Shown here in pieces: positions 1 to 57,653 of a stretch of 57,653 nt of DNA. The position numbers were made by a program, and so were the translations under genes. The notes below the pieces were generated by a model that worked only from the letters and a program-made list of their open reading frames with translations, was not told the origin of the DNA and searched no databases. Source of the stretch: Desulfotignum sp. (GTDB taxonomy: Bacteria; Desulfobacterota; Desulfobacteria; Desulfobacterales; Desulfobacteraceae). Location of the stretch: assembly GCA_021737695.1 (NCBI GenBank), contig JAIPDL010000014.1, forward strand, positions 1 to 57,653, written 5' to 3'. The first letter of the stretch is position 1, and each line of letters begins with the position of its first letter.

Positions 1-868
1 CCTGGTAGTCAGAAAATTGCCTTAGTGGTTTTGACGCATCTATCAAAGTTGGATTCGGTATCATTTCAAACAATTTATGCGCCGGGGCATTTCCAAGAGC
101 AGAATCGTGCTTGAAGATAATAATCTTGCGTACAGCCATCAACCCGCGGGAGGCAGACGAATCATCCCGAAACATTCCATATAATGCATCCCAAAAAAGG
201 TTAAGATCTTCTTCGTTAAAACCGGTTTGAACCGCAAAATTTGCTGAAACAAATCCATGAGCACGATATAGACCGTAAGGAACAGTATATTTTCGTCCTT
301 GAATACCTACTTGGCTTTCTGGCTCTTTGTTTTCAGAACGAGCTGCAACAACTGTCAACGAATGTTCAAGTGAAACAATTGGATCGACAGATCGGGCAAA
401 TGTCATTTGAACCGGTCCTCTTACTTGGCCAGCATTGGGACCAGTACTCATTACTGCGCCAAAAGTTCTTACATCGAAAAAATTGGCGCACATAAATTCA
501 CGTCCTTTTTTCTTCTCAGTGCCTTGCGCTATATTCTCATTTTTTCTAACATTACCATCTAAATCTTCTTTGGTTGAGAGATCAACCCCCAACTCCTCAT
601 ATCCTTCGCGGATCACCTTATTAAGAACTGTGATTTCTTGTGTAATTCCAGATTCTTTGACAAAAACATCATATGGGCGCTGATGTTTTTTTTCAAACTG
701 CACATAATTACGAATTTTTCGTTTGAGGCAGACATCTGTAACAAGCCCTTTTCCGGTTTCGGCGTCAGTGCGGGGAAGGTTGCCTGCATCAGGGTCACCA
801 TTGGGGTTTCCATCCTGCACATCAAAAAACAGTATAAAGTCATAGCGATTGTTAATTGGATTATTCAT
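1..868 (-). CDS. cas7c: Type I-C Cascade backbone protein Cas7c/Csd2 (partial, C-terminus off window)
   Basis: Minus-strand reading frame open from an ATG at 868 to the window edge, about 289 codons, so only the C-terminal tail is missing. The N-terminus has the Cas7/Csd2 hallmark of a beta strand followed by DVQDGNPNGDPDAGN, and it later reads GPVQMTFARSVDP and YGLYRAHGFVSANFA, as in Csd2. Cas7 coats the crRNA as repeated copies and forms the Cascade backbone. The ATG overlaps the cas8c stop (861-863), and an AGGAG lies just upstream inside cas8c, so the two are translationally coupled. Cas4, cas1, cas2 and the array would be expected beyond position 1 (family knowledge). Confidence 0.93.
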   Translation of the reverse strand, partial: MNNPINNRYDFILFFDVQDGNPNGDPDAGNLPRTDAETGKGLVTDVCLKRKIRNYVQFEKKHQRPYDVFVKESGITQEITVLNKVIREGYEELGVDLSTKEDLDGNVRKNENIAQGTEKKKGREFMCANFFDVRTFGAVMSTGPNAGQVRGPVQMTFARSVDPIVSLEHSLTVVAARSENKEPESQVGIQGRKYTVPYGLYRAHGFVSANFAVQTGFNEEDLNLFWDALYGMFRDDSSASRGLMAVRKIIIFKHDSALGNAPAHKLFEMIPNPTLIDASKPLRQFSDYQ

Positions 869-2849
869 GTGTGCTCTCCTCTGATTTATCAATATTGTTT
901 TCTGTTTTCTTTTCTTTATATTTCAAATCCTGTCTCTGATGATAATAGCCAACAGCAAACCTTCCCTGTTCTTCAAGGGAAAATTGACGGGGAATGATTC
1001 CGCTGCCATCAAGTCCGTCTATGATTTCTCCAATAAGGTTTTCAAAAAAATTCTTGCCGGAATCCATCTTTGCAAGGTGATGATTTTTCAATTTCATTAA
1101 CTGCGGATAAACCGTGACCGGGGTACTGGAAAATGCTCCATAAAATCTTTCGCGGATGGTTTCAATTCCCAGTGCTTTCCACTGTACCTTCTCAAGAACT
1201 GCAAAAAGTCGTCCTAAAAGATACGCTGGATTTTTGTTTGTTTTGTCAAGGGACACTTTAATCTCCTCCTCTTTTTTATGGTAAAATCTATTGAATCTGT
1301 TTATGCAGGCTTTGATTATTGCAGCACGGATTCGAGTAACGTTTGGCACCAGCCTTTCATTAATTTTTTTTCCTTGTTCAGCTCTGATTCTCCGAATGAC
1401 AGAATAAAACAATGTTTGTGGATATGGTGTGCCTTTTAACACAGCCTCGGTGACCTGTCCTGCAACGTTAGGCGCGACATTGGAAATTTTATAATCAAGA
1501 GCTGTATGCGACAGCATAGAACTCAATGCAAAAAACTCAGGAACATCTTTATCACGAATTATCTCAAGGTCATCAAAATGCTGCGTGATATGCCTGGCAA
1601 ATTCTGCCACAGGTCCAGTAAGCCAGTAACGTACGGCAATTCGTGCGGCATTTGGCGCAAGACCTAACACATAGAATCGCTTGGCTTCTTCTGAGGCAAT
1701 TTTCCCTGATTGGTAACTTTGATACAATTGTTTTACTGCTTGGATTCCTCTGTCTGGGTCATCTTTGGGCTTGGTTAATACAAAAGCCATCGTTTTCTCG
1801 ACGATACTCGGTTCTTCTGCCCAAAAGATTACTGTCGTGTCACCCAAAACAACACGATTGTTCTGATTCTTGGTAAGTGTGTTTAATGCAGTTGCATAGG
1901 CTTTCTGGGCATACCTTCCCACGGGTGCGTTGAAAGCCTGCTCTTTGCCATATGAATCAAACCCTGAATTTTTTTGAAAACCAACAAGCTTACCAGTTGC
2001 TTGTCCTCCACTCAAAGGCGTTGAATCGTGCAATCTCTCAATATAATCCTGATTTCCAGTAATCAGACACAACCCTTTTTTTTCTTCTTTAGAATTCGGC
2101 AAAATCACCCGTTCTGCCTGGTATTTAGTTATGGCATTGTTTGAAAGAATTAGACGGTTCTCACCTTCAATTTGAAAAGAAATATTTGCACCATTAATTC
2201 CAGCACAATCCATCCAATTTTCAAAGGCTGGAACTCTTATGTATTCTTTTTTTTGGTAAAATTGGAGAATGGACTTTATCTCTGGCTCTTCTCTTATTTT
2301 TTCAGGTAATTCGTTGATGGAATTAATAAATGTACCAAACTGTTTTTCACTATCTGAAAAAGCCTTGATAAGCCCTTGGATATTCTTCAGTAGCGTCTGA
2401 GCATCTTTTTGATCAGATTCTTCCGATAGGGCTGTAACAAGTGCATCAAGCTCTGTTATAGTAACTTGTGTTAATAATTTTTCTGATTTTTGCCACTGCA
2501 ACAAAAATTCATTTTCAGTTTTAATATTTTGGAGCAGTTCATTTCGCTTTTTTCTATCTTTCACAGCATCACCTTTAGGATATCTTAAAACATATCCATA
2601 GTGATCCCATAAAAGATTGGTTTTTTTCCATGACCCAGAACCAGACCGCCCTACTGCTTGAGGGACAAGGAAAAATTTTGCCACAAGTCTTTTTTCAACT
2701 TTTTCACGTGTGTCTTTTAATCCTTTCAGATTTCCATCCATATCAATCACAATAAGAAATGGAATCCCTTTCCATTCAAAGCCAACAGGAGCAATCTCAC
2801 CCAGTTTGGTTTTTCTTTCATAGTAGTTATAGAGCGACTGAAGAATCAT
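861..2849 (-). CDS. cas8c: Type I-C Cascade large subunit Cas8c/Csd1
   Basis: 662 aa, within the normal Csd1 range. The N-terminus (ILQSLYNYYER...) followed by a beta-rich segment with GRSGSGSWKKTN and LLWDHYGYVLRYPK is typical of Csd1. The middle holds the conserved GLCLITGNQ and FNAPVGRYAQKAYATALN stretches, and RAAIIKACINR lies in the C-terminal helical part. Cas8c recognises the PAM and joins Cas5 and Cas7 in the surveillance complex; in I-C systems an internal start often also yields a Cas11-like small subunit (family knowledge, not tested here). Its ATG overlaps the cas5c stop by four bases and its stop overlaps the cas7c start. Confidence 0.93.
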   Translation of the reverse strand: MILQSLYNYYERKTKLGEIAPVGFEWKGIPFLIVIDMDGNLKGLKDTREKVEKRLVAKFFLVPQAVGRSGSGSWKKTNLLWDHYGYVLRYPKGDAVKDRKKRNELLQNIKTENEFLLQWQKSEKLLTQVTITELDALVTALSEESDQKDAQTLLKNIQGLIKAFSDSEKQFGTFINSINELPEKIREEPEIKSILQFYQKKEYIRVPAFENWMDCAGINGANISFQIEGENRLILSNNAITKYQAERVILPNSKEEKKGLCLITGNQDYIERLHDSTPLSGGQATGKLVGFQKNSGFDSYGKEQAFNAPVGRYAQKAYATALNTLTKNQNNRVVLGDTTVIFWAEEPSIVEKTMAFVLTKPKDDPDRGIQAVKQLYQSYQSGKIASEEAKRFYVLGLAPNAARIAVRYWLTGPVAEFARHITQHFDDLEIIRDKDVPEFFALSSMLSHTALDYKISNVAPNVAGQVTEAVLKGTPYPQTLFYSVIRRIRAEQGKKINERLVPNVTRIRAAIIKACINRFNRFYHKKEEEIKVSLDKTNKNPAYLLGRLFAVLEKVQWKALGIETIRERFYGAFSSTPVTVYPQLMKLKNHHLAKMDSGKNFFENLIGEIIDGLDGSGIIPRQFSLEEQGRFAVGYYHQRQDLKYKEKKTENNIDKSEESTHE

Positions 2850-3595
2850 TTGCGCACCTCTTCGCTATTCCATTCGGGGACAACAATCTTCCCGTTTTTC
2901 ATTTCTGCCCGGTAAAAAGCCGGCCGAAGGTCCTTGGGGTCTGAAAAATCGAGATCATACAGCATGAATCCAAGGTCACGGCTTTCTTTAATTGGCGAAT
3001 ATCCATTGACATAAGAGGAAGTATCTTTGACAAACTCAAAATTTGCAGAAAATTCACGGCATCCAAGATAGGGCTGATTAAAACACTGTCCTTTTTTTGC
3101 CCGCCGTTCAAACATTGCCAGGTATTTTCCGGGGCTTTCATCATTTTTTGCTTTGCAGGCCTCAATCGTTTCTTGAATATCTGCAACCTCTTCTTTGTCC
3201 CATAAAATTTCAGAAACCGTTTTGAAATTGCCATTTCGATCTTTTACAGGGATGTATTCCATCCAGGCGTGGATTCGGTACCGGACATCCCGCAAAAAAA
3301 GCCCCGCCCGTTGCAAACGATTATCCTCTATGAATATCTCACTCTTTTTCCCCGTTCCTGCCGTGGATCCAACCTCATTTCTCCGAACAGAAATAGTTTT
3401 GATTGGCGCAAGTACTTCAATTTCCCGAATATGCCATTTGACAGCCGGTTTCCAGAAAATCGCTTCAAATATTGCCCTTGAAGCAGATGGGGTTATTACG
3501 TCATAGCTCACCCGCTCCACCTTCATTTCAGGGCGGGTGAAACAGGCGTAATCTCCCCAGACTTCAAGACAAAATCGCTTTTCATTTATCCTCAT
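2846..3595 (-). CDS. cas5c: Cas5c (Cas5d), crRNA-processing endonuclease of type I-C
   Basis: 249 aa, usual family length. Diagnostic stretches are VWGDYACFTRPEMKVERVSY near the N-terminus, PSASRAIFEAIFWKP at about residues 36-50, and PYLGCREFSA at about 175. In type I-C, which lacks Cas6, Cas5d cuts the repeat RNA and stays bound to the 5' handle. Consistent with this, no cas6 is seen between cas3 and cas7. The gene lies 33 bp downstream of cas3 and overlaps cas8c by 4 bp, so cas3-cas5-cas8-cas7 reads as one operon. Confidence 0.92.
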   Translation of the reverse strand: MRINEKRFCLEVWGDYACFTRPEMKVERVSYDVITPSASRAIFEAIFWKPAVKWHIREIEVLAPIKTISVRRNEVGSTAGTGKKSEIFIEDNRLQRAGLFLRDVRYRIHAWMEYIPVKDRNGNFKTVSEILWDKEEVADIQETIEACKAKNDESPGKYLAMFERRAKKGQCFNQPYLGCREFSANFEFVKDTSSYVNGYSPIKESRDLGFMLYDLDFSDPKDLRPAFYRAEMKNGKIVVPEWNSEEVRK

Positions 3596-3628
3596 TGGCC
3601 ACTCCTTTCATATTGTAATTCCACAATA

Positions 3629-5890
3629 TTAAATGATTGGAACATCGCCAGTATAACCAACAAATCCCAGTTCACTATCATATAACGTGTCTGCATTCTG
3701 GCACCATATTCCCTGAACGTCTTCAAAAGAGCTTCTGACCTCATCAAACACATTCTCAGGGATTGAAACAGTATACCGCTGCAGTCTTCGCATCAGGTTG
3801 CGATACGGCCCAGTATATCGCAACTCATTAATCATTTTCTGTACTTTTTCTTTCTCATACCAGACAACCACAGAAACTTGCCGCTGGTTATCAATAAGGT
3901 TGAATTTTTGGGCCGCAGTTCGAAACTGGAAATTAAAATCTGGCGCATCCTTAACCAGCAGTGCTTCCATATCCTGCTTGTCAAAACTGTACAGGTTGGA
4001 AAAATAGTGTTCGAAATATTGTGTAAAAGTTTGGGGAGAAAGTTTTCTACATCCTTCAGGATCAATGGAGAGAATCGTTTTCCCGGCTTGCTCCCCTTTG
4101 CGTAGTGCCCCAACAGGAGCAGGTGTTGGCGGGTCAAAAACGAACACTTTGCCATGTACAGGTTTCCCGTTGTTCTTCAACCTCCCTTCGCGGTTACAGC
4201 GACCTGCTGCCTGAGCAATTGAATCAAAACCGGCCATTGCCCGGAATACCACCGGAAAATCAAAATCTACACCCGCCTCAACCAATTGCGTGCTTATCAC
4301 ATGAACCGGTTCATTTGCGTCAAGCTTCTTTTTGATCTTCTCAATACAAACGCTTCTATGCTGGCCACACATATTTGCCGAAAGATGAATGGTATTTTCA
4401 GGCATCTGCTCATATAGCTCACGACAATCGTTCCGGGTATTTACAATGCACAATACCTGGTTACATTTTTTTAGTTCTTCAGCCAAACAACACCATTCTG
4501 AGAATTTTCCCAACTGTTCGACCTGAACACGCTGAAGCTGCTCTGTGAGCTCTTGGGGAGTTGGTGAAGTCATTATTTCACAGCAGTTTTCTTTTTCAAG
4601 AATGGCATAATATTCACCATTTTCTTTTTGAAAAATTTCAGATGTTATTGCCGGCTGTGTCGCAGTACAAAGGACCATTGATACATTGAAATGGCGTGTC
4701 AAACCTTTGATGCAGTGAAGGACAGGTTTGAGATAATCCGTTGGCAACATCTGAACTTCATCAATAATGACCACACTGTTCACGATATTATGCAATTTTC
4801 TACAAGCTGAAGATTTTGCAGCAAAGAGCGATTCAAAAAACTGCACACTGGTGGTGACAATAATAGGGGCATCCCAGTTTTCAGAGGCCAGGCGGCTTTG
4901 AGGTGTTTCCTTGTCAGGATCAAGCGAGCTGTGATGTTCAATTACGTTCTCATCATGAAAAATCTCTTTATAGATCTTTGAGGTTTGCTCAATGATACTG
5001 GTGTAAGGGATCACCATAATGATTCGTTCTTTATTATGCTTAACGGCATGCTCCAGAGCAAATGCCATTGAAGACAATGTTTTTCCCCCGCCGGTAGGAA
5101 CCGTGAGGGAAAACAACCCATGTTCTTTATCTGCCTGAAGCCTGCATTGAATAAGTATATCTGACCGGATTGTATTTACAGGTGTTTTGGAAGCTTTTTC
5201 TGTCAGACAATCCATATGAGCATCAAATAATTTTTTTAAGACTGTCATTGAACTATGTTTTCCACGGTTTTCAAATTTTTCAAAATCCATAAACCGTTCA
5301 GTATCGAGAAAGTCCGCATCAACAAGACAGGAATAAAGTATTCGTATCCAGAGATGAAAATGCTCGTACTCTGCTTTGGAAATTAACTCAGGAATAGAAT
5401 CCGGCACCTTAAGAGGATTTGTAAGCTCAGCGATTAATTCATCCGAGAGTTCCGGCAGCCTTGCAACCTCATCAAACTTTAAACGATATTCAAGATTTCC
5501 GCCGATTCCCATGGTATGCGTCCAATCAGGTAGCCCCCCATGATGACCGGCAATCAAATACGCAAGCACTTTTCCAATATGTGGTCCCCATTCATGATAT
5601 GCCCAGACAGCCCCATGGGTTGAATGTGGAGATTGTCCTTCACCATCTTTTATATGTCCTTCAGGATCATACCCGCTTTTCAATTTTATTTTATTTTGAA
5701 ACGCTTCAGAACCTTTTCCCATGTCGTGAAGAAGTGCTGCAGCTTCCAACCAATCATTACATGAAAACTTTGCTGCAAATTTTTTGGCAATTTCCGCAAC
5801 ACCTTTAAGGTGATCTTCAAGATCATGAATGATCCATTTTTGGGGTTCCTCTTCTCTAACGTGCGCTAATAACTTTTCCTTTTGACACAT
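3629..5890 (-). CDS. cas3: CRISPR helicase-nuclease Cas3 (HD plus SF2 helicase)
   Basis: Effector nuclease-helicase that shreds DNA after Cascade recognition. I place the start at the ATG at 5890 (753 aa). The frame stays open to 6025, but that longer form would overlap the neighbouring gene and add a non-family tail, whereas 5890 has a GGAAAGGA 11 bases upstream. N-terminal HD nuclease: an early His, LLHDMGKG (HD at about 55-56) and AGHHGGLPDW. Helicase: Walker A VPTGGGKTLSS, DEVQ box IIDEVQML, STQLVEAGVDFDFP, and motif VI QAAGRCNREGR. All catalytic motifs look intact. Confidence 0.94.
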   Translation of the reverse strand: MCQKEKLLAHVREEEPQKWIIHDLEDHLKGVAEIAKKFAAKFSCNDWLEAAALLHDMGKGSEAFQNKIKLKSGYDPEGHIKDGEGQSPHSTHGAVWAYHEWGPHIGKVLAYLIAGHHGGLPDWTHTMGIGGNLEYRLKFDEVARLPELSDELIAELTNPLKVPDSIPELISKAEYEHFHLWIRILYSCLVDADFLDTERFMDFEKFENRGKHSSMTVLKKLFDAHMDCLTEKASKTPVNTIRSDILIQCRLQADKEHGLFSLTVPTGGGKTLSSMAFALEHAVKHNKERIIMVIPYTSIIEQTSKIYKEIFHDENVIEHHSSLDPDKETPQSRLASENWDAPIIVTTSVQFFESLFAAKSSACRKLHNIVNSVVIIDEVQMLPTDYLKPVLHCIKGLTRHFNVSMVLCTATQPAITSEIFQKENGEYYAILEKENCCEIMTSPTPQELTEQLQRVQVEQLGKFSEWCCLAEELKKCNQVLCIVNTRNDCRELYEQMPENTIHLSANMCGQHRSVCIEKIKKKLDANEPVHVISTQLVEAGVDFDFPVVFRAMAGFDSIAQAAGRCNREGRLKNNGKPVHGKVFVFDPPTPAPVGALRKGEQAGKTILSIDPEGCRKLSPQTFTQYFEHYFSNLYSFDKQDMEALLVKDAPDFNFQFRTAAQKFNLIDNQRQVSVVVWYEKEKVQKMINELRYTGPYRNLMRRLQRYTVSIPENVFDEVRSSFEDVQGIWCQNADTLYDSELGFVGYTGDVPII

Positions 5891-5967
5891 AACTCGGAAA
5901 ATCCTTTCCCCAAAAATATTTTGATTCAAGCCAATTTTAAAAAACCGACTATTGGAATCTAAAAATG

Positions 5968-6738
5968 TTAATGATCTTGCTCCAGTGCCTCGAGAAACAA
6001 CCCATTCAGAATCTCCACCGGACACCGTTGTATCTGTTTTCCAAAGTCCTGGTCAGCCAATCGCGCCAGCTGATATTCCAGAAATGCACTGAGCACCGGA
6101 TCCCGGGGCCCCATATCCAGCTCATCTCCAGCCATTTTCCGGACCAAAAGATCATTTATGGATTTGCGCAGGGCATGGCCTTTGACAATTGTATCCACCA
6201 GCATTGAGAACTCCATAGGGACCGGTCCGATGCCTTTTTCAAGATAGAGAACGGCAAGGACAGGCCTGAGCACGTACAGGTATTTTTTAAGTCTGACCTG
6301 GTCGCCTTTGAGATATTCCCGAAAGTTGTTTCTGGCCATTTTATAGTAATGATACATACAGGAAATCGGAGAATAGCTTTTCGGCACCAGATCCTTGAGC
6401 TTTTTGATGATGGTGGTTTCCTCTTTGTAGACAATGGGAGAGGAGAGCCATTCCAGCAGGGGCGGGTTGGATTTCTGAAAGAGTCTCAGGGCTTTTCTCA
6501 AGTCCCAGCCGTTGATATCCAGCTCATCCACAATAGGCAGCTCAATCACTTCTGGTTTTTGATCCAGATCAATTGACAAATACCATTCCTTTTTTCTGAG
6601 ATAAATGAACCGAACATCAAAGTCAGAGTCTCGAGAGGCAAATCCCCATGCTCTTGAACCGGATTCACAGGCATAAAGGATGCGCACATCATAGATGTTT
6701 GAAATTTCATCCAGCCTTTTTACAATCCGGTCATGCAT
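5968..6738 (-). CDS. RlaP-type nucleotidyltransferase (DNA polymerase beta superfamily)
   Basis: 256 aa. Minimal nucleotidyltransferase core at the N-terminus: GS at residues 27-28 and DSDFD at 37-41, which supply the metal-binding acidic pair. The C-terminal part is helical, with the LEWLSSPIVY and HYYKMARNNFREYLKGD stretches of the COG3541/RlaP family. RlaP proteins are often linked to RNA repair by genomic context, but the substrate is not settled, so function here is inference. It ends 77 bp upstream of the cas3 start and starts 21 bp downstream of the XRE gene stop on the same strand. Being next to a Cas operon and an XRE regulator, it could be part of a defence region. Confidence 0.75.
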   Translation of the reverse strand: MHDRIVKRLDEISNIYDVRILYACESGSRAWGFASRDSDFDVRFIYLRKKEWYLSIDLDQKPEVIELPIVDELDINGWDLRKALRLFQKSNPPLLEWLSSPIVYKEETTIIKKLKDLVPKSYSPISCMYHYYKMARNNFREYLKGDQVRLKKYLYVLRPVLAVLYLEKGIGPVPMEFSMLVDTIVKGHALRKSINDLLVRKMAGDELDMGPRDPVLSAFLEYQLARLADQDFGKQIQRCPVEILNGLFLEALEQDH

Positions 6739-6759
6739 GATTTTCCCCTTTACCGGGTT

Positions 6760-7896
6760 TCACATTTTTACAAGTTTGAATTCCTTTACCACTGCTTTAA
6801 TCTCTTGTATCTCCTTTTGGGCCGAATCAAGCCCCTGGGCCGTCAGCAGCAGATCAAAAAACCGCCCGTTGGGGGTGAGGCAGCGGCGGGAGGCATCGGG
6901 TTCGATCAAACCGTTGGCCGCGTAAAACTCTTTTATTTGGGTATCAAGGGTATCTCTGGTGGGGTCGGAAATCAGATCCAGCTCGTGGAGCCGGTAGAGA
7001 AAGGTCTGGGCGGAGACACCGAACCGGTGTTTGATACGAAGGAGCAGGTCCCAGGACCAGGCATCTCTGGATACGCCCAGCTGGCCGGCCGTGGCGCGCA
7101 CGGCAGGTTCGGGCATCAGAAAGGTGGCGGCAAAGCGCCCGGCGGCACGGGCCGGGTTGATGGGCCGGCCGGCATCGTCTTCAGGTGGGGGGAACAATGG
7201 TGCTTTCTGGCGGCGCATCTGGTTGGACACCAGGATGCTGCCCAGTTCTCCGGCAAGGGCGAACAGCTGTTTTTCCGGATTGTTCCGGGAATTGAGAAAA
7301 AAGAAGGCATTGTGGAATGCGGGTTCGTAAAATGAGACGGATGCCATTTCGGCCGCGCCCCGGGGAAAGGGAAAGAGAATGACCCGCAGGCCCGCATTTT
7401 CAAACAGTTCAAAATAGTCAAACACCACGGCATCGCCCGTGGCCAGATAGGTGCGCATCCGGGCCGCCAGTGCTTCCATGCCCGGATAGTCGGGATCAAA
7501 CGGGATGGACAGGGGCACGGTGGCATGTTTGGGCACCCCGCAGATATCTTCCAGGGCATGGAATGCAGCCATGATCTCCCGGCAGGCATTCATGAGGACT
7601 CCGGGAAGGGGGGCCGGTTCCGGATCCAAAGAGATGAAACAGGTGTCTGTGGTTTCCGTGGTTGCCACGGGGGCCTGGTGGATGGGATCCGGGGAGAACA
7701 GGGTGTCCACGGGCACGTTGAACGCCGTGGACAATTGATAGATCACCATGGCCGACGGCAGATTGATGCCTCTTTCGATGCGGCCCAGGGCCACTTTGTG
7801 AATACCGATGCGGGATGACAGATCGTCCAGGGTCCAGTTTCTGGATCGTCTTAGAAATCGAATGTTTCTGCCTATGAAAGAGAGATCAGCAGTCAT
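6760..7896 (-). CDS. XRE-family regulator with a degenerate ImmA/IrrE (DUF955) domain
   Basis: 378 aa. Residues about 8-63 form a Cro/CI helix-turn-helix (RFLRRSRNWTLDDLSSRIG, then ALGRIERGINLPS). The C-terminal half follows the ImmA/IrrE fold, including FAATFLMPEPAV and a helical tail ending near LHELDLIS. Where active members have HExxH after FTLA, this protein reads FALAGELGS (residues 212-220). Both metal-binding His are therefore replaced (G216 and S220), and peptidase activity is unlikely. It probably acts as a ligand- or partner-sensing repressor. A 15-bp palindrome 27 bp upstream of its ATG suggests autoregulation. Base composition is richer in GC than the toxin-antitoxin pair that follows. 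Confidence 0.8.
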   Translation of the reverse strand: MTADLSFIGRNIRFLRRSRNWTLDDLSSRIGIHKVALGRIERGINLPSAMVIYQLSTAFNVPVDTLFSPDPIHQAPVATTETTDTCFISLDPEPAPLPGVLMNACREIMAAFHALEDICGVPKHATVPLSIPFDPDYPGMEALAARMRTYLATGDAVVFDYFELFENAGLRVILFPFPRGAAEMASVSFYEPAFHNAFFFLNSRNNPEKQLFALAGELGSILVSNQMRRQKAPLFPPPEDDAGRPINPARAAGRFAATFLMPEPAVRATAGQLGVSRDAWSWDLLLRIKHRFGVSAQTFLYRLHELDLISDPTRDTLDTQIKEFYAANGLIEPDASRRCLTPNGRFFDLLLTAQGLDSAQKEIQEIKAVVKEFKLVKM

Positions 7897-7922
7897 GATG
7901 GATTAGAAAACCATAAAGATTT

Positions 7923-7937
7923 TTTCTTGTCAAGAAA
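7923..7937. promoter_or_regulatory. Putative operator/-35 palindrome upstream of the XRE gene
   Basis: Perfect 15-bp palindrome TTTCTTG-T-CAAGAAA. On the minus strand it contains TTGACA (7928-7933), a consensus -35 element, so a bound repressor would block the promoter of the XRE gene that starts at 7896. I see no strong -10 at the ideal distance. Operator function is inferred. Confidence 0.45.
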
Positions 7938-8077
7938 TATTGTTTATTTTGTGAAAAAAGAAATGCATTCACATCAATGTGTGACTTTGCAGACCTTGAA
8001 GTTACCGGTACATTCACAAAGTCAGACGCATCTCATATTCCCGCCCGACAGTCCTTTCAGTGTCAGTGCAAAACACG

Positions 8078-8113
8078 ATTACCAGAAATGCAAATTTTTG
8101 CATTTCTGGTAAT
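8078..8113. repeat. Perfect 17-bp inverted repeat (hairpin) between XRE and HigB genes
   Basis: ATTACCAGAAATGCAAA, two bases (TT), then the exact reverse complement. It lies about 100 bp upstream of the toxin gene in the 314-bp divergent intergenic region (7897-8210). No T-run follows, so a simple terminator is unlikely; it could be an operator or the remnant of a mobile-element end. Apart from this and the 7923 palindrome I see nothing else in the gap. Confidence 0.55.
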
Positions 8114-8210
8114 TTCAAAATCGGCAGGGGATAGGTCCTGCCTGTTGAACAAAGTTCCCTGAAAAGGAACTTTTATCGTTGACTTTATTGAATGGAGTTG
8201 TTATTTCTAA

Positions 8211-8513
8211 ATGATGCATGTGATAGCCCGGCCTCAACTGAGAAAATTCTACGAACGAAACGAATGTAAGGATGCCAAGGGTCCTGTTGATGCCTGGTGG
8301 TATGAAGCAAAAAAGGCGAAGTGGCAATCATGGACAGACATTAAATTGCAATACGGTTCTGCCAGTATTTTAAAAGGGAACCGGGTTGTCTTTAACTTAG
8401 GGGGAAACAAATACCGTTTGGTTGTAAAAATTAATTTCCCAACACAGACGGTTTTCATACGATTTGTGGGCACCCATGAAGAGTATGATAAAATTAATGC
8501 GGAGGAAATATGA
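8211..8513 (+). CDS. higB: HigB-family mRNA interferase toxin
   Basis: 100 aa. It matches the HigB_toxin family by the N-terminal MHVIARPQLRKFYE, the central WWYEAKKAKWQSW, and the C-terminal NKYRLVVKINFPTQTVFIRFVGTHEEYDKI. HigB toxins are RelE-fold RNases that cut mRNA on the ribosome. Two ATGs are in tandem (8211 and 8214); a GGAG at 8194-8197 serves either. Its stop overlaps the antitoxin start (ATGA at 8510-8513), the usual coupled toxin-first order of higBA. Confidence 0.88.
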   Translation: MMHVIARPQLRKFYERNECKDAKGPVDAWWYEAKKAKWQSWTDIKLQYGSASILKGNRVVFNLGGNKYRLVVKINFPTQTVFIRFVGTHEEYDKINAEEI

Positions 8514-9724
8514 TTAACAAACTCATTAAAACAGAAGAAGATTATGATTTGGTTCTGTCCCGCATTGAAGATCTTATGGATGCTGAAGCAAATTCACCTG
8601 AAGCAGACGAGCTTGAACTTCTTGCGACCCTTGTCGAACTATACGAGGATGAACATTATGCTATGGATTTTCCAGATCCTGTCGAAGCCATTAAATTCAG
8701 GATGGATCAGCTTGAGCTTAACCAAAAAAATCTTGTTCCCTTTATCGGAAATAAAAGTAAAGTGTCAGAAGTTCTAAACAAAAAGAGGCCATTAACCCTT
8801 TCGATGATGCGTTCTCTTCACGAAAATTTAGGGATCCCCGCTGAAATTTTGCTGCAAAAAACAGGCGCAGATTTTCCGCAAGCAGCACCCGGCATTCAAT
8901 GGGATTCTTTTCCTGTGAAAGAGATGGCCCAAAGGGGGTGGATAAAACCTTTGGAGAAGGTAAAGGATTCTGCAGAAGAGCGCATGCGAATTTTTATCGA
9001 ACAGTGCTGCCCGGGTGCGGTAACAATCGAGGCTTGCTTCAGGGAAAATTCGGGTAACAGAACGAATATAAAAACTGACCTGTATGCATTAAATGCCTGG
9101 TGTATGAGGGTTATATCACTTACGCACAACAAAAAACGTATCAAAAAATTCAATCCGAACAATTTTACACCGGATAGTTTAAAGGCAATTGCAAAACTCA
9201 GTTTTTTTGAAACAGGGCCACAGCTTGCCCGGGAGTATCTGGAAAAACACGGAATTTATCTGATTATTGAACGGCATCTTCCAAAAACATATTTAGATGG
9301 GGCAGCATTATTATTGGACGATGGTTCACCCGTGGTTGGCCTGACCCTGAGATATGACAGAATAGACAATTTCTGGTTTTGCCTTCTCCATGAATTGGCC
9401 CATATCATTTTACACCTTGGAAAGAATAATCATCATTTGTTTTTAGATGATATGGATGTGAGAATCCAGAATGACAAAAAAAACAAGGGTATTGAGGAAG
9501 AAGCAGATTCCCTTGCAATGGAATCTTTAATACCAGATGACATCTGGGCCTCTTCACCAGTAAGAATAAATCCCTCAACAAGAAATGTTCTTGCATTATC
9601 TGAAGAACTGAGAATTCACCCTGCCTGTATTGCCGGTAGAATACGGTATGAAAAGAATAATTTTAAGCTGCTGTCCAGATTGATCGGTTCAGGTAAAATC
9701 AGAAAATTTTTTGCGGTATCATAG
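8510..9724 (+). CDS. higA: HigA-type antitoxin fused to an ImmA/IrrE metallopeptidase
   Basis: 404 aa, about three times a normal HigA. Residues 1-112 are HigA-like: an acidic helical start (DEADELELLATLVELYE-type region) followed by an HTH (IKFRMDQLELNQKNLVPFIG, then KVSEVLNKKRPLT). The C-terminal part is ImmA/IrrE with an intact zinc motif HELAH at 294-298 followed by IILH, and downstream EEEADSLAMESLIP, which supplies the third ligand. The fusion suggests an antitoxin that can sense a signal and be processed, or process a partner, to release HigB. That mechanism is inference from ImmA/IrrE biology. It is translated from the ATGA overlap with higB. Confidence 0.82.
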   Translation: MINKLIKTEEDYDLVLSRIEDLMDAEANSPEADELELLATLVELYEDEHYAMDFPDPVEAIKFRMDQLELNQKNLVPFIGNKSKVSEVLNKKRPLTLSMMRSLHENLGIPAEILLQKTGADFPQAAPGIQWDSFPVKEMAQRGWIKPLEKVKDSAEERMRIFIEQCCPGAVTIEACFRENSGNRTNIKTDLYALNAWCMRVISLTHNKKRIKKFNPNNFTPDSLKAIAKLSFFETGPQLAREYLEKHGIYLIIERHLPKTYLDGAALLLDDGSPVVGLTLRYDRIDNFWFCLLHELAHIILHLGKNNHHLFLDDMDVRIQNDKKNKGIEEEADSLAMESLIPDDIWASSPVRINPSTRNVLALSEELRIHPACIAGRIRYEKNNFKLLSRLIGSGKIRKFFAVS

Positions 9725-9736
9725 TACAAATACATC

Positions 9737-10486
9737 GTGATTATTTCGATAACATTTGATCCGGCATTTGATTTTTTTCTGCCGGACCGCCATCAGAGAA
9801 GAGGCCTGGATTATCCATTGATCCGCCATGCGTCGGTCAAGGATATGATCGAGTCTTTGGGGGTGCCCCATACCGAGGTGGGAAGGATCTGTTTCAATGA
9901 TCAGGATATTGATTTTTCCTTTATCCCGGACACGCCGGGAAAACTGGATATCCATGCAGTGAATGCGCCGTTTGACGTGCGCTCCCCGTCTATGCTGCGG
10001 CCGGAGCCCCTGGACCGGGTCCGGTTCATCGCGGACGTGAATGTACTCAAACTGGGGCGGCTGCTCATTTTACTGGGGTTTGACGTGGCCTGTTCCTCAT
10101 CGTTTACCGATACCGAGATTGCCGATCTGGCTGAATTGGAATCCCGCATTGTCCTGACCCGGGACACCACCTTGCTGAAGCGCAGAAAAATTGTGTTTGC
10201 CAGAAGAATCCGGTCCAATCTTCCCTATGACCAGGTGGTGGAGGTGGTGGATTTTTTCGGGCTCCGGAATCAGACCGCGTTTTTTTCCCGGTGCACCCAA
10301 TGCAACCAGCCCCTGGTGAAAGTGGCCAAAACCGACATCCTGCACCGGCTGGAACCTAAGACAAAAAAATATTTTACTGACTTTTTCCAATGCCCGGCAT
10401 GCCGGAAAATATTCTGGAAAGGCTCCCATTATGATGCCATGAAAAAAACATTCACCTCTCATGGCCTGAAAGCCCCCGACAAATGA
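9737..10486 (+). CDS. Mut7-C RNase-domain protein with N-terminal ubiquitin-like domain
   Basis: 249 aa, GTG start. The N-terminal 75 or so residues look like the Ub-Mut7C beta-grasp domain. From about 92 the Mut7-C (PIN-like) domain begins (RFIADVNVLKLGRLLILLGFD), with conserved acids in AELESRIVLTRDTTLLKRRK. The C-terminus carries a zinc-ribbon pair, CTQCNQP and CPACRKIFWKGSH. The family is predicted to be an RNase; no substrate is known to me. It starts 12 bp after the higA stop but has different base composition, so common function with the toxin-antitoxin pair is not implied. Confidence 0.78.
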   Translation: MIISITFDPAFDFFLPDRHQRRGLDYPLIRHASVKDMIESLGVPHTEVGRICFNDQDIDFSFIPDTPGKLDIHAVNAPFDVRSPSMLRPEPLDRVRFIADVNVLKLGRLLILLGFDVACSSSFTDTEIADLAELESRIVLTRDTTLLKRRKIVFARRIRSNLPYDQVVEVVDFFGLRNQTAFFSRCTQCNQPLVKVAKTDILHRLEPKTKKYFTDFFQCPACRKIFWKGSHYDAMKKTFTSHGLKAPDK

Positions 10487-10571
10487 TAACCGCAAAACCA
10501 GTCCGGTCTCCGCTTAAAACTGAAAACTTAACACTTAACACTTCCATTTAAAGGAGTAACACACCCCGCCC

Positions 10572-11522
10572 ATGTTCATCCCCACATTTACCACGGTTTT
10601 TTCCGCTGTGTTCCAGCTGTTTCTCATATCGGCCGCCGCCGGGATTCTGGTGCGGACAAAAATTGTGTCCCAGTCCCATGTTCAGGCGTTGTCCGCCGTG
10701 ACCGTGAATATTTTTCTGCCCTGCCTGATCGTGGTCAAGACCGTGAGCCAGTTTGATCCGTCCGGATTTGCCCAATGGTGGATTCTGCCGCTGTCCGGGG
10801 TCCTGATCAGTCTGACCGGTCTGGGTATGGCATTTGCGCTGTTCGGCCGCGGACCGGAAAAACGGGCATATATCTCCATGGCCAGTTTTCAGAACGCCAT
10901 CTATATTGTGCTGCCCATCGGCCAGCTGGTGTTTCCGGACCAGTTCGACCGCCTGGCCCTGTATTGTTTTCTGCTGATTTTGGGCCTGTCTCCCATCATG
11001 TGGAGCGTGGGCAAGGTGCTGATCAGCGGGGACAAGGATGCCGCCATAAGGTGGCAGGATTTTGTCACCCCGCCCCTGGTGGCGACCCTGGCCGCCATCT
11101 TTCTGGTGGTATCCGGCACATCCGCGGCCATACCGGATAGCCTTTTGTCTGCCATGGACCTGCTGGGCCAGGCCACCGTGCCTTTGGCCGTGTTCATCCT
11201 GGGGGCCACTCTGGGCAGCATCTCTTTGACAGACATGCCGCCGTTTGCCGATGTGATCCGGGTCACAGGCGTTAAATTCATCCTGGTGCCGGCAGCCGCC
11301 TTTGCCGTGATGTATGGGCTGGGGCTGTATCAGAGTATGCCGCTGTTCTGCAGCCTGATCATTCTCCAGACATCGTCCCCGCCGGCCACCAACCTGATTC
11401 TCATGGTGAGAAACTATGGGGGGGATGAGAGGTCCGTTGCCAGCATGATGCTGCTCCAGTATCTGGTGTGCATCCTGGCCATGCCGCTGTGGCTGTCGTT
11501 GTGGCAGACAGTCACGGGCTGA
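10572..11522 (+). CDS. AEC-family (auxin efflux carrier-like) transporter
   Basis: 316 aa with about ten hydrophobic helices. The AEC/mem_trans signature appears as LPCLIV in helix 2, ASFQNAIYIVLPIGQLVF in helix 4, and PLAVFILGATLGS in the second half. These are membrane carriers for small carboxylic acids or similar anions, but the substrate cannot be told from sequence. It is the first of two AEC genes in the window; the other (34563-35477) is only a family relative. An AAAGGAG lies about 20 bp upstream of the ATG, somewhat far. Confidence 0.83.
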   Translation: MFIPTFTTVFSAVFQLFLISAAAGILVRTKIVSQSHVQALSAVTVNIFLPCLIVVKTVSQFDPSGFAQWWILPLSGVLISLTGLGMAFALFGRGPEKRAYISMASFQNAIYIVLPIGQLVFPDQFDRLALYCFLLILGLSPIMWSVGKVLISGDKDAAIRWQDFVTPPLVATLAAIFLVVSGTSAAIPDSLLSAMDLLGQATVPLAVFILGATLGSISLTDMPPFADVIRVTGVKFILVPAAAFAVMYGLGLYQSMPLFCSLIILQTSSPPATNLILMVRNYGGDERSVASMMLLQYLVCILAMPLWLSLWQTVTG

Positions 11523-11613
11523 TGCCGGCTGGTTTTCTTTTGCATTCCACCCGGTTTTGCCGTATCATGATTTTGTCACGCATACAGAAAATCAATCAAA
11601 GGATCTGTCCATC

Positions 11614-12006
11614 ATGAAAAATCTTATGATCTGTTTTTCAGCCGGGTGTATCGGCGCTCTGGTCAACAGCCTTGTGGTATGGCAGTTTGGAGAAAACGGG
11701 GTTGCCCAGTGGCTGGGCGTATCCATTGCACCGGCCCTGACACCGTCGTGGCTGTATCCGAGAATCGTGTGGGGCGGCATCTGGGGATTGCTGTTCATCC
11801 TTCCGTTTTTAAAATCCCGGTATATGATCAAAGGCAGTCTGCTGAGTCTTTTTCCCACAGCCGTTCAGCTTTTTTATATATTCCCTTATGTGAGCGGCAA
11901 CGGGTTTGCCGGCATGGATCTGGGCATGTGGACTCCCGGTCTGGTGGTTGTTTACAACTGGGTCTGGGGAATTGTCACGGCCGTATCTATCCGGTTTTCA
12001 AGGTAA
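11614..12006 (+). CDS. Small integral membrane protein, unknown function
   Basis: 130 aa from the ATG at 11614, which has AAAGGA about 12 bp upstream; the frame is open from 11557. Four hydrophobic stretches: MICFSAGCIGALVNSLVVW, IVWGGIWGLLFILPFL, SLFPTAVQLFYIFPYV and LVVVYNWVWGIVTAVSI. No family motif is recognised beyond general resemblance to small conserved inner-membrane proteins. It stands alone, between the AEC gene on the same strand and the kinase operon converging on it. Confidence 0.65.
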   Translation: MKNLMICFSAGCIGALVNSLVVWQFGENGVAQWLGVSIAPALTPSWLYPRIVWGGIWGLLFILPFLKSRYMIKGSLLSLFPTAVQLFYIFPYVSGNGFAGMDLGMWTPGLVVVYNWVWGIVTAVSIRFSR

Positions 12007-12025
12007 CTCCGAAAAAGAAGGGGGG

Positions 12026-14116
12026 TTATGATCCGGTTAATATGTCATGGACCTTTCCGGCAATGTCCTGCATGGAAAACGGCTTCTGGATGAACGATGT
12101 CTGTTGGATCTTTCCGCCCTGCCCGGCAATGATATTGTCGGTGTAGCCGGACATGAACAACATCCGGATTTCCGGAAAAAGTGCCGTCATCTGCCGGGCC
12201 AGGTCCTGGCCGTTCATTTCCGGCATGACCACATCCGTGATGAGCAGGTGAATTTTGCCGTTGCGGGTTTTGGCCAGATCCAGGGCCGCTTTGGGGGAGG
12301 TTTCCGTCAATACCGTGTATGTCAGTTGTTCCAGCATGGTTTCAAGCAGTTCCAATATGGCGATTTCATCTTCCACCACCAGGATGGTCTCCCCGTTGCC
12401 CACAGGAATATTTTCGGGGGACTCTTTTTTTGACGTCACAACTGCATCCTTGTACCGGGGCAGGAAAATGTCAAATGTGGCGCCTTTTTCCGGCCGGGAG
12501 TCCACATGAATGAACCCCTGGTTCTGTTTGACAATGCCATACACCGTGGACAATCCTAAGCCCGTGCCTTTTCCCACTTCTTTGGTGGTGAAAAAAGGAT
12601 CAAACAGATTGTCCAGGGTATGCTGATCCATGCCGCATCCATCATCCGTCACGCGCAGCCGCACGAATTCGCCCGGAATCACCCCTGACAGATCAGAATC
12701 TTCCTGTTCATAAAATACTTTTGTTTCTGTTTTTATGGTGATATGCCCCACATCCTTGATGGCATCCCGGGCATTCACGCACAGGTTGGCCAGGATCTGA
12801 TGAATCTGGGATGGATCCATTTGCACGGTCCCGGTGTTGTCACCGGGTTCCCACACCAGATCGATGTCCTCACCCAGGAGCCGGCGCAGTATCGTCAACA
12901 TGCCTTCCACGACCTGATTCAGATCCAGTACCCGGGGAGAGATGGTCTGTTTTCTGGCAAATGCCAGCAGCTGCCGGGTAATATCCGCCGAGTGTGTGGC
13001 CGCATCCCGGATCTGGTGCACATGGTTGTACAAGGGTGCGGAGGAATCGATTTTGTCCAGTGCCAGGTCCGCATGCCCGAGAATCACATTGAGCATGTTG
13101 TTGAAATCATGGGCCACCCCGCCAGCCAGCCGCCCGATGGACTCCATTTTCTGTGTCTGCAACAGCTGCATTTCCAGGTGGTGTTTTTCCGTCACATCCA
13201 GCAGAAAGCCCCGGATATGATCCAGGCGGCCGTTTTCATCAAACACGGCTGCCGCGTTTTCAATGAGATGAATCAGGCTGCCGTCGGTTTTCTTGAATTT
13301 GGTTTCATAGGCAGACACTTTCCTGTTTTCAACCAGGGTATCCAGAAATTGCCTGCGTTCCTCACGGCAACTGTATATGTCAGCGATGGGGGTATTCAAT
13401 GCCTGATATTTATCTTCAAACCCGAAAATATCCAGATATTTCCGGTTACAGTCAATCAGACGACCCAGAGGGGTTGAAATATAAGCCCCGGCGATGTTTT
13501 CTTCAAAATAGGCCCGGTATCGCTCTTCACTTTTTTCCAGGGCCTGTTTTGCCGCTTTGTGTTCTTCAATCTCTTTTTGCAGATGTTTGTTCAGCTCCGA
13601 CAGTTCGCCCGTGCGGTGAGTCACCCGGTTTTCCAGCATTTTTTTCTCATTCACCACCCGCGTGTACAGCAGAAAAATAACAAACACCATGACCAGTATC
13701 ACCAGCAGCATGGCATCAAAGTAAATCGTGTCGCAGATCCAGACCGCCTGGAGGGTGCCGATAATTTTGTCATCATATCGAACCGGTGACACCAGGGTTT
13801 GCCGCGGGACCAGTTTCAAGGGAGAAAAAAACCGATCCAGGATGCCGGCAGAGGTGCCAGACACTTTTTGAAACACATTCCCCCGGGTATCCATCACCCT
13901 GACCGAGGCATAATTTTCCAGTTCTGCAGCAAGCAGCAGGTACTGGGAAACCCCTTCGTCATTATGGTTCCACAGGGCATTGGCCACAATATCAGCATGG
14001 ACGGCAATGCTCTGATGGGCTTTTTCCCGGACCCGGATCTCATGGATGATCACCAGGGTGCCGAATATGGCCACAAGCAGAATCGCTGCAACGGCAGTAT
14101 AATTTTTTCGGATCAA
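12026..14116 (-). CDS. Membrane-bound hybrid histidine kinase (PAS-HisKA-HATPase-REC)
   Basis: 696 aa. Two transmembrane helices (about 8-25 and 135-153) enclose a periplasmic sensor loop. A coiled-coil linker and PAS domain (about 195-315) follow. The HisKA box is RLAGGVAHDFNN with His336. The ATPase domain has N-box LCVNARDAI, G1 DDGCGMD and G2 GKGTGLGLS, all intact. The C-terminal receiver starts ILVVEDE with the acceptor Asp in LLITDVVMPEMNG. There is no DNA-binding output, so it must pass phosphate on or act through another regulator. It lies 18 bp downstream of a periplasmic-binding-like gene that may present the signal to it. Confidence 0.9.
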   Translation of the reverse strand: MIRKNYTAVAAILLVAIFGTLVIIHEIRVREKAHQSIAVHADIVANALWNHNDEGVSQYLLLAAELENYASVRVMDTRGNVFQKVSGTSAGILDRFFSPLKLVPRQTLVSPVRYDDKIIGTLQAVWICDTIYFDAMLLVILVMVFVIFLLYTRVVNEKKMLENRVTHRTGELSELNKHLQKEIEEHKAAKQALEKSEERYRAYFEENIAGAYISTPLGRLIDCNRKYLDIFGFEDKYQALNTPIADIYSCREERRQFLDTLVENRKVSAYETKFKKTDGSLIHLIENAAAVFDENGRLDHIRGFLLDVTEKHHLEMQLLQTQKMESIGRLAGGVAHDFNNMLNVILGHADLALDKIDSSAPLYNHVHQIRDAATHSADITRQLLAFARKQTISPRVLDLNQVVEGMLTILRRLLGEDIDLVWEPGDNTGTVQMDPSQIHQILANLCVNARDAIKDVGHITIKTETKVFYEQEDSDLSGVIPGEFVRLRVTDDGCGMDQHTLDNLFDPFFTTKEVGKGTGLGLSTVYGIVKQNQGFIHVDSRPEKGATFDIFLPRYKDAVVTSKKESPENIPVGNGETILVVEDEIAILELLETMLEQLTYTVLTETSPKAALDLAKTRNGKIHLLITDVVMPEMNGQDLARQMTALFPEIRMLFMSGYTDNIIAGQGGKIQQTSFIQKPFSMQDIAGKVHDILTGS

Positions 14117-14134
14117 AACAGGCCTCTTTTCATA

Positions 14135-14992
14135 TCACTCATCTGTTGCCGGGTCTGCCGGGTCGGCAGTACGCTGTTCAATAATGGCGGCATCCACTCT
14201 GTCGATAATGGCCTTGTCCGTTGCTTTGCTGAACAACAGATACCGTTGGTTTCCCCCGGGCATATCTGAAAACCGGATCAATTTGAAATTGTCAGACAAC
14301 AGGCCGGAGGACTGGACCAGTTCGAGGGCTTCTTCCTGGGAAATAAAAAAATAATCTGCCAGCCCGTCATGGACAAGTTTGAGCATACCGATATTTTCCG
14401 CGGCCGTCATCTTTTGACGGGGGTCAAGTGTTAAAATCATTTCATCGATAAACCGGCCATAGGAATACCCGTTCTTGCGCAAAAGTATCACCTCCTGATT
14501 CCCCAGCGTCTGTGCCAGAAGCCGGCCGGATACAAGCCGAAAATTATCGGCCCGGGCCAGGGCGATCATGGGTTTATCCCGGTATATGGCCGAAGAATAC
14601 ACGGCATATTTTTCCCGGTCCGGATTTTTGAACCAGCCGATGGCACAGGTATTTTTCACCTTGAACCTCACCATGTCCAGCTGTCGGGCTGCGGGCATTT
14701 TAACCCAGTCGGCGCGGACATTTGCCGCCAGAAGCGCTTTTTTCACGGGATCCACACACAGGCCGTATATGCCCAAGGGTCCGGTGACATAATAAGGCGG
14801 CCGTTCATGGTAAAGCATGGTGATATCTGAATCAGAACGGGTGTCGGAAATCACGGGCATGGGATCCGGATGAAATATCCGGCCGGCCAGAAACGGTTTG
14901 GCATACAGCAGAACCACGGCAAGACACAGACAAAATATCGGTATCTTCCACCCATTGGATCTGGTTTTGGGTGCCATCTCTTTTAACGTCAT
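14135..14992 (-). CDS. Membrane-anchored periplasmic solute-binding-like protein (SBP_bac_3-like)
   Basis: 285 aa. A signal anchor at about residues 16-36 is followed by a domain resembling family 3 solute-binding proteins: a hinge near DITMLYHERPPYYV and a second lobe with LGNQEVILLRKNGYSYG, ending around IDRVDAAIIEQ. Such proteins often act as sensors rather than transporters when next to kinases. It is directly upstream of, and in the same operon as, the hybrid kinase at 12026-14116, so I infer it is that kinase's ligand-binding partner. No transporter permease is nearby. Confidence 0.65.
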   Translation of the reverse strand: MTLKEMAPKTRSNGWKIPIFCLCLAVVLLYAKPFLAGRIFHPDPMPVISDTRSDSDITMLYHERPPYYVTGPLGIYGLCVDPVKKALLAANVRADWVKMPAARQLDMVRFKVKNTCAIGWFKNPDREKYAVYSSAIYRDKPMIALARADNFRLVSGRLLAQTLGNQEVILLRKNGYSYGRFIDEMILTLDPRQKMTAAENIGMLKLVHDGLADYFFISQEEALELVQSSGLLSDNFKLIRFSDMPGGNQRYLLFSKATDKAIIDRVDAAIIEQRTADPADPATDE

Positions 14993-15399
14993 GATTTATT
15001 CCTGAATTCCTGTCACACGCGTTTCACGGGCAGCAGCCAGTTTTTTTCTTTGGCGGCACACACCAGCCGGGTCAGCCCAGAAAAAGTCTGCTCAGCACTG
15101 ATATTGTGGTCAATGAATACCGGATTTCATATCCTTTGTTTTATATTGATTGGGTGAAAAATACAGCACTTCAAAAAAAAAATCCAGGAAAACCGGGGAT
15201 TCGACCCTGAGACAATATTTTTAATGAACGAAAACAGAACAAGCCGGATTCCGGAAAACCGTTGCCTGAAGCGGTGATTCTGTAATTAATCAGCATCCAC
15301 GGGATATCCCGGTTGATTTTGCCGGGGAATGCATTATTCTTATGACTGTTGCCGGGCAGAATCGTCCGGCATATCACCCAATCATTAACGGAGGGACCC
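14993..15399. other. 407-bp divergent intergenic region, with a possible short gene remnant
   Basis: No complete gene is visible. On the minus strand, 15013-15123 is an open stretch of about 36 codons ending in TGA; its composition (NISAEQTFSGLTRLVCAAKE) looks coding-like, and it faintly resembles the C-terminus of divergent polysaccharide deacetylases, but it is preceded by a stop and lacks a start. It may be the eroded tail of a lost gene. The rest should hold the promoters of the divergent kinase and nifX-like genes. Confidence 0.25.
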
Positions 15400-15792
15400 A
15401 TGAAAATTGCATTCCCGGTCAAAGAAGATAAAGGACTGGACAGCCTGGTCAACGACCATTTCGGCGTGGCAGAGTTATTTCTGGTGGTGGACCTTGAATC
15501 CGGAGATATCCAGACCCGGACCAACCAGAAAATTGAAAATCCCAATGCCGGCTGTAAAACCAAACTGTTCCACGACGCGGAATCCGTGGATGCCATGGTC
15601 ACCAAGTGTATCGGAGACGGGGGGCAGCGAAACATGCACGGCGCCGACATTTGTGTTTATGCCGCACAAAAAGACACCGTGGGCGAAAATTTAGAACTGA
15701 TGAAATCCGGAGATCTCCAGCTGTTTCACATGTTCGATCTGTGCCAGGGCAAAAAAAACAAAAAACAGGGCGGTTGCGGACATCATCATTGA
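15400..15792 (+). CDS. NifX/NafY-like dinitrogenase iron-molybdenum cofactor family protein
   Basis: 130 aa from the ATG at 15400, which has GGAGGG 5 bp upstream. It has the PF02579 fold pattern: MKIAFPVKED, LVNDHFGVAELFLVVDLESGDI, then GCKTKLF and the GADICVYAAQKDTV ending. The C-terminus is Cys/His-rich (LCQGKKNKKQGGCGHHH), suggesting metal or cluster binding. Relatives carry FeMo or Fe-S precursors, and many sulfate reducers have them outside nif clusters. No nif gene is near. It sits upstream of an unknown gene, a metallo-hydrolase and cooS, all co-directional, so a role in metal-cofactor handling is possible but unproven. Confidence 0.8.
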   Translation: MKIAFPVKEDKGLDSLVNDHFGVAELFLVVDLESGDIQTRTNQKIENPNAGCKTKLFHDAESVDAMVTKCIGDGGQRNMHGADICVYAAQKDTVGENLELMKSGDLQLFHMFDLCQGKKNKKQGGCGHHH

Positions 15793-15835
15793 CACCTTGT
15801 TGCCGATCCTCAAAAAACAGCACGTAAAGGAGATT

Positions 15836-16366
15836 ATGGATAATCCGGAAGACGATGCGTATTTGAATCAACTGTACACCATGACCCGGGGGGATACAGA
15901 TGCCCAGGCTTCCATGTATGATATCGGTGCGGCCTTAGGCGTAGAAAAATCCGAGGCTGCCAGCCTGGCGGAGTCATTGTTCATTCAGGAACTGGCGGAA
16001 CTCAAAACCCTGTCCGGCGGCATCGGCATCACGGCCAAGGGGGTGAAGGCCTTAGGCAAAGCATCGCCGGGCAATTCCCGGGATGAAGACGTGTCTTTAG
16101 GCCGGGGACCGGTTCTTGACCCTGACAAAAAAAAGCAGATCACCGGACTGCTGGCTGATATCAAAACCGTTCTGGAAAAAGAGACATCTTCTTATCCATG
16201 GATTGAAGAGATGGTGATGGATATCAAAACCATGGAAATCCAGCTGCTGTCCCCGAACCCTAAAACCGGTATTATCCGGGAGATTTTCAAATCCATGCAC
16301 GGGAACCTGAAACAAATTGATGCCAACACATTGAATCAAACCCTGACTGCCATTATTTCAGCATAA
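15836..16366 (+). CDS. Conserved unknown protein, winged-helix-like N-terminus
   Basis: 176 aa from the ATG at 15836, with AAAGGAG 6 bp upstream; the frame is open from 15797. The N-terminal 80 residues (MYDIGAALGVEKSEAASLAESLFIQELAEL, then GIGITAKGVKAL) have the rhythm of a winged helix. The C-terminal half is an alpha-helical segment (KKKQITGLLADIKTVLEKE). No catalytic motif is seen. It lies between the nifX-like gene and a metallo-hydrolase, with 43 and 12 bp gaps, so co-transcription is likely. Confidence 0.6.
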   Translation: MDNPEDDAYLNQLYTMTRGDTDAQASMYDIGAALGVEKSEAASLAESLFIQELAELKTLSGGIGITAKGVKALGKASPGNSRDEDVSLGRGPVLDPDKKKQITGLLADIKTVLEKETSSYPWIEEMVMDIKTMEIQLLSPNPKTGIIREIFKSMHGNLKQIDANTLNQTLTAIISA

Positions 16367-16378
16367 AGGTGATATATC

Positions 16379-17131
16379 ATGACCGGATCATTGACCATTC
16401 ATCCCATTGTCCTGGGAACCAAAGTATTTGACAAAAGCATGATGACGTATCAGCACGGCCAGGGCCAGGCCTATACCATTCCCATCTATGCCTGGCTCAT
16501 CAAGGGTAGTGATCAGACCATTTTAGTGGACACGGGCGAGATGCACCCCATCCAGTCAAAAGACCGGGAAGCGGCCATCAACGGCAAAATCTACACGTTT
16601 GAAGACGGGCTGGCCCGCCACGGGCTCACGCCTGAAGACATCGACATCGTAATTCACACCCATCTGCACACGGACCACTGCGAAAATGATTACAAATGCG
16701 AAAACGCCCGGTTTTTTGTTCATGAAAAAGAACTGGAATCCGTGCACAATCCCCATCCCCTGGACTACCGGTATCTGGAGGACTATATCGAGGATGTTGA
16801 AGACAACGGCCAGATACAGGTGTTGACCGCGGACACGGACATCGTCCCGGGCATCCGCATGGTCCACACCCCGGCCCATACCCGGGGCGGCATGACTGTG
16901 ATGGTGGATACGCCCAAAGGCAAAGCCGCTATCACGGGATTCTGCATTATTGACGAAAACCTGGACCCCCCGCCGGAAATCCTAGGCATGGAAATGGCCG
17001 TGATCCCGCCCGGCACCCATGTGGATGTCTATGCGGCATATAATATTCTGGAAACCGTAAAAAAACAGGCAGATATTCTCATTCCCCTGCACGAACCGCG
17101 GTTTGCAGGCATCGACGTGATCGGCGCGTAA
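16379..17131 (+). CDS. Metallo-beta-lactamase-fold hydrolase, N-acyl homoserine lactonase-like
   Basis: 250 aa. Zinc motif HTHLHTDHCEN at about residues 93-103, further His in TPAHTRGG, an Asp-bearing FCIIDEN, and the last His in IPLHEP give the full dinuclear site. The strand VDTGEMHP is typical of the lactonase-like branch. The substrate is unknown; lactones or thioesters are typical. It precedes cooS by 162 bp on the same strand, separated by an FNR-type box and a hairpin, so cooS probably has its own promoter. Confidence 0.82.
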   Translation: MTGSLTIHPIVLGTKVFDKSMMTYQHGQGQAYTIPIYAWLIKGSDQTILVDTGEMHPIQSKDREAAINGKIYTFEDGLARHGLTPEDIDIVIHTHLHTDHCENDYKCENARFFVHEKELESVHNPHPLDYRYLEDYIEDVEDNGQIQVLTADTDIVPGIRMVHTPAHTRGGMTVMVDTPKGKAAITGFCIIDENLDPPPEILGMEMAVIPPGTHVDVYAAYNILETVKKQADILIPLHEPRFAGIDVIGA

Positions 17132-17146
17132 ATTTTTTTGATTTTT

Positions 17147-17160
17147 TTGATATAAATCAA
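17147..17160. promoter_or_regulatory. Perfect FNR/CRP-family binding site upstream of cooS
   Basis: TTGATATAAATCAA is an exact match to the FNR consensus TTGAT-N4-ATCAA. It is centred about 140 bp upstream of the cooS start and just after the hydrolase stop. It suggests control of cooS by a CRP/FNR-type regulator responding to redox state or CO. The regulator gene is not in the window. Confidence 0.6.
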
Positions 17161-17169
17161 GGAATAAAT

Positions 17170-17207
17170 CTTTCCCCTTGTGTATCGTAGGTATCACAAG
17201 GGGGAAG
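17170..17207. promoter_or_regulatory. Inverted repeat in the cooS leader/promoter region
   Basis: CTTTCCCCTTGTG (17170-17182), 12-base loop, CACAAGGGGGAAG (17195-17207): a 13-bp stem with a single T/G wobble. There is no T-tract, so it is more likely an operator or a 5'-UTR hairpin of the cooS transcript than a terminator of the upstream gene. Confidence 0.5.
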
Positions 17208-17293
17208 ATAAACCGGCAATCGGGTGACTGATTGTCTCTTCCAAAGATATCGTAAAAAAATTTGTTCATAAACTGATTTTCAAGGAGATGAGT

Positions 17294-19255
17294 ATGCCCA
17301 AGGATACCCCTGTCACCAAACAGGTGCCTGCATCGGATTTGACCACTTGTGAAGCCACCCGCCAGATGCTGGAGAAAGCCAGAAAAGACGGCGTTGTTCT
17401 CAACCTGGACCGGGCCGTGGACATGAAACCCTGCCCCATCGGTGTGGAATCGGCCTGCTGCAAACATTGCTTTATGGGGCCCTGCCGGATCAATCCCAGG
17501 GACCCGTACAAAAAAGTCGGCATCTGCGGTGCCACCATCGACACCATCACGGCCCGGAACCTGGCCCGGAATGTGGCCACGGGATCAGCGTCCCATAATG
17601 ACCACGGCCAGCACATCCTTCATTTGTTCAAAGGGATTATCGAAAAAAGCGTGACTGATTTTTCCATTGCCGATACCCTGAAACTGCAAAACCTGGCAAA
17701 TGAGCTGGGCATTGATACTGAAGACCGGTCTGTGGCAGATGTGGCAAAAGACCTGTGCGATGAGCTGGAAAAAACCTTTTCCAATGTGGACGGAGAAATG
17801 CCGTTCATGAAACGGGTGCCCGCCGCCACCCTGGAACTGTGGCGCAAGGACGGCATCGTTCCCAGAGGCGCCATGAAAGAGATCATGGAACTCATGAGCC
17901 GGACCCATATCGGGTGCGACCAGGATTACAACCACCTGATGAAACAAATCAGCCGCACGGCCCTGGCTGACGGCTGGGGCGGTTCCATGGTGGCCACGGA
18001 ACTGTCCGACATCATGTTCGGCACGCCGGCTCCCATTGTGGCGGAAGTGAACATGGGCGTTCTCAAACAAGACCATGTGAACGTGATTGTCCACGGACAC
18101 GAACCCGCCATGTTTGAAGGCATGCTGGCGGGGGTGAACGATCCGTTCTTCATCCAGGCTGCCAAAGACAAGGGGGCCGCCGGCATCAACCTGGTGGGCA
18201 TGTGCTGCTCGGGCGCGGAGATGATGTCCCGTCACGGGATTCCCCATGCCGGCAATTTCTCATCCACGGAAGCCGTCCTGGTCACAGGGGCCGTGGATGC
18301 CATGGTGGTGGATATCCAGTGCATCAAGCAGGGACTGGCCCAGGTGGCAAAATGTTATGACACCCATCTGATCACCACCAGTGACCGGGCACACATCGAG
18401 GGCGCCACCCACATTCAATTTGACGAAACCGATCCCCGGTCCTGCACGGATGAAGTCCTGATCAAGGCCATCTCCCGGTTCGGGTCCCGAAGCCAGCCGA
18501 TCCAGATTCCCAACCAGGTCCAGAAAGGGATCCAGGGATTTTCCCATGAATACATCGAATACATGCTGGGCGGCACGTTCAGAGGGTCTTATTCTCCGTT
18601 GAACGACAATATCATCAACGGCCGGATCCGGGGCGTGGCCGGGGTGGTGGGCTGCACCAACCCCAAGGTCAAGCAGGATTACGTGCATGTGGAACTGGTC
18701 AGGGAACTGATTAAAAACGATGTGCTGGTGCTCCAGACGGGATGTTCCCAGATCGCCCTGTCCAAAGCGGGCTTTCTCACGCCTGAAGCGGCGGCCCTGG
18801 CCGGACCGGGACTGTCCGAGGTGTGTGAGACCGTGGGAATGCCGCCGGTATTGGGCTTAGGGTCCTGTGTGGACAACACCCGGATTCTGATTGCGGCCTC
18901 CGCCATGGTCAAGGCCGGGGGATTGGGCAACAGCATTGCCGATTTGCCCGCAGCCGGGTGTGCGCCGGAATGGATGAGTGAAAAAGCCCTGGCCATTGGT
19001 CAGTATTTTGTGTCTTCCGGGGTTTACACGGTATTTGGTGTGGGATTTCCGGCTCTTTCCGGCACCCGGTTCCATGATCTTTTGTTCAACGGACTGGAAC
19101 AGCAGGGATACGGCAAATGGGGCATGGCCAAGGACCCCATTGAAATTGCCAGACTCATGATCGATCATATTGACAAGAAACGCAGTCAGCTGGGCATTGA
19201 CAAGGCCCGGGAAAGAGTCCTGGTGGACATGAACGACCGCCGGGCCCTGGCCTGA
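17294..19255 (+). CDS. cooS: Anaerobic Ni-Fe carbon monoxide dehydrogenase catalytic subunit
   Basis: About 653 aa, normal CooS length. It oxidises CO to CO2 (or the reverse) at a Ni-Fe-S C-cluster. The N-terminus carries the B/D-cluster cysteines (CCKHCFMGPC then GICG). HGHEPAMFEGM provides the C-cluster histidine region, and CCSGAEMM, GVVGCTNPK, LQTGCSQIALSK and GSCVDNTR supply further cluster ligands. I start at 17294, not 17288, because GGAG at 17284-17287 abuts the first ATG. No cooF, cooC, acs or hydrogenase genes are adjacent, so its electron partner is elsewhere. A TetR gene follows. Confidence 0.93.
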   Translation: MPKDTPVTKQVPASDLTTCEATRQMLEKARKDGVVLNLDRAVDMKPCPIGVESACCKHCFMGPCRINPRDPYKKVGICGATIDTITARNLARNVATGSASHNDHGQHILHLFKGIIEKSVTDFSIADTLKLQNLANELGIDTEDRSVADVAKDLCDELEKTFSNVDGEMPFMKRVPAATLELWRKDGIVPRGAMKEIMELMSRTHIGCDQDYNHLMKQISRTALADGWGGSMVATELSDIMFGTPAPIVAEVNMGVLKQDHVNVIVHGHEPAMFEGMLAGVNDPFFIQAAKDKGAAGINLVGMCCSGAEMMSRHGIPHAGNFSSTEAVLVTGAVDAMVVDIQCIKQGLAQVAKCYDTHLITTSDRAHIEGATHIQFDETDPRSCTDEVLIKAISRFGSRSQPIQIPNQVQKGIQGFSHEYIEYMLGGTFRGSYSPLNDNIINGRIRGVAGVVGCTNPKVKQDYVHVELVRELIKNDVLVLQTGCSQIALSKAGFLTPEAAALAGPGLSEVCETVGMPPVLGLGSCVDNTRILIAASAMVKAGGLGNSIADLPAAGCAPEWMSEKALAIGQYFVSSGVYTVFGVGFPALSGTRFHDLLFNGLEQQGYGKWGMAKDPIEIARLMIDHIDKKRSQLGIDKARERVLVDMNDRRALA

Positions 19256-19264
19256 TGATTTCCG

Positions 19265-19295
19265 GGGTGGCTGCGGATGTCAACCGCAGCCACCC
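19265..19295 (+). terminator. GC-rich hairpin after cooS
   Basis: Perfect 12-bp stem GGGTGGCTGCGG / CCGCAGCCACCC with a 7-base loop, beginning 9 bp after the cooS stop. There is no U-tract, so it may work as a 3' stabiliser or a weak terminator. Confidence 0.5.
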
Positions 19296-19348
19296 ACCCC
19301 TCATTCCGGCACCTCGGGCAACCGGTCCTGCCGGCCGGTGAAAAAAAA

Positions 19349-19377
19349 TTGACATCCCGCGCAGGCCCTTATATAAA
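19349..19377 (+). promoter_or_regulatory. Sigma-70-type promoter of the TetR gene
   Basis: TTGACA (19349-19354), 17-bp spacer, TATAAA (19372-19377), 37 bp upstream of the tetR ATG. This is a near-consensus housekeeping promoter. Confidence 0.6.
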
Positions 19378-19413
19378 TAAGCGGACAGACAATCAAAAAC
19401 AAGGATCCTGTGC

Positions 19414-20085
19414 ATGGGCCGAAAGAGCATCTCCCATATCCGAAAACCTGAAATCCTTCACCATACCTATAAAGTGGTGGAAGACGAAGGTTTCATGGGT
19501 ATGACCATCGGTAAAGTCGCCACCCGCATGGGGGTCAACTCCGGACTGCTGATCCATTATTTCAAAAGCAAAGAAGGCCTGATCATGGAAATGGTGGATT
19601 ATCTGTTCAAAATTTCCATGAAAGCCTATCACGCGGAACTGGAAAAACACACGGCCCCCAAAGACCGGTTTCAGTGCCTGATGCGCATTTTGTTCACCAC
19701 CAGCGGTAAAGGGCCCCAGCGGGATGCCGTGTTCTGGTCCTGTTATGCCATGGGGTTCAGAAATGCCGATATCCGGGACCGGATCCAGGCCATGCAGAAA
19801 AAATTCATTGCTTTTGGCATCAGAGAAATCACGGCCTGGGAAAAGGCCGGTCTGGTCAGGGTTCCGGACAAGGAAAAGGCTGCGGCCACGATTCTTGCGC
19901 TTTCCGAAGGGTTCGGCATCCTTCGCAATTCATTGAGCCACCTGGATTCTCTGGAAGAAATCGCCCGGAGCATGCGGCAAAGTGCTTTGGATGCATTGGG
20001 TGCCGGTGCCGTGGGCACGGGCAATGACGCTCCGGCTTCAGAACCTGAAGCCATCAGATCAGCAAAGACAGCGTCAGGGGAATAA
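19414..20085 (+). CDS. TetR/AcrR-family transcriptional regulator
   Basis: 223 aa. The N-terminal HTH is typical (MTIGKVATRMGVNSGLLIHY followed by FKSKEGLIMEMVDYL). The ligand-binding domain resembles BetI-type regulators (FWSCYAMGFRNADIRDRI). AAGGA lies 8 bp upstream. The last 13 codons (from 20047) lie inside a 42-bp sequence repeated exactly at 34556-34597 in the end of an AEC transporter gene. Before the island between the two copies arrived, this gene and the AEC gene would have been convergent and overlapping. Target genes are unknown; cooS upstream and the AEC gene are candidates. Confidence 0.87.
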   Translation: MGRKSISHIRKPEILHHTYKVVEDEGFMGMTIGKVATRMGVNSGLLIHYFKSKEGLIMEMVDYLFKISMKAYHAELEKHTAPKDRFQCLMRILFTTSGKGPQRDAVFWSCYAMGFRNADIRDRIQAMQKKFIAFGIREITAWEKAGLVRVPDKEKAAATILALSEGFGILRNSLSHLDSLEEIARSMRQSALDALGAGAVGTGNDAPASEPEAIRSAKTASGE

Positions 20086-20088
20086 AAG
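20047..20088. repeat. Left copy of the 42-bp direct repeat flanking the metabolic island
   Basis: Identical over 42 bp to 34556-34597; with one mismatch (20046, T versus C) the match extends back to 20041. It covers the end of the tetR coding region and its stop. It resembles an att-type junction at a gene 3' end, where insertion leaves the gene intact. Confidence 0.85.
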
Positions 20089-20176
20089 CAACAGTCTGCA
20101 GGGACAAGTCAACCACGATTTGCATCTGTTGAATCTCCCAGTCACTGTTAAACATGCTTTGTAGCAATTCCGCTTT

Positions 20177-21739
20177 TCAGGTTCTGTAATCTGCAGGATT
20201 AATCTCGTATTTTTTCAACCGGTACTGGAGGGTTGATTTAGGAACCCCCAGCAGGGAGGCGGCCCCGCTCGGCCCGCCGACGATCCCCCGGGTTTCCAAT
20301 AGGGCACTCTTGATGCATCGAAGCTCCGATTCAGCCAGCCTGGTAACCCTTCTCCCGGGCCTTACGACACTGTCTCCGGGATTCGAGTTAAACGTATTTT
20401 CCGCCCCGCTGACCAAATTTTTCAGATCTGACACGGAGATACTTTCACCAGCCTTGATAATAATCATGCGCTTAATCAAATTTTTGAGTTCCCGGATATT
20501 TCCAGGCCAGTGGTAATCTGACAGAAACCGGATTGACCCATCCGTGTATCTCGGCACGGGGCGGTTCATCTCAAACGACTCGCGCTTATTGATCGTATCC
20601 AAGAGATAGGGGAGATCTCCTTTTCGTTCGCGGAGCGGAGGCACGTGGATCTTAATGATATTAAGACGATAGTAGAGGTCCTGGCGGAATTGTCCCTGGC
20701 TGATCAACTTGGGAACATCTCGGTTTGTAGCGGTGATGAGGCGGAAATTGACCTTTACTGACCGGTTGTCACCCACCCTCTCAAACCGATTTTCCTGGAG
20801 AACCTGTAAAAATTTTGCCTGAAGGGCAATGGGAATTTCTGCAATTTCATCCAGGAACACCGTTCCCTGACCCGCCATTTCAAACCGCCCGAGCCTGGTC
20901 GAATCAGCACCGGTAAATGCCCCTTTCGCGTGGCCGAACAGCTCGCTTTCAAACAGCGACGGTGTCAGAGCCGGGCAGCTCACCTTGACAAAAAGATGAT
21001 CCTTTCGAAGGCTTTTCAGATGGATAAGGCGTGCCAGGTGGTCTTTTCCGGTCCCGGTTTCCCCGGTGATCAGGAGTGGGGAATCGATTCCAGCCACTTT
21101 TTCCACCAATTTCATGATATCGTCCATAGCCGAGGATACATATAAAAATTTTTGGGGACTGTAATCTTCAGAAGCGCTCCGGAGGTATTGTTTTTCCTGT
21201 TCAAGGTTATGCTTTTCCTTTATCAGTTGGGTAAACGAGATCATGTTGCCCACGGCAATGGCAATCTGATTGGACACATCCGGGAGGAGTTCTGACAGTT
21301 CCGACAGGTTATCCGGTCGATGCTTGAATGAAAGGTGGAAAGTTCCAATGATCCGGTTCCTCACAATCATGGGGAACGCCACTGTTGCCCCCAGGCCAGC
21401 TCTTACCATGGCACCGATGGAAGGATGTTCCGAGTAACAGGATAGGTCATCAATGATAACCGGTTTTTTGGACTGAATCACCATGTTGGCAACGGCACTG
21501 CTTGCCAGGTCCCGCTCATCAGCTCCAAACCCTTCCGGCTCCACACCTTCGGCTAAAGTAAAATATCTCAGAGATTGATTCACCTGGTTATAAAGAAAAA
21601 TACTGAAACGATCATAACAAAAATGCTTTTTAAGCTCCGTTGACAGGGCCTTGAAAAAATCATCCTTGGATGTATTGGAAATCACGGCATTATTTATTTC
21701 CAGAAGGATCTTGTACTTGGTGGCCAAACTCCAATGCAT
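20177..21739 (-). CDS. Sigma-54-dependent activator, GAF-AAA+-Fis type
   Basis: 520 aa. The N-terminal GAF domain (about 1-170) probably senses a small molecule. The AAA+ domain has Walker A GETGTGKDHLARLIH, the sigma-54 contact loop GAFTGA, Walker B GTVFLDEIAEIP and ATNRD. The C-terminal Fis-type HTH reads GAASLLGVPKSTLQYRLKKY. It is divergent from the frdA-like gene, which has a sigma-54 promoter at 22017-22033, so it is almost certainly the activator of the island operon. The 29-bp inverted repeat between them is its likely binding site. Confidence 0.93.
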   Translation of the reverse strand: MHWSLATKYKILLEINNAVISNTSKDDFFKALSTELKKHFCYDRFSIFLYNQVNQSLRYFTLAEGVEPEGFGADERDLASSAVANMVIQSKKPVIIDDLSCYSEHPSIGAMVRAGLGATVAFPMIVRNRIIGTFHLSFKHRPDNLSELSELLPDVSNQIAIAVGNMISFTQLIKEKHNLEQEKQYLRSASEDYSPQKFLYVSSAMDDIMKLVEKVAGIDSPLLITGETGTGKDHLARLIHLKSLRKDHLFVKVSCPALTPSLFESELFGHAKGAFTGADSTRLGRFEMAGQGTVFLDEIAEIPIALQAKFLQVLQENRFERVGDNRSVKVNFRLITATNRDVPKLISQGQFRQDLYYRLNIIKIHVPPLRERKGDLPYLLDTINKRESFEMNRPVPRYTDGSIRFLSDYHWPGNIRELKNLIKRMIIIKAGESISVSDLKNLVSGAENTFNSNPGDSVVRPGRRVTRLAESELRCIKSALLETRGIVGGPSGAASLLGVPKSTLQYRLKKYEINPADYRT

Positions 21740-21877
21740 TTCTTTATCCCCTTAGATTATCTGGTGTTCAAAGGCTCCGGGCTATCCCTTGAATTGCGGG
21801 TTCGATGCTGTCACGAAGCGTGCCGGGGCATTTGAACCGTGATGAACTGTTCCATGTCATAGAGTGACGGTATCATT

Positions 21878-21945
21878 TTCAGGCCCAAAGTCAAGCCCAA
21901 TAGTGGGTTCATGAGTCCACTATTGGGCTTGACTTTGGGCCTGAA
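21878..21945. promoter_or_regulatory. 29-bp perfect inverted repeat, probable upstream activator site
   Basis: Left arm 21878-21906, 10-base loop, right arm 21917-21945; the arms are exact reverse complements. It ends 71 bp upstream of the sigma-54 promoter, in the usual range for an enhancer bound by a Fis-type activator. It is also exceptionally long for an operator, so it could form a cruciform or serve both divergent genes. Confidence 0.6.
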
Positions 21946-22016
21946 CCAATGATTGCAGAAACTCAATTTCAATAAAAGTAATACAAAATCAAATGGTTAA
22001 ATACAAGCTTAATCGA

Positions 22017-22033
22017 TTGGCATACATGTTGCT
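22017..22033 (+). promoter_or_regulatory. Sigma-54 (RpoN) promoter of the island operon
   Basis: TTGGCATACATGTTGCT: GG at 22019-22020 and GC at 22031-22032 with exactly 10 bases between, fitting the -24/-12 consensus TGGCAC-N5-TTGC with one mismatch. It lies about 50 bp upstream of the frdA-like ATG, whose leader has AAGGTGAG 5 bp before the start. The divergent activator gene supports the assignment. Confidence 0.75.
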
Positions 22034-22083
22034 CCATTATTTAAGCAAAACCATACAGCACTAATCATTAACAAGGTGAGATT

Positions 22084-23811
22084 ATGATCCACGAGACATT
22101 GAAGGCAGATATTCTGATAATCGGTATGGGAGCGGCCGGGCAACTAGCGGCCCTGTATGCCCATGACGAAAACCCCGACCTAAATATCCTGATCGTCACC
22201 AAGGCCCTGAAAGGCAAAGGCGGCTGCAGCAGAATGGTTCAAGGCGGATTTAACGTTGTATTGAATGAAGCCGACTCTCATGAAAAGCATCTCATGGATA
22301 CCCTCAAAGGCGGCCAGTACATTAATGATCAAGATCTGGCCAGGACTCTTGTTGAACAGGCCACCCCCACCATCAAGGAGATGGAGACCCGGTTCGGGTG
22401 TTTTTTTGACCGCAACCCTGACGGCACCGTACACCAGAAACCATTTGCAGGACAATCCTTTGACCGCACTGTTCACAAGGGCGATCTGACTGGAATTGAA
22501 ATGATCAGCCGCATGACCGAACAGATCATGAAAAGAAAAATACAGGTGCTGGAAGAATGCCGTGCTGTAGACCTCCTCAAGGATAAATCCGGTCAACAGG
22601 TCACCGGAGCCCTGATCCTGAATATGAAACAGGGCAAATTCATCCGAGCCGAAGCATCTGCAACCCTGGTTGCCACCGGCGGAGGCCCGACCCAGTATCG
22701 ATTCCACGCCCCCGGGCCTGAAAAATCCGTTGATGGCTTAGGCATGCTCTATCGGGCGGGAACGCTCATGCGGGATATGGAAATGATTCAGTTTCATCCC
22801 ACTGGATTAATCATTGATGGCAGCGTTGTTGCAGGCTCCCTCCTGGAAGAAGGCCTCAGGGGATCCGGTGCCTATCTCTACAACGGCAACGGCGAGCGCT
22901 ACATGAAAAACTATGCGCCAGATGTTGCAGAACGGGCAACACGAGACGTGGTCAGTCGCTCATCCTACCTTGAAATGATGGCTGGCCGCCATTGTGAAGA
23001 AGGGGGCGTACGAATCGACGCGGCCCACTTGGGGGCTGAGTTTGTACTGAAGAATTTTCCCGGCATGTGCAGTCGCTGCGCCCAGTTCGGTTATGACTTA
23101 GCCCGCGGCCCTGTACCTGTGTCCCCTTCGGCCCATTTTGTCATGGGCGGCGCCCGCATCAACAGGGACTGCGAGACGTCTCTGGACCGGCTCTTTGTTG
23201 CCGGTGAAGACGGCGGTGGTGTCCATGGCGGTAACCGCTTAGGCGGTAACGGTATCTGTGAATCCAGCGTCTACGGCAGACAGGCAGGCAAAGCTTTGGC
23301 ACGGTTCATGGCCGATAATGGCACCGCACCGCCAGAAACAGACCCTGAAATGGTAGGAGAACTAATGGCAAAGTACCTGGCTCCCTTTGGCCGTAACGGC
23401 AAAGAAGAGCTCTTTGTCCTGCGCGATGAACTTAAGGAGTGCAACTGGAACAATGTGGGCGTTGTCCGTAACGCCAAAGACATGGCCACGGCCGTAGAGG
23501 AAATCAACGCCATCCGTGAAGAAGCCAAAACGCTGAAGATCTCCGGCACGAGAGCCTACAACATGCCATGGAATATCTACATCGATTTTTTGAACATGCT
23601 GGATGTTTCTGACATGGTGGTCGTATCGGCAATGGCCCGCAAGGAATCCCGGGCAGCCCATTACCGTAGCGATTTCCCGGAACAGGATGACGACAAAGGC
23701 CTTTTCAACAGCTTTCTGACCCGTAGCGCCGACGGCAAGCCGTCTCTTATCACTGAACCGGTTGATTTCATGTATAAATCACTCCGAGAATGCCAAATTC
23801 ACAAGAAATAA
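22084..23811 (+). CDS. FrdA/SdhA-like flavoprotein subunit, probably altered substrate
   Basis: 575 aa. FAD motif IIGMGAAGQLAA (G14, G16, G19). Catalytic positions of the fumarate reductase/succinate dehydrogenase family are present: H238 in QFHPTG, R287 in ATRDVV, H351 in SAHFVMGG and R385 in GGNRLGGN. Two changes stand out. The His that covalently binds FAD in SdhA/FrdA (SHT.. region) is missing: the segment reads GGCSRMVQGG. The substrate-contacting Thr before the conserved Glu (TEG in E. coli FrdA) is Glu here (EEG, 255-257). So the protein oxidises or reduces a dicarboxylate-like compound, but perhaps not plain succinate. First gene of the island operon. Confidence 0.85.
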   Translation: MIHETLKADILIIGMGAAGQLAALYAHDENPDLNILIVTKALKGKGGCSRMVQGGFNVVLNEADSHEKHLMDTLKGGQYINDQDLARTLVEQATPTIKEMETRFGCFFDRNPDGTVHQKPFAGQSFDRTVHKGDLTGIEMISRMTEQIMKRKIQVLEECRAVDLLKDKSGQQVTGALILNMKQGKFIRAEASATLVATGGGPTQYRFHAPGPEKSVDGLGMLYRAGTLMRDMEMIQFHPTGLIIDGSVVAGSLLEEGLRGSGAYLYNGNGERYMKNYAPDVAERATRDVVSRSSYLEMMAGRHCEEGGVRIDAAHLGAEFVLKNFPGMCSRCAQFGYDLARGPVPVSPSAHFVMGGARINRDCETSLDRLFVAGEDGGGVHGGNRLGGNGICESSVYGRQAGKALARFMADNGTAPPETDPEMVGELMAKYLAPFGRNGKEELFVLRDELKECNWNNVGVVRNAKDMATAVEEINAIREEAKTLKISGTRAYNMPWNIYIDFLNMLDVSDMVVVSAMARKESRAAHYRSDFPEQDDDKGLFNSFLTRSADGKPSLITEPVDFMYKSLRECQIHKK

Positions 23812-23864
23812 TAACTGATTTCAACCAACATTTATCAATACAGCATAAAGAGGGGAAACGACAA

Positions 23865-24206
23865 ATGGAAGAAAAATTGAGCATCAAATACAGGAACCCG
23901 CTTCAGTGGGGAGAGTTCGATCCGGACAGACGCAGAAACATGTTCGTGGGTATGTGGGCATGGATGTGGCAGCGTATTTCAGCCCTTGCCATCGTATTTT
24001 TTCTGACACTCCACATCACCTTGACTTATCAGCCCTGGCTTCAGTTTTTGCTGCTCCTGTCCGTTACCTTTCACGCCACCCTGGGACTTCGCGTGATCCT
24101 CCTGGACTTTAACATAGTGAACGTCAAATACCAACGCGCCCTGATCTGGAGCCTCACCGGCCTGGGACTAGTGGTAATGATACTAATCTGGCGATCTATC
24201 TATTAA
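23865..24206 (+). CDS. SdhC/D-like heme b membrane anchor
   Basis: 113 aa from the ATG at 23865, with GAGGGG about 9 bp upstream; the frame is open from 23790 inside the end of the previous gene. Three hydrophobic helices. WQRISALAIVFFLTLH matches the helix 1 pattern of SdhC, and FHATLGLRVILLDF the helix 2 pattern. H50 and H70 are the probable heme b ligands. It is the only anchor gene in the set, so the complex has a single-type anchor. It would link the FrdA-like and FrdB-like subunits to the quinone pool. Confidence 0.78.
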   Translation: MEEKLSIKYRNPLQWGEFDPDRRRNMFVGMWAWMWQRISALAIVFFLTLHITLTYQPWLQFLLLLSVTFHATLGLRVILLDFNIVNVKYQRALIWSLTGLGLVVMILIWRSIY

Positions 24207-24249
24207 CGTTTCTGAGTGAGAACAAAAAAACAAGGAAAGGAGGTCTCTT

Positions 24250-25626
24250 TTGGAGTCAACAAAAGGGAATACCCGCAAAATAGACGTATTTCGTTATGAT
24301 CCGACACAGGGCGGAGATGGGCACTTTGATCATTTCGATCTTTACATTGACGATGAAACCAACACTACCATCCTGGATGTGTTGATCCGGCTCCAGAAAG
24401 AACAGGACTCAACCCTGTCCTTTCGCTATGCTTGTCGGGTGAATATGTGCGGCTCGTGCGGCATGGTCATCAACGGCCGGGAAGGCCTTGCCTGCAAAAC
24501 CAATGTATCCGACTTCCCGGCAAAGCAGGGCATCACCATCCGGCCGCTGAACCACTTCCCTGTAGTTAAGGATCTGGTAGTGGATATGGGCCCTTTCTTC
24601 AAACATTATGAGGAATGCCTGCCTTTTTTCGAACCCAGAAAGATCATGGACGAACCTGCCATCATTCGGCCAGATTCCAAGGAGCGCATAGCAATCGGCC
24701 TTGCCACCGAATGCATTGCCTGCGGATGCTGTGTTTCCAGTTGCACCATGGCCAATTACCACGAAAATTACGCCGGACCCGCCCCCCTGAACCGTGCATT
24801 CACCCTTCTCATGGACAGTCGCGACGCCCTGTATGAAGAACGTATGGATAAGGTCCTTCAATCTTGTTACAACTGCCGTACCGAATTCAACTGTACCGAA
24901 GTCTGCCCCAAGGACATTAGCTGCACAAGGGCCATCAAATACATTCAACGTCTGGCAATAAAGGAACCGTTCAAATCGGTTGCAAAACCCAAACCCGCCC
25001 AGGATGTTGAAAGTTCTCCTGAACCAGAACCCATCATTATGAACACGGCTCCTGGCACCTCGCCGGTTATCCAGACACCTGCCATGGATGTAAAACATGA
25101 CACCAGCCGGTGCAGGCATGAAAGCACGCCTGCCATACCTGTTGAAGCCATAGAGGCCAATAACACGAGTCGGCGAAGTTTTCTTGCCGGCTTAACGATG
25201 GGCATCGGTGCTGTTTCGGTCCTGACCGTGGGGGGGGTATTGGCTGCTTCTTTTGTGGGGCCTGCCATGCAGAAAAAACCGCCCCTGTGGGTGCCTGCCG
25301 GCAGTATCGAAAAATTTCCTGTTGGTCAGGTTTCAACTGTGAACCTGAGGTATACTGAAAATGTCGGTATTTATAAACAGGAACTTGTAAAACCGGTCCT
25401 TGTATGGCGTCCGCCCAACCAGAATAAGATCATTGTTTATAACAGTACCTGCACCCATCTCGGATGCACAGTCCATTGGGACGTAAACCAGAACTTGTTT
25501 CTCTGCGCCTGCCACGGCGGGGCATTTGCATTGGACGGCTCTGTCATGGCAGGCCCCCCCCCACGACCGCTGGATCATATGGAATTCAAGGTTGACAGCG
25601 GAAACCTTTTGATAGCAATGGTGTAA
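24250..25626 (+). CDS. FrdB/SdhB iron-sulfur subunit fused to a Rieske protein
   Basis: 458 aa, TTG start after AAGGAGG. Residues 1-240 are a complete SdhB/FrdB: [2Fe-2S] cysteines C62, C67, C70, C82, then CIACGCCVSSC (155-165) and CYNCRTEFNCTEVC (206-219) for the [4Fe-4S] and [3Fe-4S] clusters. A Pro/Glu-rich linker (about 245-303) leads to an internal twin-arginine motif SRRSFLAG (307-314) and one transmembrane helix (about 311-337). The rest is a Rieske domain: CTHLGC (401-406) and CACHGG (419-424), ligands C401, H403, C419, H422. N-in topology keeps FrdB in the cytoplasm and Rieske in the periplasm. This physically joins Complex II-like and bc-like modules. Confidence 0.9.
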   Translation: MESTKGNTRKIDVFRYDPTQGGDGHFDHFDLYIDDETNTTILDVLIRLQKEQDSTLSFRYACRVNMCGSCGMVINGREGLACKTNVSDFPAKQGITIRPLNHFPVVKDLVVDMGPFFKHYEECLPFFEPRKIMDEPAIIRPDSKERIAIGLATECIACGCCVSSCTMANYHENYAGPAPLNRAFTLLMDSRDALYEERMDKVLQSCYNCRTEFNCTEVCPKDISCTRAIKYIQRLAIKEPFKSVAKPKPAQDVESSPEPEPIIMNTAPGTSPVIQTPAMDVKHDTSRCRHESTPAIPVEAIEANNTSRRSFLAGLTMGIGAVSVLTVGGVLAASFVGPAMQKKPPLWVPAGSIEKFPVGQVSTVNLRYTENVGIYKQELVKPVLVWRPPNQNKIIVYNSTCTHLGCTVHWDVNQNLFLCACHGGAFALDGSVMAGPPPRPLDHMEFKVDSGNLLIAMV

Positions 25627-25627
25627 T

Positions 25628-27067
25628 ATGTCAAAATTAAACAAAATCATATGTCAACGAATCGGCTGGGATGCTCATCTAAAACCCTTTCTGTATAAAA
25701 AACTGCCATCAAACCTGGGCTGGTCTGCGACCCTGGGCAGCCTGTGCGTTATTTTGTTTGGCGTCATGGCGGTGACCGGGATGTTCCTTGCCATGTACTA
25801 CAGCCCGTCACCGGACAAGGCCTACGCATCTATTGACTACATCATGAACGAGGTGCCTTTAGGCGCACTCCTGCGGGGATTGCATCACTGGGGTGCCGGC
25901 GCCATGGTTCTGGCAGTCTTCCTGCACCTGTTCTCTGTCTTCTTTTCCGGATCCTTCAAAGCACCCCGGGAACTGACATGGATTTTCGGTGTCTGCCTCC
26001 TTCTGATCACCTTGGGGCTCGGTTTTACAGGCTACCTCCTGCCATGGGACCAGAAAGCCTTCTGGGCAACTGTTGTCAGCGCCAACATTCCCAAGGACCT
26101 TCCGGTGATCGGACAGTTCATCACCAACCTGCTGTTGTCCGGCGGCGGTATCTCCGGTTTTACCATCACACGGTTCTATGCGATTCATATGCTGGTTCTG
26201 CCATCCTTAATGCTAATGCTGATCGCCGGACACATCTACCTTGTGCGCCTCCACGGCGTGTGCGAGCATGAATCGTCACATCCTGCCTGTCCTGCCGGAA
26301 AAACAACCCGGATTTACCGTTTTTTTCCTGAGCACATGGCCCGAAGCTCTGTGGTTTTCCTGGTAGTTCTGGGCATTATTTTCCTCTTATCCCTATTCGG
26401 GGAGATTCCCAGGGAAGATATTGCACGAACCATTGACGAAAATTATCTGCCCCGCCCAGAATGGTATTACATGTGGCTCTTCCAGCTCCTCACTTACTTT
26501 TCAGGTTCTACCGAGGTCATTGGCAGCCTGGTCATACCAACCTTTGGTGTATTGTTGCTATTCGCCCTTCCGTTCATTGAAAAATCAAAATTCATTGGCA
26601 GCGTCAACCGGCCCCTGGCTGTCGCAGCTGGCGTCACCGTCGTTGTCGGTATTGTCTATCTGTCCGTGACCGGATTTGCCGGGACGTTAAGCTACGGTAA
26701 CACCTTCATGATTCCTAGTCGGACCCTGTCAAAGACGGAAAAAAATGGCCTCCGGATCTATGCACAACAGGAATGCGCATACTGCCATAACATCATGGGT
26801 AAAGGTGGCCGCAGGATAGGACCAGACCTTTCGAATATCAAGGCCAAAGGTCGAACTCGGGAGTATTTGGCGTCGTTTATTAAAGACCCTCAGTCCCAGA
26901 GCCGGTTTTCCGTTATGCCGAAATACGCTCTTCAAGAGGATGAACTCTACAATCTAAGCGAATTTATTCTGGCCCTTGATTTTACGACGAATGAACCGCG
27001 CACCATCAAGAATGAACCTCGCACCATCAAGAAGGAGGATATTATACCAAAGACAATCACCCCGTAA
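25628..27067 (+). CDS. Cytochrome b (b6/subunit IV type) fused to a cytochrome c domain
   Basis: 479 aa, start one base after the previous stop. Heme b ligands H86/H100 and H187/H202 have cytochrome b6-like spacing. The Qo-site motif PEWY is at 277-280. About eight helices are followed by a periplasmic c-type domain with CAYCH (383-387) and an axial Met in SVMPKY (M430). The tail holds a tandem repeat of NEPRTIK. The position equivalent to b6 Cys35 is not Cys, so no covalent heme c(n) is expected. With the Rieske domain of the preceding gene this makes a complete quinol:cytochrome c-type oxidoreductase, passing electrons to a periplasmic carrier. Confidence 0.88.
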   Translation: MSKLNKIICQRIGWDAHLKPFLYKKLPSNLGWSATLGSLCVILFGVMAVTGMFLAMYYSPSPDKAYASIDYIMNEVPLGALLRGLHHWGAGAMVLAVFLHLFSVFFSGSFKAPRELTWIFGVCLLLITLGLGFTGYLLPWDQKAFWATVVSANIPKDLPVIGQFITNLLLSGGGISGFTITRFYAIHMLVLPSLMLMLIAGHIYLVRLHGVCEHESSHPACPAGKTTRIYRFFPEHMARSSVVFLVVLGIIFLLSLFGEIPREDIARTIDENYLPRPEWYYMWLFQLLTYFSGSTEVIGSLVIPTFGVLLLFALPFIEKSKFIGSVNRPLAVAAGVTVVVGIVYLSVTGFAGTLSYGNTFMIPSRTLSKTEKNGLRIYAQQECAYCHNIMGKGGRRIGPDLSNIKAKGRTREYLASFIKDPQSQSRFSVMPKYALQEDELYNLSEFILALDFTTNEPRTIKNEPRTIKKEDIIPKTITP

Positions 27068-27184
27068 CCGGAACAATTAACGAGCACCTGTAAACTATTT
27101 TGCACGGCTGAACACGTATCTTTGGGTACAGACCGGCCGACAAATGACCATACACACTAATCACCATCAACGGAGGAAAGCAAC

Positions 27185-27463
27185 ATGATTCAATTTCTAA
27201 TTCATGAAAAAGCGGACACTGTTGGCGTCGCCACTGTCGTCATCAAGGCCGGCGAAAAGGTCCATGGGCTTTTTATGGACACCCAGGAACCGGTAGAGGT
27301 AACGGTCTCTCAGGATATTCCCCTGGGACATAAAATCGCCATGCAGGACCATGAAACAGACGGAGCCGTCATCAAATACGGTGCAGATATCGGACGGGTA
27401 TCTGAGCCCATCAAAAAAGGTCAACATGTTCATATTCACAATCTGAAAACAAGGAGGTGGTAA
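27185..27463 (+). CDS. suyA: SuyA-like small subunit, (2R)-sulfolactate sulfo-lyase/altronate dehydratase family (SAF domain)
   Basis: 92 aa, a single SAF domain. The stretches [19 protein letters not shown] and [12 protein letters not shown] are those of SuyA proteins as I remember them; altronate dehydratase N-termini are more distant. SuyAB splits (2R)-3-sulfolactate into pyruvate and sulfite. The gene follows a GGAGGAAAG RBS 117 bp after the cytochrome b gene. Its last codons contain the AAGGAGG used by suyB. The natural substrate could be a related sulfo-acid rather than sulfolactate (see findings). Confidence 0.7.
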
Positions 27464-27465
27464 TC

Positions 27466-28629
27466 ATGGGGAATCCTAAAATTATGGCATACAAGCGGGA
27501 AAACGGCCGCGTCGGTATCCGGAATCACGTCATCATCCTACCCCTGGATGACCTGAGCAATGCCGCCTGTGAAAAAGTGGCACACAACATCAAAGGCTGC
27601 AAAGCCCTGCCCCATGCCTATGGCCGGCTTCAGTTCGGTGAAGACCTGGAACTGTTTTTCCGGACCCTAATCGGTACCGGTGCCAACCCTAATGTGGCTG
27701 CGGTGGTGGTGATCGGAATCGAAACGGAATGGACAGATCTCATTGTCCAGGGAATCGCCAAAACCGGGAAACCCGTGGCCGGTTTCGGCATTGAGCGGCA
27801 CGGCGAGATCAAGACCGTGGAAATGGCCTCTCAGAAAGCCAAGGAATATGTGCACTGGGCCAGCGAACGTAAAAGAGAGGAATGCGACTTGAATGAAATT
27901 TGGGTGTCCACCAAATGCGGTGAGTCCGACACCACCTCTGGACTGGCATCTAACCCGAGTGTCGGCAATGCATTTGAAAAGCTGGTGAATATGGGCGGCA
28001 CCTGTTCCTTTGGCGAAACCAGTGAAATCACCGGGGCTGAAGACACAGTGAAGCAGCGGGGCAAAACCCCGGAAGCGGCAGAGCAGTTCATGTATTTCTT
28101 TGACCGGTATGCGGCCATGATTGACCGGAACAAAACCGATGATCTCTCCGGAAGCCAGCCCACCAAGGGAAATATTGCCGGCGGGTTGACCACCATTGAA
28201 GAAAAAGCGTTCGGCAATGTGCAGAAAATCGGCAAGACCATCAACTATGAAGGTGCCCTGGATAAAGCAGTGGCGCCCACCGGTCCCGGGCTGTGGTACA
28301 TGGATACTTCCAGCGCGGCCGCCGAAGCGGTAACGCTGTGGGCGGCTGCCGGATTTGTGGCCCATCTTTTCCCCACCGGACAGGGAAACATCATCGGCAA
28401 CTCCATCGAACCGGTAATCAAATTGACGGCCAACCCGCGGACAGCCGGTGACATGTCCGAACATATAGACTACGATTGTTCCGCCATCCTCCGTGGAGAA
28501 ATGACCTTGGATGAATCCGGGGACAATCTGATCGAGCTACTGATCCGGACCTGCAACGGCCGGCTGACCGCCCAGGAGGTGCTGGGCCATGAAGAGTTTG
28601 TATTGACCAAGCTATATGAGAGTGCATAA
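27466..28629 (+). CDS. suyB: SuyB-like large subunit, sulfo-lyase/UxaA family
   Basis: 387 aa from the ATG at 27466; a GTG at 27457 is in frame but overlaps suyA and the RBS. Family motifs: [18 protein letters not shown] at the start, [50 protein letters not shown] and [11 protein letters not shown]. Conserved cysteines suit the iron-dependent lyase family. The short, split arrangement with a 92-aa partner is the SuyAB layout; altronate dehydratase is normally one longer chain. A TauE-type exporter ends the same gene set, supporting release of sulfite. I am fairly sure of the family and less sure of the exact substrate. Confidence 0.7.
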
Positions 28630-28668
28630 TCATCGATGATACAGCAACGTCCGATTTTTTGAAACACA

Positions 28669-28691
28669 GCTTCAGGCTTACCTCCTGAAGC
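28669..28691 (+). promoter_or_regulatory. Small hairpin between suyB and the hydro-lyase genes
   Basis: GCTTCAGG, 7-base loop, CCTGAAGC, in the 171-bp gap 28630-28800. No U-tract. It may mark an RNA-processing or attenuation point inside the operon. Confidence 0.3.
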
Positions 28692-28800
28692 ACCATGAGC
28701 GGCCGTGCCGGCACACGCCATTACACCCTGACGCTACCGGCGCAACTGCTCAACCTTAAAACAAAGGGAATCGGACACAACATCCCTTGGAGGACTAATA

Positions 28801-29682
28801 ATGGCTGATATTGATTATCAAATTGTTGAAGATGCTGCCAAGGAACTATACATCCGCGCCCTGTGCGACTTGCCGCCGGATGTCCGAGAAGCATTGAAAC
28901 GCGCCTATGACAAAGAAACCAATCCCACTGCCCGTGAAGTTTTTAAGGCGATCTTCAAAACCATTGAGGTGGCGGATGAACATAAAACCCTGATCTGCCA
29001 AGACACAGGCCTTCCTATTTACATGGTGAAAATCGGCTCCCAGTTTCCCTGGAACGGGTTTCAGATAAAAAAACGGCTGGATATCGGTACCAGACGGGCT
29101 ACTCAGGAGTTCCCTTTCCGGGGAAGCTCAACCCATACCCTGACCCGGGTCAACCCCCAGACATCCGTGGGAGAAGGACTGCCAGTGATTCATTATGATT
29201 TTATCGAGGATGCGGACCACTTGGATATCCTTATGATCCCGAAAGGTTCGGGATCTGAAAATATGAGTAAAATGAAAATGTTTTATCCTGCCCATGGGAT
29301 ATCAGCACTGAAAAAGTTCGTCATCGACACAGTTTTTGAAACCGGCGCAAACCCCTGTCCACCAGGTATCATTGGCGTAGGTCTCGGTGGAACGGCGGAC
29401 CTTGTTATGAAACTTGCCAAGGAAGCCATTGCCCGTCCCGTGGGTCAGCGCCATCATGATCCTGAGATAGCCAAAATGGAACAAGAATTAGAAGAGGCCA
29501 TCAATGATATGGGCCGGGGCCCCATGGGTCTGGGGGGGGACATAACTGCCTTGGCAGTCCACATCGAAACCGCCTATACGCATATAACACAGAATCCTAT
29601 TGCTGTTAACACTCAGTGCTGGCCTGCCCGGCGCGCCAGGGCCCAAATACACCCTGATGGCCGAGTGGATTACGGATATTAA
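28801..29682 (+). CDS. Class I fumarase/L-tartrate dehydratase-type hydro-lyase, alpha subunit
   Basis: 293 aa, usual length for the separate alpha subunit. Conserved cysteines for the [4Fe-4S] cluster are C66 (LICQDTGLP), C186 (GANPCPPG) and C273 (NTQCWPARRAR). Also present: GSGSENMSKMKM and GVGLGGTADLVMKLAKEA. The enzyme adds or removes water across a carbon-carbon double bond of a dicarboxylate. The beta subunit follows 21 bp downstream. Fumarate, tartrate and related acids are all possible in this family; the island context suggests a substituted fumarate. Confidence 0.85.
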   Translation: MADIDYQIVEDAAKELYIRALCDLPPDVREALKRAYDKETNPTAREVFKAIFKTIEVADEHKTLICQDTGLPIYMVKIGSQFPWNGFQIKKRLDIGTRRATQEFPFRGSSTHTLTRVNPQTSVGEGLPVIHYDFIEDADHLDILMIPKGSGSENMSKMKMFYPAHGISALKKFVIDTVFETGANPCPPGIIGVGLGGTADLVMKLAKEAIARPVGQRHHDPEIAKMEQELEEAINDMGRGPMGLGGDITALAVHIETAYTHITQNPIAVNTQCWPARRARAQIHPDGRVDYGY

Positions 29683-29703
29683 TCATCACAAGGAGATCAA
29701 CGA

Positions 29704-30300
29704 ATGGCAACAACTCACCACCTTCAAACTCCTTTTTCCGACGACGTCATCAGGGGGCTTCACGCTGAGGACATCGTTTACTTTGACGGAACCCTATTCG
29801 GTATCAGGGACCTGACCCAGATCTATATGTTCGATCAAGGGCATACCCCTCCGGTAAGTCTTGAAGGAATGCCCTGCATTCATACCGCGCCCAGCCTGAA
29901 GAAAGTGGGGGACACCTGGGAAAAAATCTGCGTGGGAACCACTACCAGCACCCGGATGGACCGCTTTACTCCTGATCTTATTGCCCAGTACGGTGTGAAA
30001 GCCATTATTGGGAAAGGTGGTCTTTACGAGGGCAGCCTCAAGGCCATGCAGAAACATGCCGCAGTATACCTAGCCATTGTGGGCGGTTCAGCAGCCCTTG
30101 AAACACTCCAGATACAGGAAGTCGAGGCAGTATACTGGGAGCATCTCCATCCGGAGGCTTTGTACAAATTTCGTGTCAAGGATTTCGGCCCATTGACTGT
30201 GGCCATGGACAGCCACGGCAGGCACCTGTTCGAAGAAGTCAAGGAAGAGACACGGAAACGGCTACCCGAAATCTATCAACGGCTGGGCATCGAAGCATAA
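29704..30300 (+). CDS. Class I fumarase/L-tartrate dehydratase-type hydro-lyase, beta subunit
   Basis: 198 aa. Family motifs: DDVIRGLHAEDIVYFDGTLFGIRD near the start is shaped like the beta-subunit opening; GPTSTRMD-like TTTSTRMDRF; IGKGGLYEG; and VKDFGPLTVAMDSHG at the C-terminus. The segment before it, EHLHPEALYKF, differs from the LGMEAvW of true fumarases and looks more like tartrate-type members, so the substrate need not be fumarate. Together with the alpha subunit it forms the active [4Fe-4S] hydro-lyase. Confidence 0.83.
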   Translation: MATTHHLQTPFSDDVIRGLHAEDIVYFDGTLFGIRDLTQIYMFDQGHTPPVSLEGMPCIHTAPSLKKVGDTWEKICVGTTTSTRMDRFTPDLIAQYGVKAIIGKGGLYEGSLKAMQKHAAVYLAIVGGSAALETLQIQEVEAVYWEHLHPEALYKFRVKDFGPLTVAMDSHGRHLFEEVKEETRKRLPEIYQRLGIEA

Positions 30301-30326
30301 TGTAAATAGATAGACCTTTCCACAGC

Positions 30327-30362
30327 GCCCGCGCGGGTAGGCTTCACGGACCCGCCCGCGCG
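30327..30362 (+). promoter_or_regulatory. GC-rich imperfect hairpin before dctP
   Basis: A CGCGCGGGT arm pairs with ACCCGCCCGCGCG (with a small bulge) across an 11-base loop, in the 160-bp gap between the hydro-lyase and dctP. No U-tract; probably an RNA stabiliser or partial terminator separating enzyme and transporter genes. Confidence 0.35.
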
Positions 30363-30460
30363 ATCATCATGCGCCGGGAAAAAACATGTAAAGACTATTG
30401 TGGAATAATGGAGATAGAATGAATTCAAGTTAACATAGATTGATTATTTAAGGAGGAATT

Positions 30461-31528
30461 ATGAAAACCCGCTATTTACCGAGACTGTTGGCCATAACTA
30501 TTATCATGATGTTTACCCTTGGTTCCATCTTTACGGGACAGGCGGCCGCCAAAACCTATACGTTTAAGATTGATACTTTTTGGGGACCGGAGTTCCATGC
30601 CACCAAAAATTCTGTCCTGCCTTGCCTTGACGTCATTGAAAAAGAATCAGACGGCCGAATCCAATTCAACATTTTTTATGCCCAATCCCTGGCTCAAGCC
30701 CGTGAAGGTTACGATGCCGCTGCCATGGGATTGCTGGACATCTATTTTTTTACCGGACCCAACTACGAAACCGGAAACATGCTTCGGGGTGCCATTTTCA
30801 GTCTGCCATTTTCCCTTCCAATGGGAAAAGACAATGTCAAGGCCGCCTGTCGCATTATGGAGACGGTCTACAACGACCAGGTTATCCAGGAAATTGACTC
30901 CAATATTGTGGTTTTGGGCTGGGGTGTCCTCAGCGAATACCGTTTCATGACCGTCGAGAAAGTTGAAACGCTAGAGGACATAAGGGGCATGACGCTCCGC
31001 TCTTCCGGCGGGTATCACGACGATATTATCAAATCCGTGGGCGCATCGCCCGAATCCATGTCACCCGGCGACATCTACGAAGCTCTGGAAAAAGGAATCC
31101 TTGACGGAGTCTTCCACACGTATGCCGCTGAATACGGCTGGGGAACCTACGAACCCATGAACTATGCTACCGACATGGGCATTGCAACCTTTCCTTATTA
31201 TACCGTTATGAATAAACGAAAGTTTGACCGCCTGCCCAACGATCTCAAAACACTTTTACAGGAAAATTTCAAATCCAGCGCACCTGAAACTGGCTTCTCC
31301 TACTACAACGATGAAAATGAGCATTTCAAAGACATGGGCATTGAGCAGGTAACATTGAGCATAGACGTCAAAAACGAAATGTTAGAAGCAACCATGCCAG
31401 TCTGGAAAAAATGGATCGAGAAATGCGAAGAACGAAACATTGACTGGAAAGCGATCATAAAACCCCTTGAAGCCGCTTGGACAGCCAACAACCTTGAACC
31501 GAAGGGATGGATTAACCTTACCAAATAG
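30461..31528 (+). CDS. dctP: TRAP transporter solute-binding protein DctP
   Basis: 355 aa. Sec signal peptide with cleavage after about residue 30 (TGQAAA/K). The mature protein has the DctP fold; the carboxylate-binding Arg lies in GMTLRSSGGYHDDIIKSVG, followed by EALEKGILDGVF. It binds the import substrate in the periplasm and hands it to DctQM. TRAP systems mostly take C4-dicarboxylates, other organic acids and some sulfonates. AAGGAGG lies 7 bp upstream of the ATG. Confidence 0.88.
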   Translation: MKTRYLPRLLAITIIMMFTLGSIFTGQAAAKTYTFKIDTFWGPEFHATKNSVLPCLDVIEKESDGRIQFNIFYAQSLAQAREGYDAAAMGLLDIYFFTGPNYETGNMLRGAIFSLPFSLPMGKDNVKAACRIMETVYNDQVIQEIDSNIVVLGWGVLSEYRFMTVEKVETLEDIRGMTLRSSGGYHDDIIKSVGASPESMSPGDIYEALEKGILDGVFHTYAAEYGWGTYEPMNYATDMGIATFPYYTVMNKRKFDRLPNDLKTLLQENFKSSAPETGFSYYNDENEHFKDMGIEQVTLSIDVKNEMLEATMPVWKKWIEKCEERNIDWKAIIKPLEAAWTANNLEPKGWINLTK

Positions 31529-31698
31529 ATAGCTGGAACAATGTATTTTTCAAAGGTATTGGCCATTGAAATCGGTTTCCAATAGCCAATACCTAACTTA
31601 ATGCAATTAATTGATCCTGAAAGTTTATGATAACGATCCTGAAGCTACCACACGCTTCAACCTCAATACGGCTAAAACAAATTTTGCGGGAGAGCACA

Positions 31699-32229
31699 AT
31701 GATAAGAATCAGACTTTTTTTTGAGTTTGTGGGGAAACTGATGTCGGTCATGGGAACACTATGTCTGATATTCGTCATGATGTATATCGTAGGTAGTGTT
31801 TTTTCAAGGGCCATCATCGGAAAACCCTTTTTGGGAACATTTGAATTGGGAGCGATTTTTCTGCCGGTTCTTGCGGCCTTCTTTTATATGAACACGGATC
31901 TTCATGACCGGCACATCCGGGCTACCATTATATTCGACATGTTCAGCCCTCGGATTAAAACCGTTTTGAACGCACTCTACTCGCTGATCGGTGCACTTAT
32001 TTTTTTCATGGTAAGCTGGCGGGTATCCATTTATGGGGTCAGGATGCATACCAATATGTGTGAAACTAGTGTCCTTGAAATGCCCGTAGCCCCGTTTATA
32101 TTTGTCTACGCTTTTCTGCTGTTCTTTTATGCGCTCTATCTCATTGTCAAAGGGATCGATTATATAGGCGGATCCGCCTCCATGGCTACCGATGAAGACC
32201 ATCAGAATCAATTAACAAAAAGTGCTTAA
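31699..32229 (+). CDS. dctQ: TRAP transporter small permease DctQ
   Basis: 176 aa from the ATG at 31699; the frame is open from 31627 but the longer form adds a non-hydrophobic tail. GGGAGAG lies 8 bp upstream. Four hydrophobic helices, with conserved GTFELGAIFLPVLAAF and the loop DLHDRHIRATII typical of DctQ. It pairs with DctM to form the sodium-driven membrane unit. Confidence 0.83.
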   Translation: MIRIRLFFEFVGKLMSVMGTLCLIFVMMYIVGSVFSRAIIGKPFLGTFELGAIFLPVLAAFFYMNTDLHDRHIRATIIFDMFSPRIKTVLNALYSLIGALIFFMVSWRVSIYGVRMHTNMCETSVLEMPVAPFIFVYAFLLFFYALYLIVKGIDYIGGSASMATDEDHQNQLTKSA

Positions 32230-32300
32230 ATGAACTTAAATGAATTCGTTTCTTTAACTTGAAACCAGTTTAAATTTTTAAAACCGGTTATGGAGGCAAA

Positions 32301-33605
32301 ATGGGAACTTTTGTACTGGGTGGCATAGTTATCGGTTGTCTGCTTCTGTTGATACTTCTGGGTATGCCCATTGGATTCACGCTATTTTTTAGCGGATTCA
32401 TTGGTTACTGGGCAGCGACGGACTTTATTACGGCCCTGAACTACGTAACGATTAAAGGTTATGGAATATTAGACTCTTTTTCATTCATGTGCATCCCTCT
32501 GTTTGTTCTCATGGGCTTGGTTGCCGCCGAGGCGGGATTCGTGTCTATGGCCTTTGAAACAGCAAAACGATGGCTCTCAAGGGTTCCTGGAGGAATTGCC
32601 CAGGCAACAACCCTGGCAAGCGCATTTTACGGATCTGTTTCTGGGTCAAGCGCGGCAATGGCTGCCTCCATGGGGGTGATTGCCTATCCAGAAATGAGAA
32701 AACTCAATTACAACCCAGGATTCAGCGCCTCCTGCATCGGCATCGGAGGGACTATCGGGATACTTATTCCGCCGAGCGTTCCCATGATTTTCTATGGCAT
32801 CATCATGGACACCTCCATATCACAGCTTTTCATGGCAGGCCTGATTCCCGGTATCATCCTGACAATTTTTCTGCTCATCACCATATGGATCATTGTCCTG
32901 ATAAGGCCAGACTTAGTGCCCAAAGAAACCCAAATGACATATACTTTTGCTGAAATGATCTCGTCTTTAAAGTACATGATTCCCATAGTGATTCTTTTCG
33001 GCATTGTTGTGGGCGGAATATACGCCGGGATCTTTACACCCTCTGAAGCCGGAGCTCTGGGAGCATTTGCCGCCTTCGTCATGGGGTTCATATCAAAAAC
33101 GCTGAACAGGCAAAAAATTCTCACTATACTGAAAGAAGCCGGCCTGATCAGCGGCATGCTCTTTCTAGTCATCTGGGCCGCCCATATTCTAAGCGACTTT
33201 TGCATTGTCAGTGGGTTGGGCAATCAATTCGGAGACCTGATCATGAGCCTTGGTCTTCCCAACTGGGGAATTTTGGTTGCCATCGTTATTGTCTTCCTGA
33301 TTCTGGGCATGCTGATGGAGGTTAATGCCCTGTTTATGATTACCCTGCCTATTTTCGGCCCAATTATTACCAATATGGGATTCGATCCTATCTGGTTCGG
33401 TGTTTTCGCCACCATCCTTGCCGAAGCCTGCTTGATCAGCCCGCCTGTGGGACTGAATGTCTACGTTCTTAAAGGAGTGACCACCGACACAACCATTGAA
33501 AACATTTTCAAATGGATCATGCTTTTCCTGCCGGCCATACTCATCCTGCTGGCGCTGATCGTTATCTTTCCCTCCATTGCTACCTGGCTTCCGAATACCA
33601 TGTAG
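32301..33605 (+). CDS. dctM: TRAP transporter large permease DctM
   Basis: 434 aa with about twelve helices. Typical DctM stretches: LLGMPIGFTLFFSGFIGY, FSFMCIPLFVLMG, GSVSGSSAAMAASMG, GIGGTIGILIPPSVPMI and SPPVGLNVYVLKG. It performs Na+-coupled uptake of the substrate bound by DctP. GGAGG lies about 8 bp upstream of the ATG. Confidence 0.9.
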   Translation: MGTFVLGGIVIGCLLLLILLGMPIGFTLFFSGFIGYWAATDFITALNYVTIKGYGILDSFSFMCIPLFVLMGLVAAEAGFVSMAFETAKRWLSRVPGGIAQATTLASAFYGSVSGSSAAMAASMGVIAYPEMRKLNYNPGFSASCIGIGGTIGILIPPSVPMIFYGIIMDTSISQLFMAGLIPGIILTIFLLITIWIIVLIRPDLVPKETQMTYTFAEMISSLKYMIPIVILFGIVVGGIYAGIFTPSEAGALGAFAAFVMGFISKTLNRQKILTILKEAGLISGMLFLVIWAAHILSDFCIVSGLGNQFGDLIMSLGLPNWGILVAIVIVFLILGMLMEVNALFMITLPIFGPIITNMGFDPIWFGVFATILAEACLISPPVGLNVYVLKGVTTDTTIENIFKWIMLFLPAILILLALIVIFPSIATWLPNTM

Positions 33606-33620
33606 CACCATCTTGCAACC

Positions 33621-33667
33621 TCAACGTGTTCAGACACTACAACACCAGCGGCGCCTGAACACGTTGA
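33621..33667 (+). promoter_or_regulatory. Inverted repeat between dctM and tauE
   Basis: TCAACGTGTTCAG (33621-33633) and its exact complement CTGAACACGTTGA (33655-33667) around a 21-base spacer. No T-run. It could be a partial terminator or an operator letting the exporter be expressed separately. Confidence 0.4.
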
Positions 33668-33706
33668 AACACTACTACCCTTTGATAAAATAGGAAAACA
33701 GCAATC

Positions 33707-34480
33707 ATGTCACCCGTTGAGATACTCATTATCAGCCTAGCGGTTTTCGGTTCAGCCATGATCAAGAACGGTGTCGGCGTCGGTGCCGGTATTTTTCTTC
33801 TGCCCATTCTTACTCTGGTGCTTCCACCGAAACTGGCACTGGGACTGGGTGCTCCGGCCATGCTGATTTCCGATATCGTCGGGGTAAAAAATTACTGGCT
33901 GGAATGGGACAAAAAAGAATTATCATTCCTTATCCCCTTTGCAGCATTAGGCGTCATTTTCGGGTCCTACATCATTGACATCATCCCCGACTACTTGTTC
34001 AAACAAATCATAGGTGCTTTTGCCATAGGTTTTTCATCAATGCACATAATTAAAACAGTCCGGATTGGATATACAAGCAAAGAAAGACAGACATCCGGAG
34101 GACAGCCAAAACGATTCGAAAGTCGCCCGTTCGTTTCTATGCTGTGCGGCTTCCTAGGAGGATTTGCAAGCACAGTGGCCCATGCTGGTGGCCTTATGAT
34201 GAGTTTTTTCATGTTTCAAAAAAATGCCAATTCCCGGATCTTTGTGGGCACTCTGGTCTTTTTTTTCGCTTTGACCAACCTCTTCAAAATCGGGGCTTAC
34301 ATGAAAATCGGGATCATAACCAGCCAGGTCATGCTCCTGGTAGCTTCACTTTCACCGATGATCATCCTCGGCGGCCTAGTAGGAAACCGTTTGAACAAAA
34401 GGATACCTCAGAAAATGTTTCGGCTGGTGATTCTCCTGATCATTTTTTTTATCGGGCTTCGACTTCTTTGGAAAGCGTAA
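33707..34480 (+). CDS. tauE: TauE/SafE-family sulfite/organosulfonate exporter
   Basis: 257 aa with about eight helices. Family signatures: GVGVGAGIFLLPIL near the start, LGLGAPAMLISDIVG, GAFAIGFSSMHI, and in the second half FLGGFASTVAHAGGLMMSFFMF. TauE/SafE members export sulfite or sulfoacetate in sulfonate degraders. Its place at the end of a set holding SuyAB-like genes supports export of sulfite formed by the lyase. It is the last gene before the right repeat. Confidence 0.8.
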   Translation: MSPVEILIISLAVFGSAMIKNGVGVGAGIFLLPILTLVLPPKLALGLGAPAMLISDIVGVKNYWLEWDKKELSFLIPFAALGVIFGSYIIDIIPDYLFKQIIGAFAIGFSSMHIIKTVRIGYTSKERQTSGGQPKRFESRPFVSMLCGFLGGFASTVAHAGGLMMSFFMFQKNANSRIFVGTLVFFFALTNLFKIGAYMKIGIITSQVMLLVASLSPMIILGGLVGNRLNKRIPQKMFRLVILLIIFFIGLRLLWKA

Positions 34481-34555
34481 TCTTCTATCTCTGTTGTGAA
34501 AGGACCTGTCAGACTTCTGTTCGATATCGGCCCACAAAGAACGGTGTCCGAACCC
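34481..34555. other. Right end of the island, non-coding
   Basis: 75 bp between the tauE stop and the right repeat. A short stretch here (ACAAAGAACGG region) shows no gene. I compared it with the left end (20089-20176) and saw only weak inverted similarity (AACAG-TCTG-CAGG versus AACAGAAGTCTGACAGG reversed), not convincing terminal repeats. Confidence 0.3.
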
Positions 34556-34597
34556 GAAGCCATCAGATCAGCAAAGACAGCGTCAGGGGAATAAAAG
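34556..34597. repeat. Right copy of the 42-bp direct repeat
   Basis: Exact copy of 20047-20088. Here it encodes, on the minus strand, the last codons and stop of the AEC transporter. See the island entry. Confidence 0.85.
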
Positions 34598-35477
34598 ACA
34601 GCAGCGTGGAAACCATGATGGCACCGGATGCCAGATCCGTGTCTGAATTCAACTGCCCGGACAGCACATAAATCGCTGTGGACGTGGGCAGAGAAAAAAA
34701 GATCATGCCCGCGGTAAACGCCGTGCCCGTCACCTGAAATCCCTTGAGCAGCAAAAACCCTGACAGCGGCAGCAGCAGCAGCTTGATCCCGGCGGCCAGC
34801 AGCGATACCCCGGCATGATCGGCCAGGCCTTTGAACCGCAAGGACCCGCCGATGGAAATCAAAGCCAGGGGCAGGGTCACAGCGGTCATCAGCGAAAACG
34901 TATTTTGGACAAACACGGGAAACACCAGATCTGACCGGGAAAACAAAAATCCGACCACACATCCGATAATCAAGGGATTGGATACCAGGGCCCGGACAAA
35001 ATATGTCAGGTTTTTCCGGATGGAGGGGCTGCCGCCGGAATACCATACCAGCACGGACACGGACAGCACACTGACCAGCGGAATGACCACCCCGACCAGA
35101 ATCCCGAAATGACGGACCCCGTCTTCGCCCAGCACCGTCAATACCAGAGCCATGCCGATATAGGTGTTGAATCGAAAACAAGCCTGGCAGAACGATCCTG
35201 CCTGAAACGCGGAAATCTTAAAATACCGAATCGCCGCAAGGCTTGCGGCAAATGCCAGAAACACCCCGGAAAGCCCTGCCAGGCAAAGGCCGGCACTCAC
35301 GCCCTGATCCGGGGTACTGGTCCCGATTTTCCAGAACAGCATAACCGGAAAAAACACATAATATACCAGCCGGTCGGACATGGCCAGAAACCGCGGGTCC
35401 GTCATGCCGGACGATTTTAAAATCCGGCCGAGCAGCAGCAGGATAAATAAGGGAAACAGGGTATTGAGGATCAGCAT
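34563..35477 (-). CDS. AEC-family transporter
   Basis: 304 aa with about ten helices. Family features: GSFCQACFRFNTYIGMALVL in helix 4, SNPLIIGCVVGFLFS, and LPLALISIGGSLRFKG at the centre. The likely role is efflux of an organic anion; the substrate is unknown. Its C-terminal codons fall in the 42-bp repeat shared with the tetR gene. It ends next to the island, and its ATG lies 1 bp after the stop of the M24 peptidase gene, so the two are one operon. Confidence 0.83.
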   Translation of the reverse strand: MLILNTLFPLFILLLLGRILKSSGMTDPRFLAMSDRLVYYVFFPVMLFWKIGTSTPDQGVSAGLCLAGLSGVFLAFAASLAAIRYFKISAFQAGSFCQACFRFNTYIGMALVLTVLGEDGVRHFGILVGVVIPLVSVLSVSVLVWYSGGSPSIRKNLTYFVRALVSNPLIIGCVVGFLFSRSDLVFPVFVQNTFSLMTAVTLPLALISIGGSLRFKGLADHAGVSLLAAGIKLLLLPLSGFLLLKGFQVTGTAFTAGMIFFSLPTSTAIYVLSGQLNSDTDLASGAIMVSTLLSFIPLTLSLLI

Positions 35478-35478
35478 G

Positions 35479-36684
35479 TCAGAGAATGAACATCCGGTTT
35501 TCTGTGACGCTCAGAAACCGGGCACGGGTTTCGGTCACCTGGATGACGCTTTCAATGCCTGCGGCAAACCGGTCTTTAAAAATAAATTTGGGTTCCACGG
35601 CAAACACCATGCCGGGCATCAGTTCCTGGGGATTGTTTTTGGACAGAACCGGGGACTCCACCAGTTCCAGGCCCACGCCATGGCCGATAAACCGGGATTT
35701 AAGGTCCGGCAGTCCCAGAAACGCCTCAGCCAGACCCAGTTTTTCCGCCCGGTTCACAGCCGCAGAGAACACCTCGCCGGCCGGGATACCCGGCTCCATC
35801 TTCTCCAGGACGTGATGCAGGATATCAATGGCTGCCTGGCCGGCCTGTTCAGCATCTGATGGCAAGGTGCCCAGCACCAGCATCCGGGTCTCGTCCATGT
35901 GGTATCCGTTAACCATGGTGCCTAAATCCAGAAGGATGGGTTCGTTTCTCTGAATCAATTTATGTCCGGCCCCGTATGGATAGGCACTGCATGTGCCCGT
36001 GCCGCACACGGGGCTGTCCAGGGCCCCGCCCTGCCCGCCGGAAACCCCGCTCATGAGATGATGGGCAAACCCTTCGGCCCGGTAATGCCGCACCAGAAGT
36101 TTGCCGGAATGACCATGGGCCCGGGCAAAGGCTTCCACACGGCCGCAAAAAGCGATCTCCGATTCTCCGGGGGTCATGTTTTCACAGACAAATGAAAAGG
36201 TCTGCCGGGACAGGTCAGCCACAGCCTGCATCTGTTCAATCTCCCAGCCGGATTTGATCATGCGGCATTCCGTGATCAACGAGGCGGCATCCGTGAGAGC
36301 GGCTGGATGAAACAATGTGTCAAAAAACTGAAAATCCCGCACGGGCACCACATCAAACGCCAGGCCGATGGACTGGGGCCATGCATCTTGACGCGATTTG
36401 ATAAGGCCAGGGATGCGGGTGATGGATGCCACGGGAATCACGGCATCGATCCCGGTTTCCGCCAGAGCCCGGGGCAGATACCGTTTGACAAACAGCAAAG
36501 GATCCTGGTCCAGGGGCACATACAGATAGGCATCCTGGGCCGTGCCGGAAAAATAATAGATATCGGGTTTGTGGGTCAGAAACACCGCTTCGGTGCCCGT
36601 ATTTTCCATGCGGGTTTTCAGGGCATGAATCCGGCGGGATATTTCAGAAACCGGGACCCGTGCCAGCAACGCTTCAGTTTTCAT
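35479..36684 (-). CDS. M24-family metallopeptidase (Xaa-Pro aminopeptidase-like)
   Basis: 401 aa from the ATG at 36684; the frame is open to 36789 but that would overlap the kinase by over 100 bp. N-terminal creatinase-like domain, then the pita-bread catalytic domain. Metal ligands: Asp in LLDLGTMVNGYHMDETR (two), His in FIGHGVGLE, Glu in FAVEPKF and Glu in GIESVIQV. All five are present, so it should be active. Such enzymes cleave Xaa-Pro peptides or related amides. Coupled upstream to a hybrid kinase (11-bp overlap) and downstream to the AEC carrier, suggesting a peptide or amide sensing and use unit. Confidence 0.83.
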   Translation of the reverse strand: MKTEALLARVPVSEISRRIHALKTRMENTGTEAVFLTHKPDIYYFSGTAQDAYLYVPLDQDPLLFVKRYLPRALAETGIDAVIPVASITRIPGLIKSRQDAWPQSIGLAFDVVPVRDFQFFDTLFHPAALTDAASLITECRMIKSGWEIEQMQAVADLSRQTFSFVCENMTPGESEIAFCGRVEAFARAHGHSGKLLVRHYRAEGFAHHLMSGVSGGQGGALDSPVCGTGTCSAYPYGAGHKLIQRNEPILLDLGTMVNGYHMDETRMLVLGTLPSDAEQAGQAAIDILHHVLEKMEPGIPAGEVFSAAVNRAEKLGLAEAFLGLPDLKSRFIGHGVGLELVESPVLSKNNPQELMPGMVFAVEPKFIFKDRFAAGIESVIQVTETRARFLSVTENRMFIL

Positions 36685-38239
36685 CCAGAATTTTTTGGAT
36701 GCTCTGGAGAAGATCCCGGGGACTGACCGGTTTTTGAATATATTTTTTGATCCCCATCCCAGTGGCCGTGTCTTCGGAAATATCTTCACTGAAACCGCAC
36801 CACAGAATAATCGGCATATCCGGCCGGATTTCCAGAATGTTTTCAGACAGTTTATCGCCTGTCAACTCCGGCATGGTCATGTCCGTGATCACCAGATCCA
36901 CCCCGTTGGGGTCTGATTCAAAGGCCTTCAGCGCAGCGGCCCCGTTTTCAAACAATACCACCTCATATCCGTGGCCCGTCAGAAATTCCTCATAAATCTG
37001 GCGAATCGCTTTTTCATCATCCACCAGCATAATGATTTTTCCGCTGCGTTGAGACGGGGTCTTTGATACTGGCCGTGCCGGTGCCCGTTCCTCTGACGCC
37101 GGTTCTGTTTCAGCCCCGGCCACCGGGAAAAAGACCTCCACCGTGGTCCCTTTGTCCGGTTGGGTGTGAACAATCAGCATACCGTCATGGTCATCCACAA
37201 TCATCTGAACGTCGTTTAGATCCATGCCGCCTGTCAATTTTCCAGACGTTTTGGCATCCGTATCCGGATGGACGGGGGTGTCAGGCGTTTTTCCATTTCT
37301 GTCGTGCCCCGTATCGGCAACAGACAGTTTCAGATACTCTCCTGCAGGCACTTGTTTGCCCTGAATCTGCCGGGGTTGAATAATTTTTTCATCCGTCAGT
37401 GATACTGTCAGCACCCCCCCGTTTTTTTTTAAGGTCTGATATGCATTCAGGCACAGGCCCATGAACATCTGATGAATTTTTGCCGGATCCGCCGGTATCA
37501 TCTGTTTTGAATCCAGGCGGGTTTCCATTTCAATGAATGCCGGGAAAGACGACCGGAGCAGTTTCATGGATTCTTTGACAATCAGATATACCCGCAACTG
37601 TTTTTTCTGATCCCCGGTCTCACGGCTGAAGGCCAATACCTGCTGCACCAGTCCAGCCGCACGCTGGGCCGCCGCTAACACCTGATCCATTTGTTCTGAG
37701 GCTTTCCGGGGATTGTCCAGACTGATTTTAGCCAGCTGGGCATAACCGAATATCCCGGAAAGAATATTGTTGAAATCATGGGAGATGCCGGCCGCCAGCG
37801 TGCCCAGGGCTTCCAGTTTCTGTGACTGCTGCAGGCGAAGGGCCTGACTTTTCTGCTCGGTCATATCCCTGGCAATGCCGTGAAAACCGACAGGGTTTCC
37901 ATCCACGCCAGTTACAAGGGACACAGACGTATCCACATGCCGGACAGATCCGTCCTTTCGGATGAGCTGCCAGTCAAACGCTTTGCATCCTTTTTTAGTC
38001 TGATACACCTGATTGAAGGTCTGAAACACTTTTTCGGCATTTTCTTTGTCCATGAAAATCCGGTTATTCATCCCGGTCATTTCCGAAGGATCATATCCTA
38101 AAATATCACACATGGCCTGGTTGAAACTGACAAGATTTCCTGCCAGATCAACCTCGTAATATCCGTCTTCAAGGGATTGGACAATGGCTTTGAATTTATT
38201 GTCTGCCGCAGGCATTGGTTTCCTTTTGTTTTTCAACAC
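36674..38239 (-). CDS. Soluble PAS hybrid kinase with degenerate ATPase domain and receiver
   Basis: 521 aa, no transmembrane segment. PAS domain at about 14-130 (VQSLEDGYYEVDLAGNLVSF). HisKA motif LAAGISHDFNNIL with H154. N-box LCLNAYQTL (N265) is present. After DTG (309-311), however, the G1 glycine is lost (HDRNGKTPD), and the G2 box GxGxGL is replaced by SGKLTGGMDLN, so ATP binding is doubtful. The C-terminal receiver (LVDDEK, acceptor D453 in DLVITDMTMPELTG, KPVS) looks intact. It may act as a receiver or scaffold phosphorylated by another kinase. Confidence 0.82.
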   Translation of the reverse strand: MLKNKRKPMPAADNKFKAIVQSLEDGYYEVDLAGNLVSFNQAMCDILGYDPSEMTGMNNRIFMDKENAEKVFQTFNQVYQTKKGCKAFDWQLIRKDGSVRHVDTSVSLVTGVDGNPVGFHGIARDMTEQKSQALRLQQSQKLEALGTLAAGISHDFNNILSGIFGYAQLAKISLDNPRKASEQMDQVLAAAQRAAGLVQQVLAFSRETGDQKKQLRVYLIVKESMKLLRSSFPAFIEMETRLDSKQMIPADPAKIHQMFMGLCLNAYQTLKKNGGVLTVSLTDEKIIQPRQIQGKQVPAGEYLKLSVADTGHDRNGKTPDTPVHPDTDAKTSGKLTGGMDLNDVQMIVDDHDGMLIVHTQPDKGTTVEVFFPVAGAETEPASEERAPARPVSKTPSQRSGKIIMLVDDEKAIRQIYEEFLTGHGYEVVLFENGAAALKAFESDPNGVDLVITDMTMPELTGDKLSENILEIRPDMPIILWCGFSEDISEDTATGMGIKKYIQKPVSPRDLLQSIQKILDEN

Positions 38240-38407
38240 ACAATTTTTTTAACGATATTTTTTTTAGCTTATATCAAAGTTTTGCGCAATGCAACGTGTC
38301 TTGTCTGAAATTTCATTAAAACCCGGAACAAAAACCATGCCTTGAATTGACAATTCAGACCCAGACCTTATGATAAAGCAACTTTTAATTCATTTAAGGA
38401 GAAACAG

Positions 38408-38938
38408 ATGCCTGATTTAACCGCTGTCATGGAAACCAGCAAAGGAACCATCCGCCTGAAACTGTTTGCCGATCAAACCCCTGTCACCTGCGGCAGTTTT
38501 GCCAACCTGGCCAAAAGACAATATTACAACGGACTCAAATTCCACCGGGTGATCAATGATTTCATGATCCAGGGCGGATGCCCTTACGGCACCGGCACGG
38601 GTGGTCCGGGGTATGCGTTTGAAAACGAATGTAAAAAAGAGATCAAACACGACAAGCCGGGGATTCTGTCCATGGCCAATGCCGGGCCCGGAACCAATGG
38701 ATCCCAGTTTTTCATCACCCACGGCCCCACCCCCCATCTGGACGGCATGCACACGGTCTTTGGTGTGGTTGAAAGTGATGCCGACCAGAAGGTAGTGGAC
38801 AGTATCGTCCAGGGGGATACCATTGAAAGTGTCGAAATCCAGGGGAATGTGGGGTCTTTATTCAAAAAGATCAAACCCCGTCTGGATGAATGGAACAAGA
38901 CATTGAACAAAAATTTTCCCAAACTGCCCAAAGCATAA
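38408..38938 (+). CDS. Cyclophilin-type peptidyl-prolyl cis-trans isomerase
   Basis: 176 aa, no signal peptide, so cytoplasmic. Core motifs: [52 protein letters not shown]. The catalytic Arg in FHRV and the FFIT strand are present. AAGGAG lies 7 bp upstream. It catalyses proline isomerisation during protein folding. Single gene with its own terminator. Confidence 0.93.
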
Positions 38939-38944
38939 AACGAC

Positions 38945-38980
38945 AAAAAGCCGGACAAAATGAATTGTCCGGCTTTTTGC
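38945..38980. terminator. Bidirectional rho-independent terminator
   Basis: AAAAAGCCGGACAA, 6-base loop, TTGTCCGGCTTTTT (38945-38978), followed by more T. A perfect 14-bp stem with A/T tails on both sides serves the cyclophilin gene and the convergent gene at 39005. Confidence 0.88.
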
Positions 38981-39004
38981 TTTTATGCTCCTTATTTTTA
39001 CCGA

Positions 39005-39394
39005 TCAGGGTGTTGCCATATCGATATAAAAAGGAATCACATGCAGGGTCTTGTTTCTTTCGCTGGTATGGCCTAAACGCCAGTCTCTGACCGGCACCCC
39101 TGCGTCTTTGATTTTTTGAATCATGCCCTTGATATCGATAAGCGGGTGCCTTGCAAACACTTTGGGCAACCCATATGTCAGGCTGCACACCAGACATTTG
39201 CCGGGCCGCTGAATCAAATGAAATCCCAGCTCCACGGTTTCCGGCTTGACAGACAGACATTCCAGACGGATATCATAGGCCCCTTCGGACACATCACCAT
39301 ACAAGGCCTCAAAAAACCGGTCACTGGTATGGGGCGGCAACAGGGTATCACAGAAATCCGGGGTAAAAATACTTTTCAACGCATTCTGATTCAT
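39005..39394 (-). CDS. Conserved protein of unknown function
   Basis: 129 aa from the ATG at 39394, with AAGGA about 12 bp upstream. No known motif apart from CLVCSLTYGLPKVF, which has two cysteines that could bind metal. It resembles small proteins common in sulfate reducers that some databases label oddly as homeobox proteins, a name with no functional meaning here. It is divergent from nqrA and convergent with the cyclophilin gene. Confidence 0.65.
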   Translation of the reverse strand: MNQNALKSIFTPDFCDTLLPPHTSDRFFEALYGDVSEGAYDIRLECLSVKPETVELGFHLIQRPGKCLVCSLTYGLPKVFARHPLIDIKGMIQKIKDAGVPVRDWRLGHTSERNKTLHVIPFYIDMATP

Positions 39395-39691
39395 CAGATT
39401 CACCAATCCTTGACTTCATCAAATGGTTTATGAATTAAGCCCTTTCTTTACAATAATCTGATTAAAAAAATCAAGATTAAAAAATACCGGTTCCTTCCTG
39501 TGCCATACCAAACGGGTTTGCCGAATTTTTATCCGCTTTTTAATTTGCTGGCCCAAATTCTTTATGGTAAGGTAAAAAAAATTGGGGGTCTTGATCTGCC
39601 CCGAAAATTTGGTAGACTGTATATTCCGCTGAAAAAGAAGCATTCAGCCAGGTGGAATCGATATGAACAACCATGGGAACCCATACATTAC

Positions 39692-41023
39692 ATGGAAAAA
39701 ATGGCACCTTCCAAAGGCTTTAAACTGAAACTGGCCGGCATGCCGGACACCAGTGTCATCCGACTTTCCCGACCGGCCACAGTGGGCGTTTCCGCCCTGG
39801 ACATCCCTCACATCCGGCCCAAACTGCTGGTCAAAGAAAAAGAGGCCGTCAAAACCGGCACCCCGTTGTTCCATGACAAACGGGATCCTGACATCCGGTA
39901 TGTGTCTCCGGGCACCGGCACCGTGAAACAGATCCGGTTCGGCCCCCGGCGCCGCCTGATCGAGGTGGTGATCGCCCTGGACGGCATGGACGATTTTGTG
40001 GCATTTGATCCCGTGTCTCCGGCAGACCTGAACACCCTTTCAGACCCGGATTTGATCGACCGGCTCAAACAGGGCGGCATGTGGCAGACCCTGCGGCAGC
40101 TGCCGGCCCGGGACACGGCGGACAGCAGCACACCCCCGCCCATGATCATTGTCTGCCTCAACGGCAATGATCTGTTTTCTCCGCATCCGGGCCGGGTCCT
40201 TCAAAATAGAATCAAACAGTTTGAATTCGGGCTGGCCATTCTTCAACGGTTCAGCGACCGGATCATTGTCGCGGCCCGCAAAAGTGCCATGGACCGGCTG
40301 GAGCCGGTCAAACACCGGATTACCCATCAGGTGGCAGATATCTATCCGGCCTGGGACCCGGGAGCGATTTTATACCACATCAAAACAAAGGCGGAAGAAA
40401 ACCAGGCCTGGTATATCCATGTGGAGGGCCTGATCCGGATGGCCCAGTTTCTGGAAACGGGCCGGTATCCCGTGGAAACCATGGTGACCGTCACCAAAGG
40501 GCATGACAAAAAACCGCATATGATCACCCGCCCGGGCGCACCTGTCCGGCTGCTGGCCGGCAATTATCCTTCCGACAGCGTGATCACCACAGGCCAGCTC
40601 AACGGCAGAAAGGTGGACCCGGATACCCACCTGGGTTTTTTTGAAACCACGTTGAACATTCTTCCGAACGCGCCCGATGATGAAATGTTCGGATTCCTGA
40701 AGCCCGGGCTGAACAAGCCCACGGTGTCCAAAACCTTTCTTTCCTGCCTTGTGAACAAAGAAGTTCAGCTGGACGGCACCCTGCACGGCGAAGAACGGGC
40801 CTGTATCAACTGCGGCTATTGTGAAACCATCTGCCCCGTGGATCTGATGCCCAGCTTCATCATGAAGGCCCTGCACGGGGATGACATTGAAGAGGCTTTG
40901 CAGCTGGGACTTCTGGATTGCTGCCGATGCGGACTGTGTTCGTTTACCTGCCCGTCCAAAATCGAGCTGACCCAGATTCTGTCTTTGGGTATGGATACCC
41001 ATCACAAGGATAAACAAGGATAA
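39692..41023 (+). CDS. nqrA: Na+-translocating NADH:quinone reductase subunit A with two retained [4Fe-4S] motifs
   Basis: 443 aa from the ATG at 39692; the frame is open from 39500, but the family N-terminus begins at KGFKLKLAG. Nqr stretches: VKEKEAVKTGTPLFHDKRDP, VSPGTGTVKQI, RPGAPVRLLAGNYPSDSVI. Unlike classical NqrA it keeps two full ferredoxin motifs in the C-terminal part: C371, C374, C377, C381 and C410, C413, C416, C420. This makes it RnfC-like there. A 21-codon ORF at 39663 with a better RBS (AGGTGG) overlaps the start in another frame and may be a leader. First gene of nqrABCDEF-pyrDKE. Confidence 0.87.
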   Translation: MEKMAPSKGFKLKLAGMPDTSVIRLSRPATVGVSALDIPHIRPKLLVKEKEAVKTGTPLFHDKRDPDIRYVSPGTGTVKQIRFGPRRRLIEVVIALDGMDDFVAFDPVSPADLNTLSDPDLIDRLKQGGMWQTLRQLPARDTADSSTPPPMIIVCLNGNDLFSPHPGRVLQNRIKQFEFGLAILQRFSDRIIVAARKSAMDRLEPVKHRITHQVADIYPAWDPGAILYHIKTKAEENQAWYIHVEGLIRMAQFLETGRYPVETMVTVTKGHDKKPHMITRPGAPVRLLAGNYPSDSVITTGQLNGRKVDPDTHLGFFETTLNILPNAPDDEMFGFLKPGLNKPTVSKTFLSCLVNKEVQLDGTLHGEERACINCGYCETICPVDLMPSFIMKALHGDDIEEALQLGLLDCCRCGLCSFTCPSKIELTQILSLGMDTHHKDKQG

Positions 41024-41035
41024 CCATACGATACC

Positions 41036-42196
41036 ATGAATCCCATCAAAAAAATATTCGATCTGCTGGAACACGATTTCAGTGAATCCGGTAATTTTGC
41101 TAAACTGGCGCCCCTGTTTGATGCCACCAAAACTTTTTTCTTTCTGCCGTCCCCCAAAACCGGCATAGGACCGTTCATCCGGGATCACCTGGATCTGAAA
41201 CGCTACATGAGTGTGGTGCTGCTGTCTTTGATGCCCGTGCTGTTTTTCGGCATGTACAACACGGGGTTTCAGTCCGGTCTGGCCAGGGGTGAATCCCTTG
41301 ATTTCTGGAGCGCTTTTCTGTCCGGGGCCTGGGTGGTGATGCCCATCATCATCGTGTCCTATGCCGTGGGATTTTTCTGGGAGATCCTGTTTGCCGCCAT
41401 CCGGCGCCATCCCATATCGGAAGGGTTCCTGGTCACGGGCATGCTGTTTCCTTTGACCCTGCCCCCCACCATCCCCCTGTGGCAGGTGGCTTTGGGTATC
41501 TCATTCGGCGTGGTCATCGGCAAGGAGATCTTCGGCGGCACGGGCCGGAATATTCTGAACCCGGCCCTCACGGCCCGGGCATTTGTGTTTTTCTCCTATC
41601 CCGTGACCATGTCCGGCAATGTATGGGTGGCCGGTGCCAATGCCGTGGACGGGATCACCGGTGCCACGGCCCTAGCCGTCACAGCCGACGGCGGCACCAG
41701 CCTGACGGCGGCCCTGGCCGACCAGGGATTTTCCCTGCCGCATCTGTTTTTCGGGCTGGTGCCCGGCAGTATCGGAGAAACCTCGGCCCTGTGCTGTCTG
41801 ATCGGGGCCGCCATTCTGATGATCACCCGCATCGCCAACTATCGAATCATCCTGGGCGGCATGGCCGGACTGATTCTGACGGCGCTGCTGACCTGGCTTC
41901 TTCCGGGCACCTCCGGCACCTGGGTTGATGCCGGTCCGATTTACCATCTGTGTGCCGGCGGATTTTTGTTCGGCATCTCTTTTATGGCCACAGACCCCGT
42001 GTCTGCGCCGGGCACCAACCCGGGCCGGTGGATTTTCGGGTTTCTCATCGGATTTCTCACCGTGATCCTGCGGGTGGCCAACCCGGCCTTTGCCGAGGGC
42101 GTGATGCTGGCCATCCTGTTCATGAACGTATTTGCCCCGCTGCTGGATCATCTGGTCATGAAACACAGAATATCAAAGAGGATCCCCAATGTCTGA
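41036..42196 (+). CDS. nqrB: Na+-translocating NADH:quinone reductase subunit B
   Basis: 386 aa, about ten helices. Conserved GRNILNPALTARAFVFFSYP, and TGATALAV, where the Thr is the site of covalent FMN attachment in NqrB. SFMATDPVSAP and the GVMLAILFMNVF stretch are also typical. It forms the membrane core that moves Na+ and holds riboflavin/FMN. It overlaps nqrC by 8 bp. Confidence 0.94.
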   Translation: MNPIKKIFDLLEHDFSESGNFAKLAPLFDATKTFFFLPSPKTGIGPFIRDHLDLKRYMSVVLLSLMPVLFFGMYNTGFQSGLARGESLDFWSAFLSGAWVVMPIIIVSYAVGFFWEILFAAIRRHPISEGFLVTGMLFPLTLPPTIPLWQVALGISFGVVIGKEIFGGTGRNILNPALTARAFVFFSYPVTMSGNVWVAGANAVDGITGATALAVTADGGTSLTAALADQGFSLPHLFFGLVPGSIGETSALCCLIGAAILMITRIANYRIILGGMAGLILTALLTWLLPGTSGTWVDAGPIYHLCAGGFLFGISFMATDPVSAPGTNPGRWIFGFLIGFLTVILRVANPAFAEGVMLAILFMNVFAPLLDHLVMKHRISKRIPNV

Positions 42197-42941
42197 CAAA
42201 AAGCAATCCAACCGGTCTTTCAAAAACAGCCGGGTCTATGTGGTTTTTTTTGCCCTGGCCGTGGCGCTGGTATTCAGTGTGCTGATCACGTCCGCCGCCA
42301 CCATGCTCAAGCCGTTGCACCAGCAGAACCGGATTCTGGATAAAAAGACCAATCTGCTGAAAGCCGCCAACCTGCTGCCGGAAAATAAAAAACTGACCCC
42401 TGAAAAGATTCAGACCATCTTTGACACCCGTATCCGGGAGGTCTATGCCGACCCCCGGGGCCAGATCCTGCAACAAGCCACGGGTGACAGTCTCCAGCTG
42501 TACCTGATTCATACAAAACAGCAGGTACAGGGCTACATCATTCCCATCACCACCCGGGGACTGTGGGGAAAAATTCATGGGTACCTGGCGTTTGAATCCG
42601 ACGGTGAAACCGTGGCCGGGTTTTCCGTGTACAGCCATTCCGAAACCCCGGGCCTGGGCGGAGAAATCGAAAGCCAGTGGTTTCAGGACAATTTCAAGGG
42701 CAAAAAAATTCTCAACGCCCATAATCAGCTGGTGTCTGTGAACATTGCCAAAGGCAAATCCGAGAACCTGCCGGAAAACCTTCAGGACCATTACGTGGAC
42801 GGCATCTCCGGGGCCACCCTGACCGGACGATACCTCAGTGAAGGGCTGGAGGAGACATTGACGCAATATGAACCGGTTTCCATTATTTTTCGCCAGAAAA
42901 AGGGAAGCCCGACCCAATTAGAATCACTGCTGGATGAATAA
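42189..42941 (+). CDS. nqrC: Na+-translocating NADH:quinone reductase subunit C
   Basis: 250 aa. One N-terminal transmembrane helix ([21 protein letters not shown]), then a periplasmic FMN-binding domain ending in [12 protein letters not shown]; the Thr of SGAT is the covalent FMN site. [12 protein letters not shown] is also conserved. It carries electrons between NqrF/NqrD-E and NqrB on the periplasmic side. Confidence 0.94.
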
Positions 42942-42951
42942 GGATATTTTC

Positions 42952-43587
42952 ATGCAAAAAGATCTTTCTCACTACAAAGAGATTCTGGTCAAAGGCATCT
43001 GGAGGGAAAACCCCGTGGCTTACCAGGTGCTGGGCATCTGCTCGGCCCTGGCCGTCACGGTCAAAATGTCCACGGCCCTGGTCATGAGCATCGCTTTGAC
43101 CCTGGTAGCAGGATTTTCCGGATTGATCATCTCCAGCCTGCGCCACTTAATCCCCTCCAACATCCGGATCATCGTGGAACTGACGGTCATTGCCTCCCTG
43201 GTGATCGTCACGGACCAGATCCTCCAGGCGTATTTATATGATATTTCCAAACAGCTGTCCATTTTTGTGGGCCTGATCATCACCAACTGCATCATCCTGG
43301 GAAGAGCCGAGGCGTTCGCTCTGGCCAACAACCCGGCGGATTCTTTTGTGGACGGCATTGCCAACGGCTTAGGCTACAGCATGATCCTGATGGCCGTGGC
43401 GTTTTTCCGGGAACTGCTGGGATCCGGACAGTTTTTCGGCATTTCCGTGATTCCTCAGTTTGTGTATGATATGGGGTTCCAGGACATGGGCATCATGGTA
43501 CTGGCACCGGGGGCGTTTTTCATCATCGGCCTGCTGGTCTGGCTTAAAAACAGCCTGCCCGGCGGCATATCCCACGAAAAAAAATAA
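42952..43587 (+). CDS. nqrD: Na+-translocating NADH:quinone reductase subunit D
   Basis: 211 aa from the ATG at 42952, chosen because TAAGGA lies 8 bp upstream; an ATG at 42934 would overlap nqrC. Six helices with the Rnf/Nqr D-E family pattern, e.g. [19 protein letters not shown] with the conserved Cys thought to bind the intramembrane Fe centre together with NqrE, and [21 protein letters not shown]. Confidence 0.93.
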
Positions 43588-43596
43588 GGAGCTGCC

Positions 43597-44205
43597 ATGG
43601 GCGATCTGCTGAGTCTGTTTATCAATTCCGTGTTCATCGGCAATATCCTGCTGGCCTATTTTTTAGGCATATGTTCATTCATTGCTGTCTCCAAAACCAT
43701 TGAAACCGCCACGGGACTGGGGCTGGCCGTGATTTTCGTTTTAACGGTCACCAGTCCGGTGAACTGGGTGATCTACCACGGACTGCTGGCCCCCGGGGCG
43801 TTGGCCTGGGCCGGGTTTCCGGAACTGGATTTGAGTTTTCTGAAATACATCACATTCATCGCCGTGATTGCAGCCATGGTGCAGGCCGTGGAAATGGTCA
43901 TCGACCGGTATTCCCCCCTGCTGTACGCCACTTTGGGGGTATTTCTGCCGTTAATCGCGGTGAACTGCGCCATTTTAGGGACTTCGCTGTTCATGGTGGA
44001 ACGTAACCACACCTTTGTTGAGTCTGTGGTGTTCGGTGCCGGGTCTGGCACGGGCTGGATGCTGGCCATCGTATCCATGGCCGCCATCCGGAAAAAAGTG
44101 CGGTATGCGGATGTACCCAAAGGCCTGGACGGATTCGGTTTTATCATGATCATTGCCGGGCTCATGGCCATGACCTTCATGATGTTTTCTGGCATCACCC
44201 TATAG
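43597..44205 (+). CDS. nqrE: Na+-translocating NADH:quinone reductase subunit E
   Basis: 202 aa, six helices, homologous to NqrD in inverted topology. Typical [21 protein letters not shown] and [16 protein letters not shown], each with one of the conserved intramembrane cysteines. AAGGAG lies about 8 bp upstream. Partner of NqrD in the Fe centre. Confidence 0.94.
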
Positions 44206-44223
44206 TCTATCAAGGAGCACACA

Positions 44224-45438
44224 GTGATTTACCTTATCAGTTTGTTGATATTTTCCGGCGTAATCATTATCCTTGTGTTTGTGCTTTTATTTGTGGAAGC
44301 CAAGGTCACCACCCAGGGCAGCCACACCATTACCATCAACGACAGCAAAGACGATGCCCTCACGGTTTCCGGCAATCCCACGCTGTTGTCGGCCCTGGCA
44401 CAAAATGACATTTTTCTGCCGTCCGCCTGCGGCGGGTCCGGGTCCTGTGCCATGTGCAAATGCAAGGTAACGGACGGCGGCGGCGCCGTCCTGCCCACGG
44501 AACTGGCCCATCTGTCCCGAAAAGAAAAACTGGAAGGGGTCCGGCTGTCCTGCCAGCTCAAGGTCAAACAGGACATGGCCATCCTGGTGCCGGAATCCAT
44601 TTTCGGCATCAAAAAGGTCAACGCCATTGTGGTGTCCAATGACAATGTATCCACCTTTATCAAGGAACTGGTGCTGGAACCGGAAGAACCCATTGAATTT
44701 GATGCCGGTGCCTATATCCAGATCGATGTGCCTGAATACGAGCTGACCTTCAAGGATTTCCAGATTGACAGCAAATATGTGAGTGAATGGAAAAAATACA
44801 ATCTGTTCGATTTGGCCGCCAAAGGGATCAAACCGGGATTTAGGGCCTATTCCATGGCCAATCCCCCCCATGAAAAAGACATTGTCAAACTCAATGTGCG
44901 CATTGCCACGCCACCGCCGGGCACGGAAGGGATTCCCCCGGGATTCGGGTCTTCTTTCATCTTCGGGCTGGCACCCGGGGACAAGGTGCAAATCAGCGGC
45001 CCCTATGGCGATTTCATGGCCAAAGACACGGACAAAGAGATGTGCTTCATCGGCGGCGGGGCCGGCATGGCGCCGCTGCGCAGCCATATTCTCCACCAGC
45101 TGGAAGGGATTCACAGCGGCCGCAAGATCACCTTCTGGTACGGGGCCAGATCCGTCAAAGAGATGTTCTACCACGAAGAATTTTTGGACCTGGAAAAACG
45201 GTTTGACAATTTCACCTATCATGTGGCCCTGTCCAGCCCGGAAAAAGAAGACAACTGGACCGGGCCCACGGGATTTGTCCATGTCCATCTCATCGATGCC
45301 TATCTCAAGGACCATGAAGACCCAACGGAAATCGAATATTACCTGTGCGGCCCGCCGCCCATGATCGATGCGGTCATTGAATCCCTGTATGACCTGGGTG
45401 TGGAGGACGACGTGATTTTTTTCGACAAGTTCAGCTGA
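44224..45438 (+). CDS. nqrF: Na+-translocating NADH:quinone reductase subunit F
   Basis: 404 aa, GTG start with AAGGAG 7 bp upstream. An N-terminal helix is followed by a [2Fe-2S] ferredoxin domain (CGGSGSCAMCKC, fourth Cys in LSCQLKV), an FAD domain with RAYSMANPP, and an NADH domain with GGGAGMAPLRSH and YLCGPPPMIDAV. It oxidises NADH and feeds electrons into the complex. Its TGA overlaps the pyrD start by one base, so nqr and pyr genes are translationally coupled. Confidence 0.95.
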   Translation: MIYLISLLIFSGVIIILVFVLLFVEAKVTTQGSHTITINDSKDDALTVSGNPTLLSALAQNDIFLPSACGGSGSCAMCKCKVTDGGGAVLPTELAHLSRKEKLEGVRLSCQLKVKQDMAILVPESIFGIKKVNAIVVSNDNVSTFIKELVLEPEEPIEFDAGAYIQIDVPEYELTFKDFQIDSKYVSEWKKYNLFDLAAKGIKPGFRAYSMANPPHEKDIVKLNVRIATPPPGTEGIPPGFGSSFIFGLAPGDKVQISGPYGDFMAKDTDKEMCFIGGGAGMAPLRSHILHQLEGIHSGRKITFWYGARSVKEMFYHEEFLDLEKRFDNFTYHVALSSPEKEDNWTGPTGFVHVHLIDAYLKDHEDPTEIEYYLCGPPPMIDAVIESLYDLGVEDDVIFFDKFS

Positions 45439-46388
45439 TGGATACTGTTACGTTTCTGGGGAAACAATTGAAAAATCCCCTGGTCCTGGCCTCGGGCATT
45501 TTAGGAAACAATGCGCAAATCCTGGAACGGGTGCACAAGGCCGGGTGCGGACTGGTGACCCTGAAATCCATCGGTCCGGCCCCCAGAGACGGGCACAACA
45601 ACCCCACGGTCATTGACTTGGGCTGCGGCATGATCAATGCCGTGGGACTGCCCACCCCGGGATATGATCACATGGATGCGGAATGGCAGGCCCTGGCGGA
45701 CCGGGACTTTCCTGTCAATGCCAGTATTTACGGCGGGTCCGTGGAAGAATTTGTCAAAGTGGCGCAATTCGTGTCCGACCAGGGACCGGATTTCATTGAA
45801 ATCAATATCTCCTGCCCCAATTCCGATCACCACGGCATGCTGTTCGGGGTGGATGAAACAGCGGCGTTTGCCGTCACAAATGCCGTCAAACACGTGATTT
45901 CCGTGCCGTTGATCGCCAAACTCACCCCGGCGGCCCCGGATATCGGGAAAATCGCCAAAGTATGCGAGGATGCGGGAGCCGATGCCATCTGCGCCATCAA
46001 CACGGCCGGACCGGGCATGGTTATTGACATCGAAGCAAGAACGCCCGTGCTGGCATTCAAAAAAGGCGGGTTGTCCGGCCCCATGATCAAACCCGTTGCC
46101 GTGCGGTGTGTGTATGACATTTACCGGGCCGTGTCCATCCCGATTATCGGCTTAGGCGGGATCACCACGGGAGAAGATGCCGTGGAAATGTTCATGGCCG
46201 GGGCCACCCTGGTGGGGATGGGATCGGCCGTGCGGTACCGGGGCATTCACGTGTTCGATCAGGTGTACCGGGAGCTGACCGACTGGCTGACAGCCCATCA
46301 TTTCACCCGGGATGACATTATCGGCGCGGCCCATGACCCCATTGCCGGCCCGGATTCAACTGCAAAAAAATCCAGGAAAACCCCATGA
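45438..46388 (+). CDS. pyrD: Dihydroorotate dehydrogenase, class 1B catalytic subunit
   Basis: 316 aa. FMN-binding TIM barrel. Typical NPLVLASGILGNN, EINISCPNSDHHGM (the catalytic-base Cys is in ISCP), AKLTPAAPDIGKIA, CAINTAGPGMVID and PIIGLGGITTGEDA. It oxidises dihydroorotate to orotate in pyrimidine synthesis and passes electrons to PyrK. The start overlaps the nqrF stop, and its end overlaps pyrK by four bases. Confidence 0.94.
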   Translation: MDTVTFLGKQLKNPLVLASGILGNNAQILERVHKAGCGLVTLKSIGPAPRDGHNNPTVIDLGCGMINAVGLPTPGYDHMDAEWQALADRDFPVNASIYGGSVEEFVKVAQFVSDQGPDFIEINISCPNSDHHGMLFGVDETAAFAVTNAVKHVISVPLIAKLTPAAPDIGKIAKVCEDAGADAICAINTAGPGMVIDIEARTPVLAFKKGGLSGPMIKPVAVRCVYDIYRAVSIPIIGLGGITTGEDAVEMFMAGATLVGMGSAVRYRGIHVFDQVYRELTDWLTAHHFTRDDIIGAAHDPIAGPDSTAKKSRKTP

Positions 46389-47206
46389 TCGTTGACCAGA
46401 AGCCTGTCATGCTCACCGTGGCGGAAAAAACCGTGCATACCGACGTTTATACCACCCTGTTTTTTGATTTTGCCATTGATTTCCGCCCCGGGCAGTTCGT
46501 CATGGCATGGCTGCCGGGAATCGATGAAAAACCCTATAGTCTGTCGTACCACTCCCCCACCCGGTTCGGTATCACCATCGAAGCCAAGGGTCTGTTTTCC
46601 CGCCGGGCCGCCGATCTGAGTCCCGGAGATTTTGTGGGCATCAGGGGGCCTTTCGGCAACGGGTTTGATATCATTTCCTCGCCCCATGTGGCCGTGGTGG
46701 CCGGCGGCTGCGGCATGGCTCCGTTAGCCCCCCTGGTGGAACGACTGCACCCGGACCTGTTTTTCGTCCATGGTGCCAGAACCCGGGAGTTTATTCTTTT
46801 TCCGGACCGGTTTGCCGCAAACCGCCATATCACCACGGATGACGGCAGCCTGGGCCACAAAGGAATGGTCACCGACCTTTTAGCCGCAGAGATCCGACGC
46901 CGGTCAGATCAGGGCGCCCCCCCGTTTGACCGGGTGTATGCCTGCGGCCCTGAGGTCATGATGCACGCCGTGTTCACCCTGTGTGACGTCCAAGGCATTC
47001 CCTGCCAGGTGTCTTTGGAACGGTATATGCGCTGCGGGTTCGGGGTGTGCGGTGCCTGTGTGTGCAGCGATCAGGTGGTGTGCAGGGATGGTCCGGTGTT
47101 TGACTCAAAACAACTGAAGAAAATGCCGGATTTCAACCGCACGGCCCTGCTTAAATCCGGACATGCCGTGCCCTTGTCCGACTATGTGACCTGGCGGTGT
47201 CAATGA
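46385..47206 (+). CDS. pyrK: Dihydroorotate dehydrogenase electron-transfer subunit
   Basis: 273 aa. FAD domain with KPYSLSYHSP, NAD domain with VAGGCGMAPLAPL, and a C-terminal [2Fe-2S] loop with CGFGVCGACVC followed by a fourth Cys at VVCRDG. It reoxidises PyrD with NAD+ as acceptor. Co-transcribed with the Nqr genes, which would oxidise the NADH formed. Confidence 0.93.
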   Translation: MIVDQKPVMLTVAEKTVHTDVYTTLFFDFAIDFRPGQFVMAWLPGIDEKPYSLSYHSPTRFGITIEAKGLFSRRAADLSPGDFVGIRGPFGNGFDIISSPHVAVVAGGCGMAPLAPLVERLHPDLFFVHGARTREFILFPDRFAANRHITTDDGSLGHKGMVTDLLAAEIRRRSDQGAPPFDRVYACGPEVMMHAVFTLCDVQGIPCQVSLERYMRCGFGVCGACVCSDQVVCRDGPVFDSKQLKKMPDFNRTALLKSGHAVPLSDYVTWRCQ

Positions 47207-47315
47207 TCCGGCACCGCCACATACCGTTCCAAAACCCATTGAAAACCCTCGGCAGTAACGTTTTGGCTTAACACTTTCACATCAAATTCTACAACCCAAA
47301 GGATACGAACCTCCG

Positions 47316-47984
47316 ATGACCGACAAAGAATCTTTTATCCGCTTTCTGGTGGAATGCAACGCCCTGAAATTCGGAGAATTCCAACTGAAAAGCGGCCGTA
47401 TCGCCCCCTATTTCATCAACACGGGTATGTTTGACACGGGCAAAAAAATCACCCAGCTGGGAACCCACTACGCCAAAGCCGTGCACCGGCATTTCAGCAC
47501 CGGATTTGACGGCATTTACGGGCCGGCCTACAAAGGCATCCCCTTGTGTGTATCCACGGCCATAGCCATGGCGGATATGGGCCATGACACGGGATATGTG
47601 TTCAACCGCAAAGAAGCCAAAACCTATGCCGACAAAAGCAACACCGTGGGCATGGCCCTAGACGGGGACACCCGGCTCATCCTGGTGGATGATGTCATCA
47701 CCTCGGGCAAGGCCATCAGAGAATCCCTGGAGGTCCTGAAAACCAGCGGCAATCCCCGGGTCAAAGGCATTGTCATCAGCGTGGACCGCCAGGAAAAAGG
47801 CACCACTGAAAAAAACGCCCTGACCGAGGTGGCACAAACCCTGGGGATACCCATTTTTGCCATCGTCACCCTGGCCGATATTACCGCATTTCTGCACAAC
47901 AAAGAAATCAACGGCCAGGTGATCCTGGATGATGCCATGATGGAAAAAATCACAGCTTATCTGGCGCAATACGGCAGCGCCTGA
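47316..47984 (+). CDS. pyrE: Orotate phosphoribosyltransferase
   Basis: 222 aa. PRPP motif LILVDDVITSGKAIRES is intact, and FKYGEFQLKSGR-like KFGEFQLKSGRIAPYFINTG opens the protein. It makes OMP from orotate and PRPP. It follows pyrK by about 110 bp, so it may be in the same operon or have its own start. Confidence 0.94.
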   Translation: MTDKESFIRFLVECNALKFGEFQLKSGRIAPYFINTGMFDTGKKITQLGTHYAKAVHRHFSTGFDGIYGPAYKGIPLCVSTAIAMADMGHDTGYVFNRKEAKTYADKSNTVGMALDGDTRLILVDDVITSGKAIRESLEVLKTSGNPRVKGIVISVDRQEKGTTEKNALTEVAQTLGIPIFAIVTLADITAFLHNKEINGQVILDDAMMEKITAYLAQYGSA

Positions 47985-48019
47985 TCCATATGAAGCACCG
48001 TGGGAAAGGCAAATCGCAC

Positions 48020-48736
48020 ATGATTGACCGGTTGACCCATATCTATCAGCTGTATGACCGGATCATGGGATCAGCGGCACTGGCATGCAGCCCGGGATGT
48101 GCCGGATGCTGCACCTGCAATGTGACCCTGACAAGTCGTGAAGCCCGGTTTATGACCGACAGCCTGCCTTCATCCCGGCGCCGGTCGCTTTGTGCAGCAA
48201 TCACACAAAGATTTCCGGAAAAACGGTATATTCCCAAAACCAGCACCAACCGGTTTGCCCGATTGTGCATGGAAGATGCCGACCTGCCGGAAGAAGAAAA
48301 CGATCCCGCATGGGGGAAATGCCCACTGCTGGAAAATGATTTGTGCACAGTTTATGATGTCCGGCCCTTCGGGTGCCGGGCCATGGTCTCGGAAACCGAT
48401 TGCAGGGACACGGGCAGCGCACAGATGCCCTCCTGGGTACTCACAGTGAACAACGTGTTTTTACAGGCCATCGAACACCTGGACGGAAACGGATATTCCG
48501 GCAATCTGTCGGATATGCTGCATCCGGCCTTGTCCGACAATGATGTAACCGGTCAGGACATGCAGAATCATGATTTGAAAAACCACGGATTGTTCGTCAA
48601 AAACGAACCCATCACCTGTCTGATGATCCCGCCGGAGCACCGGGAGCAGATGGCACCCATTGTCAGGGATCTGTCAGATCTGATCAACACCGGCCTTGAA
48701 CGGAGTCAGGGTCAGGGTCAAGGCAACGACCGGTAA
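48020..48736 (+). CDS. YkgJ-family cysteine-cluster protein
   Basis: 238 aa from the ATG at 48020; an in-frame ATG at 47990 is also possible. GGGAAAGG lies about 10 bp upstream of 48020. Metal-binding cysteines: CSPGCAGCCTCN near residue 25, then CPLLENDLCTVYDVRPFGCRAM, the hallmark of YkgJ (PF03692) zinc/iron proteins. The biochemical role of the family is not established. It lies between pyrE and a lipoprotein gene, with overlapping or abutting ends. Confidence 0.8.
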   Translation: MIDRLTHIYQLYDRIMGSAALACSPGCAGCCTCNVTLTSREARFMTDSLPSSRRRSLCAAITQRFPEKRYIPKTSTNRFARLCMEDADLPEEENDPAWGKCPLLENDLCTVYDVRPFGCRAMVSETDCRDTGSAQMPSWVLTVNNVFLQAIEHLDGNGYSGNLSDMLHPALSDNDVTGQDMQNHDLKNHGLFVKNEPITCLMIPPEHREQMAPIVRDLSDLINTGLERSQGQGQGNDR

Positions 48737-48789
48737 TGCAATGCCTGCCGCATCTTGAAAAACATACCGCAATCGCGTACAGTCATCCC

Positions 48790-50130
48790 ATGAAAAAATG
48801 GTTTCCGACCCTCTGTCTTTTGCTGCTGATCTGCCTGACTGGTGCCGGGTGTGCCGTCAGACAACCGGCACGGGTTGCGGATATCCGGATGTTATCCCAG
48901 GATGCCGGGGTGTATCTGGCGCACATCAAGGGCCCGGTCATGGATCCGGCCCGGCAGGCAGCGTATTTTCAACAATTTAAAGACCGGTTTTTCAAGCCCT
49001 GGCACCGGACCCGTCCTAAACATTCCGCAACAATCGTTTTTTCCGGACTGAAAAAATACAGATTAAAGCGTCTATACGGCGAAAACAACCGGCCCCTTTC
49101 CCCGGATTTTCTGGATTTAATGGCCCGGCAGTCCCAACCCGATATTTATCCTTTGCGCCACCAGCCGGCCATCACCGTGACCCACGCCGCCATCCGGGTA
49201 TTTCCCACCCACAAACCCGTGTTTTTCGGACCCTTGCAACCGGGTCGCGGATTTCCCTTTGACATGATGCAGAACTCTTTGGTACCGGCCGGCACCCCCG
49301 TGCTGATCACCCATGAAAGCAAAGACAGACTATGGGCCCTGGTGGAAACCGACTGGGTGGCCGGATGGGTGCGGCACCAGGAGATCGCGGCTGTGGATGA
49401 GGCATTCATGGCGGATTATTCCGCCCATCCTCTGGCAGGATTTACGGCCGACCAGACACCCGTGATTCCAGAGCACAGTGCCCCGGTTTTCTCCGGCCGG
49501 GTGGGCATGGTCCTGCCCATGAAAGGCCCGGCATCTGATACCGGATTTGTCACGGTCCTGGCCCCGGCACGAAACCATCTGGCAAATGCGGAACTGCTGG
49601 ATGCCAGGGTACGGGATCATGGGATTCAGCGACTCCCGTTTCCCGCCACCCCTGACAATTTCGCCAGCATATTGAACGCCCTGATGGGTCAAACTTATGG
49701 CTGGGGCGGGCTGTATGAAAACCGGGACTGCTCCGCCCTGATCCAGGATGTGTTTGCCGGTTTCGGCATCCCTTTGCCCAGAAATTCCAAAGACCAGGCC
49801 GCCTTCGGCGAAACTGTTTTTCTTAAAGGCCTGTCCGGCCCGGAAAAACAGGACCTGATCCGGACCCAAGGGATTCCGCTGCAAACCCTGTTATATATGC
49901 CCGGCCACATCATGCTCTACCTGGGAGTGGATCCGGCATCAGATCAGCCCGTGATCTGCCATGCCATGTGGGGCGTCACCACCCGGCCGCCGTTCAGCAC
50001 ACGGGCCGGCCGCCTTGTGGTGGGCCGCACCGTGATCACCACCCTGGCGCCGGGCAAAGAGCAGTTCCCTCTGGTTCAGCCCCAAGACCTGCTGGTTGAA
50101 AAACTGACCCGGATGGTGCTGCTGAATTGA
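48790..50130 (+). CDS. Lipoprotein with SH3-like domains and NlpC/P60 (C40) peptidase
   Basis: 446 aa from the ATG at 48790, chosen because it opens a lipoprotein signal peptide (KKWFPTLCLLLLICLTGAGC); the frame is open from 48736, which overlaps the ykgJ stop. The middle contains SH3-like segments, and the C-terminus an NlpC/P60 domain: YGWGGLYENRDCSALIQ (catalytic Cys), MPGHIMLYLG (His) and a third polar residue after CHAMWG. It is a cell-wall hydrolase that cleaves within stem peptides, anchored to the outer or inner membrane. It is last in the strand run before mazEF. Confidence 0.83.
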   Translation: MKKWFPTLCLLLLICLTGAGCAVRQPARVADIRMLSQDAGVYLAHIKGPVMDPARQAAYFQQFKDRFFKPWHRTRPKHSATIVFSGLKKYRLKRLYGENNRPLSPDFLDLMARQSQPDIYPLRHQPAITVTHAAIRVFPTHKPVFFGPLQPGRGFPFDMMQNSLVPAGTPVLITHESKDRLWALVETDWVAGWVRHQEIAAVDEAFMADYSAHPLAGFTADQTPVIPEHSAPVFSGRVGMVLPMKGPASDTGFVTVLAPARNHLANAELLDARVRDHGIQRLPFPATPDNFASILNALMGQTYGWGGLYENRDCSALIQDVFAGFGIPLPRNSKDQAAFGETVFLKGLSGPEKQDLIRTQGIPLQTLLYMPGHIMLYLGVDPASDQPVICHAMWGVTTRPPFSTRAGRLVVGRTVITTLAPGKEQFPLVQPQDLLVEKLTRMVLLN

Positions 50131-50259
50131 ACTTCGCCTGGTATCCAAAAGAAATTTTCGATTCAATCGATCTTTCGGTATTTTCCGCCCCACAAACTTG
50201 ACAGCGTTGCGGCCCAGATGTTTCTACCCCGGCAGGCAATTCGTCTCTGGTATTCTAAG

Positions 50260-50619
50260 TTATGAATTCAGTTCAAAAACAACCTGTAAAGACTGGTTGA
50301 TTTCCTGTATTTTTTCTATTGACAATCTTCCCCGAATTTTGACCAACCTTTGACGATGATCTATTGGACGTGTCTGCAAACAGTCTGCTACCGATTTTTT
50401 AGACAAACCATTTTCGGAGGAAGGATAAATTTCAACATTGGTATTTATTCGGGCTTTTTTTGCACTCCATTCAGTAATTGGAACCACTTGGATAACAGGG
50501 ACTCTTTCATTATAAATATCGTTAGTCACAATCACACAAGGTCTGATTTTCCCAGTTTCTGAACCTTTTGTCGGATCAAGATTGACATCAATAATCATAC
50601 CTCGTTTCAGCACTATCAT
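50260..50619 (-). CDS. mazF: MazF/PemK-family mRNA interferase toxin
   Basis: 119 aa from the ATG at 50619, which forms an ATGA overlap with the mazE stop; an ATG at 50628 is also possible. Family motifs: KRGMIIDVNLDPTKGSETGKIRPCVIV, then VVPITEW and the ending QTRPIDHRQRLVKIRG. MazF cuts RNA at short specific sequences, leaving 5'-OH ends, and is neutralised by MazE. It is divergent from rtcB, which joins 5'-OH RNA ends. Confidence 0.88.
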   Translation of the reverse strand: MIVLKRGMIIDVNLDPTKGSETGKIRPCVIVTNDIYNERVPVIQVVPITEWSAKKARINTNVEIYPSSENGLSKKSVADCLQTRPIDHRQRLVKIRGRLSIEKIQEINQSLQVVFELNS

Positions 50620-50849
50620 TCTGGCCATCCGTTTAATGCAGTTTCGGTCAACTCTTTTAAATCGTCATCTTCAGAATAAATTTCAGAATATAATTCAGCG
50701 GATATTCTTAGACTTTCACGTTCAATTTCTTTCTTGAAAAGCGCTATAGCCTCACGAAGCATAGCGCTTTTATCCTTAAATCCATAGGCTTTAAAATTAT
50801 TCAAAAACTGGACCTGCGTTTCTTCCACGCTGAATTTTGCCTGTAACAT
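50616..50849 (-). CDS. mazE: Antitoxin partner of MazF
   Basis: 77 aa from the ATG at 50849 with AAAAGGAG 5 bp upstream; the frame stays open to 51254, but only this start has an RBS and promoter at the right place. N-terminal QAKFSVEETQVQFLNN, then KDKSAMLREAIALFKKEIE, a ribbon-helix-helix-like pattern, and an acidic tail. It should bind its own promoter and MazF. Not a classic MazE swapped-hairpin sequence, so a ribbon-helix-helix antitoxin is more likely. Confidence 0.8.
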   Translation of the reverse strand: MLQAKFSVEETQVQFLNNFKAYGFKDKSAMLREAIALFKKEIERESLRISAELYSEIYSEDDDLKELTETALNGWPE

Positions 50850-50895
50850 ATGGTCTCCTTTTGGGTAATCATATTGGGTTCTTATTTTTAGGCCT

Positions 50896-50924
50896 ATTAT
50901 AGGGGCCAAAATGCCAAAAGTCAA
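50896..50924 (-). promoter_or_regulatory. Consensus sigma-70 promoter of mazEF
   Basis: On the minus strand TTGACT (50919-50924), 17-bp spacer, TATAAT (50896-50901), about 46 bp upstream of the antitoxin ATG. Near-perfect; expected to be strong and autorepressed. Confidence 0.75.
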
Positions 50925-51180
50925 TAAAGCTGTCTGAGCAGACGGGAAAAATCTAACGCAAAGGGCTGCAACTCGACCGTTAGCATATTTTGCTAGAAAA
51001 TGTTCCGGTTTCATGTTCGGGTTCAGTAATGTCCGGTTTTTACATATGCCGCCGAGTTCGTCGACGGTAACCTGATTGAAATACTTCGATACGATCACAT
51101 GAGTGGTGGCATTCTCATATCGCTGAGCCTGTGGTATAATCGGTACATGAACCCCCAACTGAAACCTAAAGGAGGTCCCC
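50925..51180. other. Divergent mazEF-rtcB intergenic region
   Basis: 256 bp. No gene with a start and RBS. On the minus strand the mazE frame runs on without a stop to 51254; the stretch reads YFNQVTVDELGGICKNRTL, coding-like but unrecognised, possibly the eroded end of a lost gene. It ends with an extended -10 for rtcB. Confidence 0.3.
51132..51140 (+). promoter_or_regulatory. Extended -10 promoter element of rtcB
   Basis: TGGTATAAT fits TGN-TATAAT, 40 bp upstream of the rtcB ATG, which has AAAGGAGGT 5 bp before it. The -35 region (TTCTCA) is weak, as tolerated by extended -10 promoters. No sigma-54 promoter of the E. coli rtcBA type is present. Confidence 0.5.
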
Positions 51181-52613
51181 ATGCACCTTGTACCGCTTGA
51201 CCCATACCGGTGGCAGATTCCGAAAACCGGGCAGATGCGGGTGCCGGGAATCATCTATTCCTCGGAAGCCGGTATCCGGGCCATGAGCCGGGACGGCAGC
51301 CTCCGGCAGGTGGCCAATGTGGCGACCCTGCCCGGGATTGTCACAGCAGCCATGGCCATGCCCGACATTCATCTGGGGTATGGATTTCCTATCGGCGGGG
51401 TGGCGGCGTTTGACTGGGACACCGGGGTGATCTCTCCGGGGGTGTGGGGTATGACATCAACTGCGGGGTGCGCCTGGCCACCACGGCATTGACGGAAAAA
51501 GAGGTCCGGCCTCATCTGGAGCCCCTGGCCAACCGTCTGTTCCAGGCCGTGCCGTCCGGGGTGGGGTCTAAAGGATCGGTCCGGCTGTCCGTCCGGGACC
51601 TGAAACAGGTGCTGACCCAGGGCAGCGCCTGGGCCGTGGCCCGGGGATTCGGCCAAGACAGCGATATCGAATACACCGAAGAAAACGGGTGCCTGGTCCA
51701 GGCCGATCCCGGGGTATTGAGCGATAGGGCTTTGCAACGGGGCAGAAACCAGCTGGGCACCCTGGGGTCGGGCAACCATTTTCTGGAAATCGGGGTGGTG
51801 GAAGAGATCTTTGATACACACACCGCCCGGGTATTCGGGTTGGTGCCCGGCCAGGTGACCGTGATGCTGCATTCCGGATCCCGGGGCCTGGGATACCAGG
51901 TGTGTGACGATCACCTGGCAGCCATGAAAAAAAGCGTGGCAAAACTGGGGCTGACCCTGCCGGACCGGCAGCTGGCCTGCGCCATGATCCAGTCCGAAGA
52001 AGGGCAGATCTATCTGTCGGCCATGGCCTGTGCCGCCAATTATGCCTGGGCCAACCGCCAGATCATGCTGCACCGGGCCCGGCAGACATTCATGGAAACC
52101 CTGTCCATCAGCCCCAACAGCCTGCGCATGAACCTGCTCTATGATGTGTGCCACAACATCGCTAAAAAAGAAATCCATACGGTGGATGGGAAAAAACAGA
52201 CCGTGTGCGTGGTGCGCAAAGGGGCCACCCGGGCGTTCGGTCCCGGCCATCCCGACATTCCGGACCGGTTCCGGGCCGCGGGTCAGCCCATCCTCACCCC
52301 CGGGGACATGGGCCGGGCCTCGTATGTGCTGTGCGGCACAGACACGGCCATGGACCAGACCTTTGGGTCCACCTGCCACGGGGCCGGGCGGCTTTTGAGC
52401 CGGAAAGCCGCCAAAAAAGCGGGTAAAGGCCGGGGCATTCAGCAGGAGCTGGCAAAAAAAGGCATTGTAGTGAAATACACGGGCCGGTTCACCATGACCG
52501 AAGAGATGCCGGAAGCTTACAAGGATGTGTCCGAGGTGGTGGGCGTGGTCCACGGGGCAGGAATCTCCAGAATGGTGGCCAGGTTGCGGCCCATGGCCGT
52601 GGTCAAGGGGTGA
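51181..52613 (+). pseudogene. rtcB: RNA ligase RtcB gene with a one-base frameshift at the active site
   Basis: Two overlapping frames, 51181-51492 and 51444-52613, together make a full RtcB of about 477 aa. The first reads to [10 protein letters not shown]; the second resumes at [10 protein letters not shown]. In intact RtcB these join as [16 protein letters not shown]. The join falls at a run of five G (51438-51442); six G would restore the frame. The metal-binding Cys and Asp lie just after it. Downstream motifs LGSGNHFLEIGVV, HSGSRGLGYQV and STCHGAGRLLSR (guanylated His) are intact. RtcB seals 5'-OH with 3'-P or 2',3'-cyclic phosphate RNA ends. It may be a real mutation, a sequencing error or a slippage site. 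Confidence 0.85.
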
Positions 52614-52732
52614 CACAATTCTAACCCGATTCTGACGGGTTGCTCACACAATGATGCGATATTTTGACAGATTGATATTTTTGATTATCCATGATATGAT
52701 TTACGAAATCCAACCCAAAGGAGTATTGCGAA

Positions 52733-52942
52733 ATGGAAACAAGATATATCTGTACCTATGTGCATTGCAGCCATCCCGGCACCAACCGCTATGAAATGAC
52801 TTTCAAGGCGGAATCCATCATGGATCAAAAAAACGTGGCCACCCCGTTCTGCCCTTTCTGCAAGAAAGAAATGCTGCTGGCACCGGCTGTCCCCGGCGAC
52901 TGCGTTCACCAGACCACAGCTGACTGCCATGCGGCTGATTGA
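52733..52942 (+). CDS. Small cysteine-rich protein, unknown
   Basis: 69 aa, AAAGGAG 10 bp upstream. Cysteines: C8, C13, CPFCKK at 40-43, and two in the tail, which could bind zinc. No family recognised. Single gene between rtcB and fdhD. Confidence 0.55.
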   Translation: METRYICTYVHCSHPGTNRYEMTFKAESIMDQKNVATPFCPFCKKEMLLAPAVPGDCVHQTTADCHAAD

Positions 52943-53072
52943 TCATGGATTTTTTCTCCCTCTTTTTTTCTTCCCCCTTCTTTCTGCATCCACCTCAGTA
53001 GAAGGGAAACAAGCCCGCATAAATATCCTTTAAAATCTGTTTGCCCGGTGCTATATTCAAATATGTCACTCT

Positions 53073-53101
53073 GATTTCAGGCGGGGATACCGCCTGAAAT
53101 C
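53073..53101 (+). promoter_or_regulatory. Perfect 12-bp hairpin in the fdhD leader
   Basis: GATTTCAGGCGG, loop GGATA, CCGCCTGAAATC, ending 9 bp before the AAAGGA RBS of fdhD. The stem is in position to affect translation or to be a protein binding site. It is too small for the known molybdenum-cofactor riboswitch. Confidence 0.5.
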
Positions 53102-53124
53102 AAACAAAAAAAAGGACGTTGAGC

Positions 53125-53937
53125 ATGCATGATGACACCCCCATAGGGGAAATGATCCCGTTTACCATCACCCGCTACCGGAACAATGAACTGTCTGGGG
53201 AAGATACCCGTGTGGCGGCTGAAATCCCTTTGACCTTTCATGTCAACGGCCGGGAACTGGCCACGCTCATGTGCACCCCCTCCCATCTCAAGGCGTTTGC
53301 CTGCGGGTTTCTGGTCACCTCCGGATTCATTCAATCGGCAGACGACATCATTGCTTTTTCTCTGGATGAAACCAAATGGCGGGCAGACATTGAAGTCAGG
53401 GATCTGGTGGATCCGGATCTGCTGGGTCAAAGGGTGTATACCTCGGGCTGCGGCAAAGGGGTGATGTACACCTCCATGATGGAGCTGTCCTCCCGCCATC
53501 CCATTCAAAGTGATGTCCAGATTCATGGATCAGACATTATCGCGGTGATTCACTGGCTCCAGCACTGCTCGGACCTGCACCGGATCACAGGCGGGGTTCA
53601 TTCCGCGTCCGCCAGTATCAAAGGGCAGATCCCGGATTTCTTTATCGATGATATCGGCCGGCACAATGCCGTGGACAAGGTGCTGGGCACCCTGCTGCTG
53701 GAAAAAACCGACTGCGCCAAAGTCATGCTGGCCTGCACCGGCCGGATCTCTTCTGAAATTGTTCACAAGGCCCGACGTCTGGACATTCCGGTCCTGGCAT
53801 CCAGAGGCGCTCCCACCCACCAGAGCATCCTGCTGGCAAAAGAAATGGGCATCACTCTGGTGGGATTTGTCAGACCTACCAATTTTGCCGTGTTTACCCA
53901 TGCCCAAAGAATTCTAGAAAATGGAGACAAAAAATGA
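53125..53937 (+). CDS. fdhD: Formate dehydrogenase accessory sulfurtransferase FdhD
   Basis: 270 aa from the ATG at 53125 (AAAGGA 8 bp upstream; a TTG two codons earlier is open). FdhD transfers sulfur to the molybdenum/tungsten cofactor of formate dehydrogenases. Conserved: ACGFLVTSGFI, TSGCGKGVMY (one Cys instead of the CxxC of E. coli), GGVHSASA, DDIGRHNAVDKVLG, STGRISSEIV-like CTGRISSEIVHKA, and TLVGFVRP. Operon with a ferritin-like protein (4-bp overlap) and an SLC13 carrier. Confidence 0.9.
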   Translation: MHDDTPIGEMIPFTITRYRNNELSGEDTRVAAEIPLTFHVNGRELATLMCTPSHLKAFACGFLVTSGFIQSADDIIAFSLDETKWRADIEVRDLVDPDLLGQRVYTSGCGKGVMYTSMMELSSRHPIQSDVQIHGSDIIAVIHWLQHCSDLHRITGGVHSASASIKGQIPDFFIDDIGRHNAVDKVLGTLLLEKTDCAKVMLACTGRISSEIVHKARRLDIPVLASRGAPTHQSILLAKEMGITLVGFVRPTNFAVFTHAQRILENGDKK

Positions 53938-54446
53938 CACCTTCCCAAGACATTTTCACCACTGCCCTGGTCTATGAAAAAAAGATCCGGGATCTTTACC
54001 GGTCCGCCGTGGAAACCATTGACGATCCCCGGGGAAAAGAACTGTTCCAGGCCCTGGCCGATGATGAACAAAGCCATGTGGCGTTTCTGGAGCACGGCCT
54101 GACCCTTTTAAGGGATGACAAAGACCAGGAACTGGAAAAACCCGGCACGTTGATTCCCTTTGCGGACCGGGATTTTGAAAAAATCAAGCAGATGGCCGAC
54201 CAGATTCCCAAACACATTCTGGGAGATCTGAAACGGGTGTTGAACGCGGCCCTGTCCCTGGAAGTGGAAACCAGCCGGTTTTACCGGGATGCCATTCAAA
54301 AGGTGGATCAAGGGCCGGTCCGGGATATTCTGGAAAAATTCTATGACATTGAGCAGCGCCATGTGGAAGTGGTCCAGATCGAACTGGATTTTGCCTCCAA
54401 CAACGGGTACTGGTTCAATTTCATGGAAACCGACATGGAAGACTGA
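53934..54446 (+). CDS. Ferritin-like/rubrerythrin-type diiron protein
   Basis: 170 aa, all helical. Metal-binding motifs are spaced as in a four-helix diiron protein: a Glu in YEKKIRDLYRSA, DDEQSHVAFLEH (ExxH), Glu in LSLEVETSRFYRDA, and EQRHVEVV (ExxH). It lacks the rubredoxin domain. Likely role in iron or peroxide handling in an anaerobe. The ATGA overlap with fdhD and the abutting SLC13 gene indicate one transcript. Confidence 0.78.
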   Translation: MTPSQDIFTTALVYEKKIRDLYRSAVETIDDPRGKELFQALADDEQSHVAFLEHGLTLLRDDKDQELEKPGTLIPFADRDFEKIKQMADQIPKHILGDLKRVLNAALSLEVETSRFYRDAIQKVDQGPVRDILEKFYDIEQRHVEVVQIELDFASNNGYWFNFMETDMED

Positions 54447-56327
54447 ATGCCCGCTGATCTGCTGACGCTTCTGCCGCCCGGCATGACATGGGACATGCTG
54501 GGCGTCTATGGATTTCTGCTGGGTGTCATTCTTCTGTTCGCATTTGACATGCTGCGGGTGGACATGGTGGGGCTGCTGGTCATGGTACTGCTGCCCCTGT
54601 CCGGACTTGTCACCCCGACAGAATCCATTTCCGGGCTCAGTTCCAATGCCGTGGTATCCATCATTGCTGTCATGATTATCGGCCACGGCCTGGACAAGAC
54701 CGGGGTGATGAATCAGGTGGCCGCACAGATCATCAAGCTGTCGGGAAAAAGCCAGAACCGGATGATGGCTCTGGTGGCGGGCACCGTGGCCGTGATCTCC
54801 AGTTTCATGCAGAATATCGGCGCGGCGGCCCTGTTTCTGCCGGCCGTGAACCGCATGTGCCGGCAGCTGAATGTACCCATCTCCCAGGTGCTCATCCCCA
54901 TGGGATATGCCGCGGTCATCGGAGGATGCATCACCCTGGTGGGATCCAGTCCTTTGATCCTGCTCAATGACCTGGCCGGATCCTGGTGGCATGCCAACCC
55001 GGATCTGGTGGCCCATCAGCCTTATTCCCCGTTTTCCCTGTTCTTTGTGGCTCCCATGGGCATCGCCCTGGTGGCGGCAGCTCTGGTGTATTTCATTTTT
55101 CTGGGGCGCTGGGTTTTACCCAGATCCGAACCTGTGGCAGATGTCTGCAACCTGTTGAACCATGACCTGGAATGCACTTACGGGCGGGAGGTAAGCACGA
55201 TATTTGAACTGACCGTGCCCGGCAATTTTTTCACCCGGCGACTGGAGGAACTGGAACTGCGGCCCAGATACCATGCCACCGTGGTGTGCATTTCCAAGCG
55301 AAACGGCCGGTACCGGGTCACTGAACTCGGACGGGCCGATGTGATCGAACCCTTTGATGTGATAGGTATTGTGGCCAACGAAGAACACGCCCGAAACCTG
55401 GCAAAAGACCTGGGGTGGACGTTGCGGCCTGAACTCAACGACCTGTCCGGGGTCCTGTCCATGGACAACGCCGGCATCACCGAAGCCATTGTCACTCCGA
55501 GGTCGGAACTGGTGGGAAAAACCTTTCACGAATACGGGTTTCGTAAAAAACTGCGGGTCAACCCCCTGGCGTTGTATCGTCAGAACCAGCTCATTCTGGA
55601 AAACATCTCTGAAATTAAAATCCAGCCCGGCGATGCCGTGCTCCTGCATGGGGAATGGGAAAAACTTCACCTGCTGAAGCAAAAACCCATCCTCGCGTTT
55701 ACCGAACATCTGAAAGGGGAAATTCTGTATCCGGAAAACGCGCTCAGGGCGGTGATCTGCCTGGTTCTGGCCCTGATTCTGGCCCTGGGGTTCAATATCC
55801 AGCTGTCCATCTCCCTTTTGGCCGGGGCCGTGGGCATGGTGCTCACCCGGGTGATGACCCTGGACCAGGCTTACCGGAGTGTGGACTGGATGACAGTGTT
55901 TCTGCTGGCCGGACTCATCCCCCTGGGCATTGCCTTTGAAAACACCGGAGCTGCCGGGTTTCTGGCCACCAGCCTGACCCATATGCTGCACAGTCTTCTC
56001 AATCCCGTGACCCTGTTTTTGCTGGTGGGCGCTCTCACATCCACTTTTACCCTGTTTGTTTCCAACATCGGGGCCACGGTGCTCATGATCCCTCTGGCCA
56101 TGAACATGGCCGTGCAGTGCCAGGCGGATCCGAGAATGGCGGCCATGCTGGTGGCCATTGCCGCATCCAACACCTTTATCCTGCCCACCCACCAAGTCAA
56201 TGCCCTGATCATGCGGCCCGGCGGCTACCGGGTCAGGGACTATGTCCGGGCCGGCACGGGCATGACCCTGATCTTCATGGCCGTGGTCATGATCATGTTC
56301 TGGGCCGTCTACGGCATGGCTGCCTGA
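54447..56327 (+). CDS. SLC13-family permease with RCK_C domains
   Basis: 626 aa. About twelve helices in two halves, with two TrkA-C-like (RCK_C) regulatory domains between them, around FTRRLEELELRPRYHATVVCISKRN-like and VGKTFHEYGFRKKLRVNPLAL-like segments. SSFMQNIGAAALFLPAV and SNIGATVLMIPLAMNMA are the family re-entrant loops. It carries a divalent anion (sulfate, dicarboxylate or similar) with sodium. It begins directly after the ferritin stop. Confidence 0.83.
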   Translation: MPADLLTLLPPGMTWDMLGVYGFLLGVILLFAFDMLRVDMVGLLVMVLLPLSGLVTPTESISGLSSNAVVSIIAVMIIGHGLDKTGVMNQVAAQIIKLSGKSQNRMMALVAGTVAVISSFMQNIGAAALFLPAVNRMCRQLNVPISQVLIPMGYAAVIGGCITLVGSSPLILLNDLAGSWWHANPDLVAHQPYSPFSLFFVAPMGIALVAAALVYFIFLGRWVLPRSEPVADVCNLLNHDLECTYGREVSTIFELTVPGNFFTRRLEELELRPRYHATVVCISKRNGRYRVTELGRADVIEPFDVIGIVANEEHARNLAKDLGWTLRPELNDLSGVLSMDNAGITEAIVTPRSELVGKTFHEYGFRKKLRVNPLALYRQNQLILENISEIKIQPGDAVLLHGEWEKLHLLKQKPILAFTEHLKGEILYPENALRAVICLVLALILALGFNIQLSISLLAGAVGMVLTRVMTLDQAYRSVDWMTVFLLAGLIPLGIAFENTGAAGFLATSLTHMLHSLLNPVTLFLLVGALTSTFTLFVSNIGATVLMIPLAMNMAVQCQADPRMAAMLVAIAASNTFILPTHQVNALIMRPGGYRVRDYVRAGTGMTLIFMAVVMIMFWAVYGMAA

Positions 56328-56431
56328 ATTCGCCGCCAGAAATCAGCGCCTTTACAAATGGTTCCGGATGACTATTGTGAGTATCAGACCGGTTGTTGTT
56401 TATGACCTTAAACACTGTCAAAGGAGCGATC

Positions 56432-56812
56432 ATGAAAGCATTGAAATTTTATTTTGAAAATACCAAAGGCACGGGCGTTCTGGCCACTGCCGACAGCAGC
56501 GGCAAAGTGGATGCCGCCATCTATTCCCGTCCCCATTTTCTGGAACAAGACCAACTGGCCTTTATCATGCGGGACCGGCTCACCCATCAGAACCTGACCT
56601 CCAACCCGCACGCCACATTTCTGTTCATTGAAAACGGTCCGGGCTATAAAGGCAAACGCCTGTTTCTCAAAAAGGTCAGCGAAGAAGAAAATCCGGAACT
56701 GGTGGGGAAAATCAAGCGCCGCAGATACACGGATGACAAACAGGAACCCCGGTTTCTGGTGTATTTTATCCTGGAAAAGGAACTGCCGTTGATCGGTGCC
56801 GGCACCGAGTAA
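56432..56812 (+). CDS. Pyridoxamine 5'-phosphate oxidase-fold flavin-binding protein
   Basis: 126 aa from the ATG at 56432, with AAAGGAG 6 bp upstream. Split-barrel fold: GTGVLATADSSGKVDAAIYS, LAFIMRDRLTHQNL, ATFLFIENGPGYKGKRL. Such proteins bind FMN or F420 and reduce small molecules, or act as sensors. Single gene followed by a terminator. Confidence 0.78.
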   Translation: MKALKFYFENTKGTGVLATADSSGKVDAAIYSRPHFLEQDQLAFIMRDRLTHQNLTSNPHATFLFIENGPGYKGKRLFLKKVSEEENPELVGKIKRRRYTDDKQEPRFLVYFILEKELPLIGAGTE

Positions 56813-56838
56813 CTGTCCCCCTTGTTACGAAATGATTT

Positions 56839-56896
56839 ATCCGGGAAATATCTTTAAGAGACGATCTCAATAAAAATATTTCCCGGATTTTTTTTA
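56839..56896 (+). terminator. Rho-independent terminator
   Basis: ATCCGGGAAATAT (56839-56851) and exact complement ATATTTCCCGGAT (56876-56888), followed by a run of T. Terminates the preceding gene. Confidence 0.8.
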
Positions 56897-56912
56897 ATCA
56901 GTACTCGATCAA

Positions 56913-57125
56913 TCAGACATCTTTGGACACATCAATCTCGCATTGATTATTGAGCCTGAGACGAAAAACATACACGGCCAGAATCACAATCGGAATGACC
57001 ACGGCAAATCCGACAATGGGCAAAATGGTGAGGCTGACAACCGTCATGGCCACAGCTGCTGCCACCAAAAATCCAACAAACAAGTATTGCAGCAGTTTTT
57101 GGGGAACACAGTCTTTTATTTCCAT
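56913..57125 (-). CDS. Small membrane protein, unknown
   Basis: 70 aa with two hydrophobic helices (LFVGFLVAAAVAMTVVSL and IVGFAVVIPIVILAVYVF) joined by a short Pro-Ile turn. AAAAGGAGG lies 6 bp upstream of the ATG. No family motif. Confidence 0.6.
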   Translation of the reverse strand: MEIKDCVPQKLLQYLFVGFLVAAAVAMTVVSLTILPIVGFAVVIPIVILAVYVFRLRLNNQCEIDVSKDV

Positions 57126-57251
57126 CGCGTCCTCCTTTTAAAATTAAAACCATCTGTTTCATTCAAACATCATGTCTGAATTGCACCCGGCTTGATATTA
57201 AAAACAATAACACAGATATTTAAGAAAGCAACTGCATTTGGACAAAATGAC

Positions 57252-57280
57252 TTGACAGTGAACAAATCCCTCACTAGAAT
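57252..57280 (+). promoter_or_regulatory. Sigma-70-type promoter of the last TetR gene
   Basis: TTGACA (57252-57257), 17-bp spacer, TAGAAT (57275-57280), with the start codon 37 bp downstream. Confidence 0.7.
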
Positions 57281-57282
57281 GT

Positions 57283-57301
57283 GAATTGTGAATCACAATT
57301 C
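57283..57301. promoter_or_regulatory. Perfect 19-bp palindromic operator for the TetR regulator
   Basis: GAATTGTGA-A-TCACAATTC, two bases after the -10 and so over the transcription start. This position fits TetR autorepression. Confidence 0.65.
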
Positions 57302-57316
57302 TGATTGGAGCCTATA

Positions 57317-57653
57317 ATGTCCGCCCGGAAAACAGGCACACAACAGCGCCAGGAACAGATCACCCAGGCCGCCCTTGACCTGATCAATGACCAGGGGGTT
57401 TCAGGGTTGAGCATTGCCGGCATTGCCCGACGGGTGGGGATTGTCCCCTCGGCGTTGTACCGGCATTTCGCCAGCAAGGATGCCGTGCTCGATGCCGTGC
57501 TGGACCTGATCCGACAGCGGCTTCTGGACAATGTGGCCCATGTCCGGGAAAAAACTCCGGTTCCCCTCAAGCAGCTCAACCTGCTGTTTACGCGCCATAT
57601 TGCCATGCTCAGCGAAAACCAGGCCATCCCCCATGTGGTGTTTTCCGATGCCG
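57317..57653 (+). CDS. TetR/AcrR-family regulator (partial)
   Basis: About 112 codons seen before the window ends. HTH: SIAGIARRVGIVPSALYRHF followed by ASKDAVLDAVLDLI. TTGGAG lies 7 bp upstream of the ATG. Controlled by the operator above; neighbouring targets lie beyond the window. Confidence 0.88.
   Translation, partial: MSARKTGTQQRQEQITQAALDLINDQGVSGLSIAGIARRVGIVPSALYRHFASKDAVLDAVLDLIRQRLLDNVAHVREKTPVPLKQLNLLFTRHIAMLSENQAIPHVVFSDA

Follow-up and report, generated by a model that had tools for sequence, protein, structure and literature searches.

An FrdB–Rieske fusion suggests that complexes II and III are welded into one enzyme whose substrate is probably not plain succinate

Textbooks treat complexes II and III as separate enzymes, linked solely through diffusing quinone. 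Each module of the locus described here is already known; what is new is their covalent union and the probable substrate. Escherichia coli complex II (1NEK, 1KF6) shares with this locus the FrdA and FrdB folds, the pattern of Fe-S ligands and several dicarboxylate residues, whereas the fused unit carries a Rieske tail on FrdB, lacks the FAD-linking histidine, has a glutamate in place of Thr244, uses one three-helix anchor and includes a cytochrome b::c. Rieske/cytochrome b complexes (bc1, b6f and their relatives) are alike in having four heme-b histidines, a PEWY motif, a cytochrome c, the Rieske motifs and a Tat-type signal anchor; the fused unit differs in carrying its Rieske protein as the C-terminal end of FrdB, with the motif HGG.F, not HGS.Y. 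Class F complex II (mycobacterial Sdh1, PDB 7D6V) is likewise a complex II with a Rieske-type cluster, but according to the accessible portion of PMC10238741 that cluster lies in the membrane part, whereas the fused unit has a full C-terminal Rieske domain on FrdB and a cytochrome b partner. Complex II is held beside complex III in the ciliate I-II-III2-IV2 supercomplex, there non-covalently, and the same portion of PMC10238741 has complex II absent from all cited respirasome structures but one. Thiol:fumarate reductase differs: TfrA is the best NCBIfam match of the fused-type FrdA, at 521 bits under a cutoff of 718, and Pfam placed no CCG (HdrB-like) domain in the fusion. Sulfolactate/DHPS respiration through SuyAB in Desulfovibrio DF1 resembles the locus in its SuyAB-type pair and sulfite-reducing host, as described in the available parts of PMC6278857 and PMC9594981; entry there is by NAD dehydrogenases, whereas the fused unit offers a complex II-like enzyme. 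Full-text searches of open-access papers brought up no description of an frdB::Rieske fusion. The available sections of PMC12727194 and PMC5317091 do not describe it, and PMC10308238, in its available section, concerns a different SDH type.

The window, a stretch of 57,653 nucleotides from a Desulfotignum sp. metagenome-assembled genome (MAG), contains a core unit in the order frdA, one three-helix anchor, frdB::Rieske and cytochrome b::c, with the following features in and around it.

20177–21739, − strand: divergent sigma-54-type activator (GAF, AAA, Fis HTH; Pfam), a candidate regulator whose homologues flank many related loci
22084–23811, + strand: frdA, complex II-type flavoprotein, with GGCSRMVQGG replacing the FAD-linking His site and Glu where E. 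coli FrdA has Thr244 (Pfam, NCBIfam, motifs)
23865–24206, + strand: single three-helix membrane anchor, 113 aa (Sdh_cyt; first-ATG ORF from 23790)
24236–24243, + strand: Shine-Dalgarno-like AAAGGAGG, read from the sequence
24250–25626, + strand: frdB::Rieske fusion, 458 aa (ORF, Pfam, alignment of relatives)
24250–24969, + strand: SdhB/FrdB domain (about residues 1–240) with ligand motifs for three Fe-S clusters (Pfam, NCBIfam, phmmer, alignment)
24970–25170, + strand: Pro/Glu-rich linker, variable (37–79 aa in the 24 loci measured; comparison of loci)
25171–25269, + strand: twin-arginine pair (308–309) and single membrane helix (RR in 23/23 rows; hydrophobicity; model helix 308–340)
25276–25623, + strand: Rieske domain with CTHLGC and CACHGG motifs, HGG.F type (PF00355 at 357–442; HGG and F426 in 23/23)
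25628–27067, + strand: cytochrome b::c, a PetB+PetD-type cytochrome b with 4 His and PEWY in one chain with a mono-heme cytochrome c (CAYCH; Pfam, motifs)
27185–28629, + strand: SAF (92 aa) and GD_AH (390 aa) pair, SuyAB-type sulfolactate sulfo-lyase (Pfam, comparison)
28801–30300, + strand: fumarase-type hydratase, alpha and beta subunits (Pfam, NCBIfam)
30461–33605, + strand: TRAP transporter DctP, DctQ, DctM (Pfam)
33707–34480, + strand: TauE/SafE (TSUP) exporter (PF01925)

Upstream of the sigma-54-type regulator, positions 17288–19255 encode a CO dehydrogenase (Prismane family) catalytic subunit, and an Nqr-type operon at 39500–46388 includes an NqrA-like protein with a 4Fe-4S dicluster domain, NqrF and a dihydroorotate dehydrogenase.

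A first-pass annotation of this DNA had proposed that one frame joins a complete FrdB/SdhB, with its three cluster motifs, to a complete Rieske protein by way of a Pro/Glu-rich linker, an internal twin-arginine motif and one helix, and domain searches bore out both halves and their order. Along the single 458-aa open frame, Pfam placed Fer2_3 at residues 10–117, Fer4_8 at 153–223 and Rieske at 357–442 (E 2e-9), and the protein scored 197.9 bits against the SdhB/FrdB model TIGR00384 (cutoff 88). When compared with solved structures by phmmer, residues 11–237 matched E. coli SdhB (1nek_B, 2.1e-43), and separate matches fell on Rieske proteins, the best of them covering residues 394–457 (6.2e-15). 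The twin arginine is followed by a single hydrophobic helix, which is also present in an AlphaFold model of the fusion; the FrdB half of that model was poor, so we used it for the Rieske domain and helix alone. The start codon is TTG, and the Shine-Dalgarno-like sequence ends 6 nt 5′ of it.

We looked for homologues with the same fusion and arrived at 28 distinct loci (the window and 27 others), all 28 of which encode FrdB and Rieske in a single ORF. Because the frame is unbroken throughout, including in the cultured isolate Desulfovibrio cuneatus DSM 11391, a chance ORF, a lost stop codon and an assembly artefact are ruled out as its source; nothing was found in favour of an artefact, and we regard its probability as negligible. 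The Rieske half, used as a query against 389 genomes of the class, gave at least six, the window's included, with a match in a 444–468-aa frame; the anchor and cytochrome b adjoin the fusion in all five others, and frdA is also there in four. In genome G239 (loci L053 and L122), an frdA 69% identical to the window's lies elsewhere on the chromosome than the anchor, fusion and cytochrome b, which may be a misassembly. Two weaker Rieske matches among those listed fall in other long frames, of 546 aa (G102) and 647 aa (G329). An alignment-based scan of genome contigs turned up 26 loci, of which 24 were fused, and querying 395 genomes of the phylum with FrdA gave 14 other genomes, five with the fusion (two already found), six with a family that we call f90 and three with another, f119. 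The fused count leaves out L079, whose contig stops just after FrdB, L082 (FrdB only, 35%) and the copies L058, L060, L061, L062, L070, L111 and L112; close relatives remain among the 28 (L052/L057, L074/L076, L078/L080), and the Rieske match of L078 is incomplete at its end. By record title, fused loci come from Desulfobacterales, Desulfocapsaceae, Desulfovibrio, Solidesulfovibrio, Desulfarculaceae and Syntrophaceae, while Nitrospirae, Acidobacteria and Sumerlaeota appear as MAG labels only. None of the 11 same-genus genomes among those listed in the Rieske-half search had a comparable match, and the window's lineage therefore likely gained the fusion by acquisition.

Across the 23 aligned fusions, FrdB cysteines 62, 67, 70, 82, 155, 158, 161, 165, 209, 215 and 219, the Rieske residues C401, H403, C406, C419, C421 and H422, and the twin arginine were all invariant. 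RRxF was present in 27 of 28 loci, with a single hydrophobic helix after the RR in 27 of 28. This comparison strengthens the earlier topology argument, in which FrdB would stay in the cytoplasm and the Rieske half would reach the periplasm, presumably through Tat export, although such export poses a puzzle in that a folded Fe-S protein precedes the internal signal. TatC was found in 9 of the 11 fusion hosts searched, and was not found in the window's MAG (88% complete) and in G328 (83%). Many linkers contain in-frame start codons, and internal initiation or proteolysis could in practice split the halves into two proteins; this seems very unlikely to us, since a Shine-Dalgarno-like site accompanies an internal start before the Rieske part in just 2 of 24 testable loci, and none was found in the window. 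No conserved internal start was found among these loci. Substitution of HGG.F for HGS.Y is expected, as a tuning rule, to lower the potential of a Rieske cluster, and the presence of HGG.F in 23/23 aligned fusions thus leads us to expect a low potential here.

Pfam confirmed that the next gene is, as annotated, cytochrome b fused to cytochrome c, and it comes next in every fused locus whose DNA reaches that far. All four heme-b histidines were present in 27/27 fused-type cytochromes b, PEWY in 23/26 (PDWY in the other 3/26) and CxxCH in 24/24 of the cytochrome c domains; a PEWY motif and a mono-heme cytochrome c are both hallmarks of enzymes that oxidise quinol. The anchor has two histidines that are invariant in 27/27 fused-type sequences. 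Its single set of three helices is unlike the two 3-helix anchors or one 5–6-helix anchor of complex II, and no second anchor ORF was found in the gaps between window genes. A single three-helix anchor implies a putative homodimer, which counts against the explanation proposed below.

FrdA keeps the dicarboxylate-binding QFHPTG, the TRDVVSR-type arginine, AHxxMGG and HGxNR, L067 being truncated and L076 partly broken. At the position of the active-site Thr244 of E. coli FrdA, a glutamate was found in 37/37 rows of this FrdA clade, against Thr or Ser in 21/21 other complex II homologues, mostly from the same order. The FAD-linking histidine, which is not universal in complex II, was missing from 36/36 rows covering the site; of three unrelated complex II sequences that span it one has the histidine, as do 3/3 SdhA controls. 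Complex II variants without this histidine retain fumarate reduction and lose succinate oxidation, according to the accessible text of PMC5773532; taken with that result, the lack of a covalently bound flavin favours reduction over the oxidation of a succinate-like acid.

Around the unit, 21 of the 28 fused loci have fumarase-type genes; of the seven without them, five sit on contigs that break off within the unit or close to it. The SAF/GD_AH pair was found in 14 loci and TauE in 10, neither being found in the remaining 14 and 18, respectively, within the DNA examined; TauE was also present in 3/3 f119 loci, and the f90 loci had neither. The window's GD_AH matched 313 plasmid records, 13 of them at 60–66% identity and the next at 38.5%, and the closest (65.8%; SAF 47%) adjoins hpsN/hpsO of Cupriavidus pinatubonensis, whose SuyAB is described in the available part of PMC6278857. 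The alpha subunit of the hydratase scores above the cutoff of the fumarate hydratase model (315 against 276 bits). In locus L081, the gene directly preceding frdA encodes a phosphosulfolactate synthase (ComA, 6877–7689; 330 bits, cutoff 280), while downstream dsrA and dsrB (13844–16150, same strand, both over cutoff) are separated from cytochrome b::c by one nitrilase-type gene; none of the other loci yielded ComA or dsr. In L056, a SucCD-type ligase and a 2-oxoacid:ferredoxin oxidoreductase adjoin the unit.

Among 13 fusion hosts, dsrA was over cutoff in 8 and below cutoff in a ninth. The dsrA-negative hosts are the four rated less than 90% complete, including the window's MAG (no dsrA over cutoff), and dsrA was found in 9/9 hosts rated at least 94% complete or unrated. 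Cytochrome c3 family proteins were found in all 13 hosts and heme-copper oxidase in seven. The fusion was the only FrdB found in four hosts, one of them rated 100% complete, which suggests that the enzyme may serve succinate too. No other Rieske protein was found in the window's genome.

FrdA-like proteins on plasmids fell into two sets among the 115 records in the matches listed, one at 43% identity or more and one of ordinary SdhA, FrdA and NadB at no more than 34.7%; we examined 10 loci of the former (L139–L148) and five of the latter. The first set (43–49%) has the signature GC[ST]RMVQGG and EEG in 10/10, with TauE nearby in eight, a fumarase pair in eight and a UxaA pair in four, whereas the five ordinary homologues had none of these nearby, and FAD-linking His and Thr were present in 3/3 SdhA. 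Two of the UxaA pairs are 65% identical to the window's pair and two, haloarchaeal, are 31–33% identical; one signature locus also bears sulfite dehydrogenase genes. Hosts of the signature set are Methylobacterium, Pseudomonas, Sulfitobacter, Paracoccus, Pseudorhizobium and haloarchaea. On the haloarchaeal plasmids L143 and L144, a gene annotated argH, possibly a lyase-type hydratase, replaces the fumarase pair by the frdA-like gene. These plasmid enzymes thus share the FrdA signature and the neighbours of the fused unit, but their FrdB is unfused, the eight bacterial ones have two anchors, and neither Rieske nor cytochrome b lies beside them in the DNA examined. Taken together, the signature and ordinary neighbourhoods make the whole FrdA family look sulfonate-linked, and the Rieske fusion could be an anaerobic elaboration of it.

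The fused rows formed one clade in our trees of FrdA (96/96), FrdB (99/96) and cytochrome b (100/99) and, with weak support, in that of Rieske (79/80); three unlinked rows in the tree set have very long branches. The f90 family is sister to the fused type in FrdA and FrdB (95/94 and 96/86) and has an unfused order of Rieske, cytochrome b::c, frdA, anchor and frdB, with one of six contigs ending before frdB. Its cytochrome b is placed far from the fused type, lacks the PEWY Glu in 6/6 (L113–L118) and a heme His in some rows, and may therefore be reduced or altered. The f119 loci have FrdA, FrdB and anchors, with no bc genes in the 10.7–18 kb examined.

Most likely, then, complexes II and III are welded into one enzyme here, and its substrate is probably not plain succinate, given the missing FAD-linking histidine, the active-site glutamate and the fumarase-like, SuyAB and TauE neighbours. 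The gene surroundings suggest that the joined machine uses sulfonates. 3-Sulfopropionate is succinate with one carboxylate swapped for a sulfonate, and we lean towards a welded complex II–III in which FrdA would most likely be a 3-sulfopropionate dehydrogenase with the hydratase and SuyAB downstream, a reading that we consider somewhat probable. From sequence comparisons we infer how such a complex would be assembled, its cofactors, substrate and direction, and how it would hand over quinone. The FrdB half would sit on FrdA at the cytoplasmic side, and the Rieske half, exported and anchored by the internal twin-arginine signal, would shuttle in the periplasm from the Qo site of cytochrome b to the fused cytochrome c domain and back. 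FrdA would dehydrogenate 3-sulfopropionate to sulfoacrylate, the fumarase-like hydratase would add water to give sulfolactate, and SuyAB would convert this to pyruvate and sulfite, with sulfite respired by Dsr-bearing hosts. Electrons would pass from FAD through the Fe-S clusters, menaquinone and Rieske/cytochrome b to cytochrome c, with the quinone step inside one complex, and the bc part would deliver them to a periplasmic cytochrome c, pulling the dehydrogenation. More tentatively, this may be the first covalently unified complex II–III and supply the entry enzyme that 3-sulfopropionate respiration has been missing, with menaquinol handed directly to the fused Q-cycle module; it is just as speculative that the bc step would pull an uphill dehydrogenation while SuyAB feeds sulfite to Dsr within the same cell.

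Several observations count against the sulfonate reading, namely the restriction of SAF/GD_AH and TauE to some loci and their absence from f90, the distance of the haloarchaeal GD_AH proteins and the fumarate hydratase score of the alpha subunit; the window's MAG, without dsrA over cutoff and without TatC, counts against the proposed explanation as well. The first-pass annotation had the fusion coupling dicarboxylate oxidation to a bc-type complex. The cytochrome b::c link stands, but 'dicarboxylate oxidation' is doubtful, because both the residues that mark this FrdA and the genes around it indicate a sulfonated analogue and because the FAD-anchoring histidine is missing (with PMC5773532).

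If the fusion were a mere assembly or targeting tether, with complexes II and III acting independently on the quinone pool, the long, variable linker, the unfused f90 and the aerobic and haloarchaeal relatives without Rieske or cytochrome b genes would be readily accommodated; retention of the fusion in 28 diverse loci, with cytochrome b::c next wherever the DNA reaches, makes this rather unlikely in our estimation. The complex might also run as a reductase, a low-potential periplasmic cytochrome c driving a Q cycle in reverse so that fumarate or sulfoacrylate is reduced. PEWY and the mono-heme cytochrome c, as marks of quinol oxidation, and a downstream SuyAB that fits oxidative catabolism speak against this mode. 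It gains from FrdA scoring highest on TfrA, from cytochrome c3 in every host when only seven have heme-copper oxidase, and from the missing FAD histidine read with the accessible text of PMC5773532, and we regard it as possible without favouring it.

A welded complex could also be imagined to work on ordinary succinate and fumarate, as the other dicarboxylate residues of FrdA, the 21 loci with fumarase-type genes, the four hosts without another FrdB and the ligase and oxidoreductase beside the unit in L056 would allow. The invariant active-site glutamate and the SuyAB, TauE, ComA and dsrAB neighbours argue against that substrate, and SucCD-type ligases may also act as 3-sulfopropionate-CoA ligases (PMC11489063, available portion); we hold this alternative to be a minority possibility. 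Another sulfonate is improbable: sulfosuccinate, for example, could pass through sulfofumarate and sulfomalate to oxaloacetate and sulfite using the same genes, and the TRAP, TTT and DctA-type carriers are of dicarboxylate type, but SuyB relatives work on sulfolactate (PMC6278857, in part) and a comparable route has already been reported for 3-sulfopropionate. That route, through sulfoacrylate and sulfolactate in Roseovarius, comes from a thesis cited in the available portion of PMC11489063, which also reports a sulfite reducer that respires with 3-sulfopropionate as acceptor and describes the use of this compound by sulfite reducers as still to be investigated; the consulted text of PMC9594981 likewise says that 3-sulfopropionate needs study in anaerobes.

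If 3-sulfopropionate is indeed the substrate, the fused unit would answer the question raised in those two sources of how anaerobic sulfite reducers break down this gut sulfonate, which ends as H2S. A chain shared by complexes II and III would also make quinone channelling testable through one linker cut, and a cultured host of the fusion exists in D. cuneatus DSM 11391. In that isolate, the gene before frdA has sulfolactaldehyde 3-reductase as its best match, below cutoff (322.9 of 348), and this YihU/DhpA-like gene recalls the DHPS pathway as it appears in the available parts of PMC6278857 and PMC9594981.
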